Source of the DNA: Salinivenus sp.
Lineage (GTDB): Bacteria > Bacteroidota > Rhodothermia > Rhodothermales > Salinibacteraceae
Direction: 5' to 3'
NCBI GenBank assembly: GCA_018609755.1
Contig: JAHENZ010000026.1
Span: forward strand, 1 to 53,208
Length of the DNA stretch: 53,208 bases
Under the pieces are notes generated by a model. The model searched no databases and was not told the DNA's origin. It saw only the letters and a list, made by a program, of their open reading frames with translations. Shown here one piece after another: positions 1 to 53,208 of this stretch (position 1 is the stretch's first letter; each line of letters opens with the position of its first letter). Made by a program: the position numbers and the translations under genes.

Positions 1-1
1 A

Positions 2-889
2 GATCCCGTGCCGGACCCTCCGGATCCTGGGGATGCGGTGCCCGATTCGCTCGTCGGCGTCTGGCAGTATGATGCCACGGCACGTCTCAACGCCTCACAG
101 GCGGCCTATAAGGACTGGGAGGAGGGAGCCGGCAATGGGTCGCTTTCACTTGCGACGTCTCTCAGGGGACAGGCCAGTCGGCGCGGCGAGAACTGGATTC
201 AGGCACATGGGCTTCAGTTGGCCCTTGGGATCATCAATCAGGAGAACAGCCAGGGACGAAATTTGCGGAAATCCGAGGATCAGATTTTTTGGAATTCCAG
301 TCTTCGGTACGAGGGAAACCAGTTCTTTCGGGTCTTCAATCCGACGATTGCGGCCGAGCTACGAACGCAGTTTGCGAAGGGATTTGATTACTCTTCCAAT
401 CCGTTCGAAGGAGAAGTGCCGGACGGAGATCCGCGTCTTAGTCGAGAGCGTCCGGTGCAGACGTCTGCGTTCTTCTCTCCGGCTTTCATCACTGAGTCGC
501 TGGGTCTGACCTACGAGCCCTTCACCAACGTGACGATGCGACTTGGTGCGGCCTCGAAGCAGACCATTGTGCTGGAGGAGGACTTTCGCGTGCTGTATGG
601 GGTTGCCGATGCGAATCGAGCCCGGGTTGAGGCTGGGGCGGAGTTCGCCTCGTCGATCGACCGCAACCTGACGGAGAATATCCGCTACCGTTCGCAACTG
701 AATGTCTTCCTCTCGTTCAACCAGCTAGAGAATCCGCCCGACGCCCGATGGGAGAATACCATTAACCTGAAGGTGAACGACTGGCTGAGCACCGATCTCC
801 AGTTCGTGGCGCTCTACGATCAGGACATCACACGGGCTATTCAGTTGAAGGAGACCATCTCGATCGGTCTCTCGTTTACACTTCTCTAG
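2..889 (+). CDS. DUF3078 domain protein, C-terminal part (5' cut by window edge)
   Basis: The frame is open from the first bases of the window, so the beginning of the gene is missing. The visible part alternates polar and hydrophobic residues (repeated strands such as SLRYEGNQFFRV, NVTMRLGAASKQTIVL and IQLKETISIGLSFTLL) and ends in a phenylalanine/leucine-rich strand, as outer-membrane beta-barrels do. The pattern 'VGVWQYDATARLNASQAAYKDW ... GGNGSLSLA'-like at the front matches the DUF3078 family of Bacteroidota, whose function is unknown. Its TAG stop is also the last three bases of the CTAG that flanks a MITE-like element, so the element begins immediately after the coding region. Family assignment is fairly sure; function is not known. 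Confidence 0.75.
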   Translation, partial: DPVPDPPDPGDAVPDSLVGVWQYDATARLNASQAAYKDWEEGAGNGSLSLATSLRGQASRRGENWIQAHGLQLALGIINQENSQGRNLRKSEDQIFWNSSLRYEGNQFFRVFNPTIAAELRTQFAKGFDYSSNPFEGEVPDGDPRLSRERPVQTSAFFSPAFITESLGLTYEPFTNVTMRLGAASKQTIVLEEDFRVLYGVADANRARVEAGAEFASSIDRNLTENIRYRSQLNVFLSFNQLENPPDARWENTINLKVNDWLSTDLQFVALYDQDITRAIQLKETISIGLSFTLL

Positions 890-1059
890 TGGACTTGCAC
901 AACTGAAACGCGAGAAACCGCAGATATCGTGACGCTGTTTCCGTCTGTACCTCCTGCGCGGAATATGTTCGGTATCGACCGCTGCTAGCAAACGGGGACG
1001 ATTGTGGCGTCAGGGGACCGACGCTCGAAACCGCTGGAGTAGTAGTGCAAGGTCACTAG
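886..1059. mobile_element. MITE-like element, family C, copy 1 (CTAG-flanked)
   Basis: A non-coding element of 166 bp (890-1055) bounded on both sides by CTAG. Its ends are inverted repeats: TGGACTTGCACAACT at the left, and at the right a sequence whose reverse complement begins TGACCTTGCAC. A second copy of identical length lies at 23199-23372, and I estimate over 80% identity by eye. CTAG/YTAR target duplication and short terminal repeats fit non-autonomous elements moved by IS5-family transposases; that assignment is inference. The left CTAG supplies the stop codon of the upstream gene. Confidence 0.8.
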
Positions 1060-1092
1060 CGTCGAATTTTTCTGAATGCGATCCTGTCTTTC

Positions 1093-3342
1093 TTGAACGG
1101 CCGTTGGACTTCCCTCATCGGTACGCCCGAGGGCCGGGTGGGGCTCGCGTACGTTGGGCTCGGCCTGGCGCTGTGGCCGATTCCTCTTCTCAACGTGCTG
1201 CAGGTGGAAGCCGCGGCGGTGGTGGCGTTCGTCGCGTTCTTTGCTGCGGGCTGGGCGGCGCTCGCCCACTTTCGAGCCGGCTCGACGGCCGTGCTTCCTA
1301 TTTTGGGGCGGCAGGGCCTCATGCTGCTGGTACCGCTGGGAATGCTGTCCGTATCGACCCTCTGGGCACCTAACTGTACGTACGGACAGGGGCTTCTCTT
1401 CTACGCGCTCTTCCCCGGCGTGACGGTCGTCTTCGCAGTGGGCGTCGCCTATGCCATTTCCGGTACCGGCGTCGCTCATCCCTACGCCCTACTGGGAGGG
1501 ATCGGGATCCTGCTCAGCCTAGCGGGGCCGATCTACGACCTCGGGTTCCACCCCCAGTTTTACACCTATAACCATGTGTTTGGCGGCGTGCTCGGTCCGA
1601 TCTACGACGAGCAGCTCGCCGTGCGGTGGGGGCTTTTCGTGTTTCGGGGACTTACGCTTCTTTGGGCTGCGGGGGCACTGCTTCTCGGTCGTGTATTGCG
1701 GGGACGGGGCGGCCACTGGAGGCTCGCTATGATCGTGTTGAGTATCGCGGGGCTCTACGCTTTTTCGGCCGCGCTCGGGATCAACACGACCGAAGAGCAC
1801 CTGCAGGCGGAGCTTGGAGGACATCTACGCACGGCGCACTTCGATCTCTACTATGATCCGGATCGTCACAGCCGGCGGGCTGTAGAGGCGCTGGCGGACG
1901 ACCACGAGGCGTACTACGCACGGCTTCGGCGCGAGCTGAATCTCCGTAGCGACGAGGAGCCGGGTCGAATCCAGAGCTACCTGTATCCGAATCCGGACCT
2001 CAAGGCCCAACTTACAGGGGCCCGCTACACGAGCGTCTCGCCGGTCTGGCTGGACCAGCCGCAGGTGCACCTGCTCAGAAGTCGGGCGGAGGCGAGTCTC
2101 GGGCACGAGCTCGCGCACGTGGTCAGCCGTCCGTACGGATTGCCGGGACTTCGGGCTTCGTGGGCCCCGGGACTGGTGGAAGGGTGGGCGGTGGCATTCG
2201 AACCTCCGTCCCCCATGCCCTCTTCCCACGACCTCGTTCGCGTAGCGGCCACCACCGACACCACGACGGCACTCTCCCTGAAGGCCGATGCCCTGGCACA
2301 CCGCCTCACGCCCTGGGGATTTTGGACGGGGCGCGGAGCCGTTTCGTACGCCACCATGGGCTCGTTCGTCCGATTCCTGCTGGACGAGTACGGGGCCGAC
2401 CGTTTGAAACGGGTCTACGCCTGGGGGAATTTTGAGGAGGTGTACGGCCGACCCCTAGCGGCACTGGTGCGGGCGTGGGCAGCCGATCTTCAACAGGCCC
2501 CCCTCGTGGCCCGGGCCGCACACGAGGTCGTGACCCGCCAATTCACGCGGCCCTCCCTGTTCGAGACCGACTGCCCCCACTACGTTCCGCCTCACCGGCG
2601 TCACCTGCAGGCCGCCCGTCGTGCGCAGCGCAGGGGGGATTCTCTGCAGGTTGAGAAGCATCTGACCGCCGCCCTGGATGCCGAGCCTCGCTACGCTGCG
2701 GCGCATGGCGTTCGGGCCCAGCGCCGGCTGGCCGACGGGCGGCCCCGTGCGGTGCTGCGACAACTCGACACGCTCGCGACGCCCTATCAGACGACAACCC
2801 TCATCCTCCTCCGGGCCGATGCCCGTGGGCTTCTCGGAGATACAACGTCTGCACGTCGGCTGTACGACCGGGCGATGGCCCGCATTCCGCGATACGTGCC
2901 CGAGACCCAAATGCGGATTCGGCTTCGGAAGTCCATTGCCCATCGGTCTGCGGTTCTTCGCGTGATTACCAGTGGGGCGTCGGCCACTCAGCAGGCGCGG
3001 GCGCTTGACTCGTTAGGGGAGGGGAGGCGCGTACGAGTTTGGCAGGCACTCCAATACCAGAGGGCTCACCGCTATGCTCGCGCCGACTCGGTGTGGCGAC
3101 GCGTGCCGCCGACGGTGGCAGACGAGTGGGCTCGGAATGAGCAGGATCGTTGGCGCATTCAGCGGCGGGCGTGGGAGAGTGAGGCCGCGTATCGAGCCGG
3201 GCACCGGGCTCGGGCCGTGTCGCTGGCACGAGAGGGCGCGGTCCTTGCGAACGCACGGGGGGCGCAGGCCTGGGCTGAGACGGTTAGAGGATGGGGCAGG
3301 CGAGCGAACTGGGCACGGACACGAGCCAAAAGCTCTCGATAG
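1093..3342 (+). CDS. Membrane-anchored HExxH (gluzincin-like) metallopeptidase with C-terminal repeats
   Basis: About 749 residues. Roughly six hydrophobic helices fill residues 14-230. A soluble domain then contains HELAH at about residues 338-342, followed some 20 residues later by LVEGWA, whose glutamate fits the third zinc ligand of peptidase-MA-type gluzincins. Residues 515-620 look like degenerate TPR helices (AARRAQRRGDSLQVEKHLTAALDAEP). It is probably a membrane protease with its catalytic domain outside the cytoplasm; the substrate is unknown. The start is uncertain: no ATG fits, TTG at 1093 gives the longest plausible protein and GTG at 1138 is an alternative. The frame is open back to the MITE at 1059, so that insertion may have displaced the natural 5' region. 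Confidence 0.65.
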   Translation: MNGRWTSLIGTPEGRVGLAYVGLGLALWPIPLLNVLQVEAAAVVAFVAFFAAGWAALAHFRAGSTAVLPILGRQGLMLLVPLGMLSVSTLWAPNCTYGQGLLFYALFPGVTVVFAVGVAYAISGTGVAHPYALLGGIGILLSLAGPIYDLGFHPQFYTYNHVFGGVLGPIYDEQLAVRWGLFVFRGLTLLWAAGALLLGRVLRGRGGHWRLAMIVLSIAGLYAFSAALGINTTEEHLQAELGGHLRTAHFDLYYDPDRHSRRAVEALADDHEAYYARLRRELNLRSDEEPGRIQSYLYPNPDLKAQLTGARYTSVSPVWLDQPQVHLLRSRAEASLGHELAHVVSRPYGLPGLRASWAPGLVEGWAVAFEPPSPMPSSHDLVRVAATTDTTTALSLKADALAHRLTPWGFWTGRGAVSYATMGSFVRFLLDEYGADRLKRVYAWGNFEEVYGRPLAALVRAWAADLQQAPLVARAAHEVVTRQFTRPSLFETDCPHYVPPHRRHLQAARRAQRRGDSLQVEKHLTAALDAEPRYAAAHGVRAQRRLADGRPRAVLRQLDTLATPYQTTTLILLRADARGLLGDTTSARRLYDRAMARIPRYVPETQMRIRLRKSIAHRSAVLRVITSGASATQQARALDSLGEGRRVRVWQALQYQRAHRYARADSVWRRVPPTVADEWARNEQDRWRIQRRAWESEAAYRAGHRARAVSLAREGAVLANARGAQAWAETVRGWGRRANWARTRAKSSR

Positions 3343-3425
3343 ACCGAACCCTCTAAAATGAACTAGACGCCCCACGCCCGGTTCAGTCCTGTCCGCGGTT
3401 TTCTTCTTCAGGGCCTGGTTGCAGC

Positions 3426-4748
3426 ATGCGGTTCGTCGTATACTGGGGATTGCTCCTCGGAGGACTGGTGTTCATCGTTGTTGGAGGAAGTGGATGTGTT
3501 TCCTCCGAGCAAACCGAGGGGCAGTCGCAGGCGGACAGTGTGGCGGCCCGGTCGGACTCGTCTCCGGATCAGGGCCCCAATTTGGCTGCACAGGACGAGA
3601 CCATTCGGACCGTGCAACTGTATCGGGGAGAAAACGAACGCAATTTCCCGATCATCTCGCTTCGGGATCCGGACCCGCTAACGCTCGAATTTGACCTGAT
3701 GGAGCGGCAGGGGCGGCCCCTTTCCGTGTATTTCGTGCACGCTAACCGCGAGTGGAAACGGGACCTGTCGCCGAGCCAGATCCTGGAGTCCTATCACAAC
3801 GATCGACTCGTCGACTACCGGTCGTCGCAAGGCACAGAGATCCCGTACGTTCACTACAAATACCGCTTTCCGAACGATGACATTCGCTTTCGGATCAGTG
3901 GGAACTACATCCTCCGGGTGACGGAGCAGGGGCGCCGAGACTCGGTGTTGTTCGAGCGTCCCTTCTTCATTAGCGACGAGGCTGGACAGCTGGAGCTGGG
4001 GGCGGATGCGCTCAGGATTCCGGGGCAACGGCAACAATCCCTCCGGCCCATCGCCCGGTATGATCCACCCGGTGCACTTCGTGGCGATCCGTTTGGGTAC
4101 TCCGTCTGCTTCATCCGCAACGGTCGACTCCCAGACACGCGGTGTCAGAGTCGGCCCCTGCTCGCACAACAGCCCCGGCTCGAGTTTGAGCTGGAACGGG
4201 ACGAGGCATTCGCTCCCATTACCGCCGACTACAGCGTAGACCTCGGAAATCTCCGATCCGGACCGAAAATCGAGCGCACGACCCGGACGGTGTCTCCCCT
4301 CCAGGTGTTGCTGGAGCCCGACTACGCCCAGTTCTCGGGGCAAGATGCGGACGTGACCCTGAACGGTCAGATTGTGGTGCAGGACGCTGTAGACGGACGG
4401 GCAAATCCGGCCCTTACCGCCGAGTACGTGCAGACCACTTTCGCTTTCGTCCCTCCGCGCGAGCAGCCGCTCTCCGGCGGCGTAGTGGTGTCCGGCAGTT
4501 TCTCCGGCATGGACCCCGCGCGTGGGACCGAGATGCAGTGGAGGCCGATGCGCACACGGTACGAGGGGGATGTACTGTTGAAGCAGGGACTGTACCAGTA
4601 CTTCTACCATACCTCGGATGCTGGCCTTCAAGACGCCGTGCGCCGGTCTCAGGCGCGCATCCAGAGCACGTATACGAGCTTCGTGTACTACGAAGACTCA
4701 AGCGAAAATACCGATCGACTTCTCCGAGTCCGCAGCTTCCAGCAGTAA
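3426..4748 (+). CDS. DUF5103 (type IX secretion plug-like) lipoprotein
   Basis: 440 residues. The N-terminus is a lipoprotein signal: hydrophobic VVYWGLLLGGLVFIVVGG, then GSGC as lipobox with Cys near residue 24. The body has the DUF5103 pattern, including NFPIISLRDPDPLTLEFDL, a 'YFVHANREWKRDLSPSQILESY' region and YVHYKYRFPNDDIRFRISGNYILRV. A PNIR/Plug-type beta domain with this name is linked to the type IX secretion system in Bacteroidota. It is therefore probably a periplasm-facing outer-membrane lipoprotein. No other T9SS gene lies nearby, so a T9SS role is family-based inference. The gap to the upstream peptidase is 83 bp on the same strand. Confidence 0.78.
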   Translation: MRFVVYWGLLLGGLVFIVVGGSGCVSSEQTEGQSQADSVAARSDSSPDQGPNLAAQDETIRTVQLYRGENERNFPIISLRDPDPLTLEFDLMERQGRPLSVYFVHANREWKRDLSPSQILESYHNDRLVDYRSSQGTEIPYVHYKYRFPNDDIRFRISGNYILRVTEQGRRDSVLFERPFFISDEAGQLELGADALRIPGQRQQSLRPIARYDPPGALRGDPFGYSVCFIRNGRLPDTRCQSRPLLAQQPRLEFELERDEAFAPITADYSVDLGNLRSGPKIERTTRTVSPLQVLLEPDYAQFSGQDADVTLNGQIVVQDAVDGRANPALTAEYVQTTFAFVPPREQPLSGGVVVSGSFSGMDPARGTEMQWRPMRTRYEGDVLLKQGLYQYFYHTSDAGLQDAVRRSQARIQSTYTSFVYYEDSSENTDRLLRVRSFQQ

Positions 4749-4874
4749 TCCTCAAATTACGGGCGTTGATGTTCAGTCATCAACAATCTCAAGACTGGTG
4801 AAACCGATGGAGAACTGAGTACCGGAAGACGGATAGCTCCCCGAGTTCTCGATTTTGCAGGTTCCCCCGAAAAG

Positions 4875-4905
4875 ACTGTCCCATCCCGAGAAGGAATGGG
4901 ACAGT
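4875..4905 (-). terminator. Rho-independent terminator of the cold-shock gene
   Basis: A perfect 10-bp stem (ACTGTCCCAT paired with ATGGGACAGT) has an 11-base loop. On the reverse strand it is followed by CTTTTCG. It lies 28 bp past the stop of the reverse-strand cold-shock gene. The T-run is short, so efficiency is uncertain. It may also stop transcription arriving from the forward-strand DUF5103 gene. Confidence 0.65.
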
Positions 4906-4933
4906 GGATACGCTGAAACGGAGGTCGGGACGA

Positions 4934-5149
4934 CTAACCGATGACGACGACGTCCTGGGCGTTGGGACCTTTGTCCGTCTGGCCCACGGTAAATTCGACC
5001 CGGTCGTCTTCGTCAAGACTCTTGAATCCTTCGGTGTCGATTTCGCTGTAGTGCACGAAAAGGTCTTCGCCCCCTTCTTCTGGAACGATGAATCCGTATC
5101 CCTTCTCGTTACTGAACCATTTCACGGTTCCGGTCTGTCGCTCTGCCAT
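4934..5149 (-). CDS. csp: Cold-shock domain protein (CspA family)
   Basis: 71 residues, the normal length for a single cold-shock domain. It has both RNA-binding motifs: RNP1-like KGYGFIVPE and RNP2-like DLFVHYSEI, preceded by [15 protein letters not shown]. Proteins of this family bind single-stranded RNA and DNA and loosen RNA structure in the cytoplasm. The protein is acidic, as expected in a salt-in halophile. The gene stands alone on the reverse strand with its own promoter-like sequence, a leader of roughly 115 nt and a terminator. Confidence 0.97.
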
Positions 5150-5269
5150 GGTGCTGCGTTACGTTTCGAAGTAGAAAAAGCATACATACAGCGGCAGAGC
5201 ATCTAGGATCTATCGCCAAACGTCTGATGAGACGCGTATCGAAAGATGAGATGGACTGCCACTATTCTT

Positions 5270-5299
5270 ACGATACGGTATTAAAACGCCCAATGTCAA
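5270..5299 (-). promoter_or_regulatory. Sigma-70-like promoter of the cold-shock gene
   Basis: On the reverse strand TTGACA (5294-5299), an 18-bp spacer and TATCGT (5270-5275) form a near-consensus -35/-10 pair. Transcription would start near 5263, giving a leader of about 115 nt before the ATG. Long structured leaders are typical of cold-shock mRNAs. An 8-bp inverted repeat (GCCCAATG at 5288-5295, CATTGGGC at 5323-5330) overlaps the -35 box and could be an operator. Confidence 0.5.
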
Positions 5300-5481
5300 A
5301 GTACTTTTACAATTTCTGACTGCATTGGGCCGCAATCGAGACATTTCTCAAATACCCGTGTCATCTGGGGATGTTGTTTAAAGAAAAGCTGGGAGGGAGT
5401 GCTTCCTGGTTCGGTTGAATCCTCGACTGGTGGTGTGGATAGAAAACGTGTCTCTACTTTTATTCAGAACCCACCGTCTTC

Positions 5482-6534
5482 ATGTCGTACCTCATCTACG
5501 GCGCCTACGGGTACACCGGCCAGCTCATTGCCCAACGTGCTGTAGAGACGGGACACGAGCCCCTCCTTGCGGGTCGCAATGCGGGTGCACTGGAGGCCGT
5601 TGCGTCGACGTTCGATCTGCCCTCTCGGGTCGTCGCGCTCGATGAATTGAGTCGCCTTCAATCCGTGCTGGGTGAGGTTGAAGCCGTCATACACTGTGCT
5701 GGTCCTTTCGTGCATACCGCCGGCCCGATGGCGGCTGCCTGTATCGAAACGGGGACACACTACCTCGACATCACCGGCGAGATTCCGGTGTTCGAGGCCC
5801 TCGCCGACTGGGATGTAGTGGCAGAGAAACGGGAGGTCATGCTTCTTCCCGGCATTGGGTTCGACGTGGTGCCGACCGATTGCCTGGCGCGCCTGCTCTC
5901 GGACGAGATGCCTTCTGCGACCACGCTTGAACTCGCCGTGTATGGATCGGGCGGACTCTCAAAGGGCACCCTCAACTCCGTGATTGAGCACGCAGATGTT
6001 GGAGGGCGCGTCCGGCGAGAAGCAGAACTGATCGACGTTCCGCTTGGATGGACGACTCGAAGTGTCGACTTTGGCGACTCTTCGCGCACCGTCGTGTCGA
6101 TCCCGTGGGGAGATTTGGTCACGGCGCATCACAGTACCGGCATTCCGAATATTTCGGTGTACGTTGCCCTGCCGCCTCTCGGGCGTCTGGCGTTTCGGCT
6201 CGGAGAGTCGCTAAAACCACTGCTCGCGTGGCCTCCGCTGAAGACATTCCTCCAGCGCGCGGTCGACTACTGGCTGGAAAATCCCTCTGCCGAAACCCGG
6301 GAGCGTGGGGAGACGCGCGTCTGGGCGTCGGTCCGCGGGGCGTCGGGGGAGCGCCGGACGGCGCGGTTGACCGGGCCGGAAGCCTACACGTTCACGGCAC
6401 GGACGGCGGTACAGGCCGCTGGACGGGTGATGGACGGCACGGCCCCTTCCGGCTTCCAAACCCCCTCGACTGCCTTCGGGCCGTCGTTCGCGACGGACAT
6501 CGAAGGAGTAGAACGCAGCAGGATCGCGCAGTAG
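5482..6534 (+). CDS. Saccharopine dehydrogenase-like / trans-acting enoyl reductase family oxidoreductase
   Basis: 350 residues starting at ATG 5482. The N-terminus is a Rossmann fold, MSYLIYGAYGYTGQLIAQ, with the GxYGYTG nucleotide-binding loop, followed by LLAGRN as the typical end of the second strand. 'HCAGPFVHTAGPM' and 'HYLDITGEIPVFEAL' are hallmarks of the saccharopine dehydrogenase NADP-binding family, in the branch that includes trans-acting enoyl reductases. The C-terminal half has hydrophobic stretches but no certain membrane helix. The substrate cannot be deduced. It is divergent from the cold-shock gene and lies about 225 bp before the rhamnoside operon, so a link with that operon is not evident. 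Confidence 0.8.
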   Translation: MSYLIYGAYGYTGQLIAQRAVETGHEPLLAGRNAGALEAVASTFDLPSRVVALDELSRLQSVLGEVEAVIHCAGPFVHTAGPMAAACIETGTHYLDITGEIPVFEALADWDVVAEKREVMLLPGIGFDVVPTDCLARLLSDEMPSATTLELAVYGSGGLSKGTLNSVIEHADVGGRVRREAELIDVPLGWTTRSVDFGDSSRTVVSIPWGDLVTAHHSTGIPNISVYVALPPLGRLAFRLGESLKPLLAWPPLKTFLQRAVDYWLENPSAETRERGETRVWASVRGASGERRTARLTGPEAYTFTARTAVQAAGRVMDGTAPSGFQTPSTAFGPSFATDIEGVERSRIAQ

Positions 6535-6693
6535 CGCAGTCTGGAGTCGGAGGGGGACGTGTACCTCTGACCTACAAAAATGTGCTTTGAATTTTACAAT
6601 CTCCGTTCCATCCCCGACCTTTCCGGAGCAGATGCCGAGTGAGGGCGCGTCGCATTGCTTGTGTCCTCTCCCAGAACCAATTTCGGAACGAGG

Positions 6694-6725
6694 GCCTCGC
6701 TGATGCTCCCCAACCCTTGCGAGGC
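6694..6725 (+). other. Hairpin between oxidoreductase gene and rhamnoside operon
   Basis: A perfect 7-bp inverted repeat, GCCTCGC (6694-6700) with GCGAGGC (6719-6725), and an 18-base loop. No T-run follows, so it may be a leader structure rather than a terminator. Confidence 0.3.
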
Positions 6726-6737
6726 TCAATATCAAGC

Positions 6738-6749
6738 TTAACCGGTTTA
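6738..6749. promoter_or_regulatory. LacI-family-like operator before the rhamnoside operon
   Basis: TTAACCGGTTTA is a near-perfect palindrome around a central CG, the form common for operators of LacI-family sugar regulators. It ends 10 bp before the ATG of the GH106 gene, where bound repressor could block transcription or initiation. No regulator gene is present in the window, so the assignment rests on sequence form and position only. Confidence 0.4.
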
Positions 6750-6759
6750 GTGATTCGAC

Positions 6760-9576
6760 ATGGCTTTCCGGTCTGCTCTCCTGTTTTTGGGTGTAGTGCT
6801 GCTTGCGGCTGGAGGGTGTGCGGAGCCGGAACGGTCCCCGATGCAGTGGCCGGAACGAGAGCGCACCCATGAGCCCTGGACGCGCTGGTGGTGGATGGGT
6901 AATGCCGTGGAGCCGGACACGCTGGAGCGGCTTCTGACGGCCTATGATTCCGCAGGGATTGGGGGCGTGGAGGTGACGCCCATCTACGGCGTAAAGGGGG
7001 AGGAGGATCTCTTTATCGATTACCTCTCGCCCACGTGGATGGATCGATTGAACCACACGCAGCGGACGGCGGATCGCCTCGGGATGGGCGTTGACCTCGC
7101 CACGGGTACCGGGTGGCCGTTCGGCGGACCTTCCATTACGCCCGACGAGGCGGCCCGGCGCGTCGTGGTACAGCAGCATACGCTATCGGGGGGAGAGCAG
7201 TTAGCCGAACCGCTTCGATACCGTTCGGACCGCGTTGAGGCCTCGACAATGCCGCACGCCGTGATGGCGTACGCCGAATCGGACTCCGTGCAGATTCTGA
7301 CCGATCGGATGGGGCCGAACGGACAGCTCAACTGGACGGCCCCGTCTGGGTCCTGGACGGTTTACGTCGTCTACAACGCATGGTCGGGCAAGCGGGTGGA
7401 GCGGTCCGCGCCGGGCGGCGAGGGGCTGGCCATCGATCACTTTTCAAAGGCGGCTCTGGAGAAACACCTTTCACGGCTCGATCAGGCCTTTTCAGATCAC
7501 GGGACCCCGTCCATCCGGTCCTATTTCAACGATTCCTATGAGTTGTCGGAGGCCGACTGGACCGCACAGCTTTTCCAGGCCTTTGAACAGCAACAAGGCT
7601 ACGACCTGCGCCACCACCTTCCGGCATTTACGGGGCAAGCCTCCGCCGAGAAGAATGCCCGCGTGCGAGCCGATTACCGAGAGACGATCGGCACGCTGCT
7701 ACTGAATGAGTTTGCCCGGCCCTGGACGGACTGGGCGCACGAAAAGAACAGCATCACGCGCAATCAGGCGCACGGCGCTCCGGCCAACCTGCTCGATTTC
7801 TACGCGGCGGCCGACATTCCTGAGACGGAGACCTTTCACGCGACCGAGTTTGAGATTCCGGGCCTCCGCACCGATTCGCTGCTGCACGCCATGGGCGACG
7901 ACGCGACGCCCCCCGATCCGCTGGTGCACAAGTTCGCAAGCTCCGCCGCGCACGTCGCGGGACGGGATCTGGTGTCGTCCGAGACGGCCACCTGGCTCGG
8001 TGAGCACTTCCGCGTCTCGCTCTCGCAGGTGAAGCCGGAGGTCGATCAGCTCTTCACGGCAGGGATCAACCACGTCTTCTTTCACGGCACGCCATACTCG
8101 CCCCCGAGTGCCGACTGGCCCGGCTGGCTGTTCTACGCGTCGACGCATTTTGCTCCGTCCAACCCCTTCTGGCGCGACCTGCCGGGCCTCACCGGGTATA
8201 TTGCCCGGAGCCAGTCCATTCTGCAGTCGGGGGAGCCGGACAACGACGTGCTCCTCTACTTCCCGGTGTTCGATCACTGGCAGGAGTCCCGAACGCCATC
8301 GGGACCGGCGTTTCAGATGAGCGTCCATAATCCGGAGGACTGGCTCTACGAACTACCGGTTTACGACGCCGCCCAGACGATGCAGGATCGAGGCTACGCG
8401 TTCGACTACGTGTCGGATCGACTGTTGGATCGTCTAGAAAGTGCTGAGGGAAAGGTGCAGTCGGCAGGCGGGACCTACGACGTGATCGTAGTGCCCAACG
8501 CGCGTCGCATGCCGGTGGATACGTTTGAGCGGTTGCTATCGCTCGCGGAGGCAGGGGCGACGGTTGCGGTGCAGGGGACGCTTCCCGACACGGTGCCGGG
8601 ATGGGGCGATTTGGAAAAACGACGAGCGCGCCTGGCACAGCTTCGGGACTCGCTGTCTTTTTCGTCTACCGCTTCGGGCATTGAACGGGCGGACGTGGGC
8701 GAGGGGCAGTTCCTTCGGGGAGAGGAGCTTCCGGCGCTTCTGTCAGAGACGGCGGTCCAGCGCGAGCCGATGGCGGATCGAGGGCTTTCGTTCACCCGAC
8801 GGACGCACGAGCAGGGGCGGCACTACTTCGTCACGAATCTAGGCGATGAGACCGTGGAAGGATGGATTCCGCTGGGGACGGGCGCTGCGTCGGCCGTCCT
8901 CATGGATCCGATGCACGGGCGGACGGGTCGGGCCGCCACGCGCCAGGCCGACGATGGCACGGAGGTGTATCTGGACGTGCAGCCGGGCGAGTCGCGCATC
9001 CTCCGCACCTTCGAGGAGCGTCAGGTGGAGGGGGACGCATGGACCCATCTTGAACCCGCCACGCCCGACACGCTGCGGGGGCAGTGGGACGTGACCTTCA
9101 TCGACGGCGGCCCGACACTCCCGGATTCGTTCTCGACGCAGGAACTGGCGTCGTGGACGAGCCTGGGCGGTGAAGAGGCTCGACGCTTTTCGGGCACGGC
9201 GCGCTACGAACTCACCTTCGAGGTTCCATCGGCTGAGGCCGACGGATGGACGCTCGACCTGGGGCGCGTTCGGGAGAGCGCGCACGTCTATCTGAACAGA
9301 CAAGATCTCGGGCGCGTCTGGGCACATCCATTTGAGCGGCAGGTGGACGAGGCCCTCCAGCCCGGCGAAAACACACTCACGGTCGAGGTCACGAACCTTG
9401 GCGCCAATCGCATCGCCGACATGGATCGGCGCGACGTAGGCTGGAAGAAATTCTACAACATCAACTTCGTAGGGATTGACTACCAGCCGTTCGACGCCTC
9501 CGGCTGGGCGCCGATGCCGTCGGGCTTGCTCGGGCCGGTGACGCTCGTTCCCGGCACCGAGCGTGCGCTTGAATAG
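6760..9576 (+). CDS. Alpha-L-rhamnosidase, GH106 family, lipoprotein
   Basis: 938 residues. A lipoprotein signal (FRSALLFLGVVLLAAGGC, Cys near 20) places it on the cell surface or in the periplasm. PWTRWWWMGNAV near residue 45, the 'GGVEVTPIYGVKGEE' strand and GVDLATGTGWPFGGPS near 115 are characteristic of GH106 inverting rhamnosidases. The C-terminus (about 800-938) is a galactose-binding-like jelly roll (LDLGRVRESAHVYLNRQDLGRVW) as in other GH106/GH2-like enzymes. It should release L-rhamnose from plant or bacterial glycans. It is the first gene of a seven-gene forward operon for rhamnose breakdown, and the putative operator sits directly upstream. Confidence 0.88.
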   Translation: MAFRSALLFLGVVLLAAGGCAEPERSPMQWPERERTHEPWTRWWWMGNAVEPDTLERLLTAYDSAGIGGVEVTPIYGVKGEEDLFIDYLSPTWMDRLNHTQRTADRLGMGVDLATGTGWPFGGPSITPDEAARRVVVQQHTLSGGEQLAEPLRYRSDRVEASTMPHAVMAYAESDSVQILTDRMGPNGQLNWTAPSGSWTVYVVYNAWSGKRVERSAPGGEGLAIDHFSKAALEKHLSRLDQAFSDHGTPSIRSYFNDSYELSEADWTAQLFQAFEQQQGYDLRHHLPAFTGQASAEKNARVRADYRETIGTLLLNEFARPWTDWAHEKNSITRNQAHGAPANLLDFYAAADIPETETFHATEFEIPGLRTDSLLHAMGDDATPPDPLVHKFASSAAHVAGRDLVSSETATWLGEHFRVSLSQVKPEVDQLFTAGINHVFFHGTPYSPPSADWPGWLFYASTHFAPSNPFWRDLPGLTGYIARSQSILQSGEPDNDVLLYFPVFDHWQESRTPSGPAFQMSVHNPEDWLYELPVYDAAQTMQDRGYAFDYVSDRLLDRLESAEGKVQSAGGTYDVIVVPNARRMPVDTFERLLSLAEAGATVAVQGTLPDTVPGWGDLEKRRARLAQLRDSLSFSSTASGIERADVGEGQFLRGEELPALLSETAVQREPMADRGLSFTRRTHEQGRHYFVTNLGDETVEGWIPLGTGAASAVLMDPMHGRTGRAATRQADDGTEVYLDVQPGESRILRTFEERQVEGDAWTHLEPATPDTLRGQWDVTFIDGGPTLPDSFSTQELASWTSLGGEEARRFSGTARYELTFEVPSAEADGWTLDLGRVRESAHVYLNRQDLGRVWAHPFERQVDEALQPGENTLTVEVTNLGANRIADMDRRDVGWKKFYNINFVGIDYQPFDASGWAPMPSGLLGPVTLVPGTERALE

Positions 9577-9910
9577 ATTCTTCTCAACTGTGGGGATTGC
9601 CTGTCTTCGGAGATACTCTATGATGTTCATTTTTTCCTGGATGAAAAAACGAACCAAAAAAATCACGGCTCTGAAGAAAATGGCTGACGAGGATTCCAGC
9701 TCCTCTAAAATCCTCCAAACTCACTCGCTTGGCAATTTAGATTGCCTCACTCGTTCGGGCACGGAGGATTTTGGTCGATTCGCTTCCATCCTCGTCCGAG
9801 TCGCCATTTTCTTCAAGGCCGAAAGGGCAGAATGCGAACGGGGAGATGCCTTGGCCTTTAGGGGAGTATCTCACGCATCTCGTCCAACCGTGGCTCCGTT
9901 GTTTGGGAGC
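9577..9910 (+). other. Structured spacer between the two rhamnosidase genes
   Basis: 334 bp without a convincing gene. The GH78 frame stays open through it, but the translation is low in complexity, lacks a signal peptide and does not resemble the enzyme. It contains nested inverted repeats: AAAATCCTCC (9707-9716) pairs with GGAGGATTTT (9763-9772), and inside lies a perfect hairpin, GGCAAT-TTAG-ATTGCC (9731-9746), flanked by direct repeats of CTCACTCG. It could be an mRNA leader structure or a regulator site. Confidence 0.5.
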
Positions 9911-12907
9911 ATGATCACGCTTGGCACTGCCTTTCTGCTCTCCCTTCTCCTCGCTGTTTCTGTAAGAGCCGATCCCGGTTCTGAAGGACATGCGCTGACG
10001 GTGACTTCTCTGCACACCGAACACCAGGTGAATCCGGTGGGCATCGACGTGCAGGCACCGTGTCTGGGGTGGCAGCTGACGAGTTCGACGCGGGGGGCGG
10101 AGCAAACCGCCTATCGAATTCAGGTGGCGCGAAGCGAGGCGGCCCTGCGTGCTGAGGAGAATCTCGTGTGGGACAGTGGCAAGGTGCAGTCCGGCGAGTC
10201 ACTCCATCACGCCTACGAGGGACCGTCACTGGACGGCCGGACCCGCTACGTTTGGCGGGTGCGGGTGTGGGACGGAAATGGAGAGTCCTCTCCGTGGAGC
10301 GAGCCTGCATTGTGGGAGACAGCGCTGCCGAATCCGTCTGAATGGACGGCACAGTGGATTGAGCCCGGTCTGAATCAGGATTCATCGGAGCCTGCGCCCA
10401 GTCCGATGCTGCGGAACGAGTTTTCGGTGGACGGAGACGTGGCCTCGGCGCGGCTTTACGCCACCAGCCACGGCGTCTACGAGCTGCATCTAAACGGGGA
10501 GCGCGTGGGCGATCGGCTCTTTACGCCCGGCTGGACCAGCTACGAGGAGCGCCTGCAGTATCAGACCTACGACGTGACGGGCCTACTTACTGCCGGCGAG
10601 AATGCAATGGGAGCGGTTCTGGGTGACGGGTGGTACCGCGGGTACATCGGATTCGGCGGGCAGCGCAACTACTACGGCGACACGCTGGCGCTGCTGGCTC
10701 AGCTGCACGTCACGTACGAGGACGGCCGCACGGCGGTCGTGGTGCGCACCGATGACGGGTGGACGGCTGCTACTGGCGCGATTCGGAAGTCGGACATCTA
10801 CATGGGGGAGACGTACGACGCGCAGCACGAGCGGAAGGGGTGGACACAGCCGGGGTACGACGATTCGGGTTGGTCGACAGTGCAGGAGGCCGATCACGAA
10901 ATGGATCGCCTCTTTGCGCAGCAGGCCCCGTCGGTCCGGCGTATTCAGGAAATTAAGCCGAAGGAGGTGATCGTCACGCCCGAGGGGGATACGGTGCTCG
11001 ACATGGGGCAGAACCTTGTGGGCTGGATGCGGATGGAGGTGGAGGGAGCAGCCGGAACGGAGGTTACGCTCCAGCACGCCGAGGTGCTCGACAAACAAGG
11101 CAACTTTTACACCGAGAACCTGCGCGCGGCCGATCAGACGGATCGCTTCATTCTGGATGGGACGGGCACGGAGGTCTACGAGCCGCACTTCACCTTTCAC
11201 GGTTTCCGGTACGTGAAGGTGAGCGGGTATCCGGGCGAGGTGGAGCCGGACGACTTCACGGGCGTGGTGCTTCACAGTGACATGCAGCCGACGGGGCACT
11301 TCGAGAGCTCGAATGCCCGCCTCAATCAGCTCCAACACAACATTTTGTGGGGGCAAAAGGGCAACTTCCTCGACATTCCTACCGATTGCCCGCAGCGCGA
11401 CGAGCGGCTGGGCTGGACCGGCGACATCCAGGTCTTTGCCCGTACGGCCAACTTTAACATGGACACGGCGGGGTTTCTGCGGAAGTGGCTCCGGGACCTG
11501 GACGCCGATCAGCGGGAGATGGGGAGCGTACCGCACGTGGTACCCAACGTGTTGGATGCGTCCGATGCTGGAGCAGCGGGGTGGGCTGACGCAAGCGTGA
11601 TCGTGCCGTGGGAGTTGTATCAGACCTATGGCAACGAACGCATTCTGGAGACGCAGTACGAAAGCATGAAAGGCTGGGTGGAGTTCATGCGGACGGACGC
11701 GGCCCGTGACTCGACCCAGTACCTGCGGGAAAGTAAGACCTTCGGCGATTGGGTGGCCTTTACCAGCGGGCCGGACCGCGCCCGGTACTATCCGGGGGCG
11801 TACACCAACACAGATCTGATTTCGACGGCGTATTTCGCCCGCTCGACGGACCTCCTCCGCCGAACGGCAGAGATTCTCGGGAAGACGGACGACGCTGAGC
11901 GCTACGCTACCCTCTTCGAGCAGATCAAAGAGGCGTTCCAGGAGGAATACGTCACGCCCAACGGACGGGTACTGTCGGACACGCAGACCTCGTATCTGCT
12001 GGCACTTCAGTTCAATCTCCTTCCGGAGGAGATGCGAATGGACGCGGCGCGGGCGCTGCGGCACAACGTGGAAGATCGCGGACACCTCACGACTGGCTTT
12101 TTGGGCACACCGCACCTGAACCCGATCCTCAGCGAGTACGGATTTACCGACAAAGCCTACGAGCTGCTGCTGCGCACCGAGTATCCGTCGTGGCTCTATC
12201 CAGTGACGATGGGGGCCACGACGATCTGGGAGCGGTGGAACGGCATCAAGCCGGACTCGACCTTTCAGGATCCGGGCATGAATTCGTTCAACCACTACGC
12301 CTACGGTGCTATTGGGGAGTGGCTCTACGAGGAAGTGGCGGGCATCGAGGCCGCGGCGCCGGGGTACAAGGAGATCCGCATTGCTCCACGCCCCGGAGAT
12401 ACGTTGACCCACGCCCGCGCCTTTATGGACACTGGCTACGGGCGCGTCGCGTCCGACTGGTCTCAGCGGGACGGGCAGTTTCGGCTCAACGTCACCATCC
12501 CGGCCAATACGCAGGCCGCGGTGCGTCTGCCCGAAGCGACCGGCACGACCGTCACCGAAAATGGGACGCCGCTCGATAAGGCAGAGGGCATTGCTGCATC
12601 TCACCAGGACGGCTCGGCTGTGATTGTGGAGGTGGGAAGTGGGGACTACTCGTTTGCCTACGATACGGAGACGCCGACCTCCACTGACACGACGGCCCTC
12701 GGAGACGATCCCACCGTGGGCAAACTGCTCACCGATTCGGAGGCCCGAGCGATCCTCCGCGATCACCTGCCGAGCCTCGTCGACTCGCCCTGGCTGAGTC
12801 AGGTCATGGGCTTTTCGCTGGAGCGCGTACCCCGTGCCGTGCCGTTTGAGATCTCCAATGCCGCACTGCAGGCCGTTCGCCGAGACCTGGAGACGATCGA
12901 TCGATAA
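9911..12907 (+). CDS. Alpha-L-rhamnosidase, GH78 family, secreted
   Basis: 998 residues from ATG 9911. This start gives a clean signal peptide (MITLGTAFLLSLLLAVSVRA) and has GGGAG just upstream; in-frame starts back to 9563 would bury the signal. Domain order: fibronectin-like N-domain (residues 30-130, ending in VWRVRVWDGNGESSPWS), a carbohydrate-binding beta domain with YELHLNGERVGD and GDGWYRGYIGF, then the (alpha/alpha)6 catalytic barrel. The GH78 hallmark PTDCPQRDERLGWTGD lies near residue 490 and contains acidic catalytic candidates; TTIWERWNGI follows later. The last 75 residues, after a TPTSTDTT linker, form an extra helical tail (GKLLTDSEARAILRDHLP). It should act with the GH106 enzyme to free L-rhamnose outside the cytoplasm. 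Confidence 0.9.
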   Translation: MITLGTAFLLSLLLAVSVRADPGSEGHALTVTSLHTEHQVNPVGIDVQAPCLGWQLTSSTRGAEQTAYRIQVARSEAALRAEENLVWDSGKVQSGESLHHAYEGPSLDGRTRYVWRVRVWDGNGESSPWSEPALWETALPNPSEWTAQWIEPGLNQDSSEPAPSPMLRNEFSVDGDVASARLYATSHGVYELHLNGERVGDRLFTPGWTSYEERLQYQTYDVTGLLTAGENAMGAVLGDGWYRGYIGFGGQRNYYGDTLALLAQLHVTYEDGRTAVVVRTDDGWTAATGAIRKSDIYMGETYDAQHERKGWTQPGYDDSGWSTVQEADHEMDRLFAQQAPSVRRIQEIKPKEVIVTPEGDTVLDMGQNLVGWMRMEVEGAAGTEVTLQHAEVLDKQGNFYTENLRAADQTDRFILDGTGTEVYEPHFTFHGFRYVKVSGYPGEVEPDDFTGVVLHSDMQPTGHFESSNARLNQLQHNILWGQKGNFLDIPTDCPQRDERLGWTGDIQVFARTANFNMDTAGFLRKWLRDLDADQREMGSVPHVVPNVLDASDAGAAGWADASVIVPWELYQTYGNERILETQYESMKGWVEFMRTDAARDSTQYLRESKTFGDWVAFTSGPDRARYYPGAYTNTDLISTAYFARSTDLLRRTAEILGKTDDAERYATLFEQIKEAFQEEYVTPNGRVLSDTQTSYLLALQFNLLPEEMRMDAARALRHNVEDRGHLTTGFLGTPHLNPILSEYGFTDKAYELLLRTEYPSWLYPVTMGATTIWERWNGIKPDSTFQDPGMNSFNHYAYGAIGEWLYEEVAGIEAAAPGYKEIRIAPRPGDTLTHARAFMDTGYGRVASDWSQRDGQFRLNVTIPANTQAAVRLPEATGTTVTENGTPLDKAEGIAASHQDGSAVIVEVGSGDYSFAYDTETPTSTDTTALGDDPTVGKLLTDSEARAILRDHLPSLVDSPWLSQVMGFSLERVPRAVPFEISNAALQAVRRDLETIDR

Positions 12908-12948
12908 CCAACGATCCCGACGAGTACTCGAATATCCCCATTTGGCTT

Positions 12949-14358
12949 ATGGCATCCTCAGACGAACAGACCCTTGCTGATCGGCTCGACGAGATTGAGG
13001 AATTCGACCGCGAGCCGGTCGACGAAGACAACCTGCAGGGACCGAGCAACTTCATCGGCCTCTTTGCCAGCGAGCACGTGGCGGGCACCGAGTTCGTGAT
13101 CGGGCCGCTCTTTGTGGCACACGGCGTGGCGGCGGCCGATCTGATGTGGGGATTGTTGTTCGGCAACCTGCTGGCGGTGCTCTCCTGGGCGCTCATCTGC
13201 GCACCGATTGCGACGGGTACCCGGCTCAACCTTTACTGGAAGCTGCGCAAGATTGCCGGGCCGGGGCTGCTCGTCGTCTACAATATTGTGAACGCCCTGA
13301 TGTTTTGCTTCCTGGCGGGGTCGATGATCTCGGTGGCCGCGACGGCTGTGGGCCTGCCGTTCGACATGGCGATGCCCGGTCTGGATGCCCTCTATCCCAA
13401 CAGTGTGAGCTGGGTGATCACCGTTCTCCTCGTGGGCAGTGTCGTGACCGTGCTGGCCATTTTGGGGTTTGAGAAAATCACCTATTTCGGAAAGGTCGCC
13501 TCGCCCTGGCTCTTCTTCGTGTTCGTCGCGTGCGGCGTGGCCGTGCTGCCGCAGCTCGGGGTAAACTCCATCTGGGACTTCTGGGAGGTGGCCAACGAGA
13601 AAATCTGGACGGGCGAGCCCGCGGAAGGGCGCGTGCAGTTTACGTTCTGGCACGTCCTGTTCTTCGCGTGGTTTACGAACCTGGGGCACCACGTCGGCAT
13701 GGGGGACCTGTCGACCCTCCGCTACGCCAAGAAGTGGACGTACGGGTTCCTGAGCGCCTTCGGCATGTACCTCGGCCACTTCGTCGCGTGGATTGCCTCG
13801 GGGATTCTCGTGGCCCTCGCCATGCAGCAGGGCGGGGAGGTGGCGTCCGGCCCGATTGCCTACCTCGGCGCGGGCATCGCAGGACTCATCGCCGTGGTCA
13901 TAGCGGGCTGGACGACGGCCAATCCCACCATCTATCGGGCGGGACTCGCCATCCAGACCGTCACGCCCGACTGGAAGCTCTGGAAGGTGACGGGGGCGGT
14001 AGGTGCCGTGACGACTATCGCTGCGCTCTTCCCGGCCCTCATGATGCGACTGCTCGACTTCGTGGCGCTCTACGGCCTCATCCTGATGCCGATGGGCGCG
14101 GTCATCTTTGCCGACTACTGGCTGTTGCCGAAACTCGGCCTGAGAGAAAACTACGCGGAGTGGGGGGAGATCGTCTTTAGCTGGCCAGCGGCGCTCACGT
14201 GGGGCGGGACGCTCGCCGCCTGCTGGGGCATCAACGTCGCCTGGGGATTGCAGATCTTCTTCCTCGGCCTGCCGGGCTGGTTCATTGCCGTTGCGCTCTA
14301 CGTCGGCGCGAGCTACGTGCAGCAGCCCCGCCGTCAAAAGGCATCCGCCTCAGCGTGA
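12949..14358 (+). CDS. NCS1-like (purine-cytosine permease family) transporter
   Basis: 469 residues with about 12 hydrophobic helices and an acidic cytoplasmic N-terminus of about 35 residues. GPSNFIGLFASEHVAGTEFVIGPLFVAHG at the first helix and the 'GWTTANPTIYRAGLAIQTV' segment resemble cytosine/purine permeases of the nucleobase:cation symporter-1 family. It starts 41 bp after the GH78 stop and is followed by rhamnose catabolic genes. Because no other sugar transporter is present, it is the best candidate for L-rhamnose uptake across the inner membrane. That substrate is inference from context; a nucleobase-related substrate remains possible. Confidence 0.75.
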   Translation: MASSDEQTLADRLDEIEEFDREPVDEDNLQGPSNFIGLFASEHVAGTEFVIGPLFVAHGVAAADLMWGLLFGNLLAVLSWALICAPIATGTRLNLYWKLRKIAGPGLLVVYNIVNALMFCFLAGSMISVAATAVGLPFDMAMPGLDALYPNSVSWVITVLLVGSVVTVLAILGFEKITYFGKVASPWLFFVFVACGVAVLPQLGVNSIWDFWEVANEKIWTGEPAEGRVQFTFWHVLFFAWFTNLGHHVGMGDLSTLRYAKKWTYGFLSAFGMYLGHFVAWIASGILVALAMQQGGEVASGPIAYLGAGIAGLIAVVIAGWTTANPTIYRAGLAIQTVTPDWKLWKVTGAVGAVTTIAALFPALMMRLLDFVALYGLILMPMGAVIFADYWLLPKLGLRENYAEWGEIVFSWPAALTWGGTLAACWGINVAWGLQIFFLGLPGWFIAVALYVGASYVQQPRRQKASASA

Positions 14359-14380
14359 GCTTCTCCGTCCCCTTGCTCTT

Positions 14381-14437
14381 CACGCCCACGCTCTTTACTC
14401 CCGCGCTCTCCACCCCCACGCTCTCTTTCTCACGCTC
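14381..14437 (+). repeat. Pyrimidine-rich tandem word array before the small membrane gene
   Basis: The word CACGCTC (or CGCGCTC) recurs at 14387, 14402, 14417 and 14431, spaced 15, 15 and 14 bp with C/T-rich fillers of 7-8 bp, so the basic period is about 7. The array ends 9 bp before the ATG at 14447. There is no matching inverted arm. A similar 14-bp array lies before the CDF transporter gene at 43381-43446 (reverse strand). Confidence 0.7.
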
Positions 14438-14446
14438 ACATTCGCC

Positions 14447-14632
14447 ATGAAAACACTGCTCAAGATCATTTCCTTCCTGGGCCTCGGCCTCGTGGTCGTG
14501 CCGGCGTTCCTCGTCTTTGCGGGGACGATTGCCTGGGAGACGCACGCGACGCTCATGCTGGTGGGCACCATCGCCTGGTTCGCGACCAGTCCCTTTTGGA
14601 TGCAGGAAGAGATGCCGGAGGAGCCGGCGTAA
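14447..14632 (+). CDS. Small two-helix membrane protein of the rhamnose operon
   Basis: 61 residues. Two hydrophobic helices (about residues 5-28, IISFLGLGLVVVPAFLVFAG, and 33-50, TLMLVGTIAWFATSPFW) are followed by the acidic tail MQEEMPEEPA. The ATG at 14447 is chosen because it puts a lysine and the first helix at the N-terminus; upstream codons in frame read through a repeat array. It lies between the NCS1-like permease and the isomerase on the same strand, so it could be an accessory subunit of the permease. No family is recognised. Confidence 0.65.
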   Translation: MKTLLKIISFLGLGLVVVPAFLVFAGTIAWETHATLMLVGTIAWFATSPFWMQEEMPEEPA

Positions 14633-14666
14633 GATGCTCGTTTTTCCGTAGAACGTTGGAAGGTTG

Positions 14667-15953
14667 ATGATTGGTATGATTGACGACATTGCGACATACA
14701 ACGATTCCTCGGCAAACGATCACGAGCGCGATTTGGAGGCAATTTCCGAGCGTCTGGACCGACGGGGGATTGACGCCGAGGCCGTCATCGACCGGATCGG
14801 GACGTTCGAGGTGGCGGTGCCGTCGTGGGCGCTGGGCACGGGCGGCACGCGGTTCGGGCGGTTTCCGATCGAGGGCGAGCCCCGCAACGTTTACGAGAAA
14901 ATGGACGACACGGCCGTCATTCAGAAGTTGACCCGGGCTACGCCCCGCGTCTCGCTCCACATTCCGTGGGACGAACCGGACGACGTGGATCGCCTGAAAG
15001 CGCACGCGGACGACCGGGGCCTCGGCTTCGACGCCGTCAACTCGAACACCTTTCAGGATCAGCCGGACCAGGAGCACAGCTACAAGTTCGGCTCTTTTAG
15101 CCACACCGATCCCGCCGTGCGGCAGCAGGCCGTCGATCACAACCTGCACGTCGTGGAGCTGGGAGAGGCTCTCGGCTCAGAGGCCATCACGATCTGGCTC
15201 GCCGACGGCAGCAATTTTCCCGGGCAGATGAACCTGCGCAAGAGCTTTGACCGGGTGCTTGGAGGCTTAGAAACTGTCTACGATGGGCTGCCGGACGGAT
15301 GGCGGCTCTACACGGAGCACAAGCCCTACGAACCGGCCTTTTACGCCACGGTGGTGCAGGACTGGGGGTCCTCGCTTATGCTCGCCAATCGGCTGGGTCC
15401 AAAGGCCCAGTGCCTCGTGGACCTCGGGCACCACCTCCCCAACACGAACATCGAGCTCGTGGTGGCTCGGCTCCTGACGGCGGGCAAGCTGGGGGGCTTT
15501 CACTTCAACGATTCGAAGTATGGGGACGACGATCTGACGACCGGTTCGATCAAGCCCTACCAGCTCTTCCTCGTATTCAACGAGCTGGTGGACGCAGAAG
15601 AGGAGGACCTCGACAACTTCAATCCGGACTACATGATCGATCAAAGCCACAACCTCAAGGACCCGATCGAGGCGTTTCTGCAGACCGTCGACCAGTTGCA
15701 GAAGGCCTACGCGAAAGCCGTGATTGTCGACCGCGACGCGTTGAGCGAATACCAGCAAGCCAACGACGCGCTCAAAGCCGAAGAGACGCTGAAGCAGGCC
15801 TACGAGACGGGCGTCTCACCCCTCGTGGCGGAGGCGCGGCGACGACAAGGCGGGGCCCTCAATCCCGTAGCCGCGTTTCGGGCGTCCGGCTACCGCGAAG
15901 CGGTGCACGAGGAGCGGTCGGACGAAGGCTATACGCCGCCGCAGAGCCTTTGA
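14667..15953 (+). CDS. rhaI: L-rhamnose isomerase (RhaI type)
   Basis: 428 residues. It resembles the L-rhamnose catabolism isomerases of the Pseudomonas stutzeri/Gram-positive RhaI type rather than enteric RhaA: FEVAVPSWALGTGGTRFGRF near residue 45, LHIPWDEPDD, AITIWLADGSNFPGQMNLRKSF and HFNDSKYGDDDLTTGSI, with metal-binding Glu, Asp and His residues spread through a TIM barrel (YTEHKPYEP, LVDLGHHLPNTNIE). It converts L-rhamnose to L-rhamnulose in the cytoplasm. ATG 14667 or 14676 may be the start; GGAAGG lies at 14658-14663. It is followed by a hairpin repeat and rhamnulokinase. Confidence 0.9.
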   Translation: MIGMIDDIATYNDSSANDHERDLEAISERLDRRGIDAEAVIDRIGTFEVAVPSWALGTGGTRFGRFPIEGEPRNVYEKMDDTAVIQKLTRATPRVSLHIPWDEPDDVDRLKAHADDRGLGFDAVNSNTFQDQPDQEHSYKFGSFSHTDPAVRQQAVDHNLHVVELGEALGSEAITIWLADGSNFPGQMNLRKSFDRVLGGLETVYDGLPDGWRLYTEHKPYEPAFYATVVQDWGSSLMLANRLGPKAQCLVDLGHHLPNTNIELVVARLLTAGKLGGFHFNDSKYGDDDLTTGSIKPYQLFLVFNELVDAEEEDLDNFNPDYMIDQSHNLKDPIEAFLQTVDQLQKAYAKAVIVDRDALSEYQQANDALKAEETLKQAYETGVSPLVAEARRRQGGALNPVAAFRASGYREAVHEERSDEGYTPPQSL

Positions 15954-15968
15954 CGACTGGGGATGTGA

Positions 15969-16040
15969 GTATGGGAGTGTGGGTGTTTGGGAGTAAGACG
16001 GGAGATATTCAAAACCCCCATACTCCCACACGCCCATACC
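15969..16040 (+). repeat. Inverted tandem-word hairpin between rhaI and rhaB (8-bp period)
   Basis: The left arm, 15969-15992, consists of GTATGGGA, GTGTGGGT and GTTTGGGA. The right arm, 16017-16040, consists of CCCATACT, CCCACACG and CCCATACC. The arms pair over 23 bp with 3 mismatches, around a loop of about 25 bases. It ends 54 bp before the rhaB start and has no T-run. Confidence 0.85.
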
Positions 16041-16094
16041 CAAATGCAGAACCGACAGCGGCAGCTACACCACTTGGAATTGCTTCGGCGCATC

Positions 16095-17552
16095 ATGAAC
16101 ACCTCTCCTCCTCAATTTCTTGCTTTCGATCTTGGCGCTTCGCACGGGCGGGCCTTGTTGGGCACGCTCGACAATGCCGATCTGGACGTGGAGGAGGTGC
16201 ATCGCTTCAAGACGCCGCTGCTGGAGGAAGGGGAGCGGCTGTTCTGGGATCTGGAGGTGCTGGAGCGGGAGGTGGATGCCGGGGTCCGGGCAGCGCTGGA
16301 CAGTGCCAGCAATCTACGAAGCCTCAGCGTGGATGCCTGGGGCGTCGATTTCGTGCCGCTGGACGCGGAGGGGACGCCTCTTCGCAACCCGCGCGCTTAC
16401 CGCGACCCTCGCACGCAGGCCGTGATGGACGCGACGCTGGAGGAGGTGTCCCGGGAAGAGATCTATGCCGTGACGGGCACTCAGTTTATGCCGATCAACA
16501 CCCTCTATCAGGTGCGGGCCGACCGCGAGATGGAGCCGGCACTTGTGGACCGCACGGTCCAGCGCCTCTTCATTGCCGATTATTTGCACTACCGCTACTC
16601 GGGGCGGGCCGTCGCCGAGCTGTCCATCGCGAGTACCGCCCAGCTGATGGACGTGCGCACCCACGAGTGGGCGACGGACCTAATGGAACGCCTCGACATC
16701 AACCCCACGACCTGGCCCAAGATCGTTCCCCCCGCGACGTGTCTCGGGTCATTCGAGCCGCCCACCAATTCGCCATTCGAAACTCGAAATTCGACATTCG
16801 AAATTGTAGCCGGATGTTCGCACGACACGGCCTGCGCCGTGGCGGCGGCTCCTGCCGAAGACGACGGATCCTCTTGGGCGTACCTCAGCTGCGGGACGTG
16901 GTCGCTGCTGGGCGTCGAACGCGAGGAGTCCATCTTCACCGACGCGGCCCGCGAGGCTGGCTACACGAACGAAATCGGGCTGGACAGCACAGTCCGCTTT
17001 CTGAAGAACCTGACTGGGCTCTGGGTGCTGCAGGAGTGCGAGCGAACATGGGAAGCGTCCGGCGAGTCGGTCGATTACGACACGCTTCAGCGGGAGGCCG
17101 CGGCCGCTCCGTCCCCCGACGGTGTGCTCGACCTGGATCAGCAGCAGTTCTTAGAGCGGGGGGAGATGCCGCAGAAAATTCGGCGGTACTGCCGCGATGA
17201 GGGACTGTCGGTCCCGGAGACCAAAGGGCAGTTTGCGCGCCTCATACTGGAGAGTCTGGCGGCCGATTATCGGGATAAGCTCACCGCTTTGGAGGCAATC
17301 GTCGATGAGCAGATTGACGTGCTCCACCTCGTCGGCGGCGGCTCGCGGAATGAATTGCTCTGCCAGTGGACCGCCGACGCGACCGGATGCCGGGTGGTTG
17401 CTGGTCCGGCGGAAGCCACGGCCCTTGGAAATCTTCTCATTCAGGCCCGGACGATGGGAGCCTTGCCGGACGGATGGTCGATCCGGGACATCGTTCGGGC
17501 AAACGTCGAAATGCAAACGTACGAACCTGACTCGTCGCGGGTCTCCGTCTGA
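16095..17552 (+). CDS. rhaB: L-rhamnulokinase
   Basis: 485 residues of the FGGY sugar kinase family. It has FLAFDLGASHGRALLGTL (phosphate 1 loop), SVDAWGVDFVPLD with a catalytic-type Asp, GCSHDTACAV as the kinase C-domain entry, YLSCGTWSLLGVE and LHLVGGGSRNELLCQ for adenosine binding. It phosphorylates L-rhamnulose at C1. ATG 16095 is chosen because the conserved N-terminus starts there; upstream in-frame codons cross a hairpin repeat. Residues 225-237 (NSPFETR then NSTFEI) are encoded by a 7-bp tandem repeat like those found between genes, in a loop just before the conserved GCSHDTA. The frame is kept, so the enzyme may still work. Confidence 0.93.
   Translation: MNTSPPQFLAFDLGASHGRALLGTLDNADLDVEEVHRFKTPLLEEGERLFWDLEVLEREVDAGVRAALDSASNLRSLSVDAWGVDFVPLDAEGTPLRNPRAYRDPRTQAVMDATLEEVSREEIYAVTGTQFMPINTLYQVRADREMEPALVDRTVQRLFIADYLHYRYSGRAVAELSIASTAQLMDVRTHEWATDLMERLDINPTTWPKIVPPATCLGSFEPPTNSPFETRNSTFEIVAGCSHDTACAVAAAPAEDDGSSWAYLSCGTWSLLGVEREESIFTDAAREAGYTNEIGLDSTVRFLKNLTGLWVLQECERTWEASGESVDYDTLQREAAAAPSPDGVLDLDQQQFLERGEMPQKIRRYCRDEGLSVPETKGQFARLILESLAADYRDKLTALEAIVDEQIDVLHLVGGGSRNELLCQWTADATGCRVVAGPAEATALGNLLIQARTMGALPDGWSIRDIVRANVEMQTYEPDSSRVSV
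16767..16805 (+). repeat. 7-bp tandem repeat inside the rhamnulokinase gene
   Basis: Five and a half units in phase: AATTCGC, CATTCGA, AACTCGA, AATTCGA, CATTCGA and a partial AATTGTA. The same words (AATTCGA, AATTCGC, CATTCGC) form the right arm of the gcvH-guaA hairpin at 30821-30848. Three units equal 21 bp, which explains the 7-residue echo in the protein. Confidence 0.85.
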
Positions 17553-17577
17553 CGGTCGGGTCACGTTTTGGGGAGTG

Positions 17578-17640
17578 TTGCGTATTTCGTATTGCGTACG
17601 CCGTTCTCCCTTGCACGTTTACGAAATACGCACCACGCAA
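17578..17640 (+). repeat. Inverted tandem-word hairpin between rhaB and the aldolase fusion (7-bp period)
   Basis: Left arm 17578-17598: TTGCGTA, TTTCGTA, TTGCGTA. Right arm 17620-17640: TACGAAA, TACGCAC, CACGCAA. A perfect 13-bp stem forms between 17579-17591 and 17620-17632. A T-run (ATTTTTTG) follows at about 17645-17651, so it may act as an attenuator or terminator 41 bp before the next ATG. Confidence 0.85.
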
Positions 17641-17681
17641 TACCATTTTTTGCACTTTGAACGCTCAACACTGTAGACCCA

Positions 17682-19880
17682 ATGGAAACGACACAGACTG
17701 AATTCAAACACGTCGACAATCTCTGGGACGACGAGAAAGCCGAAGAACTCGATCCAGTAGAGACGCTCGTCTATCGCTCGAACCTGCTGGGGGACGACTG
17801 GCGGATTACCAACACCGGCGGCGGCAACACGTCGTCGAAGCTCATGGAGACCGATCCCATTACCGGGGAGGAGGTAGAAGTCCTCTGGGTGAAGGGATCC
17901 GGTGGCGACCTTCGGACGGCCGAGAAGAAAAACTTTGCGTCGCTCTATCAGGAAGAGGTCCTCGCGTTGCAGGACGTCTATTTTGACTTTGACGAGACCG
18001 GCGTGAAGACGGTGGCGGAGGACGAGATGACGAAGATGTATGACCACTGCGTCTTCAACCTCAACGAGCGGTCGCCGTCGATCGACACGCCGCTGCACAG
18101 CTTTATTCCCCACAAGCACGTCGATCACACCCATCCGGTGGCGTGCATCGCGATTGCGACGGCCGAGAACGGGGAAGAGCTCACGCAGGAAATCTACGGC
18201 GACGACATTGTGTGGACCGACTGGCAGCGGCCGGGCTTTGAGCTGGGGCTGGAGATGCAGCGCATCTGCGAGGAGTACCCCGAGGCCAAGGGCGTGATGC
18301 TCGGGGGGCACGGCATCATCAACTGGGCCGACGAGAGCCACAAGAAGTGCTACCTCCGCAGCCTGGCGCTCATCGACCGGGCGGAGGAGTATCTGCAGCA
18401 GAATGGCAAGGCGACATATGCGTTCGGTGGGGCCAAATATGAGCCGCTCGGCGAAGAGAAACGTGCCGACGTGCTGACCGACGTGCTCCCGTGGCTTCGC
18501 GGGCAGGTGAGCCAGGACAAGAAGATGATCGCGACGGTGGAGACGGGCGAGGTCATTCAGCGCTTCGTGAATGGAGAAGAGGCCGAGCGGCTGGCCGAGC
18601 TCGGCACCTCGTGCCCCGACCACTTTCTGCGCACCCGCATCAAGCCGCTTTTTGTGGACTGGGACCCGCAGAATGGCACCGCCGAGACGCTCAAGGAGGC
18701 GCTGGCGGAAGGGCTCGAACAGTACCGCGAGGACTACCGCGAATACTACGAGACGTGCTCCGAGCCGGGCGACCCGGACATGCGCGGTTCCGATCCCACC
18801 GTGATTCTCATTCCGGGCATTGGCACCGTGGCCTGGGGAAAGAACAAGAGCGAGTCGCGCGTGACGGCCGAGTTTTTCAACGCCGCCGTGGAGGTCATGC
18901 GCGGGGCGGAGGCCATCGGCACCTACACGGCACTGCCGCGCCAGGAGGCCTACGACATCGAATACTGGCGGCTGGAGCAAGCGAAGCTGGAGCGCATGCC
19001 GCCCGAGGAGGAGCTGGCCCGCGAGATCGTTATAGTCGTGGGCGGGGGCAGTGGCATTGGGCAGGCCACCGTGCCGCGCCTGATCGAAGAGAATGCGACG
19101 GTCGCCGCGCTGGATTTAGACGTGGAAGCCGCGGAGGCCACCGCCGAAGGCATCATGGAGGAGATCGGCATGGGCATCGGCGTGGCCGGGTCCGGCGTCT
19201 CGCGCTGCGGAGACGTGATCGGCCTCGGCTGCGACGTGACCGACCGCGACTCCATCCGGGACGCGCTGGACGACGTGGTGCTGGCGTACGGTGGGCTCGA
19301 CCACGTGGTCGTGACCGCGGGCCTCTACGTGAGCCCGGACGATGAGGGTCGCATTCCGGACGAGAAGTGGGACGACACCTTTGCGGTGAACACAAAAGGT
19401 CCACACCTCGTGGCGGACGAAGCCGCGTCGATCTGGGACGCGCAGGGCCTGGACGGCAGCATGGTCATCACGACGAGCGTGAATGCCGTGGTGCCCAAGA
19501 CGGGGAGTTTTGCCTACGACACCACCAAGGCGGCCACGAACCATCTCGTGCGGGAGCTGGCGATCGAGCACGCCCCGAACGTGCGCGTGAACGGCCTCGC
19601 CCCCGCGACAGTCGTCGAAGGCAGCTCCATGTTTCCGCGTGAGCGGGTGAAGGCCTCTCTGGACAAGTATGGACTTGACTATGAGGACGACGAGTCGACC
19701 GAGGCGCTGCGGGCGAAGCTCGCCAACTTCTACGCAGCGCGGACGCTCACGGGCGAACCGATCACGCCCGATGACCAGGCGGAGGCGATCTTCCTGCTCG
19801 TCAGCGACGACCGCTTCGGCAAGACGACCGGCCAGGTACTGACGGTGGACGGCGGGCTACAGGAGGCGTTCCTACGGTGA
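17682..19880 (+). CDS. Bifunctional rhamnulose-1-phosphate aldolase / L-lactaldehyde dehydrogenase
   Basis: 732 residues, two domains. Residues 1-400 are a class II aldolase: NTGGGNTSSKL, WVKGSGGDL and the zinc-binding HKHVDHTHP near residue 146, then MLGGHGIINWAD. Residues 445-732 are a short-chain dehydrogenase: VVGGGSGIGQATV for NAD binding, the catalytic Tyr and Lys in SFAYDTTKAA, and a C-terminal GQVLTVDGG. The fusion (RhaEW type) splits L-rhamnulose-1-phosphate to dihydroxyacetone phosphate and L-lactaldehyde and oxidises the aldehyde to L-lactate. It is the last gene of the rhamnose operon and is followed by a strong hairpin with T-run. Confidence 0.93.
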   Translation: METTQTEFKHVDNLWDDEKAEELDPVETLVYRSNLLGDDWRITNTGGGNTSSKLMETDPITGEEVEVLWVKGSGGDLRTAEKKNFASLYQEEVLALQDVYFDFDETGVKTVAEDEMTKMYDHCVFNLNERSPSIDTPLHSFIPHKHVDHTHPVACIAIATAENGEELTQEIYGDDIVWTDWQRPGFELGLEMQRICEEYPEAKGVMLGGHGIINWADESHKKCYLRSLALIDRAEEYLQQNGKATYAFGGAKYEPLGEEKRADVLTDVLPWLRGQVSQDKKMIATVETGEVIQRFVNGEEAERLAELGTSCPDHFLRTRIKPLFVDWDPQNGTAETLKEALAEGLEQYREDYREYYETCSEPGDPDMRGSDPTVILIPGIGTVAWGKNKSESRVTAEFFNAAVEVMRGAEAIGTYTALPRQEAYDIEYWRLEQAKLERMPPEEELAREIVIVVGGGSGIGQATVPRLIEENATVAALDLDVEAAEATAEGIMEEIGMGIGVAGSGVSRCGDVIGLGCDVTDRDSIRDALDDVVLAYGGLDHVVVTAGLYVSPDDEGRIPDEKWDDTFAVNTKGPHLVADEAASIWDAQGLDGSMVITTSVNAVVPKTGSFAYDTTKAATNHLVRELAIEHAPNVRVNGLAPATVVEGSSMFPRERVKASLDKYGLDYEDDESTEALRAKLANFYAARTLTGEPITPDDQAEAIFLLVSDDRFGKTTGQVLTVDGGLQEAFLR

Positions 19881-19887
19881 TGCTTGA

Positions 19888-19961
19888 CGCGTGATACGTG
19901 AGGCGTGAGAAGATGGGCATTGTTGCTCATCAATCACGCCTCACGTTTTATTTTTCACGCC
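19888..19961. terminator. Bidirectional terminator built of 7-bp words, end of rhamnose operon
   Basis: A perfect 13-bp stem, ACGTGAGGCGTGA (19896-19908) with TCACGCCTCACGT (19934-19946), has a 25-base loop and is followed by TTTTATTTTT on the forward strand. The left arm reads as heptads (CGCGTGA, TACGTGA, GGCGTGA), the right as TCACGCC, TCACGTT. It sits between convergent genes, so it can serve both. Confidence 0.8.
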
Positions 19962-20386
19962 AGCAGTCGGTCGTATGCCACCTTGATGCACCGGTTGCGG
20001 ACGTATGGCAGGCCGGCCTCCGCGGCCAGTGTTTCCGCTTCGGAGCTCGACACGCCCAGCTGCGTCCAGATCACGGGGGTTTTTCCAGTCTGCTCGGCGC
20101 GTTCGATGGCCGTGCGCACCATGTCGGCGGTATGCTGCGGCGCCCGAAAGATGTCGACAATGTCGATCGGAACGTCTTCGGGCACGCTCGGCAGGTCCGG
20201 GTAGCAGGGCTCGCCCAGTACCTCGTCGTAGTTCGGATTCACCGGCACGATGCGGTAGCCGCGCTTCTGCATGTACCGTGCAATTTTGTGGCTGGTGCGC
20301 GTGGGTTGGGCCGAGCATCCTACCACGGCGATGGTTTTGGCCGATTCGAGTACGGATTGAAGATCGGGCGTCTCTACGCTGGGCAT
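19955..20386 (-). CDS. CoA-binding (Rossmann) domain protein, YccU-like
   Basis: 143 residues forming one CoA-binding domain: TIAVVGCSAQPTRTSHKIARYMQKRGYRIVPVNPNYDEVLGEPCYPDL near residues 18-65, then DIVDIFRAPQHTADMV and VIWTQLGVSSSEAETLAAEAGL. These match stand-alone CoA-binding proteins related to the N-terminal domain of succinyl-CoA synthetase alpha. The conserved tail RCIKVAYDRLL is also family-typical. Its physiological role is unknown. It converges on the rhamnose operon and shares the hairpin terminator; its stop codon lies inside the last repeat word. Confidence 0.88.
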   Translation of the reverse strand: MPSVETPDLQSVLESAKTIAVVGCSAQPTRTSHKIARYMQKRGYRIVPVNPNYDEVLGEPCYPDLPSVPEDVPIDIVDIFRAPQHTADMVRTAIERAEQTGKTPVIWTQLGVSSSEAETLAAEAGLPYVRNRCIKVAYDRLLA

Positions 20387-20595
20387 AGAACGATTGAATT
20401 TTAGGACGGAGGGTGGAGAGGGACGCGGACGGTCGGTACCCTGTTTTTGCTGGTTCTTGGCGCATCATCAGGGATCCATCCCTCGGATCAGTTCCGTACA
20501 ACCCTGTTATTGTTACGCGTCGGTCCCGACGAGAGTGCCCTTTTCCAGGCCGGGACCTCGTTTTTCAACCCCGAATGCCGAACGCTGCGCGTCTT

Positions 20596-23202
20596 ATGGC
20601 CTATCCGTTTGAGGACATCGAACCGAAATGGCAGGAGTACTGGGAGGATCATCAAACCTTCCGTACGCCGGACGAACCCCGACAGCTGTCGGGGGAGGAG
20701 AAGGTGTACGTCCTCGACATGTTTCCGTACCCCAGCGGCTCCGGCCTCCACGTAGGACATCCGGAGGGCTACACCGCCACTGACATCGTGGCGCGCTACA
20801 AGCGCATGCAGGGCGTCAATGTCCTGCATCCGATGGGGTGGGACGCCTTTGGATTGCCCGCCGAGCAGTACGCGATAAAGACGAACACGCATCCGCGCGA
20901 CACGACCAAGGAAAACATTGCCCAGTTCAAGCGTCAGCTCAAAAGTCTGGGCTTCTCCTACGACTGGCAGCGGGAGATCAACACCACCGATCCCGACTAC
21001 TACAAGTGGACACAGTGGATCTTCCTGCAGCTCTACAAGAAAGGACTGGCCTACCAGTCCGAGGAGCCGGTGTGGTGGTGCGAGGAGCTCGGCACCGTGC
21101 TGGCCGACGAGGAGGTCATCGACGGCAAGAGCGAGCGCGGCGGCTATCCCTGTGAGCGTGTGCCGATGCGGCAGTGGGTGCTCAAGATCACCGAATACGC
21201 CGATCGGCTGCTCGAAGGCCTTGACGATCTGGACTGGCCGGAAAGCACCAAGGAGATGCAGCGCAACTGGATCGGCCGCTCGGAGGGGGCAAACATCTAC
21301 TTCGACCTCGTGGGGGTGGACGACTCGCTGAAAGTCTACACCACGCGCCCGGATACTCTCTTCGGGGGCACCTACATGGTGTTGGCGCCCGAGCACGACC
21401 TTGTGGACGAGATTACGACCGACGAGCACCGGGAGGCCGTCGAGGAGTACCGACAGGAGGCCCTACAGAAGAGCGACGTGGAGCGGAAGCAGGAAGACAA
21501 GACCGGCGTCTTTACCGGCGGCTACGCCGTCAATCCGGCCACCGGCGAAGAGATTCCCGTCTGGGTGGCCGACTATGTGCTGGCCTCCTACGGTACGGGC
21601 GCCATCATGGCCGTGCCCGCCCACGACGAACGGGACTACGCCTTCGCTCAAAAGTTTGACCTCCCCATCCGCGAGGTGGTGGAGGGCGGCAACGTTGACG
21701 AAGAGGCGTACACGGAAGACGGACCGCACGTCAACTCCGCCAACGACGACGTGGACCTCAACGGTCTGCACAACGAGGAGGCACAGGAGCGCATTGTGGA
21801 GTGGCTGGAGGAGGAGGGAAAAGGAGAGCACCGGGTGAACTACCAGTTGCGCGATTGGCTCTTCAGCCGGCAGCGCTACTGGGGCGAGCCGTTCCCAATC
21901 CTCTTTACGGAAGACGGGGAAGACAAGCCGGTGCCCGAGGACGAGCTGCCGGTGACGCTGCCCGACATCGAAACGTTTGAGCCGAGCGGGTCGCCCGAAG
22001 GGCCGCTCTCCAACATTGAGGACTGGGTCAACACGACGGATCCGGAGACCGGCGAGCCCGCCACCCGCGAGACCAACACAATGCCGCAGTGGGCCGGTTC
22101 CTGCTGGTACTACCTCCGCTTCATCGATCCGGACAACGACGAACGGCTGGTTGATCCGGAGAAGGAGCAGTACTGGATGCCGGTCGACCTCTACGTGGGC
22201 GGGTCGGAGCACGCGGTGCTGCACCTGCTCTACGCCCGCTTCTGGCACAAGGTGTTGTACGACGCAGGGGTCGTGTCGACGAAAGAGCCGTTCCAGACGC
22301 TCGTGCACCAGGGCATGATTCTGGGAGAAAAGGAGTACACGACCTTCGTCGATCCGGACGGGCAGTACGTATCGGCCGAACGCGTAGAAGACGGGGTCGA
22401 CACCCGCACCGGAACCGAGGTTGAGCGCAAAGAACTCGACGAAGACGAGGTCGAGAAGGACGGTGACGTGTTCGTCCTAAAAGAGCAACCGGACGTGCGG
22501 GTAGAGGCGCGCAGCCACAAGATGAGCAAAAGCCGGGGCAACGTCATCAATCCCGACGACGTGGTGGACGAGTATGGGGCCGACACGCTCCGCCTCTACG
22601 AGATGTTTATGGGGCCGCTGGAGCAGGACAAGCCCTGGAGCACCGACGACGTGGAGGGGGTCCATCGCTTCCTGAACCGCGTGTGGCGCCTCCTCGTCGA
22701 CGATGACGAACTTGCTGTGACCGATGAGGAGCCGGAGCGCGAGCAGCTACGCGAGCTCCACCAGACGATCAAGAAGGTGACGCAGGACATCGAGCACCTC
22801 GACTTCAACACCGCCATCGCGGCGATGATGGAGTTTTTGAATGCGGCCAACAAGTGGGACGCTGTGCCGCGCGAGATCGCCGAGTCGCTGGTTCTGCTCC
22901 TCAGTCCGTTCGCGCCCCACATTAGCGAGGAGCTGTGGGAGCGATTGGGGCACGACGAGAGTCTGGCCTACGCAGACTGGCCCGAGTACGAAGAGGCGCT
23001 GTTGCACCGCGAGGTGGTGGAGATGGCCGTGCAGGTGAACGGCACGGTGCGAGGCACCATCGAGGTCGAAGTCGACGCCGACGAAGAAGACGTACTGGCG
23101 GCGGCGAAAGAGGACGAAAATGTGGCGCGTCACCTCGACGGCAAGACCATTCAGCGCGAGATCTACGTGCCCGGCCAGATCGTCAACTTTGTGGCAAACT
23201 AG
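20596..23202 (+). CDS. leuS: Leucyl-tRNA synthetase
   Basis: 868 residues, normal for bacterial Leu[19 protein letters not shown] is the usual N-terminus, which favours ATG 20596 over ATG 20575 and over earlier open codons. The class I signatures are present: the HIGH equivalent in [18 protein letters not shown] near residue 45 and [10 protein letters not shown] near 640. The CP1 editing domain has [14 protein letters not shown] and [16 protein letters not shown] leucine-specific insertion (acidic, [19 protein letters not shown]) precedes KMSKS. It charges tRNA-Leu in the cytoplasm. The TAG stop is part of the CTAG flank of a MITE. Confidence 0.97.
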
Positions 23203-23372
23203 TGGGCTTGCACAACTGAAACGCGAGAACTCGCAGATCTCGTGACGCTGTTTCCGTCTGTTTCTCCTGCGCGGAATATGCTCGGGATCGACCGCTGCCG
23301 GCAACCGCTGACGATTGTGGCGTCAGGGGACCGACGCTCGAAACCGCCAGAGGAGTTGTGCAAGGTCACTAG
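23199..23372. mobile_element. MITE-like element, family C, copy 2 (CTAG-flanked)
   Basis: Same 174-bp span including flanks, same orientation and clearly similar sequence to the copy at 886-1059 (blocks such as GACGCTGTTTCCGTCTG and GTGGCGTCAGGGGACCGACG are identical). The ends are TGGGCTTGCACAACT and the complementary AGTTGTGCAAGGTCA. The left CTAG contains the leuS stop codon. Both copies continue with CTAGCGT on the right, so the true element or target may extend a few bases further. Confidence 0.85.
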
Positions 23373-23413
23373 CGTTCCGAATCTGCACGCCGGCGTTTCG
23401 TATCACGGAACGT

Positions 23414-23716
23414 TTAGTTTTTACCCGTTACGAGGTCTGGCCCCGGTGCGTTGCCGTGCAGCACGTACCAGACGAGCATCGCCTCGTCCGTAGAGCCATA
23501 GGGGCACCCAACCTCCCGGTATTTTTCCCAGGCCTGTCGGTATAGATTCAGCGCACACTGCTGCATTGCGGGGGAAAGCGCCGGCGCATCGGTGTGATCA
23601 ACGCCGAAAGGGAGAAGCGAAAGGTCATCACGGTCGGGCATAAGGGTGCATTCGGCCTTATCAGAAAAACTGGTGAAGCACTCAGGAGGTTGCGGAGTGA
23701 TTCCTGAGTCAATCAC
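23414..23716 (-). CDS. Small hypothetical protein
   Basis: 100 residues from GTG 23716 (GAGGAG lies directly upstream), or 75 residues from an internal ATG at 23641. The later part looks protein-like: DLSLLPFGVDHTDAPALSPAMQQCALNLYRQAWEKYREVGCPYGSTDEAMLVWYVLHG, with an aromatic helix and a well-balanced composition. No signal, membrane helix or known family is recognised. It lies between a MITE and the divergent bshB1 gene, sharing a gap of under 50 bp with it. Confidence 0.5.
   Translation of the reverse strand: MIDSGITPQPPECFTSFSDKAECTLMPDRDDLSLLPFGVDHTDAPALSPAMQQCALNLYRQAWEKYREVGCPYGSTDEAMLVWYVLHGNAPGPDLVTGKN
23680..23716 (+). other. Overlapping alternative hairpins before bshB1
   Basis: ACTCAGGA (23680-23687) can pair with TCCTGAGT (23702-23709), while GGAG-TGATT (23695-23703) can pair with AATCACCTCC (from 23711). 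The two stems share bases and cannot form together. The site lies 48 bp before the bshB1 ATG and over the start of the reverse-strand small gene. Confidence 0.35.
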
Positions 23717-23763
23717 CTCCTCATTCTACCAAAACTGTTCCATCCTTCCTTCCTGTTTTCTTT

Positions 23764-24531
23764 ATGGCCGACGCTCCCACCCTCGACGTGCTTGCATTCG
23801 CCGCCCATCCCGACGACGTAGAGCTTTGTGCGGGGGGGACCATGTGCTTACTTGCCCAGCAGGGGTACGACGTCGGCATCGTCGACTTTACGAAGGGACA
23901 ACTGGGATCGCGCGGCACACCGGAACTGCGGTTGGAAGAGGCGGAGCGGGCGTCGGAGATCATTGGGCTCTCGGCCCGTGAGAATCTGGGCTTGATGGAT
24001 GGGGACATCCGAAACACCAAAGAGAACCAGCGAAAAGTGATAGAGGTGGTACGCCGGTACCGTCCCGACATCGTTCTCACAAATGCGCCGCAAAGCCGCC
24101 ATCCCGATCACGAGGACGCCGCAGAATTATCGACCGATGCCCTGTACTACAGCGGTCTCAAAGAGATCAAGACGCCCGGGCCGGACGGCACTCCACAGGC
24201 GCCCTGGCGCCCACACCACGTGCTCCACTACATGCAGGCGGTGTCATTCGACCCCACGATGGTCGTGGACGTGACGGACGTGTGGGGGCAGCGCATCGAA
24301 GCGCTGCAAGCGTTCAAGTCGCAGTTCCACAATCCCGACTACGAGCCGGACGAGGACGAGCCGGAGACGTTCGTGTCCAACCCGCAGTTCTTCGAGTGGG
24401 TGAAATCGAAGGCTCGTACGTACGGGTACAAAGTGGGGGCCACCTACGGCGAGCCCTTCCTCTACCGCCAAGGCCCGTTTGGGGTAACGGACCTGCCGTC
24501 GGTGCTCAGCAAGGAGAAAGAATTCCGGTAA
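23764..24531 (+). CDS. bshB1: Bacillithiol biosynthesis deacetylase BshB1
   Basis: 255 residues of the LmbE/PIG-L deacetylase family. It has the zinc-binding AHPDDVELCAGGTM near residue 13, VDFTKGQLGSRGTPELR, the 'GLMDGDI' segment and PQSRHPDHEDAA with the third metal ligand. The BshB1 branch is suggested by length and by 'LSARENLGLMDGDIRNTKENQ' and the C-terminal 'YGYKVGATYGEPFLYRQGPFGV' (substrate loop). It removes acetate from N-acetylglucosaminyl-malate to give GlcN-malate, the second step of bacillithiol synthesis in Bacteroidota and Firmicutes. No other bsh gene is in the window. Confidence 0.9.
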   Translation: MADAPTLDVLAFAAHPDDVELCAGGTMCLLAQQGYDVGIVDFTKGQLGSRGTPELRLEEAERASEIIGLSARENLGLMDGDIRNTKENQRKVIEVVRRYRPDIVLTNAPQSRHPDHEDAAELSTDALYYSGLKEIKTPGPDGTPQAPWRPHHVLHYMQAVSFDPTMVVDVTDVWGQRIEALQAFKSQFHNPDYEPDEDEPETFVSNPQFFEWVKSKARTYGYKVGATYGEPFLYRQGPFGVTDLPSVLSKEKEFR

Positions 24532-25106
24532 CGAGAAGACGCGAGACGGACGTTCCCAGGGCTTTGTGCGGATAGAGAAAAGGCATTGTAGTCGTCGTAT
24601 AGGGTCAGCTCCTAAAGGTCCCGTTCCTGTCCGGTTCGGGTGGGGAGCAAGCTCCGGTCAATCTATCATTTCTGAGTCCAATTCTTTTCGCTGATGATGG
24701 GGGAAGAAGGTAATCGGTCAAGGCCCGATGTCCCCCCTGTAGATCTGCGAGATTTAATCACTCGTTGAATGCTCCAAAAGAGGCATGCACGCACATCTTT
24801 TCCCGTGCAGGTGTTGAAAAGAGAAGGCCATTTTGGAGTCCCGTTCGTGCTCTCCGGGATCATCGGGGGCATTTTCGTTTGGAAAGGGGCGCCGAAACAG
24901 GGGAGGTCATCCAACTTTAGGGGGAGAGGGAAGGTCTTTAGAACACGAGCGCATGTAGGAAAATCAGTCCCCGGAAGGGAGGCAAGACCCTACGAAAGAT
25001 CCGTCGTCGATTCGTTCGATGTAGCGAGGGAGCAAGACACTTCGCCCTCGGGGTGTACTGAAAAAGAGGAAGACCCTCGCACACGAACTAATAAAGGCCT
25101 AAAGGA
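24532..25106. other. Gene-poor stretch before the FtsZ paralogue
   Basis: 575 bp without a convincing gene. Open frames here either run into ftsZ in another phase or have unlikely composition. Base composition is visibly poorer in GC than the flanking genes. No tRNA, known structured RNA or clear promoter was recognised. AAAGGA directly precedes the ftsZ ATG. Confidence 0.5.
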
Positions 25107-26303
25107 ATGTTTGAAAGATTCAACAATCGGACGCTTCGACAGCTTTTTGGATCACAGCTCACGGGTAACGCCCGCATTGCCGTTGTTGGGGTGGGAGGAG
25201 GAGGAGGGAATGCAGTCAACAATATGGTCGAGAAAGGGATCGAGGGCGTCGACTTTATCGCGGTCAACACAGATTCTCAGGTGCTCGCCACCAACAAAGC
25301 GGACCGTTGCATCCAGGTGGGAGAAGAAGCAACGGGTGGACTGGGAGCAGGGGCTCGTCCTGAGTTGGGAGCAGAGGCCCTAAAGGAAAGTTCGGACGTG
25401 GTTGAGAACGCCCTTAAACCATACGACCTGGTCTTCATCACGGCGGGCATGGGAGGGGGCACCGGGACCGGAGGGGCGCCCGTCCTCGCCTCGATTGCTC
25501 AGGAGTTGGGCATCCTCACCGTAGGCATCGTGACTCGACCCTTCGAATGTGAGGGGCCTCGACGTCATAGGGTCGCCGAACGGGGGATTGAGCAACTTCG
25601 CGGGGAGGTTGACACCTTGGTCGTCATTCCCAACGAAAGTTTGCTCGAGCTTGCTAATGATGGGACCAGTCTCGAAGAGGCATTTTGGATGGTCGATGAG
25701 GTGCTCTACGATTCAACTCGAGGCATTGTGAATCTCATTACCTCCGAAGGACTGATCAATCTCGACTTTGCGGACGTCGAGCGGACCATGCGGGACGGCG
25801 GGAGTGCCCTTCTCGGCATTTCCACTCAGTATGACATGCGTCAGTACCGGACGCCCCGGGGAAAAGCACAAAAGACCGACGGGGGCCAAAACGGCACTGG
25901 CGAAACTTCGAGTCGCCCTGAAGAAGCTGCAGTTGCAGCCATCTCAAGCCCTCTATTCGATGGGCGATCCATCCACGGAGCAGACAAGGCGTTGGTGTAT
26001 GTGACTGGAGGCCCGTCTCTTGGTTTTCAGGAGGTGATGTCGGTCATAGAGGTGATTCAAGCCGAGGCCGGGGAGAATTGTGAGGTGATCTTCGGCGCGG
26101 TTACCGATGAAAGCATCGATGGTCAGTTTCAAGTCATGGTGATTGCCACCGGGCTCGACGAAGAGCAGTCCTTTGACGGCACCATTCAGAATCCTTCTCA
26201 GAGGTTAGATCAGTTGAAGGAACTCAATGGCCAGGACCGCGAGGGCGACTCTGTCCCTTTGGCCATGGAAAACGGGGGGGAAGAACACCATCAGGAACAA
26301 TGA
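25107..26303 (+). CDS. FtsZ paralogue (tubulin-like GTPase) without the usual C-terminal tail
   Basis: 398 residues. The FtsZ core is intact: RIAVVGVGGGGGNAVNNM at about 23-40, VNTDSQVLA, the GGLGAGARPELG loop, the tubulin signature GGGTGTG at 116-122 and the T7 loop NLDFADV near 218 with both catalytic aspartates. It should therefore bind and hydrolyse GTP and polymerise. It differs from canonical FtsZ in three ways: RPFECEGPRRHRVAERG in place of the usual PFxFEG(x)RR helix; an insertion of about 20-25 residues at 241-265 (QYDMRQYRTPRGKAQKTDGG); and a short acidic end (GGEEHHQEQ) with no conserved FtsA/ZipA-binding peptide. No dcw genes are nearby. It may be an accessory FtsZ; whether the genome has a canonical one cannot be seen here. 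Confidence 0.85.
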   Translation: MFERFNNRTLRQLFGSQLTGNARIAVVGVGGGGGNAVNNMVEKGIEGVDFIAVNTDSQVLATNKADRCIQVGEEATGGLGAGARPELGAEALKESSDVVENALKPYDLVFITAGMGGGTGTGGAPVLASIAQELGILTVGIVTRPFECEGPRRHRVAERGIEQLRGEVDTLVVIPNESLLELANDGTSLEEAFWMVDEVLYDSTRGIVNLITSEGLINLDFADVERTMRDGGSALLGISTQYDMRQYRTPRGKAQKTDGGQNGTGETSSRPEEAAVAAISSPLFDGRSIHGADKALVYVTGGPSLGFQEVMSVIEVIQAEAGENCEVIFGAVTDESIDGQFQVMVIATGLDEEQSFDGTIQNPSQRLDQLKELNGQDREGDSVPLAMENGGEEHHQEQ

Positions 26304-26504
26304 TCATTGGAAAGTCGAGACCCGACCGTAGGGAATTTAATCGGAAAAGTGATCCAACGATTCTGCTGTCGAGGCTTCCAGGTTACGCGAGGGCAAGCCT
26401 GCGTCCTGGCCTCTTTTCACGTTCTGGGTGGTCTACACCTTCACGGTCCGTTTAGCGGGAGGAATCTGCCGCCAGGTTCGGCACGATGAGGCAACTCCGA
26501 TAGG

Positions 26505-26861
26505 TCATTGGAGGGACCGTGCTCGAAAGGTGGGAATCAGCCAGACGACCCACGCGGTGAGCATCCAGAGGGGACCGACGAGAAAGATAGGCACTACGAG
26601 AACCACGAGGCCATTCCAGGTAAGCCCAGCGTAGCCCGGGAGCTTTGGATTTTCGCTCAGCCAGAAGGCCCATCCGACCCCGGTCAGGCCCACGACTCCT
26701 AAAGTCGCGCCAAGTAGCTTGAGAGTGAACGTGAAGCCCTCGGCCCCGCTGAGGGTTGAGAAGGAAGGAATATCGCCGAAGGATATGCCGAGGAGGAAGA
26801 TAAGCAGGCCGGCCATGAGGGGCACAGAGGAATAAAGTAGTATGAGCGTTTGTTTTCTCAC
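26505..26861 (-). CDS. Small membrane protein, three to four helices
   Basis: 118 residues, strongly hydrophobic. Helices are likely at about 6-26 (LILLYSSVPLMAGLLIFLLG), 46-68 (FTLKLLGATLGVVGLTGVGWAFW) and 80-110 (GLTWNGLVVLVVPIFLVGPLWMLTAW). Positive charges sit at the N-terminus (MRKQ) and the C-terminus (FRARS). No family is recognised. It converges with the FtsZ paralogue, about 200 bp away. The clean helix pattern and balanced composition argue for a real gene. Confidence 0.6.
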   Translation of the reverse strand: MRKQTLILLYSSVPLMAGLLIFLLGISFGDIPSFSTLSGAEGFTFTLKLLGATLGVVGLTGVGWAFWLSENPKLPGYAGLTWNGLVVLVVPIFLVGPLWMLTAWVVWLIPTFRARSLQ

Positions 26862-27274
26862 GGGACAGTGCCGGGAAGGTGAGCAGTAGGAAGAAAGGTT
26901 ATTTGATAGTAAAAAAGCGCTGCATGGGAATGCAATTCTTTTTGTAAGCGATCACGGCAATCGCATCGTGGCTGGAAGACCAGATGTACCCTTCAAGCAA
27001 AGCCCCCCAGGCGACGCCTAAGACGCACGAGTGCGTCACGCCCATACTCACATACGCTCCGGTACGAGGGATGCCCGGGAGACGTGCCTCCACCGCTCAG
27101 GCTACGTCTGAACAATATGATTGCCCTGTATAAGCAATGTCTCTGTTTGGGCCAGTTTGGATGTCGGAGGCAAGTGAATTGTCAGTAGGGGGAGAAGAAA
27201 CCCTGCAACAATGCAGGCGGTGCGGTTTTCATACCAAATGCGGCGGTCTGGATTATTTGAGGTAGGTGCGTACG
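26862..27274. other. Intergenic stretch with 16-bp palindrome
   Basis: About 410 bp without a convincing gene; a 64-codon reverse frame at 26899-27093 has no recognisable family. The perfect palindrome GACGCACGAGTGCGTC lies at 27022-27037, next to a short GGCGACGCC hairpin, and together they could form a cruciform or a terminator without T-run. The rest is unassigned. Confidence 0.4.
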
Positions 27275-27304
27275 TTGACACCGCCAGCCTCCGCACGGTA
27301 TATT
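27275..27304 (+). promoter_or_regulatory. Strong sigma-70-like promoter of efp
   Basis: TTGACA (27275-27280), an 18-bp spacer and TATATT (27299-27304) form a near-perfect -35/-10 pair. Transcription would start near 27311, about 35 nt before the efp ATG. It probably drives the efp-accB-accC transcription unit. Confidence 0.65.
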
Positions 27305-27345
27305 GACTGACCGTCATCCTTCTCGAATGGAGCAACAACATCCGT

Positions 27346-27930
27346 ATGGCGGATACGAGTGATTTCCGAAACGGCATGACGTTCATCTGGAAAGACGATC
27401 TCTGGGAGATCGTGGACTTTCTGCACGTGAAGCCCGGCAAGGGCGGCGCCTTCGTGCGCACCACCCTCAAGAACGTGAAAGACGGCCACGAGGTGGAAGA
27501 GACGTTTCGGGCCGGAGCGAAGGTGGACGAGGTACGCATCGAGCGGCGCCCACACCAGTACCTCTACGAAGACGACTACGGTCTTCACTTCATGAATACG
27601 GACACCTATGAACAGTTTTCGATGCCGCCCGAGCAGGTGGAGGGTCGCGAGTACCTGAAGGAAGGCGGTGACGTCGACATTCTGTTCCGCGTCGATACGG
27701 AGGAGCCGCTCCGCACCGAGGTGCCCCTGAAGGTGGAGCTGGAGGTCGTGGAGACGACGCCGGGCGTGAAGGGCGATACTGCACAAGGCGGCGACAAGCC
27801 CGCAACGCTTCAAAGTGGTGCCACGGTCGACGTCCCTCTCTTCATCAATGAGGGAGACGTCGTTCGCGTGAACACGAAAACCGGTGAGTACGAGACCCGT
27901 GTGTCGGAGGCGGAGGGACCGACCGTGTAG
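27346..27930 (+). CDS. efp: Elongation factor P
   Basis: 194 residues, slightly longer than the usual 185-190. [42 protein letters not shown] is the KOW-like first domain with the tip lysine in PGKGGA that is modified in many bacteria. Two OB domains follow, with the family signature in the last one ([26 protein letters not shown]). EF-P helps ribosomes form peptide bonds at proline runs. A modification enzyme is not encoded nearby. It is followed after 55 bp by accB, a common arrangement. Confidence 0.97.
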
Positions 27931-27985
27931 CTTCCATTCGGAAGGATGTGTGCCCGCAGGCTTTTTCGAAGACACCCCCCAGACG

Positions 27986-28624
27986 ATGAAGCTCTCGAAG
28001 ATTCAAGAACTGCTGCGCCTCGTGGCCGAAAGTGGCGTGTCGGAGATCGAGATTGAGGAAGACGACTTCAAGCTTACCATCCGGCAGAACAGCCCTCAGG
28101 TGCTCATGCAGCCGGCTCAGTACCCAGCCCAGCAGGGATACGGGGCTCCGCAGCAGATGCAGCCCCAGGCGCCCCCGCAACAAGCGCCGCCCCAGCCCGC
28201 GCCGCAGCCTCAGCAACAGGCCGCGCCCGGAGGGGGACAAGCACAGCCCGCCTCGACGGGAGGAGCGCAGCAGGCGGCTGCCGGAAATGCCACGCAAGAC
28301 GGGGCGTCCGCTCCCGCATCGACACAGGACACCACCGGAAATGGTACGGCGGAGACCGAGACGGAGGCGGACACGGACACCGAGGAGCACGTCGTGAAAG
28401 CGCCCATTGTTGGCACCTTCTACCGGGCGCCCTCCCCCGATTCCGATCCGTTCGTCGAGGTCGGCGATTCTGTTTCCGAGGGCGACGTCCTCTGCATCAT
28501 CGAAGCGATGAAGCTGATGAACGAGATCGAGTGTGAGACATCGGGCACCGTTCAGGAAATTTTGGTAGAGGACGCTGAGCCCGTCGAATTCGATCAGCCG
28601 CTCTTTGTGATCGAAGAGGACTAG
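27986..28624 (+). CDS. accB: Biotin carboxyl carrier protein of acetyl-CoA carboxylase
   Basis: 212 residues from ATG 27986. [34 protein letters not shown] is the normal AccB N-terminus, so the earlier open codons, which overlap efp, are rejected. A long linker rich in Gln, Pro and Ala (residues 40-110) precedes an acidic stretch and the biotinyl domain ([25 protein letters not shown]). The biotin lysine is in EAMKLMNEI. The linker is longer than in Escherichia coli AccB (156 residues in total). It carries biotin between AccC and the carboxyltransferase in fatty-acid synthesis. Confidence 0.96.
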
Positions 28625-28683
28625 CGCTTCCGCTCCGTCGTGTTGAGCTACTTCTTTCGGGTCTGCCCTGAGAGGAGTAGGAT

Positions 28684-28757
28684 GTGATACGTAGGACGTG
28701 ATGCGTGAGGATATCCTCGGGCGCACGCTGCTCAAAATCACGTTTCACACATCACGA
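28684..28757 (+). repeat. Inverted tandem-word hairpin between accB and accC (7-bp period)
   Basis: Left arm 28684-28711: GTGATAC, GTAGGAC, GTGATGC, GTGAGGA. Right arm 28737-28757: ATCACGT, TTCACAC, ATCACGA. The best stem is 28697-28708 with 28745-28756, 11 of 12 paired. It ends 58 bp before the accC ATG and has no T-run. Confidence 0.8.
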
Positions 28758-28815
28758 CGGAATCTCAGTCTTTCGCTTCTGAACTCCTCCCTGCGGTATC
28801 TGACTCCGATTCCGA

Positions 28816-30177
28816 ATGAGTGACATCCAAAAAGTTCTGATAGCCAACCGCGGCGAAATTGCGCTGCGGGTCATTCGCACCTGCCACGAAATGGGGTTGG
28901 ACACGGTCGCCGTCTACTCGACGATGGACCGCGACGCCCTGCACGTCCGCTTTGCCAACGAGGCCGTGTGCATCGGTCCTCCGAAATCTGCCGAAAGCTA
29001 CCTGCGCCCCGATCGCATCATTGCGGCCGCTGAGGTGACGGGGGCCGACGCCATCCATCCCGGCTACGGCTTCCTTTCGGAAAATGCGGAGTTCAGCCAA
29101 ATCTGTGCAGACAACGACATCGAGTTCATCGGGCCGAAGCCGGAGACCATGCGGCTGATGAGTCAGAAGGACGTGGCAAAGAAAACGATGGCTGAGGCCG
29201 GCGTCCCCATCGTGGAAGGGTCTGACGGCACCGTCAGCGACATCGACGAGGCGCGCAGTCTAGCGTCCGACATTGGGTTTCCAGTGATGATTAAAGCGGC
29301 GTCGGGGGGCGGCGGTACCGGAATGCGCCTGGTGAGAGAAGAAGAAGAGTTCGACGACAAGTTCAACGGGGCCCGTTCGGAGGCCGATGCGGCCTTCGAC
29401 GATCCCGAAGTCTACATCGAGAAGTTTGTCGAGAAACCCCGCCACATCGAGATTCAACTGCTGGGCGACGGGAAGGGCAACGTCATGCACTTCGGGGAGC
29501 GAGAGTGCTCCATCCAGCGCCGTCACCAAAAGCTCGTGGAGGAATCCCCGTCTCCGATCATGGACGAAGAGCTACGTCAAGAAATGGGGGAGGCCGCCGT
29601 TCGCGGTGCCGAGTCTGTGAACTATGAGGGGGCGGGCACGATCGAATTTCTGGTGGGGGCGGACCGCAACTTCTACTTTATGGAGATGAACACGCGGATC
29701 CAGGTGGAGCACCCGGTCACTGAAGAAGTGACGGACTGCGACCTGGTAGAGCACCAGATTCGCGTGTCGATGGGCGACACGATTGAGCGCACCTCGGCCG
29801 AGATGGAGGGACACGCCATTGAGTGTCGCATCAACGCCGAGAATCCATTCAAAAACTTCAGCCCAGCCCCTGGGCAGATTACGGCATTTCATCAGACGGG
29901 GGGGCACGGCGTGCGGATCGACACGGCGGCGTATGCCGACTATATGATTCCGCCCACCTACGACTCGATGATTGCCAAACTCATTACGTACGGCAAGACG
30001 CGCGATCAGGCCATCCGAAAGATGCGTCGGGCGCTCGACGAATTCATCATTGAGGGAGTAGACACGACGATCCCGTTCCATCAGCAGCTGATGGACGACG
30101 AGCGCTTTCAGAACGGGAACTTCGATACGCGCTTCCTGGACGACTTTGAGATGGAGCCGGTCCCCGAAGCAGCCTGA
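28816..30177 (+). CDS. accC: Acetyl-CoA carboxylase biotin carboxylase subunit
   Basis: 453 residues, typical for AccC. The N-domain has KVLIANRGEIALRVIRTCHEMGLDTVAVYS and DAIHPGYGFLSENAEFS. The ATP-grasp domain has MIKAASGGGGTGMRLV, the biotin carboxylase signature YIEKFVEKPRHIEIQLLGD, ECSIQRRHQKLVEESPSP and FYFMEMNTRIQVEHPVTEEVT. It carboxylates biotin on AccB with ATP and bicarbonate. It is separated from accB by 191 bp that hold a hairpin repeat. Confidence 0.97.
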   Translation: MSDIQKVLIANRGEIALRVIRTCHEMGLDTVAVYSTMDRDALHVRFANEAVCIGPPKSAESYLRPDRIIAAAEVTGADAIHPGYGFLSENAEFSQICADNDIEFIGPKPETMRLMSQKDVAKKTMAEAGVPIVEGSDGTVSDIDEARSLASDIGFPVMIKAASGGGGTGMRLVREEEEFDDKFNGARSEADAAFDDPEVYIEKFVEKPRHIEIQLLGDGKGNVMHFGERECSIQRRHQKLVEESPSPIMDEELRQEMGEAAVRGAESVNYEGAGTIEFLVGADRNFYFMEMNTRIQVEHPVTEEVTDCDLVEHQIRVSMGDTIERTSAEMEGHAIECRINAENPFKNFSPAPGQITAFHQTGGHGVRIDTAAYADYMIPPTYDSMIAKLITYGKTRDQAIRKMRRALDEFIIEGVDTTIPFHQQLMDDERFQNGNFDTRFLDDFEMEPVPEAA

Positions 30178-30182
30178 GGGGC

Positions 30183-30253
30183 GAAGCGTGATTCGTGAAG
30201 CGTAGTTCGGGGTGTGCCAGGAGGGAGAGCCCGCCTTGCGATTCACGCATCAT
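30183..30253 (+). repeat. Inverted tandem-word hairpin between accC and gcvH (7-bp period)
   Basis: Left arm 30183-30203: GAAGCGT, GATTCGT, GAAGCGT. Right arm 30240-30253: GATTCAC, GCATCAT. The best stem pairs 30186-30195 with 30239-30248 at 9 of 10 positions. It starts 5 bp after the accC stop and lies about 140 bp before gcvH. Confidence 0.7.
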
Positions 30254-30394
30254 CCCGTCTTCGCATGCTGGCATTCGCACGTGAGAAGGCCTTCCGTGTG
30301 GGAGAGATCTTTTGGGAGAGAGCCCTTTTGGATTTTTCGACTCAGCCCATATCTTCACCGTCACAGTTTCCACTCATTTAGCCTGCCCTGACGG

Positions 30395-30769
30395 ATGGAT
30401 ACCCCCGACGACTGCTACTACACTGAGGATCACGAATGGCTCCGACTCGAGGACGGCACTGCCACCGTGGGCATCACGGACTTTGCCCAAAGCGAACTCG
30501 GCGACATCGTCTTTGTCGAAATTGAGCCGGAGGGCACCGAGCTTGGCCAAAACGAAGTGTTTGGGACCGTGGAGGCGGTAAAGACCGTATCCGAACTCTA
30601 CATGCCGGTCAGCGGGGTCATCACGGCCTTCAACGACGAACTCGAAATGGCGCCGGAACTGGTGAACGACGCCCCCTACGGCGACGGGTGGATGGTGGAA
30701 ATTGAGCTCACCGACCAAAGCGAACTGGACGACCTGATGGACGCCGAGGCCTATGCCGACTTTACCTAG
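30395..30769 (+). CDS. gcvH: Glycine cleavage system H protein
   Basis: 124 residues, the normal length. TEDHEWLRLEDGTATVGITDFAQSELGDIVFVE opens the lipoyl-carrier fold. The lipoylated lysine is in VEAVKTVSELYMPVSG, and NDAPYGDGWMVEIELTD is the conserved C-terminal segment. It shuttles the aminomethyl group between the P, T and L proteins. None of gcvP, gcvT or lpd is in the window. The protein is highly acidic. Confidence 0.97.
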   Translation: MDTPDDCYYTEDHEWLRLEDGTATVGITDFAQSELGDIVFVEIEPEGTELGQNEVFGTVEAVKTVSELYMPVSGVITAFNDELEMAPELVNDAPYGDGWMVEIELTDQSELDDLMDAEAYADFT

Positions 30770-30773
30770 ACAC

Positions 30774-30852
30774 TTTCGAATGTCGAGTTTCGAGTGTCGA
30801 ATGCGTTGCTGACGAGCCCCAATTCGAAATTCGCCATTCGCAATTCGACACT
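30774..30852 (+). repeat. Inverted tandem-word hairpin between gcvH and guaA (four heptads per arm)
   Basis: Left arm 30774-30801: TTTCGAA, TGTCGAG, TTTCGAG, TGTCGAA. Right arm 30821-30848: AATTCGA, AATTCGC, CATTCGC, AATTCGA. A perfect 10-bp stem forms between 30793-30802 and 30843-30852, and other heptad registers can pair too. It starts 4 bp after the gcvH stop and ends 5 bp before the guaA ATG, filling the whole gap. Confidence 0.9.
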
Positions 30853-30857
30853 GCCCG

Positions 30858-32435
30858 ATGCACGAGAAAATAGTCATCCTGGACTTTGGCTCCCAGTACA
30901 CGCAGCTCATCGCGCGGCGCGTGCGGGAGACTGGGGTCTACTCTGAAATCTATCCCTGCACGGTTCCGACGGCGGACGTTGCGGCGTTGAATCCGAAGGG
31001 CGTCATCCTCTCTGGGGGACCATGCTCTGTGTACGACGACGAGGCGCCGAAGCTCGACCCGGACCTGTTGGAGCTCCGTCGGGACGACGGCAGCCCGGTT
31101 CCGGTCTTGGGCATCTGCTACGGCCTTCAGGCGATGGCCCACCTGCTGGGTGGACACGTGCAACGGGCCGAGCGGCGCGAGTTCGGGCGGGCGCGCATCC
31201 AGGTAGAAGGGGACGGTGCGGCGTCTGACCTCTTCGCCGACGTGCCCGACGGCTCCACTGTCTGGATGAGCCACGGCGACCACCTTACGGAACTGCCGGA
31301 CGGCTACGAGGTCATCGCACGCACCGACAACGCCCCGGTCGCTGCCGTCCACGACACGGAGGCCCCCCATTACGGCGTCCAGTTTCACCCCGAGGTGGTG
31401 CACACCGACTTTGGGCGGCAGATCCTGGAGAATTTTGCCTACGACATCTGTGGGTGCAGTGGCGACTGGTCGCCCGCCTCGTTTGTCGAAGAACAGGTCG
31501 CGGACATTCGAGAGCGAGTCGGTGACAAGCACGTGATTCTCGGCCTCTCGGGTGGGGTCGACTCGTCGGTGGCCGCGGCTCTGCTCCACAAAGCCCTGGG
31601 GGATCAGCTCCACTGCATCTTCGTGAACAACGGGGTGCTCCGCAAGGGGGAGTGGGATCAGGTACAGGACACCTTTCGGGGACACTTCCAGATGGACCTG
31701 CACACGCAGGACGCCACGGATCGCTTTCTGGAGCGGCTGGAGGGGGTCGTTGATCCGGAGGAAAAACGGGTGATCATTGGCAACACGTTCATCGAGGTCT
31801 TTGAAGAGCAGACCGACGAAATTGCTGAAGAGCTTGGCCATCGGCCCGAGTTTTTGGCCCAGGGGACGCTCTACCCCGACCTCATCGAAAGCGTGTCGTT
31901 CAAGGGGCCGTCCGAGACGATCAAGACCCATCACAACGTCGGGGGGCTTCCCGAAGAGCTCGACTTCAAATTAATTGAGCCCTTCCGAGAACTCTTCAAG
32001 GATGAGGTGCGAGAGATTGGGCGTCTCCTGGACGTGCCGGAGCCGATTGTGGGGCGGCACCCGTTCCCCGGTCCCGGCCTAGCGATTCGCATTCTAGGTC
32101 CGGTGACGCGCGAGCGACTGGCCCTTTTGCGGGAGGCCGACGCCATTTTCATTGAAGAGCTCCGGTCGAATGACCTCTACGATGAGGTGTGGCAGGCCTT
32201 TGCCGTGCTGCTGCCGGTGCAGAGCGTGGGCGTGATGGGAGACGAGCGTACCTACGAGAACGTCTGTGCCCTCCGCGCGGTGACGAGCGTGGACGGCATG
32301 ACGGCGGACTGGGCGCACCTCCCCCATGACTTTCTCGGGCACGTGTCGAACCGGATCGTGAACGAGGTGCGTGGCATTAATCGGACCGTGTACGACGTGA
32401 GTTCGAAACCTCCGGCGACAATCGAGTGGGAGTAG
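30858..32435 (+). CDS. guaA: GMP synthase (glutamine-hydrolysing)
   Basis: 525 residues, normal length. The glutamine amidotransferase domain has [18 protein letters not shown], the nucleophile Cys in [13 protein letters not shown] and the His-Glu pair in [12 protein letters not shown]. The ATP pyrophosphatase domain has the P-loop [15 protein letters not shown] near residue 228. The C-terminal dimerisation domain ends in the family-typical KPPATIEWE. It converts XMP to GMP. The start codon lies 5 bp after a hairpin repeat, which could affect ribosome access. Confidence 0.97.
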
Positions 32436-32682
32436 GCAGGAGAAGGGAGGAGCGTGTGCTCGTGACTCGCTCATCACCACGTCCATCAGCAGAGAGGCGG
32501 TGGCTCAAGCCCGAACTGTCATGGTCGTTTGCGGGTCCCTGATGCAGTGGTCCCGAGCTGAGAGGAGCAGAACGGGACAGTCTCTCTCAATCTGTTCCAG
32601 CATTCAACTCACGCGTAGAAATCCGCGTGCGCACAAACGCACATCCGCAATCGTGTCTTCTGCTTTGAATCCTCTTTTCCGA

Positions 32683-34332
32683 ATGTCGAGTCGAACATCT
32701 ACCGCCATTTGCGTTGCACTGGTGGCGCTCTTCGTTGGCGTGTTTGCCGGTCCCTGTTCTGCGCAGGCGCAAGACTCCATCCCGCGCAATTCAGACGCCG
32801 AACTCATGTTTGAGCAGGGACTGGCCGCCTTCGAGCAAGGCAAGTACCAGCGGGCGGCCGAGCGTTTTCGTCTGGTAAATGACTACGCGCTGAACCGCAA
32901 AACGACGGCCGCCCTGGTAATGCAGGGCAAGGCACTGCTTCAGCTGGGGCGATTTCAGGAATCAATCGACGTACTTACCACCCTCCTCGACAGGTATCCA
33001 CAGACATCGTATCAACAGGAGGCCGAGCGCGTACTCGACGTGGCGCGTACACAGCTCCAGAAGCAGGGCCAGCGCGTCGACACGCTTCGGATTGGCGTGG
33101 CTCTGCCCATGACGGACGAGGCCGTAAGCCTTACGCAGGCGATGTTTAACGGAATCCGCCTGGCCGTTGAAGAGCAAAACGGCTTGCAGCGACGCTATCT
33201 CCCGCCCCCCGGCCTTCAGGCCTCCGTAGACTCGTTTGGGATTGCCTCGACGTCCCGCGTGTACGGAGACAGCCTGGCGGAGGCAGAGGGTCGAACGACC
33301 GTTACCACGCAGACGGATACCGTTCGGGTGGACTCGCTGCAGGTAGTGACCGAACAACAGGGACGGCCCAGCAGGGTGGCGAAAATGCATTTCCGACAGG
33401 TGAAGACGGGGCCGGAGTCGGCCCGGGCGGCGGTCGATTCGCTCGTGCAGATGGACGACGTGGACGTAATTCTCGGGCCACTGTTCAGTGAAAAAGCCCG
33501 GGCGGCAGGGGCCGCTGCCGAGAACGCCCGGATTCCGCTGATTGCTCCTCTCGCTACCGCCGAGAGCGTGTCGGCAGGACAGGACTACGTCTTCCAGGCC
33601 AATCCCACGATTCCACTTCGGGGTCGGATCATGGCTCGCTTTGCGTCCGATGGCCTCCTTACCGAGAGCGTGTCGGTCATCTACGAGCGCGGAGAACGGT
33701 ACAGCAAGCGGATGGCCGCGGCCTTCATGGACGAGGCCCAGCGGCAGGGACTCGAAACCCCGTTTTCGCTGGAGTTGAGCAATCCCCGCCAGTGGTCGCA
33801 GCTTCCCGAAGCTGTGGAGGCGGATTCGTCCATTAGCGACTCCCTCTTTGCGTCTACTGAGACCTTTTATCTGCCGATTTCCGGTCAGAACGCGACCGGA
33901 AAAATTCAGGATGCATTGACCGGCTTTGAACGTCTAAACACCACCGCTCGTCTTCTCGGAAATTCCAGCTGGCACAATCTCACCGTCGTCGAGAAGGCGA
34001 GTGCGTTCACGACCACCTACGCAACTGACTTCAACGTGCAGACCGGTCGACCCGAAGTGCAAGACTTTATCCGGCAATACCGCCTCCTCACAGGAGATAC
34101 GCCCAGCACTCTCTCCGTTCGTGGCATGCGACTGGCGTACACGGGCTACGACATTGCTCGCTTTCTTTTGGAAACCACCAATTCCTCGTCGCCGCCCCCA
34201 AGTCCGAAGGAATTGCGTGAGGCTCCCACGTACGAAGGACTGGGGGTGCGCATCGACTTTGAAGGCAGCAACGTGAACCAGGCCATGTTCATCCAGCGGT
34301 ACCGAAACAATCAGATTGAGCGGGTTCGGTAA
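32683..34332 (+). CDS. TPR plus type-1 periplasmic-binding-protein-like envelope protein
   Basis: 549 residues from ATG 32683, which gives a signal peptide (TSTAICVALVALFVGVFAGPCSAQAQ). Residues 35-125 form two to three TPR-like repeats (AELMFEQGLAAFEQGKYQRAAERF, GKALLQLGRFQESIDVLTTLLDRYP). From about 130 on, a LivK/ABC substrate-binding fold is seen: RIGVALPMTDEAVSLTQAMFNGIRLAVEE, VILGPLFSEKARAAGAAAENARIPLIAPLAT and VSVIYERGERYSKRMAAAF. This order resembles LpoA (activator of penicillin-binding protein 1A), which also joins TPR and PBP1 folds. A ligand-binding or cell-wall regulatory role is therefore inferred. It lies upstream of bamD. Confidence 0.75.
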   Translation: MSSRTSTAICVALVALFVGVFAGPCSAQAQDSIPRNSDAELMFEQGLAAFEQGKYQRAAERFRLVNDYALNRKTTAALVMQGKALLQLGRFQESIDVLTTLLDRYPQTSYQQEAERVLDVARTQLQKQGQRVDTLRIGVALPMTDEAVSLTQAMFNGIRLAVEEQNGLQRRYLPPPGLQASVDSFGIASTSRVYGDSLAEAEGRTTVTTQTDTVRVDSLQVVTEQQGRPSRVAKMHFRQVKTGPESARAAVDSLVQMDDVDVILGPLFSEKARAAGAAAENARIPLIAPLATAESVSAGQDYVFQANPTIPLRGRIMARFASDGLLTESVSVIYERGERYSKRMAAAFMDEAQRQGLETPFSLELSNPRQWSQLPEAVEADSSISDSLFASTETFYLPISGQNATGKIQDALTGFERLNTTARLLGNSSWHNLTVVEKASAFTTTYATDFNVQTGRPEVQDFIRQYRLLTGDTPSTLSVRGMRLAYTGYDIARFLLETTNSSSPPPSPKELREAPTYEGLGVRIDFEGSNVNQAMFIQRYRNNQIERVR

Positions 34333-34938
34333 CGCCGCACCTGGGAGAGGGACGAGTTGGGCGAAGACTGCCTCCTCAATATTGCGAGCCCGACTTCTGG
34401 CGCGTCAGGATGTGCACTCGTAGACGGCAGGGGGAACCAAGTCTGGAGGCCAGAACGATTACCGCCGGTCCAGACGGTCTCAGAACGCAAGAGGCAAGTT
34501 CAGGCTGACGATGGAGTATGTTTCTTGGAAGGAGAATACCGGCGGAGGGCCGCCTCGTCGTACACGCCGTTCTGAGAGCGATCAGTCAGAACCGGGGGGC
34601 GTGCTGGTAGAAAGAATTGAATACATTCACAAGAGCAGGGCCGAAAGAGGAGGAACAGACCCCACCCCGTACCGTTTCGGCTCCGCGTCCTTCATTTGGG
34701 GCGTTCCCTCCAGTGGGGGTGGTCTAGCAACCTGTTGCGTATTGGCAGTTAGTCACCCACCGGAACGATTTATTCGGGCACACAAGCTTTATTGGCAAAA
34801 ATTGTCCTCCAATTACCTGGGATGGGTGAATTGATTTTCCGGTTTTTGGTGAAAGTGTGAATCTGGCTCTATGCGCAACAGCCTGCTAGGATAGACCCCC
34901 CGGGTCTTTCACTGACTTCGCGGACTGAATTTACGTCT
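34333..34938. other. 606-bp intergenic stretch before bamD
   Basis: No convincing gene: the open frames are short and of unlikely composition. No tRNA fold or terminal repeat was recognised. The last 150 bp are AT-richer and probably contain the bamD promoter; TTGGTG, 18 bp and TATGCG near 34850-34875 is a weak candidate. Confidence 0.4.
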
Positions 34939-35799
34939 ATGCGTTTCTCGGTTCTCTCGTCCGTATTGAGCATGGTTCTCGTCGTTGGGCTGGTCGGGTG
35001 CTCGGGCAGTCAAAACATCACCACCAGCGGCCCAGAGGACGCCTACAAGAAGGGCGTCACTGAGTATGAGGAGGAGGACTACGACAAGGCCATTCGCTAC
35101 TTTCGGTCCGTTCTCAACTATGGACGCGGCAATCAATGGGCGCCGGATGCGCAGTTTAAGTTGGCGATGGCCCAACGGAAGAAACAAAAATACCTCGTAG
35201 CGGCGAACGAGTTTCAGCGGTTTACGCAGTTGTACCGTACCCACCAGATGGTGCCTCGGGCCGAATACGAGCGGGCCCGTGCTTATTATACCCGCTCGCC
35301 CGATTACCACCTGGATCAATCCGATTCTCGCCAGGCCATCGAGCTTTTCCAGCTCTTCCGCGACCGCTACCCGGACCATAAGCTCGCGCCGAAGGCTCAG
35401 GACAAGATTGAGGAGCTTCGGGCAAAGCTTGCCCACAAACAGTACGATGCGGCCAAGCTCTATGAGCGACGTAAAATGTGGCCCGCGGCGACGGTCACGT
35501 ACGAGTCCCTCTTTGATCAGTATCCGGAAACCCCGTGGGCCGACGATGCGCTCCTCGGAGCGCTCCGTTCGTACGTCCGGTACGCCGACCGGAGTATTCG
35601 AGAAAAACAGGCGGAACGGTACCAGAAGGCTCTCGACCATTACGCTCGTCTACAACAGCTCTTCCCTGAGAGCCCGCTCCTGGAAAAGGCTGAGCCCCTC
35701 CGGGCGGAGGCCCGTCGCAAGCTGAAGAACGTGCGAGAGCGAGAACGAGAGAATCAGTCGCTTGCCCGTGAAGGGGCCTCGTCCGACCGTACAAACTAG
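34939..35799 (+). CDS. bamD: Outer membrane assembly lipoprotein BamD
   Basis: 286 residues. The lipobox LVGLVGC puts the lipid-carrying Cys near residue 21. Five TPR-like units follow: AYKKGVTEYEEEDYDKAIRYFRSVLNY, APDAQFKLAMAQRKKQKYLVAANEFQRF, and a QAIELFQLFRDRYPDHKLAPKAQDKIEELR unit, as in the YfiO/BamD family. The tail (ARRKLKNVRERERENQSLARE) is charged. It acts in the BAM complex at the inner face of the outer membrane. nadD follows after 74 bp. Confidence 0.92.
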   Translation: MRFSVLSSVLSMVLVVGLVGCSGSQNITTSGPEDAYKKGVTEYEEEDYDKAIRYFRSVLNYGRGNQWAPDAQFKLAMAQRKKQKYLVAANEFQRFTQLYRTHQMVPRAEYERARAYYTRSPDYHLDQSDSRQAIELFQLFRDRYPDHKLAPKAQDKIEELRAKLAHKQYDAAKLYERRKMWPAATVTYESLFDQYPETPWADDALLGALRSYVRYADRSIREKQAERYQKALDHYARLQQLFPESPLLEKAEPLRAEARRKLKNVRERERENQSLAREGASSDRTN

Positions 35800-35873
35800 T
35801 GAGAGGCACCCGTCGCTGAGAAGACGCGTCGCCGTTCGTACGAGTGTCCTCTGGCGGAAGCCACATCCACGTC

Positions 35874-36473
35874 ATGGACATTGGTCTCTTTGGGGGCTCG
35901 TTTAATCCACCGCACGTTGCGCATCTGATCGTGGCGGAGATTGCCCAAGATCAGTTTGGGTTTGAGGAAGTGTGGTGGATTCCCAATGCAACCCCGCCCC
36001 ACAAATCGCACGACGAGTTGGCCCCCGTCGATCATCGCCTTGCCATGACGCGTCGGGTCGTTGCGGACAACCCAACGTTCCGGGTCTCTACAATCGAGAT
36101 TGAACGGGACGGTGTATCGTACACGGTCGAGACGGTGCGGGCGCTTCAAGAAGAACATCCCGACACGGACTTTGCGCTTCTTCTCGGGAGCGATAGCCTC
36201 GACCACTTTGGAGAGTGGCACCGGCCCGATGAGATCGCTGAGCGTGTGCCTCTGGTCGTCTACAAGCGTCCCGGTGTCATTGAGCAGGTGTCCGAGCCGC
36301 GCTTTGCTAATCGCGTTCGCTTCGTGTCGGCGCCCGTGATGGAAGTCTCCGGGACCGAAATTCGATCGCGTCGTCGAGCGGGCCGCTCCATTCGCTACCT
36401 CGTTCCCGAAACGGTCCGTTCCTACATCCAGGAACAGAATCTCTATCCGCCCTCCGGAATGAACCACGGGTGA
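35874..36473 (+). CDS. nadD: Nicotinate-nucleotide adenylyltransferase
   Basis: 199 residues from ATG 35874; the open codons upstream add a non-conserved stretch. IGLFGGSFNPPHVAHLIVAE carries the nucleotidyltransferase HxxH-type motif (PHVAH), WWIPNATPPHK is the substrate loop, LLGSDSLDHFGEWH is conserved, and EVSGTEIRSRRRAGRSIRYLVPETVRSYI ends with the ATP-binding SxTxxR motif. It adenylates nicotinate mononucleotide in NAD synthesis. It lies between bamD and a thioredoxin-like gene on the same strand. Confidence 0.96.
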   Translation: MDIGLFGGSFNPPHVAHLIVAEIAQDQFGFEEVWWIPNATPPHKSHDELAPVDHRLAMTRRVVADNPTFRVSTIEIERDGVSYTVETVRALQEEHPDTDFALLLGSDSLDHFGEWHRPDEIAERVPLVVYKRPGVIEQVSEPRFANRVRFVSAPVMEVSGTEIRSRRRAGRSIRYLVPETVRSYIQEQNLYPPSGMNHG

Positions 36474-36587
36474 CGTTTGGTCCGCGTAACATCCGAAGAG
36501 GGGGCAGAACGAATCTTGGGACTGGCGACAGAGTTGGATGTGGGACGGACTCTCACTTGGTTTCTTTGGATCCAATCCGATACTGCG

Positions 36588-37181
36588 ATGGCTGTTACTG
36601 AATCGACGATGATGGAACTGGGGCAGAGCGCTCCATCGTTTACCCTTCCGGCTGCAAATCCCGACGTGGACGACCGAGGCGGCACACAGCGGTCGCTTGA
36701 CGACTACTCGGAGGCAAAAGCACTCGTTCTTGTGTTCACCTGCAACCACTGCCCCTACGCACAGCACGTGGAGGACGAGTTGATTGCTGTGGCGCGTGAG
36801 TATCAGGAGAAGGGCGTACAGTTTTTGGCCATCTGCTCGAACGATCCGGAGAACTACCCGGATGACAACTTTGAGAACATGGCTGCTCGGGCCGCAGCGA
36901 AGGACTACCCCTTTCCCTATCTTCAAGACGAAAGTCAAGAGGTGGCGAAGGCCTACGAAGCAGCCTGTACGCCCGACTTTTTCGTCTTCGACGAGGAGCG
37001 CACGCTCGCCTATCGGGGCCGCTTCGACGACACGCGGCCCGACCACGGAGAGGCGCACGGCGGCGATTTGCGGCAGGCCCTCGACGAGCTTCTGGAGAGC
37101 GGCACCGTGAGCATGGAACAGAAGCCGTCCATGGGCTGCAACATTAAGTGGAAGCCGGGAAACCAGCCGGCCCACGTCTAA
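36588..37181 (+). CDS. Thioredoxin-like (AhpC/TSA-TlpA family) protein
   Basis: 197 residues from ATG 36588. LGQSAPSFTLPAANPDVDDRGGTQRSLDDY is the usual opening of redoxin domains, ALVLVFTCNHCPYAQHVEDEL contains a CxxC-like active site (C-N-H-C) and YEAACTPDFFVFDEERTLAYRGRFDD includes the cis-proline loop. It fits the 'thioredoxin family protein' group with an NHCPY site, probably a cytoplasmic thiol oxidoreductase; no signal peptide is seen. The TAA stop is also the target triplet of the adjoining MITE A. Confidence 0.85.
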   Translation: MAVTESTMMELGQSAPSFTLPAANPDVDDRGGTQRSLDDYSEAKALVLVFTCNHCPYAQHVEDELIAVAREYQEKGVQFLAICSNDPENYPDDNFENMAARAAAKDYPFPYLQDESQEVAKAYEAACTPDFFVFDEERTLAYRGRFDDTRPDHGEAHGGDLRQALDELLESGTVSMEQKPSMGCNIKWKPGNQPAHV

Positions 37182-37342
37182 GAGCCTGTATTCAAACAGA
37201 ACTGGAAGGGCTGCAAATGGCTCTGCACGCCGCTTCCAGCGTTCCGCTGCATCGACGATGCTCCGCATCGCCTGTTTCGCGCGCCTTGGAGGCGACGCGC
37301 AGCGCTCATTTTCGCCAGCTTCCTTCGATTGAATACAGGCTC
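37182..37342. mobile_element. MITE-like element A (TAA-flanked)
   Basis: 161 bp with perfect 14-bp terminal inverted repeats: GAGCCTGTATTCAA at 37182 and TTGAATACAGGCTC ending at 37342. TAA lies on both sides (37179-37181 and 37343-37345). TNA target duplication and a GAGCCTGT end fit the IS1031-type branch of the IS5 family (inference). The inside is GC-rich and partly self-complementary (CTGGAAG and CTTCCAG). No ORF is present. The left TAA is the stop codon of the thioredoxin-like gene. Confidence 0.85.
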
Positions 37343-37345
37343 TAA

Positions 37346-37504
37346 GAAGCTGTTTCAATTTCAAACGCAGCGAATATGGCTGCGCATAACGACCGCAAAA
37401 CGGTCATTCCAACTGTAGTAAGTAAACGCACAAGCGTCTAATTGGCATCCCTATCGACAACATCGAATACGGATGTGGAGACGTTCGTAAATTGAAACAG
37501 GTTC
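37346..37504. mobile_element. MITE-like element B, copy 1 (TAA-flanked)
   Basis: 159 bp ending in imperfect inverted repeats, GAAGCTGTTTCAATTT and AAATTGAAACAGGTTC. It is flanked by TAA at 37343-37345, which it shares with element A, and at 37505-37507. The same element in opposite orientation, with the same length, lies at 53004-53162. The end sequence resembles that of A (GA(A/G)CCTGT), so the two may use related transposases. Confidence 0.9.
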
Positions 37505-37614
37505 TAAGACTGTTGTCTGAACAATGACGGTGAAGACCGGCGGGCCCGCTCGATCCAAAGGAGGCTGGAATTCAGAGTCTCCCGGTCACCCTCATCATCT
37601 TGCCGTTTGTTCAT

Positions 37615-37854
37615 ATGTTTGACGCACGGGCCTTCCGGTCTTGGGGACACGTGCTTGCGGGGGCGTGCGTGGTGTCCGGGCTGTTCCTCGGAATCATGCT
37701 CATGGTCGAGGAAGTGGTGGGCGACGGGGCGCGGCTGACTCGGGCAGCGATTACAGTGGCCTCTGCAGCGTTCATGGGGTATCTCGGCACCGCATGGATT
37801 ATTCGCCTTGACGGATCGGCGGAGGGGGAGCTGGGAGAAACGAGCGGATGGTAG
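37615..37854 (+). CDS. Small two-helix membrane protein
   Basis: 79 residues from ATG 37615. Two helices, HVLAGACVVSGLFLGIMLMVEEVVG (about 12-36) and AAITVASAAFMGYLGTAWII (about 44-63), are joined by a short charged loop, with the acidic tail GSAEGELGETSGW. No family is recognised. It lies between the MITE pair and phhA, and no good ribosome-binding site is visible, so the start may lie elsewhere. Confidence 0.5.
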   Translation: MFDARAFRSWGHVLAGACVVSGLFLGIMLMVEEVVGDGARLTRAAITVASAAFMGYLGTAWIIRLDGSAEGELGETSGW

Positions 37855-37923
37855 AATCATGTGCGGCCAAAAGGCGTTGCAAATCCCTCGTTTCCCGCAG
37901 TGGACTCTTTTTTATATTCCCGT

Positions 37924-37953
37924 TTGGAAGCGCTTCCGGGTATCGAGTATTCA
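37924..37953 (+). promoter_or_regulatory. Candidate phhA promoter with overlapping palindrome
   Basis: TTGGAA (37924-37929), an 18-bp spacer and TATTCA (37948-37953) resemble a -35/-10 pair about 35 bp before the phhA ATG. The perfect palindrome GGAAGCGCTTCC (37926-37937) overlaps the -35 box, where a dimeric repressor could act. Confidence 0.35.
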
Positions 37954-37987
37954 CTGTCTTCTCTACATCAATCCTCAACTGCTTGCC

Positions 37988-38827
37988 ATGGATGATGATG
38001 CCCTTGACACGACCACGCCCGAGGACGAACGCTCTGCCTTCGAGACGGCCCAGGACCAGCAGGAGGACGTAGACCCGCGGACCATCCCCCAGCGCCTGGA
38101 AGAGACGCCGCCCATCGGGGATGAGATTGAGTATCCGGACTACTCGGAGGACGATCACGAAACGTGGCAGATCCTCGTGGAGCGCCAGATGGAGCAATTG
38201 CCGGGCCGGGCCTGTGAGGCCTATATGCGGGGTCAAGACGTGTTGCAACTGGAGGCCGAGCGCATCCCGGGTCTCGCTGCTCTGAGCCGTCGCCTCAACG
38301 AGGCAACCGGTTGGACGGTCGCGAACGTACCGGGTCTCATTCACGAAAAGAACTTTTTCGAGTTACTGGCCGACCGCACGTTTCCCTCCACCAACTACGT
38401 TCGCGGACGCGACGAACTCGACTACACGCCCGCGCCGGATTGCTTCCACGACATCTTCGGTCACATGCCGATGCTTACGCAGCCGGACTTTGCTGACTTC
38501 TACCAGCTCTTTGGGCGGGCGGCCCTTAACGCAGAGGGAGCCGATCGGCCCCGTCTTGAGCGCTTTCACTGGTTCACAGTAGAATTTGGGCTGATCCGGG
38601 AGGAAGGAGAGAAGCGCATTTTTGGGGCCGGCATCGTCTCGTCGAACGAGGAAGTCACCCATGCCCTCTCCGATGAGGTGACACTTCATTCGTTCGATCC
38701 GGCGCACATTGTTGCGAAGGACGACTATGAGGTCTACAACCTGCAGGACGAGCTCTTCGTACTCGACTCGTTTGAGCAACTCGTGGACGGTTTTCGAGAG
38801 TGGACGAGGAGCCGCGGGCTGCTCTGA
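37988..38827 (+). CDS. phhA: Phenylalanine 4-monooxygenase
   Basis: 279 residues from ATG 37988. The acidic N-terminal 40 residues (MDDDALDTTTPEDE) are followed by the aromatic amino acid hydroxylase catalytic domain: GLIHEKNFFELLADRTFPSTNYVR, then PDCFHDIFGHMPMLTQPDFADF with the two iron-binding His of HDIFGH, and HWFTVEFGLIREEGEKRIFGAG with the iron-binding Glu. It oxidises phenylalanine to tyrosine with tetrahydrobiopterin. There is no ACT regulatory domain, as usual for bacterial enzymes. The enclosing frame starts earlier (37808) over the preceding gene and is rejected. Confidence 0.94.
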   Translation: MDDDALDTTTPEDERSAFETAQDQQEDVDPRTIPQRLEETPPIGDEIEYPDYSEDDHETWQILVERQMEQLPGRACEAYMRGQDVLQLEAERIPGLAALSRRLNEATGWTVANVPGLIHEKNFFELLADRTFPSTNYVRGRDELDYTPAPDCFHDIFGHMPMLTQPDFADFYQLFGRAALNAEGADRPRLERFHWFTVEFGLIREEGEKRIFGAGIVSSNEEVTHALSDEVTLHSFDPAHIVAKDDYEVYNLQDELFVLDSFEQLVDGFREWTRSRGLL

Positions 38828-38915
38828 TTGGACGGCGTTGCGGTACGGAAAACCTTGGCGGGACAAACGTTTATGACACGTCGCATACAACCACGTGAAT
38901 TAGTCCGCCCGTGTC

Positions 38916-39203
38916 ATGGAAACGGATACGAAGGATCGACTCTCTGCTCGAATTGAGGGACGTGTGCAAGGAGTTGGCTTTCGAAACTTCACCCAGATGC
39001 GCGCCCGCCAGCTCGGGGTCAGCGGCTGGGTGCGGAATGAGAAGGACGGTTCTGTTCAGTTGGAGGCCGAAGGGCCGCGCGCCGCGCTCGAAGAGCTTCT
39101 GGAGGCCGTCCACGAGGGGCCTCGGATGGCGCGAGTCGAAAGCATCGATGCCGACTGGGAAGATGCGACCGACGAGTTTGAGGTGTTTCGCATTCGGCGG
39201 TAG
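38916..39203 (+). CDS. Acylphosphatase
   Basis: 95 residues, the usual length. RLSARIEGRVQGVGFRNFTQMRARQLGVSGWVRNEKDGSVQLEAEG contains the catalytic Arg in GVGFR and Asn in WVRN, and EGPRMARVESIDADWED is the conserved second half. It hydrolyses carboxyl-phosphate bonds such as acetyl phosphate. It lies between phhA and prmC on the forward strand, with 88 and 51 bp gaps. Confidence 0.95.
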   Translation: METDTKDRLSARIEGRVQGVGFRNFTQMRARQLGVSGWVRNEKDGSVQLEAEGPRAALEELLEAVHEGPRMARVESIDADWEDATDEFEVFRIRR

Positions 39204-39254
39204 GGACCGTGCCCCCGGAGGTCCACCGCGTCCGTCAAGCATGATCTCAATTTC

Positions 39255-40121
39255 GTGCCCACACGACAAACCCTCCTCGACGAGGCAACGCAGCGGCTCG
39301 ATCGGGCGGATTGGGACGCGCCCCGTCGTACGGCGGAGTGGCTCCTGATCGAGGTGGTCGGGGGCGACCGCGGGACGCTCTACGCCCGATCGCAACGGAC
39401 CGTCGCTTCGGATCTCGTGCAGCAATTCCACGAGATGGTGGATCGCTGTGTGGAGGGTGAACCCCTCCAGCACGTGCTGGGCTACACGTCCTTTCGCGGG
39501 CTCCGGATTGATGTCTCCCCCGCCGTCATGATTCCGCGACCGGAGACGGAAGAGGTGGTTGAGGCGGCCCTGGATGCCATCACGGGGGTAGATGCTCCTC
39601 GCGTGCTCGACGTGGGGACCGGGAGCGGATGCATCGCTCTTGCCCTCAAGCACGAACGGCCCGATGCGGAGGTGACGGCGTGGGACGTGAGTGTCGACGC
39701 ACTGGCCGTCGCGCGCGGCAACGCCCGTCGACTCGACCTGGACGTTGAGTTCCGTGAGGTTGATTTGTTCGCTGCCGAGTCGGCGGAGCAGGCTACACGA
39801 CCGGTGGACCTTCTCATTTCCAATCCGCCGTACATTCCCGACGAGGAGGCGGAGTCGCTTCCTGCCGTCGTTCGCGAGTACGATCCTGCCGAGGCGCTCT
39901 TTTCCGGCGACGACCCCCTTCGGTTCTATCGCGAACTCGCGGCCCGTGTACCGGAGCTGTGTGTACCCGGAGCGGACATCGTGCTAGAGGCACACGCCGA
40001 CTACGCAGAAGAGGCCGCAGCGCTGCTTCGGGAGGCGGGGCTTGCGGACGTTCGCGTCCACACCGATCTTAGCGGCCGTCCCCGCATCCTCATCGCTCAC
40101 TATCGGGAGCCAAGCAATTGA
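39255..40121 (+). CDS. prmC: Release factor glutamine methyltransferase
   Basis: 288 residues from a GTG start at 39255. The N-terminal helical domain is followed by [37 protein letters not shown], then the Rossmann methyltransferase: [30 protein letters not shown] for S-adenosylmethionine and the PrmC signature LISNPPYIP. It methylates the GGQ glutamine of release factors RF1 and RF2. It converges with the lytic transglycosylase gene, about 80 bp away. Confidence 0.96.
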
Positions 40122-40202
40122 GACCCCCGTAGAGTGAGTCCGGGTTGGGCGTCCGGCAAACCGGCTTCCTGTGAGGGGACTCCACGCGCTTGAGGTCCGC
40201 TG

Positions 40203-41999
40203 CTACTTGGCAATCTGCAGGCGCTGGCCGGGATGGATGCGACTTCCGTTCAGGTCGTTCCAGGCCCGGAGCTGGCGCACGGAAACCCCGAAGCGTTGCG
40301 CGATGCCGCCGAGCGTGTCACCAGGCTGGACCCGATACACCGATGAGACCTCATCGCTGGACTGCGAAGAGGAAGATCGGGCCGCAACCGTACTGGGGGA
40401 GGAAGAAGCAGAGGCGGAGGCCTCGGAGGTCTGGGTTTCGGTCGTCGTGTCGATGGGGTCGAGGGGGCGAACGGGCGTGGAGGTTCCGTACTGCACCCGC
40501 ATGGGCTGGTTTTCCTCTGTTTGGGTGGCGAGGGCTCCTTCGTAATCGTGCACGGGCACGACCAGGCGCTGGCCCTGACGGATGAGCGTATTACTGAGTC
40601 CATTGAGGCGCTGGAGCGCGTCGGTGGATGTGCCGTACCGCTCGGCAATCTCGGAAAGCGTGTCGCCGGAACGGACTCGGTAGGTCGTGGCCGGCTGTTT
40701 GTGCTGATCGGGCAGTTCGGCGTAGTTCCATACGAAGCGGGGATACGTGCCGAGGGGAATGCGAAGGTGGTACCGATCCTTCGAGGGCGGAATGCGTCCG
40801 CGTCGGAGCTCGGGATTGAGGGATTCAAGGACGCTGCGCTCGGTTCCGGCCAGGTTCGCCAGCGTCCCGAGGGAGAGCATGCTGCCGTGGACGGCGACGT
40901 AGTCGTACGAGAAAGCCGGGGTGGACGGGGCCGGTTCAAAGCCGTACGCATTGGGGTTCTGCATCACGTGGGCCGCGGCGATGAACATGGGCACGTAGCC
41001 TCGAGTCTCGCGCGGGAGGTAGTCGTAGGCGTCCCAGTAGGACGGATCGGATTCGTCGGCGCGGCGAATGGCCCGGCGTACGCACCCGGCTCCGCAATTG
41101 AAGGCCGCCATCGCCAGGTGCCAGTCCTCAAACTCCTCGTAGAGATCCCGGAGGTGGCGCGCTGCGGCTCGCGTCGCCTTCTCTGGGTCTCGGCGTTCAT
41201 CGACCCAGGTGTTGATGGAGAGGCCGTAGCGGCGGCCGGTCGACGGCATGAACTGCCACATGCCCACGGCTCCAGCCCAGCTTCGGGCGCTTGGGTTCAG
41301 TCCGCTCTCGGCCATCGCCAGGTAGCGGAGCTCCTGCGGGACGTTCTCTTCCGCGAGAATGTGATCGATCATCGGACCGTACACCTGCACGCGTCGGAGC
41401 CAGCGCTCAATGTGACCGTCCGGTTCGTCCTGCAGGTAGCGGATGGTTTCGTTCACCAGCCGATTGGAGGTCATCGGAATTTCCGTGCCCGTCACATCTG
41501 TATCTTCAACCGGTGGGGATTCCTCCAGAAGGGGATCGTCCAGGGCGTTGAGAGAGGCAAATAGTTGCGCCCGGACCGAAAAGATCTGTCCCCGGGCCAT
41601 TTGCAGCGAGTCCGGGTCGTTGCCGTAGCCGTGATAGCGACGGTATTCTGTCGTCAGTCCACTGTAGAGCTTCCGCACAGCGTCGTTTTCAAGGGTGTTC
41701 GGGTGTTCCCGGAGGAAGGTGGCAAGCTCCGACATCGCCTGGTTCAGGAGCTGCGCTCGGCGCGTGCTGTCCTCCGTCGAGAGGATTTCGGCTTCGAGGG
41801 CGTAAAGGTGGGCCACCTCGGGCCGGAGGGTCGTAGTGTCGTCGGTCGTAACGACGACCGTGTCTTTTGGCACGTGCTTCGTTTCGGTGGGAAGCAGGGA
41901 AGAAGTGGTACCGCACCCGGAAAGAAAGGCCAGGAGAACGGTGGCACACAGACCGAGAGCGGGAGCGGTGTCGAGCGAGGAAGGCATAGAGGCGGTCAT
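40203..41999 (-). CDS. mltD: Membrane-bound lytic murein transglycosylase, MltD-like, two LysM domains
   Basis: 598 residues. ALGLCATVLLAFLSGC is a lipoprotein signal with Cys near residue 29. The SLT domain at about 220-345 has YLAMAESGLNPSARSWAGAVGMWQFMPSTGRRYGL with the catalytic Glu in AMAESG, and AMAAFNCGAGCVRRAI. Two LysM repeats follow: YRVRSGDTLSEIAERYGTSTDALQRLNGL at about 450-490 and YRVQPGDTLGGIAQRFGVSVRQLRAWNDL at the very end. Between them lies a Ser/Thr/Ala-rich linker. It cleaves peptidoglycan in the periplasm from the outer membrane. ATG 41987 is an alternative start. Confidence 0.92.
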   Translation of the reverse strand: MTASMPSSLDTAPALGLCATVLLAFLSGCGTTSSLLPTETKHVPKDTVVVTTDDTTTLRPEVAHLYALEAEILSTEDSTRRAQLLNQAMSELATFLREHPNTLENDAVRKLYSGLTTEYRRYHGYGNDPDSLQMARGQIFSVRAQLFASLNALDDPLLEESPPVEDTDVTGTEIPMTSNRLVNETIRYLQDEPDGHIERWLRRVQVYGPMIDHILAEENVPQELRYLAMAESGLNPSARSWAGAVGMWQFMPSTGRRYGLSINTWVDERRDPEKATRAAARHLRDLYEEFEDWHLAMAAFNCGAGCVRRAIRRADESDPSYWDAYDYLPRETRGYVPMFIAAAHVMQNPNAYGFEPAPSTPAFSYDYVAVHGSMLSLGTLANLAGTERSVLESLNPELRRGRIPPSKDRYHLRIPLGTYPRFVWNYAELPDQHKQPATTYRVRSGDTLSEIAERYGTSTDALQRLNGLSNTLIRQGQRLVVPVHDYEGALATQTEENQPMRVQYGTSTPVRPLDPIDTTTETQTSEASASASSSPSTVAARSSSSQSSDEVSSVYRVQPGDTLGGIAQRFGVSVRQLRAWNDLNGSRIHPGQRLQIAK

Positions 42000-42201
42000 T
42001 CAGTCGAGGCAAGCGTTCGATTGGGTGGAGAACGTTCTTTGGGACCGGGGCGTGGAGTAGGAAAAGATGCTGCTACTCAGCCACGCTGAGTCTGCCGGGT
42101 GAAAATAACTCACACGGGTCAGAAATAGGTGCCAATGATGCCATAAGGTCCGATTGGTGGGGCTCTCTCTGTACAGCAAACGTGACGCCACCACTTAAAG
42201 A

Positions 42202-42230
42202 TGAATATCGAATTTCCGACACATCGTCAA
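42202..42230 (-). promoter_or_regulatory. Sigma-70-like promoter of the transglycosylase gene
   Basis: On the reverse strand TTGACG (42225-42230), exactly 17 bp and TATTCA (42202-42207). It would give a leader of about 195 nt before the mltD start. Confidence 0.4.
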
Positions 42231-42331
42231 TAGAAAGTCAACAGGTTTCGAAGACCACTCGTCAAATACCCTGCAAACGGATGATGGGAAGGAGGGAGAC
42301 GGATTGGAGAACGAGGATGTTGTACGGGAAA

Positions 42332-42347
42332 GGGCACTCTAGTGCCC
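42332..42347 (-). terminator. Candidate terminator of the CDF gene
   Basis: GGGCAC-TAGA-GTGCCC forms a 6-bp GC-rich stem with a 4-base loop, followed on the reverse strand by TTTCCC. It lies 57 bp past the CDF stop. The T-run is weak. Confidence 0.35.
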
Positions 42348-42403
42348 ACATGTAGCCAGTGCGACGATTTGATTTGACAGGCCCCGTTCGAGCCGAGCAG
42401 GCG

Positions 42404-43375
42404 TTACGATGAGGAGGAAGACGCCGGAGACTGGTGGCCCGTCAGGCTCGCGGCCTCAATGAAGATGAACTGTACGTCCGGATGGGCCTCTCGAATCTTG
42501 TGTTCGAGTCGGTTGATGGTAGCGGTAATCTTCTCGGCGTCGAGGTCCGCGCGAAACTTCAGGTCCATGTTTAGTACCAGCGAGTTGGGCCCCATGTGCA
42601 GCGTCATCATCCGCAGCACGGACTCCACGCTACCATCGTCCCGGGCAATGCGGCGGATGCCGTCCTGCAGTTCGGGGTCGGCCGCCTCGCCGAGCAGGAG
42701 CTTCTTACTCTCCCACACCAGCAGTGAGGCCACCGCACAGAGGATGAGCCCGATGAGGATTGAGGCAATGCCGTCGATGATGGGCATGTGGAGGGCCTCC
42801 GTCAGATGTACGCCGACGAGGGCGACCACGAGGCCGGCCATGGCGGCGCTGTCCTCGAACAGCACGGTAAACGTGGTGGGGTCCTTGCTCGACCGGATGG
42901 CCTCAACGAGCCCCTCATCGCCTCGGGCCTTGTTAAATTCTTGCCAGGCCGTGCGGAAGGCAAAGCCCTCGAAGATGATAGCGGAGACGAGGACGATCGT
43001 GTTGAGGGTCAGGCCGCTAATCGTGACCCCGAAGACGGTGGCGCCGGTGGGCCCGCCGTGGCCCGGGTCGAGTGTGTGCAGAATGCCTTCGTAGAGCGAA
43101 ATGCCGCCCCCGAGACCGAAGATGAGGACGGCAACAAGCAGCGTATAAAAGTAGAGCGATTTGCCGTAGCCGTATGGATGTTGATCGTCGGGCGGGCGCT
43201 TGCTGCGACGGATGCCGAGGAGGAGCAGGCCGCCGTTGCCGGTGTCGACGAGGGAGTGGATGCCCTCCGTGAGCATTGCCGAACTGCCGCTCACCGCGGC
43301 GCCGAGAAATTTCGTGACGGCAATCGCGAAGTTGCCGAGGATGGCGGCGTAGATCGCTCTTTTCGAAGAAGCCAT
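42404..43375 (-). CDS. Cation diffusion facilitator family transporter
   Basis: 323 residues from ATG 43375. MASSKRAIYAAILGNFAIAVTKFLGAAVSGSSAMLTEGIHSLVDTGNGGLLLLGI is a standard CDF start, with HSLVD carrying the first metal-site residues. HPYGYGKSLYFYTLLVAV marks helix 3 and DSAAMAGLVVALVGV the second site. The C-terminal cytoplasmic domain (LNMDLKFRADLDAEKITATINRLEHKIREAHPDVQFIFIEA) is the usual CDF dimer domain. It probably exports zinc, cobalt or a similar divalent metal in exchange for protons. The frame extends upstream through a repeat array, which is excluded. Confidence 0.92.
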   Translation of the reverse strand: MASSKRAIYAAILGNFAIAVTKFLGAAVSGSSAMLTEGIHSLVDTGNGGLLLLGIRRSKRPPDDQHPYGYGKSLYFYTLLVAVLIFGLGGGISLYEGILHTLDPGHGGPTGATVFGVTISGLTLNTIVLVSAIIFEGFAFRTAWQEFNKARGDEGLVEAIRSSKDPTTFTVLFEDSAAMAGLVVALVGVHLTEALHMPIIDGIASILIGLILCAVASLLVWESKKLLLGEAADPELQDGIRRIARDDGSVESVLRMMTLHMGPNSLVLNMDLKFRADLDAEKITATINRLEHKIREAHPDVQFIFIEAASLTGHQSPASSSSS

Positions 43376-43380
43376 GTCTG

Positions 43381-43446
43381 CGAGTGGGCGTGGGAGAGAG
43401 GAAGTGCGGGAGAAATAGAGCGGGAGAAATAGAGCGGGGGAGAGTA
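43381..43446 (-). repeat. Pyrimidine-rich 14-bp tandem array before the CDF gene
   Basis: On the coding (reverse) strand the 14-bp unit TCTATTTCTCCCGC is exactly repeated (43406-43419 and 43420-43433 on the forward strand, GCGGGAGAAATAGA), with degenerate units on both sides; 14 is twice the 7-bp period of the other arrays. It ends 5 bp before the ATG, covering the ribosome-binding region. Confidence 0.75.
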
Positions 43447-43535
43447 CGACGCAGAGTCCTGAACCGCCGGCCGCTCGGACGTCACCCCGATTTATAAATA
43501 GCACTCCGGATCGGGTTTTCAACTCGGGTGGAGGA

Positions 43536-44186
43536 TCAGTCGGCCTCAAACCCGACTTCCGAATGGCTTCCGTCGCAGAACGGCCTGCTGCCGGAGGCGC
43601 CGCAGCGACAGAGGGCGCCGCGGGAGCCCGAGATCTCCTTTTCGTCGTTCCCGATTATCGTGACCGGCCCCTCCACTACGAACGGTCCGTCCTCGGTGGC
43701 GCGAATGCGAAGCGGGCCGTTTTCGTCGGCGTCGTCGGGCGTGGAGAGATGGTCGACCGCGATGTGCCCGTCGTCCGAAAAGCCCTCGTCGTGGCTGCCG
43801 TCGCAGAGAGGTTTGTTCTCGGACCGGCCACAGCGGCAGAGGGCCATGCGCGTGTCCGTGAGCAGCGTCTTGCCGTCGCTGTCGAGGAGTTCGGCGTCGG
43901 CGTGGACGTAGAGGGGACCGTTTGGGGAAATGGAGATGCGGTTTGCGTCGGGCGTCGGCTCGGGGTCGTCGCCGTTGCGAGTGAGGTGGAGCGCACCGGT
44001 GGGGCAGTGCGGCACGACGGCTTCCACGGCGTCGGCATCGGCCTGGTCGGGCTCGATCCAGGGTCGACGCTCTGGGTCGAACACGTTGGGCAATCCCTTT
44101 ACGCAGGCCTCGGCATGGATACAGCGCTCGCGGTCCCACGAGACGGTGACCTCGTCGCCTTCGTAGGTGTAGACGTTGGTGTCCAT
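43536..44186 (-). CDS. CDGSH iron-sulfur protein with N-terminal divergent ferredoxin-like domain
   Basis: 216 residues in three parts. Residues 1-68 are a YjdI/Fer4_19-type domain with Cys spaced in ERCIHAEACVKGLPNVFD and VVPHCPTGALHL. Two CDGSH zinc-finger-like [2Fe-2S] motifs follow: LCRCGRSENKPLCDGSHDEGF near 118-140 and LCRCGASGSRPFCDGSHSEVGF near 190-212. Each has the C-x-C-x(n)-C-x3-H ligand set of mitoNEET-like proteins. It is probably a cytoplasmic electron-transfer or cluster-carrying protein. Small size and lack of partner genes leave the role open. Confidence 0.9.
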   Translation of the reverse strand: MDTNVYTYEGDEVTVSWDRERCIHAEACVKGLPNVFDPERRPWIEPDQADADAVEAVVPHCPTGALHLTRNGDDPEPTPDANRISISPNGPLYVHADAELLDSDGKTLLTDTRMALCRCGRSENKPLCDGSHDEGFSDDGHIAVDHLSTPDDADENGPLRIRATEDGPFVVEGPVTIIGNDEKEISGSRGALCRCGASGSRPFCDGSHSEVGFEAD

Positions 44187-44326
44187 GAAGTATGTCGTCT
44201 GAAGGAGAAGGGAAGTGACGCCGATGGTACGGGAGGCAGACAGAGGCGTTCATCCGTGGGGCACGTTTCTCTCCTATCCCGAGCTTTCGGATTTTGCCGT
44301 TTGCCGGAGCGCTTCATTCGGATCGG

Positions 44327-45034
44327 TTAGGAGCGAGAAGCAGTGTCGTCATGGAGATAGCCCATCTGTACGAGTTGGTCTTGGATGGGCGCGTGTCCAT
44401 CGAGCCGATAGCACTGTTTCTGCCACAGGACGTAGGCCTCTTCGGCGAGGGGGATGACGTTTTGATGGTAGTGGTCGGTGAGGAGGACGCCGGTGCCCCT
44501 GGCGGCGGCCTGCTCGATGTGCTGACCGATCACGTCGATTAGGATTGGCTCAACGCCTGTAAACGGCTCGTCCAGCAGTACATAGTCGCGATCCAGCCCG
44601 AGCACGAGTTCCACTCCCAACAGCCGTCGTTCGCCACCGGAGAGATTACAGACCTGCTGATCGGTACACGCTCGCACGGGATCGGATACGTCAGATTCAG
44701 AACGCCCGGCGCTCGCGAGAAGAGTCTTTACCGTCACGTCCGGCGGCAGCATCGACTCCTGGGGAAGGTACGCTATTTTCGAAAAGCGATCTTTCTTGGA
44801 TTGCTTGTGGAAGCGGTCGCCATCGATGATGGTGAGGCCGCTGTTGGGCTGAATCTGTCCGCTCGCTACCTTGAGGAGGGTCGTCTTGCCACTTCCGTTG
44901 CGCCCGAAGAGCCCGCAGATTGTGCCGGCGGGGACCTTTAGGTAGACTCCTTTGAGAATGTCCAGTGCCGGGACGCGGTAGAACACGCCATCCAGAATAA
45001 GTGCGGGGTCGTCGTCCATGGGCACGGCCTTCAT
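44327..45034 (-). CDS. ABC transporter ATP-binding protein
   Basis: 235 residues from ATG 45034. Walker A is GLFGRNGSGKTTLLKV, the Q-loop AYLPQESMLPPDVTVK, the signature LSGGERRLLGVELVLGLD, Walker B DYVLLDEPFTGVEP and the switch His in LLTDHYHQNV. Overall it is closest to short LptB/LivF-type ATPases. The start codon overlaps the stop of the upstream membrane gene (ATGA), which fixes the start and implies translational coupling. No classical permease is encoded nearby; the small membrane proteins beside it may take that role. Confidence 0.88.
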   Translation of the reverse strand: MKAVPMDDDPALILDGVFYRVPALDILKGVYLKVPAGTICGLFGRNGSGKTTLLKVASGQIQPNSGLTIIDGDRFHKQSKKDRFSKIAYLPQESMLPPDVTVKTLLASAGRSESDVSDPVRACTDQQVCNLSGGERRLLGVELVLGLDRDYVLLDEPFTGVEPILIDVIGQHIEQAAARGTGVLLTDHYHQNVIPLAEEAYVLWQKQCYRLDGHAPIQDQLVQMGYLHDDTASRS

Positions 45035-45315
45035 AGAAAGACGGCGAGTGCAACGGTGACGGGCTGTACCGCAAGGAAGAGGCCGCCGAGCAGCACGAAC
45101 CGAGGGAGCCGCAGGTTGTCGTACAGGGGCCATACCTTTTTCTTTCGGAAGCGCCAGTACGTGTACCCCGCCGCTCCGGCGCTGCCCCAAAAGAGCGCGG
45201 TCGGGAGTATGCTTGAAAAGCTACTGCCGAACAGGAGGGGGAGTAACGCGAATACAGCGGTGAGGATCAGTGTGTTGGCAATGTATTTCCGGGCCAAGTA
45301 CAGAATCACAGTCAA
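45031..45315 (-). CDS. Small membrane protein coupled to the ABC ATPase
   Basis: 94 residues (TTG 45315) or 92 (GTG 45309). Three hydrophobic segments: about 11-30 (IANTLILTAVFALLPLLFG), 34-53 (SILPTALFWGSAGAAGYTYW) and 72-93 (FVLLGGLFLAVQPVTVALAVFL), with a basic loop FRKKKVWPLYDNLRLPR between the second and third. Its stop overlaps the ATPase start by 4 bp. It may be a miniature transmembrane partner; no family is recognised. Confidence 0.7.
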   Translation of the reverse strand: MTVILYLARKYIANTLILTAVFALLPLLFGSSFSSILPTALFWGSAGAAGYTYWRFRKKKVWPLYDNLRLPRFVLLGGLFLAVQPVTVALAVFL

Positions 45316-45385
45316 AGGAGACGGGTGGCAAGATCGAGTCGGGCCAACGTAGTTGATCCCACCGCTTTCAGGGAAGGGAGCCTCT

Positions 45386-45592
45386 TCAAACCCAGTAAAA
45401 CGATCCGAACCAGAAGCACACCCCCAGGAATGTCGACATGAGACCGTTAGCCAGTTCCGGCACGGAGGTCAGCCAAAGGCCCTCTCTGCTTCTTGAGTCG
45501 CCTGTGATCCACTTTTTCAGCGAATCGTATCCAAAGTAGAGAAAAACAGTGCCGAGAACGTTCATGCAGAGAAAGACAACGGGGTATTCCAC
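45386..45592 (-). CDS. Small two-helix membrane protein
   Basis: 68 residues from GTG 45592: EYPVVFLCMNVLGTVFLYFGYDSLKKW forms the first helix, a polar loop GDSRSREGL follows, and VPELANGLMSTFLGVCFWFGSFYWV forms the second. It lies 70 bp upstream of the membrane protein/ABC ATPase pair on the same strand and may belong to the same unit. No family is recognised. Confidence 0.55.
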   Translation of the reverse strand: MEYPVVFLCMNVLGTVFLYFGYDSLKKWITGDSRSREGLWLTSVPELANGLMSTFLGVCFWFGSFYWV

Positions 45593-45729
45593 GACAGGTC
45601 ACCTTCCGTTTGTGGAGGGAGGAGAGCTGTTCGGTACGTATCCTTCTACAAAAAGGCTTGGGCGAGGACAAGAATGAAAATGGAGAAGCAGCACTCAGGA
45701 AGATCCTTCCGCCTCCTGTCGGGCGAGAT

Positions 45730-48132
45730 TCACTCTCTGGGCGTCCCTATGGAATCCCGTACGACCTCCAGGCCCTTCTGGAGGACCTCGTCTCGCCCAT
45801 TCCGCATACCCTCGATCGTCCGTTCGGCTTCTATGTCGGGCTGGATGCCGATGAGGTGGTGCTGTGAGCCGTCGTGCTTTCGGACGCGCATGCCGGTCCA
45901 GTAGACCTGGTATCCGCCGGGGAGTTCGAGGGGATTGACATTCCCGTTCGTTCCAGCAGTCGGTTGGCCCACGATCATGCCGAGGTCATAGTGCTCGACG
46001 ATGCCCATGATACTTTCCGCAAAGCTGATGGCACGAGCGTCGGTAAGAAACGCAATTTGGCTCGTAAGCTGCGGTTTCTTGGGCGGCAGGGTCCAGCGTC
46101 CATCGGTGTATCCGACAGCATCTTGTTGATCGGGGTAGATGATTTGGGGCACTTCGAAGTGGGCCGACCGAAGCGTGTCGGGCGAGAGGTGCCTGAGCAA
46201 CTCCCGACTGCCTCCGACCGGATAGCCTCGCACGTCGAAGATCACAGACTCGACCTGAGCGAGGGTGTCTAAGAGGGGGCGGAGATCTTGGTTCTCGACG
46301 CGGGTGAGGTCGACGTATCGGACGTCGTTGGAAAGCGTGTCGATAGGGGCAGGGCGCGGCTCAAAGTGGAGCTGTTGCTGCCATTTCTGGTTCGTTCCGT
46401 CCGTAGCGCGCGGCACCTGGCATTCGATATCTCGGCCTTGACGGTGGAGTTCAAGCTGCGCGGTGCTTCCCGGGGGGCCTTCGCCGAGGTGCAAAAGAGC
46501 TTGGAGAGTTTTCCACTGCGGAGAACCTGAGAGGGCGCGCTTTGCACGCCGAAGAACAGCCTCTGCCGGGGTGTCGTTCAGGGCGGTGAGGACGTCACCG
46601 GGCCGTGCGCAGTTCTCGGATTCGTCGTAGGAGATCGTGTCGGCAACAATCACTCTCTCCTCGATTCGATCGAATCGAAGAGGCAGACCGGCCGTCAGAC
46701 TATCGGAGGGGTGAGACACGTTGGCATGGCCATCCTTCATGGGAACCATCATGCGCCGGAGTGTGCGCAGAAACTGGCGGCTGGATGTGTCGGCTTCAGC
46801 GCGCTGCAGGCTGCGGGTCAGGGTCTGGTCCCAATTGGCGTCAACGACGTCCAAGTACGGATAGAAATGCTGAACGACGTTCCAAGTGATAATGACGTCG
46901 GCCAGGCGAAGGGCGGGATCCTTTGCTGAAAGGGAGGACAGCTCGATCGAGTCGAGCGTGCTCTGTTGGCGGTCTGGGGCGGGAGCACCGGCAGGCCGAA
47001 GCGTTTGCTCATCTCGGCTGTAAAGCGCGAGCGGAATCTGTGCCGACAGGCCGCGCCCGAGTGGCTTGTTGACGACCTTTCCCGGGGCAGGACGGCTCTC
47101 AAAAAGAGGGTCTGCCATGCGGGTGGTCGTCTCCGATTTGATTGTAAGTGATCGTCTCCCGTCATATACATCTTGCGCCTTTGTTTTGAATGTGTATCCT
47201 TCTCCTCCACTGTCCCATTCCGCAGGGGAGTCCTCCGCCTGCCCAGTTTCAAATCCCGCATTCTTGAGAGACACGTTCGTCCATTCGGTTCCGGCACTGT
47301 CCCGCACCTGGAGCTGGAAAGCGTCAAAGCGGGCCGTGCCGCTGCCAAGCAAAAAACCCCCAAGGACAATGTGCTTCGCGTCCTCTGCTACCGAGCCTGT
47401 GATCTGATACGTGTCCCAACTTGCCGTTGTGATGGGGCGGTCGCTCATGTTGTCGAAGAAGCCTCGCTTGTCATCTGCTCGGTCGACGCGGAGCCAGAGC
47501 TGGGCTCGACCTGCGCGTTCGCTCTCCTCTACCTTAACGGCGGCGCGAAGTCGCATCTGCTTTCCACGGTGCGGGGTTGCGTCTACTCTCCGAGTCACCG
47601 TTCCGAATCTGGAACGGTTGGAGGTCTTCGTTTTGCGGTGGAGACGGATGCTGCGGTACGGACCACGGTTGCCGAGTCCGAGGCCCTGATGCTGCCAGGC
47701 CACGAGGTTGAGGCCGGTCGTGTCTTGAGGCGTGAGTTGATCGGCAGGAGCGGGCGGTGGTTCGTCCGAGTTGTACAGCGCCATGGTCGGCGCGATGGGC
47801 GAGAACAGCGAATCCAGCCGAGTGCGTAGCTCTGTGCGCGTGGAGGCATCCTGAACGTGGCGCACACCGTGAATTGCAAGCCTCTCCCAGTCTGTATCGG
47901 CTGCTGCATCGCTGGGGTGGAAGTACCGCACGTAACCGTAGAGCTTCGCGAAGGCCCGGAGATTCTGAATCGACGGGTCGGATTCGTACGTCTTCCGATC
48001 GGTCGGGGCAGGCGATGCAGTTTGGGCCGGACACTCCGGCGTCCAACCGCCGAGCAGTGCGAGGAGCAATCCAAGGAGAAGTGCCATTTGGTTACAGGCG
48101 TTCACTCTGTCGACCATCTCGGAGGCAGACAT
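45730..48132 (-). CDS. S41 family (C-terminal processing/tail-specific-like) peptidase
   Basis: 800 residues. A signal peptide is seen either from ATG 48132 or, more compactly, from an internal ATG (MALLLGLLLALLGGWTPECPAQ). Residues 45-85 (FAKLYGYVRYFHPSDAAADTDWERLAIHGV) and 410-470 (WNVVQHFYPYLDVVDANWDQTL) are paired N-terminal modules seen in S41 peptidases of Bacteroidota. A beta-sandwich (180-350) lies between them. A PDZ-like segment (CARPGDVLTALNDTPAEAVL) follows, then the protease core with YVDLTRVENQDLRPLLD, VIFDVRGYPVGGS and the probable catalytic Ser in ARAISFAESIMGIV. It is probably secreted; substrate unknown. Confidence 0.85.
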   Translation of the reverse strand: MSASEMVDRVNACNQMALLLGLLLALLGGWTPECPAQTASPAPTDRKTYESDPSIQNLRAFAKLYGYVRYFHPSDAAADTDWERLAIHGVRHVQDASTRTELRTRLDSLFSPIAPTMALYNSDEPPPAPADQLTPQDTTGLNLVAWQHQGLGLGNRGPYRSIRLHRKTKTSNRSRFGTVTRRVDATPHRGKQMRLRAAVKVEESERAGRAQLWLRVDRADDKRGFFDNMSDRPITTASWDTYQITGSVAEDAKHIVLGGFLLGSGTARFDAFQLQVRDSAGTEWTNVSLKNAGFETGQAEDSPAEWDSGGEGYTFKTKAQDVYDGRRSLTIKSETTTRMADPLFESRPAPGKVVNKPLGRGLSAQIPLALYSRDEQTLRPAGAPAPDRQQSTLDSIELSSLSAKDPALRLADVIITWNVVQHFYPYLDVVDANWDQTLTRSLQRAEADTSSRQFLRTLRRMMVPMKDGHANVSHPSDSLTAGLPLRFDRIEERVIVADTISYDESENCARPGDVLTALNDTPAEAVLRRAKRALSGSPQWKTLQALLHLGEGPPGSTAQLELHRQGRDIECQVPRATDGTNQKWQQQLHFEPRPAPIDTLSNDVRYVDLTRVENQDLRPLLDTLAQVESVIFDVRGYPVGGSRELLRHLSPDTLRSAHFEVPQIIYPDQQDAVGYTDGRWTLPPKKPQLTSQIAFLTDARAISFAESIMGIVEHYDLGMIVGQPTAGTNGNVNPLELPGGYQVYWTGMRVRKHDGSQHHLIGIQPDIEAERTIEGMRNGRDEVLQKGLEVVRDSIGTPRE

Positions 48133-48524
48133 GAGAGTGGGGAGGGTGTTACAGGAAGAGTTAAGGATGACAACACTGATTCATTGTCGAATAACGAGAG
48201 CTGATCTTCGAATGTCAACTAATTTCAGCATACTGATGAGTACGGCCCATCGGAGCTTCCAGGCATTGAGGTGCTCTGCGAGTAAAAAGGCCGCGGAAAG
48301 CGATAATCTCGAACGTCAGGGCCGATCCTTTTCGAATGAAGCGTGTTGATGGGTACGCCTTTCTGCTTCACGAAAATGGGCAGCTCAAGAATCGACTTCA
48401 TGGGTATAGTGGGATTAACCCCCATACGCCCACCCCCACAAACCGAATCTCGGTTCGATGAGGGCGGCCATTGTCGGGCGGACTCCCTATTTGACCTCAC
48501 CTGTAGACGCTCAACCTTGCACGT
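48133..48524. other. Divergent spacer between S41 peptidase and recQ
   Basis: 392 bp without a gene. It contains the S41 promoter candidate. At about 48420-48440 the words CCCATAC, GCCCACC and CCCACAA suggest a degenerate 7-bp array without a clear partner arm. The recQ promoter was not recognised. Confidence 0.4.
48188..48218 (-). promoter_or_regulatory. Sigma-70-like promoter of the S41 peptidase gene
   Basis: On the reverse strand TTGACA (48213-48218), then TATTCG (48188-48193) at 19 bp or TTATTC at 18 bp. Transcription would begin about 50 nt before the start codon. Confidence 0.4.
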
Positions 48525-50363
48525 ATGGACGTCACCGGCACCGATCCCCAGCACGTCCTCCAGTCCGTCTTCGGCTATGAGTCCTTTCGCTCATACCAGG
48601 AGCCCATCATTCGGCGGGTGGTGGACGGCGGCGACGCGGCGGTGGTGATGCCCACCGGCGGCGGAAAGTCGATCTGCTATCAGATTCCGGCACTCGTCCG
48701 ACCGGGGTGCGGCGTCATCGTCTCGCCCCTCATCTCGCTCATGCAGGACCAGGTCGACGCCCTGCAGCAGCTCGGCGTGCGGGCGGCGGTACTCAATTCC
48801 AGCTTGACGAATGAGGATCGGCGCGCGGTGGAGGAGCAGCTCACGCACGGGCGCCTCGACCTTTGCTACGTGGCGCCGGAGCGCGCCAATCGCTCCCGGT
48901 TCAAGCAGATGCTGCGCAAGGCGAATCCCGCTGTTCTCGCAATTGACGAGGCGCACTGTATCTCGCAGTGGGGGCACGACTTCCGGCCCGAGTACATGGC
49001 TCTCGCGGATCTGCGGCAGGAGTTTTCGCAGGTGCCGTGCATCGGCGTGACCGCCACCGCCGACCCGCCGACCCAGCAGGTCATCCTCGACCGGCTGGAG
49101 ATGACGGAAGACGATCTGTTCGTGGCGGGCTTCGACCGCCCCAACATCCGATACGTCGTGGAGCCAAAGCAGAAGAACCCGCGCCGCCAACTGCATGAGT
49201 TTATTCAGCGGGAGCATTCGGGGCAGAATGGCATCGTGTACTGCCTGAGCCGCAACGGCGTGGAGACGACCGCGGACTGGCTGAACGACCACGGCCACAC
49301 CGCCGTCCCGTACCACGCGGGCCTGACCGACGACACACGCGAAGAGCATCAGCAGCGCTTCCTGCGGGAGGACGGTCTCATCGTCGTGGCCACCGTTGCC
49401 TTCGGCATGGGGATCGACAAGCCCGACGTTCGGTTCGTGGCACACCTCGACGTGCCCAAAACGCTGGAGGCCTACTATCAGGAAACCGGGCGGGCGGGGC
49501 GCGACGGACGGCCCGCCACTGCGTGGATGGCGTACCGCCGCGGCGACGTGGTGCGCATGCGTCAGCTCATCGACAATTCCACCGAAAACGAAGAGCACCT
49601 GTGGACGCAGCGGCACAAGCTGAATGCCCTGCACGGGTACTGCGAAGTCCCGGACTGTCGGCGCAAGGTGCTGCTCAACTACTTTGGCGAGGACATGGAC
49701 GGGGAGACGTGTGGCAACTGCGACAACTGTCTGCAGCCGCCGGACACGTGGGACGGTACCGTGGCTGCGCAGAAGGTGCTGTCGTGTATTGCCCGCACCG
49801 GGCAGCGCTTCGGCAGCGGGCACGTGACAGACGTCCTTCTCGGGAAGGACACCGAAAAGATACGTCGCCACAACCACGACGACGTATCCACCCATGGCAT
49901 TGGCGACGACCGCACGAAAGCGGAGTGGCGCGCCATCATCCGTCAGCTAGTGGCCAAGGGCATGGTCGAGGTGGACGTGATGGGATACGGGGCGCTCACG
50001 CTCACGGAGGCGTGTCGGCCCGTGCTGCGGGGAGAGGAGGAGGTAGGCTTTCGTGAAACTGAATCGTCCCGTTCGGCGTCTTCACCGTCCACGACCAAGC
50101 AACCAACGACTGATTCGGTGCCGGTAGAGGGTCCCGAGCGGGACCTTTTTGAGACGCTTCGGGAGCGGCGCCTGGCGCTTGCGCGAGAGCAGGACGTGCC
50201 ACCGTACGTCATTTTCAACGACAAGACGCTCCGGGCAATGGTGGAGCACCGGCCGCAGACGGCCAGCGAGTTTCGGGCCCTCCACGGAGTTGGAGACGTG
50301 AAACTGGACCGATACGGTGATACGTTCCTCTCCATTCTACAAGATTTCGAGGATGAGGTGTAA
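48525..50363 (+). CDS. recQ: ATP-dependent DNA helicase RecQ
   Basis: 612 residues, close to Escherichia coli RecQ. The helicase core has [15 protein letters not shown] (motif 0), [16 protein letters not shown] (motif I), the DEAH-type [18 protein letters not shown] (motif II and aromatic loop), [11 protein letters not shown] (III) and [15 protein letters not shown] (VI). A zinc-binding region ([25 protein letters not shown]) and a winged helix follow. The C-terminal HRDC domain starts near residue 535 ([32 protein letters not shown]). It unwinds DNA in recombination and repair. Confidence 0.97.
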
Positions 50364-50445
50364 CGTGTGGCGTTTTCGCTGCGGCCGTTCTATGCAGTCT
50401 CTTTCAGCACTTCCCTGAATTCACCTCCCTGAATTTTTGTCTGCC

Positions 50446-51771
50446 ATGACTCGTGTTTTGACTACCCTTGTACTTATACTCTCAACACTGGTCATCTCGG
50501 TGGGGCCGTTGCACGCACAACAGGTAGACACCGCCACTACGGATGCTGCGAACGTTGACGAGCGTCGGCCCCAAGGAAAAGGAAGTGGGACGGTCACGCT
50601 CACCGATTGGCCCTCGTCGTTAGGACAACTGTTGAACGAGATGGGGAAGGATGCCCCCTACCTGCTACCGAAAGTCGATTCCCTGGCGCTTGACTACCGG
50701 TACGCGGCTAATGACTCGACCTCGCAGTGGTCCTTCGTTCTGGGCTGGCGTCCGGGCAGCCAGGTGTTGTACAAGGGCGACGTGCTGTCCCGTCAATCGG
50801 GGCCGTCGAACGTCCGCATGGTAAACGTAGAGCTGCGTGCGCAGGTGCGAGCCGACGGCGAGCCCGTCGGCGACATGATCGTGGCGGTAGATAGCATGGC
50901 GCTGGCTCCGTTTCCGGGCATTTACTCCTTCGAAGTCACGGTTGGCCACAGCCGCGTCTTCCTGAACGTGCCGCCCGATGAAGCACAGCGGGTCCTGCAG
51001 CAGGGCGTCACGCTCGACAGTTTAGTCGTGGAGCGGATGGGGTTCGTGTCTGATTCCCCATCGAGCTCCAAGCGACGCCGGCCCGACGTGCAGGAGCGCC
51101 GTCCCGCTCCTCCCCCCGGCCCGAGCATTTACGAGCCGAGGACGCGCATCTTTATTGGATGGCGGGTGAGCCCGCGCCCATACTATGTGGGGGAGCACAA
51201 CGGCAAGCGCATCGTGACCCCTCGGCGCGAGGCGGACGACGACGAGCGCACACGGACGGCCACGCGGCGGGGAGTGGAAGACGACGAGGAGACCGCGAAG
51301 GAGGACTCGAAAACGACGAAGGACGAGGAGGAGGAAGATGACACCAGTTTGCAGGTGCCGGCCCTCGGAGCGCTGGCGGCCGTGGGGCTCGTCGCGTACG
51401 CGGGGGGAACTGTGGGACTGTATGGGCGCGGGGATACGCCCCTCGGACTTGCTGCCGGCTACACGCATCCTCGCGGCGGGATACAATTCCACGCTGCCAT
51501 CAACGGCGCTGTTTTGCGGGACGATCCCGGTCAGAAGCTAACCCTCAAAGCCCATGGCTTCTACGACGTGTTCTCGGCGCGCATGCAGCCTGCCGTGGGA
51601 CTAGGGGTTCTGGTCGATCCCTCAACGGAGGGCGACGTGTTGCCGGCCGTCTCCCTCGGTCTTGCGGCGAATTTTGAGCGTGCCGTCCTCTTCGGGGGGA
51701 TTGACGTGGTTGAAGGGACGCCTGAGATTGGAGTGGCGTATAATTTCCGGTATCGGCGAGACGAGAAGTAG
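50446..51771 (+). CDS. Secreted envelope protein with C-terminal beta-barrel-like domain
   Basis: 441 residues from ATG 50446. The signal peptide is TRVLTTLVLILSTLVISVGPLHAQQ. The middle (about 90-195) is a beta-rich domain (YRYAANDSTSQWSFVLGWRPG, NVRMVNVELRAQVR). A linker rich in charged residues (RREADDDERTRTATRRGVEDDEE) then a last part of alternating strands with glycines (LGLAAGYTHPRGGIQFHAAINGAV, AVSLGLAANFERAVLFGGI, EIGVAYNFRYRRDEK) looks like an outer-membrane barrel. No family is recognised. It lies between recQ and bioB. Confidence 0.7.
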   Translation: MTRVLTTLVLILSTLVISVGPLHAQQVDTATTDAANVDERRPQGKGSGTVTLTDWPSSLGQLLNEMGKDAPYLLPKVDSLALDYRYAANDSTSQWSFVLGWRPGSQVLYKGDVLSRQSGPSNVRMVNVELRAQVRADGEPVGDMIVAVDSMALAPFPGIYSFEVTVGHSRVFLNVPPDEAQRVLQQGVTLDSLVVERMGFVSDSPSSSKRRRPDVQERRPAPPPGPSIYEPRTRIFIGWRVSPRPYYVGEHNGKRIVTPRREADDDERTRTATRRGVEDDEETAKEDSKTTKDEEEEDDTSLQVPALGALAAVGLVAYAGGTVGLYGRGDTPLGLAAGYTHPRGGIQFHAAINGAVLRDDPGQKLTLKAHGFYDVFSARMQPAVGLGVLVDPSTEGDVLPAVSLGLAANFERAVLFGGIDVVEGTPEIGVAYNFRYRRDEK

Positions 51772-51866
51772 AAGTCTCTAGGGCGATCCTCTGGGTTGGA
51801 ATTGGGTCTCGCAGACCTGAGCTCTACCTTGACGCCGTGCTGTTTTTTTCACGCTCCATTGCACGA

Positions 51867-52880
51867 ATGCTGACGGACTGGACTGCTCTTGCCGACACTG
51901 TTTTAGACGGAACTCCACTTACCCGCGACGAGGCCCTGCGTGTAGCCACAGCCCCCGACGACGAGCTGCTAGCTGTCTTGCACGCAGCTTTCCGAGTACG
52001 TCGCGCTCATCATGGGCGGGAGGTGCGAGTCCACGTGCTTCAAAATGCCAAGAGTGGTGTTTGCGCCGAGGACTGTGCTTTTTGCAGCCAGTCGCTCCAC
52101 TTTGAAAGCGAGGTGTCACAATACGGCATGCAGAGTGTTGACGAGCTGGTGGCGGGTGCTGCGGAAGCTCACGAGATGGGCGCTGTCACCTTTTGCATCG
52201 TCACTGCTACACGTGGCCCCACGAATGACGAAGTGGAGACAGTCTGTGAGGCAACCCGGCAGATTAAGAACCGCTGGTCCATGGAGGTCTGTGCTTCCCT
52301 CGGATTGCTGAAGGAAGGCCAAGCCGAACGGCTGGCCGAGGCAGGAGTAGATCGCTACAACCACAATCTAGAAACCTCAGAGGAGCATTTTTCCAATGTC
52401 GTACAGACCCACGACTGGGCGGATCGCGTGACCACCGTACAACGAGCCAAGGCAGCGGGCATGGAGGCTTGTTGCGGTGGCATCGTCGGGATGCGGGAGG
52501 AAACGGAAGATCGAGTGGATCTGGCGATGGATTTGCGTGGTCTCGGCGTGGAGTCGGTGCCCATAAATCTGCTGAATCCGCGGCCTGGCACGCCGCTGGA
52601 GTCCGTGGATCCACTCTCGCCTTCAGAAGCACTGAAAACGTTGGCCCTCTTCCGGTTCGTGCATCCCAAGGCTGACGTGCGCATTGCGGGGGGCCGAGAA
52701 GAGATATTGCAGCAGATGCAGCCGCTGGCGTTGTATCCAGCCAATTCTTTATTTACGGACGGGTACCTGACAACTTCTGGACAAGAGAGGTCCGAAGATC
52801 ACCGTATGATTCGGCAGGCAGGCTTCAGACCAGCGGTGGTAGGACAGGGAGCCGCAGAGTGTGCGAGAGAGAAGGAGTAA
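51867..52880 (+). CDS. bioB: Biotin synthase
   Basis: 337 residues from ATG 51867; an upstream GTG (51837) adds ten non-conserved residues. The radical-SAM motif is CAEDCAFCSQS near residue 64. VDRYNHNLETSEEHFSNVVQTHDWADRV, ACCGGIVGMREETEDRVDLA and PINLLNPRPGTPLE are strongly conserved in BioB, and RIAGGREEI carries the Arg that binds the [2Fe-2S] cluster. It inserts sulfur into dethiobiotin. Biotin is used by the AccB of this window. No other bio gene follows; a MITE lies about 120 bp downstream. Confidence 0.96.
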   Translation: MLTDWTALADTVLDGTPLTRDEALRVATAPDDELLAVLHAAFRVRRAHHGREVRVHVLQNAKSGVCAEDCAFCSQSLHFESEVSQYGMQSVDELVAGAAEAHEMGAVTFCIVTATRGPTNDEVETVCEATRQIKNRWSMEVCASLGLLKEGQAERLAEAGVDRYNHNLETSEEHFSNVVQTHDWADRVTTVQRAKAAGMEACCGGIVGMREETEDRVDLAMDLRGLGVESVPINLLNPRPGTPLESVDPLSPSEALKTLALFRFVHPKADVRIAGGREEILQQMQPLALYPANSLFTDGYLTTSGQERSEDHRMIRQAGFRPAVVGQGAAECAREKE

Positions 52881-53003
52881 CGATTGTGCCACTTGACTTT
52901 ATCCGTCATTCAGAGAAAGAAGGCATAGCCCCCGATCAGATCATTGAATTGCCATCGCAGCCAATATGCTCGATCGCTTCAGTCACTTCAGGACGGAAAG
53001 TAA

Positions 53004-53162
53004 GAACCTGTTTCAATTTACGAACGTCTCCACATCCGTATTCGATGTTGTCGATAGGGATGCCAAGTGGACGCTTGTGCGTTTACTTACTACAGTTGGA
53101 ATGACCGTTTTGCGGTCGTTATGCGCAGCCATATTCGCTGCGTTTGAAATTGAAACAGCTTC
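53004..53162. mobile_element. MITE-like element B, copy 2, opposite orientation
   Basis: 159 bp, the reverse complement of the element at 37346-37504 with nearly identical sequence (blocks such as CCACATCCGTATTCGATGTT and AATGACCGTTTTGCGGTCGT match). The ends are GAACCTGTTTCAATTT and AAATTGAAACAGCTTC, and TAA flanks it at 53001-53003 and 53163-53165. The 120 bp between bioB and this element and the 43 bp after it hold no recognised gene. Confidence 0.9.
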
Positions 53163-53208
53163 TAAGGAAGCGGGAAAACTTTGTAGGAGATCTTTAAAGT
53201 GATCTTCC

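Follow-up and report, generated by a model that had tools for sequence, protein, structure and literature searches.

A capped heptanucleotide array in the rhaB gene of Salinivenus sp. and its relation to a dispersed intergenic repeat

The rhaB gene and its array

The window analyzed here is a stretch of 53,208 nucleotides from Salinivenus sp. (contig JAHENZ010000026.1). An L-rhamnulokinase gene of the FGGY family, rhaB, occupies positions 16095 to 17552 (+), the assignment resting on Pfam, a relative of solved structure and model comparison. RhaB contains the FGGY_N and FGGY_C domains, and its best sequence relative of solved structure is E. coli RhaB (2cgj). A structure search listed FGGY-type kinases, as expected, and aligned the model with 2cgk (Z 50.1, rmsd 1.8, 467 residues aligned) and with L-fuculose kinase 4c23 (Z 53.8, rmsd 2.4, 469 residues aligned). 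With its FGGY domains and RhaB-type fold, the protein belongs to the rhamnulokinases. Hairpins of two further word families flank the gene, to neither of which a strand applies: one of octad words (KTGGGAGT/ACTCCCAM) at 15963 to 16050 on the 5′ side, and one of heptads (TTGCGTA/TACGMAA) at 17575 to 17636 on the 3′ side.

Within rhaB lies a tandem array of heptads. TRF reports positions 16767 to 16805 with a period of 7, 5.6 copies and 78% matches, which together with the exact grammar confirms the original prediction of a period-7 repeat at these positions. The grammar consists of five MMAYTCG units followed by a cap, MMAYTG, and spans 16766 to 16806 (+); in order the units are CA-ATTCG, CC-ATTCG, AA-ACTCG, AA-ATTCG, AC-ATTCG and AA-ATTG. 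The array is translated as NSPFETR/NSTFEI, residues N225 to I238 (numbered from the ATG at 16095), directly before GCSHDTA. The units, the frame and this position had been predicted correctly; the end had been placed slightly short, at 16805 and residue 237, whereas the array reaches 16806 and I238. The reading frame is open across the array and RhaB is otherwise intact. The cap, AAATTG at 16801 to 16806, is of the same kind as those of the intergenic arms described below, and rhaB holds a single 3′-type arm complete with this cap; parsing of the gene yielded no second arm. Just 5′ of the array a single word-like unit, ATTCGAG (16751 to 16757, +), may be a microhomology seed, judging from the sequence only.

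The same family of words fills the gap between gcvH and guaA, as had been claimed, where a canonical element runs from 30771 to 30853 (+) between a stop codon at 30767 to 30769 and a start codon at 30858. With up to three mismatches allowed, the heptad grammar has nine matches in the window, four in rhaB and five in the gcvH-guaA gap; the expectation from 100 dinucleotide shuffles is 0.02. The shuffles and the reversed-pattern control described below rule out chance as the origin of these arrays.

RhaB relatives and the acquired loop

The tract is present in none of 35 RhaB relatives, 27 of which are from the same order and eight from a scan of other genomes. The loop from the preceding Gly to the SHDT block comprises 22 residues in our protein and 11 to 16 in 34 of the 35; the remaining one, from Chloroflexi, has 21 residues of a sequence unrelated to the tract. 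The nearest relative (G013, 66% identity) has a loop of 16 residues and no heptads. Because no relative carries the tract and 34 of them have a shorter loop, we regard it as an acquired segment, which supports the predicted in-frame insertion; conservation of its residues in distant RhaB proteins, which would have spoken against such an insertion, was not seen among these 35, and a conserved protein motif is ruled out as the source. The AlphaFold model has a mean pLDDT of 91.3, with an average of 64 for residues 221 to 230, and the tract sits between strands 215-219 and 236-239. This low-confidence stretch between two strands is in keeping with the earlier suggestion that the repeat is tolerated in a loop.

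Repeats promote misassembly and the genome assembly comprises 328 contigs (completeness 95.96, contamination 4.96), conditions under which assembly or binning might join a repeat into rhaB. Against such an artefact, both junctions preserve the reading frame, homology resumes immediately after them, and arrays are also found in G009, whose assembly has only 10 contigs; we give this explanation next to no credence.

RhaB was found in two of 27 family genomes, the second copy being 66% identical. Positions 14200 to 19954, which include rhaB and its neighbors, have no match at E 1e-15 in G008, G009, G001 and G005, and positions 19955 to 34100 largely match the same four genomes in order. Given the rarity of RhaB in the family, the former block may have been acquired or lost. 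Elsewhere in the window, about 160 bp at 23210 to 23372 match six dispersed places in G008 with 74-81% identity, and are probably another repeat family.

The dispersed element

Allowing two mismatches at most, a search for three units of the word gave 70 matches in the Salinivenus genome (G000), which merge into 35 loci; the reversed-pattern control gave no matches in the same genome. At 24 of the 35 loci the arms form an inverted pair of the form CARTKK(CGARTKK)~4 - spacer - (MMAYTCG)~4MMAYTG, and lone arms also occur. Four to five units are present in 21 of the 24 5′ arms and in all 24 3′ arms of these two-arm loci, and the outer ends carry caps common to the loci, CARTKK on the 5′ side and MMAYTG on the 3′ side. 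The 5′ arm mostly begins a few bases after an ORF edge and the 3′ arm mostly ends a few bases before one: the median distance from cap to nearest called edge is 3 nt and 2 nt, respectively, and 19 of 26 5′ caps and 18 of 27 3′ caps lie within 12 nt, 18 of them at starts and 19 at stops. These genes were called by a simple script, and misplaced starts inflate some of the distances. Other word families lie farther from ORFs: in a sample from our genome, G009, G008 and G001, the median distance of the outer edge is 58 nt for TTGCGTA (34 arrays) and 26.5 nt for GTGATRC (16 arrays), compared with 9 nt for the present word, W1 (six arrays, counted without caps).

The crude gene calls placed five of the 35 loci in coding sequence. 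In three cases (CoaE, RecR and a phosphoribosyltransferase) the Pfam domains begin after the array, so we take these loci to be noncoding, the starts having been called too far upstream. Thus two of 35 loci lie inside ORFs, namely rhaB and the linker discussed below. Five further W1 matches called as coding are 17 nt long with up to two mismatches, a length at which chance matches are likely. The word grammar contains no stop codon in any of the six frames.

A period scan of 313,837 bases of the same genome (threshold 18 of 28) gave 13 intergenic and two coding hits at lag 7, and eight intergenic and none coding at lag 8. Lags 4 to 6 and 9 to 13 gave 0 or 1 intergenic hit each, and lags 14, 15 and 16 gave six, two and three. 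Period 7, and to a lesser extent period 8, is therefore an intergenic feature of this 314-kb sample, and the repeats belong to intergenic heptads in the broad sense. The G009 sample agreed less well (nine intergenic and four coding at lag 7), and that of G010 showed no excess, with two intergenic and one coding hit in which an N run is counted; rows from N runs in these two samples are artefacts.

The second coding array lies at L046:1501-1527 (G000:C31:2787-2813), in the linker of a fusion protein with B12-binding and MeaB domains (Pfam), which we take to be IcmF-like. The linker reads FRVSNFDFRI in our protein versus FPVVDAEFHV in relatives, and its length is the same as in 15 of 18 orthologues, one being a residue shorter and two longer. 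Heptads occur at the same spot in G018, with the same word, and in G014 and G021, with the word AKTTSGG, which has few other sites in those two genomes. Judging from these two coding instances, the copying process seems able to enter genes without disturbing the frame. They also make the mechanism experimentally tractable and offer one route from a noncoding repeat to new protein sequence.

Arms, folding and promoter-like sites

When the 5′ arm is compared with the reverse complement of the 3′ arm, similarity is no higher within a locus (0.766) than between loci (0.778; p 0.84, 24 loci). Counting G-U pairs, the values are 0.806 within and 0.817 between loci. Covariation of an RNA stem was thus rejected, since arms pair within a locus no better than between loci. 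The spacers range from -2 to 48 nt and by eye are unrelated and locus-specific. Immediately past the parsed units of one arm of our genome (C196, 5′ side), the array is interrupted by 22 nt.

Relative to shuffles, the RNA folds with z -6.03 at the hairpin on C313, z -1.95 at gcvH-guaA and z -0.17, no better than the shuffles, around the rhaB tract. The folds of these three sites weaken a structural RNA role for the element, which stays conceivable. No Rho-independent terminator (a G+C-rich stem followed by a T run) was found at gcvH-guaA, the sole element scanned; this and the existence of lone arms are consistent with the claim that the units are not mere terminators. A consensus scan of the same element gave two promoter-like sites against 0.1 expected. 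These face outward (30759 to 30786 on the minus strand, 30845 to 30874 on the plus strand), each with its first hexamer, TCGACA, inside an arm, and from these sequences the element may have a part in transcription. The promoter-like sites at gcvH-guaA and the strongly folding hairpin on C313 stand against a purely translational role.

Conservation and turnover between species

In orthologous arms the core letters differ at 26 of 512 positions and the degenerate letters at 75 of 322, compared with 1078 of 5581 in the flanks. The count covers 10 of the 35 loci in 20 locus comparisons and 31 of 32 arm comparisons, one arm of less than 60% identity having been left out, and conservation is biased upward because part of the loci were selected by the presence of a similar array in the relative; synteny supplied the C117 and gcvH-guaA loci. 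Changes at degenerate letters mostly stay within the two-letter alphabet (22 of 28 C/T, 35 of 47 A/C). No whole unit was gained or lost in the 32 arm comparisons, which are between species rather than strains. Gaps inside these arms amount to no deletions, and to insertions of 1-3 nt in three arms. The conserved core, set against varying R/K letters, suggests at the level of sequence that the arrays are recognized by their letters.

A lone arm of 26 nt lies directly against the pheT start codon (C117:26564). Among seven relatives searched, it is identical in G009, G012 and G008 and differs in G005 at R/K letters alone; in G001 and G006 the alignment ends at or before the arm, and in G011 the contig ends. 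A protein of the 23S rRNA-intervening-sequence family (PF05635; L205:17662-18009) is encoded next to pheT, and the gaps to both sides each contain a heptad arm. The G008 orthologue of the C117:27034 gap (L215) measures 443 nt versus 45-63 nt in our genome and three relatives, and holds GGGAATCC/GGATTC-like words, another repeat beside the conserved arm.

Across positions 27950 to 30858, the same gaps in sister species hold hairpins of different words (CGARTKK, TTGCGTA and GTGATRC). The gcvH-guaA gap contains the CGARTKK word in our genome and G008, TTGCGTA-type arrays in G009, G001, G012, G011, G005 and G006, and no array discernible by eye in G003, G004, G007 and G010; G002 gave an ambiguous reading. 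In the gap at 28624 to 28816, our genome and G005 carry GTGATRC-type words and G009 and G008 carry TTGCGTA; nothing is evident in G001. In sister species, one word family seems to have been swapped for another within the same intergenic gap. One gap measures 67 and 75 nt with the element versus 53-65 nt without, and that at 28624 to 28816 measures 191, 185, 229 and 231 nt with hairpins versus 63 nt without. Since the element adds little length in the one gap and the other is longer where it has hairpins, turnover may proceed by both replacement and insertion. Orthologous gaps free of the element were found; their junctions could not be aligned for target-site duplication.

Origin of the rhaB tract

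The last 32 nt of the rhaB array (16775 to 16806, +) are identical to an intergenic 3′ arm, G000:C313:22518-22549. Of the 1653 arm pairs, none other shares so long an exact match; the second-longest are two 27-nt ties, one of which involves rhaB. Arms simulated from the pool of units reached 32 nt in four of 300 runs. A match of this rank speaks for a recent origin among the intergenic arms, and on balance we believe that one arm of the dispersed element was the template for the rhaB tract, copied there ectopically and in recent time, and tolerated in a flexible loop. Alternatively, the match may reflect chance (about 1%) or a donor common to both arms.

Tandem heptads are a classical product of polymerase slippage, which might have expanded a chance word inside rhaB, for example the word-like unit ATTCGAG at 16751, just 5′ of the array. 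Slippage is discussed for heptamers in the sections of the Xanthomonas and Nostoc study used here (PMC4692102), and some arrays of the viral collection described below are long (four of 95 with at least seven units). From a local seed, however, slippage would predict neither the agreement of the variable letters in rhaB with intergenic arms (32 and 27 nt) nor the intergenic cap at the end of the array. Furthermore, arms mostly have four to five units, and no whole units changed in the orthologous comparisons. As unit number does not change and the variable letters are donor-like, templated copying is favored over slippage, which we consider unlikely. The suggestion that the repeat can enter or grow inside coding DNA is therefore borne out for entry, by copying, given its absence from the 35 relatives and the 32-nt match; growth of the array, and the notion that its units are expandable, find no support in arms of near-constant unit number.

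A REP- or MITE-like hairpin might instead have entered rhaB by transposition, with later loss of one arm and the loop. The copies are indeed dispersed inverted repeats whose ends are regular, species differ in which sites are occupied, some gaps are longer with hairpins (185-231 nt vs 63 nt), and the genome itself has two Y1_Tnp matches. But Y1_Tnp was not found in G009, with 30 array matches, or in G022, with 87 (genome 83% complete), and was found twice in G003, which has no array matches. Moreover, one gap is of similar length whether the element is present (67 and 75 nt) or absent (53-65 nt), the second arm is missing from the parse of rhaB, and the arms and spacers behave as described above. 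Independent arms, unrelated spacers and the lack of a tracking Y1 transposase favor templated copying, and insertion of a whole hairpin seems to us as improbable as slippage. The units had also been called mobile, which holds in the sense of copying in trans and fails for a transposed unit, with spacers locus-specific by eye and the transposase not tracking the arrays.

Under templated copying, a short gene conversion or template switch would copy an intergenic arm into the RhaB loop; the upstream ATTCGAG, or else codons similar to the word, may have primed it. The copy would land between the two strands named above, with a net gain of 27 bp relative to the commonest loop length. This differs from the 41 bp of the array, so the event would need replacement as well as insertion. 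Survival of the copy would follow from a net length divisible by three, from the tolerance of the loop, and from the absence of stop codons in all six frames of the word grammar.

The rhaB copy need have no function. That the array works inside rhaB, for instance as a site recognized within the gene or as a loop that benefits the enzyme, might be argued from the full grammar and cap, which are kept with no decay, and from the conservation of the intergenic copies. With only two of 35 loci inside ORFs, relatives that manage without the tract sequence and a surrounding RNA that folds no better than shuffles, we find a function there very improbable.

With less assurance, we propose that the intergenic arrays persist because their sequence is specifically recognized, by a protein or by RNA pairing in trans, at the edges of starts and stops. 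Recognition at translation edges is favored by the conserved core letters, the closeness of ORF edges and the conservation of lone arms. A more speculative and rather doubtful extension is that the degenerate heptads are a code of gene-edge tags, amino-type (MMAYUCG)n immediately before starts and the complementary keto-type (CGARUKK)n immediately after stops, which might be read by a dedicated factor or by pairing of mRNA ends. Such tags would spread by overwriting copying, with other words in sister species, and occasionally rewrite coding sequence, as in rhaB and the IcmF-like linker.

Arrays in viral-collection contigs

Arrays of the exact grammar are found in 78 stretches of IMG/VR contigs. 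An inverted partner lies within 140 nt downstream of 45 of 95 arrays versus one with the same motif upstream (control), and four of the 95 have at least seven units. Given these paired and long arrays, the inverted architecture extends beyond the genus and the near-constant length is not universal. ORF masks on these loci (27 intergenic, 65 inside an ORF, two at an edge) accept any long ORF, are unreliable and were not used. One contig of 40.7 kb, IMGVR_UViG_3300032160_000019 (L246, L257, L274, L312, L318 and L319), has ten listed grammar matches; in its pair in L257 each arm is uniform, and the two arms use different variants.

Comparison with known repeats

Several kinds of dispersed bacterial repeat invite comparison. 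The STRR of cyanobacteria are heptanucleotide tandem repeats dispersed in intergenic DNA; to our knowledge they do not occur as capped inverted pairs beside ORFs. REP/REPIN elements with their RAYT transposases are dispersed extragenic palindromes, linked to Y1 transposases, with a population-like turnover, and their palindrome is conserved as one unit without internal heptad periodicity. Here, by contrast, no Y1 transposase tracks the arrays (two in our genome, none in G009 or G022, two in G003), and the arm similarities of 0.766 within and 0.778 between loci are not those of a hairpin moving as one unit. VNTR or SSR loci vary in unit number among relatives, which was not seen in the 32 orthologous arm comparisons.

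Intergenic heptad repeats have been reported from a small number of bacterial groups, with no consensus on what they do or where they come from, according to the sections used here of the two studies concerned (PMC4692102, PMC4679880), and judged by these sections the nearest known kinds are the repeats of Xanthomonas and Nostoc and those of Beggiatoaceae. The former (GGGANTN/GGGGAYT) are described in the sections of PMC4692102 used here as G-rich intergenic heptads of two up to 26 units, studied as quadruplexes. On the same basis they share with our arrays the period of 7, a degenerate unit and a mostly intergenic location near ORFs; in both, four units is the majority, and related species largely share sites while the sequence varies. 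Our arrays differ from that description in forming mostly inverted pairs of mostly four to five units with caps near start or stop codons, and in having one arm copied into a conserved enzyme. CGARTKK/MMAYTCG also lacks the G-run in each unit that a quadruplex requires.

The Beggiatoaceae repeats (TAACTGA), in the sections of PMC4679880 used here, repeat a single word in direct orientation, mainly upstream of start codons; the largest class ends 1 nt upstream of the start, and 10 of 169 sets are inside ORFs. Like our arrays, as far as those sections go, they are heptads close to starts with a patchy phylogeny and a minority inside ORFs. Our word differs from TAACTGA and our arms are inverted, so the arrays do not belong to that family; compared with the part of the paper used, ours have a degenerate word and lie at starts (18) and stops (19) alike. 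In our literature searches we recognized no paper with the capped inverted heptad architecture, and those with literal repeat strings were also unmatched. What this genome adds to the known heptads is a testable form: capped, mostly inverted arrays of near-constant length, set against starts and stops and conserved mainly at their core letters.
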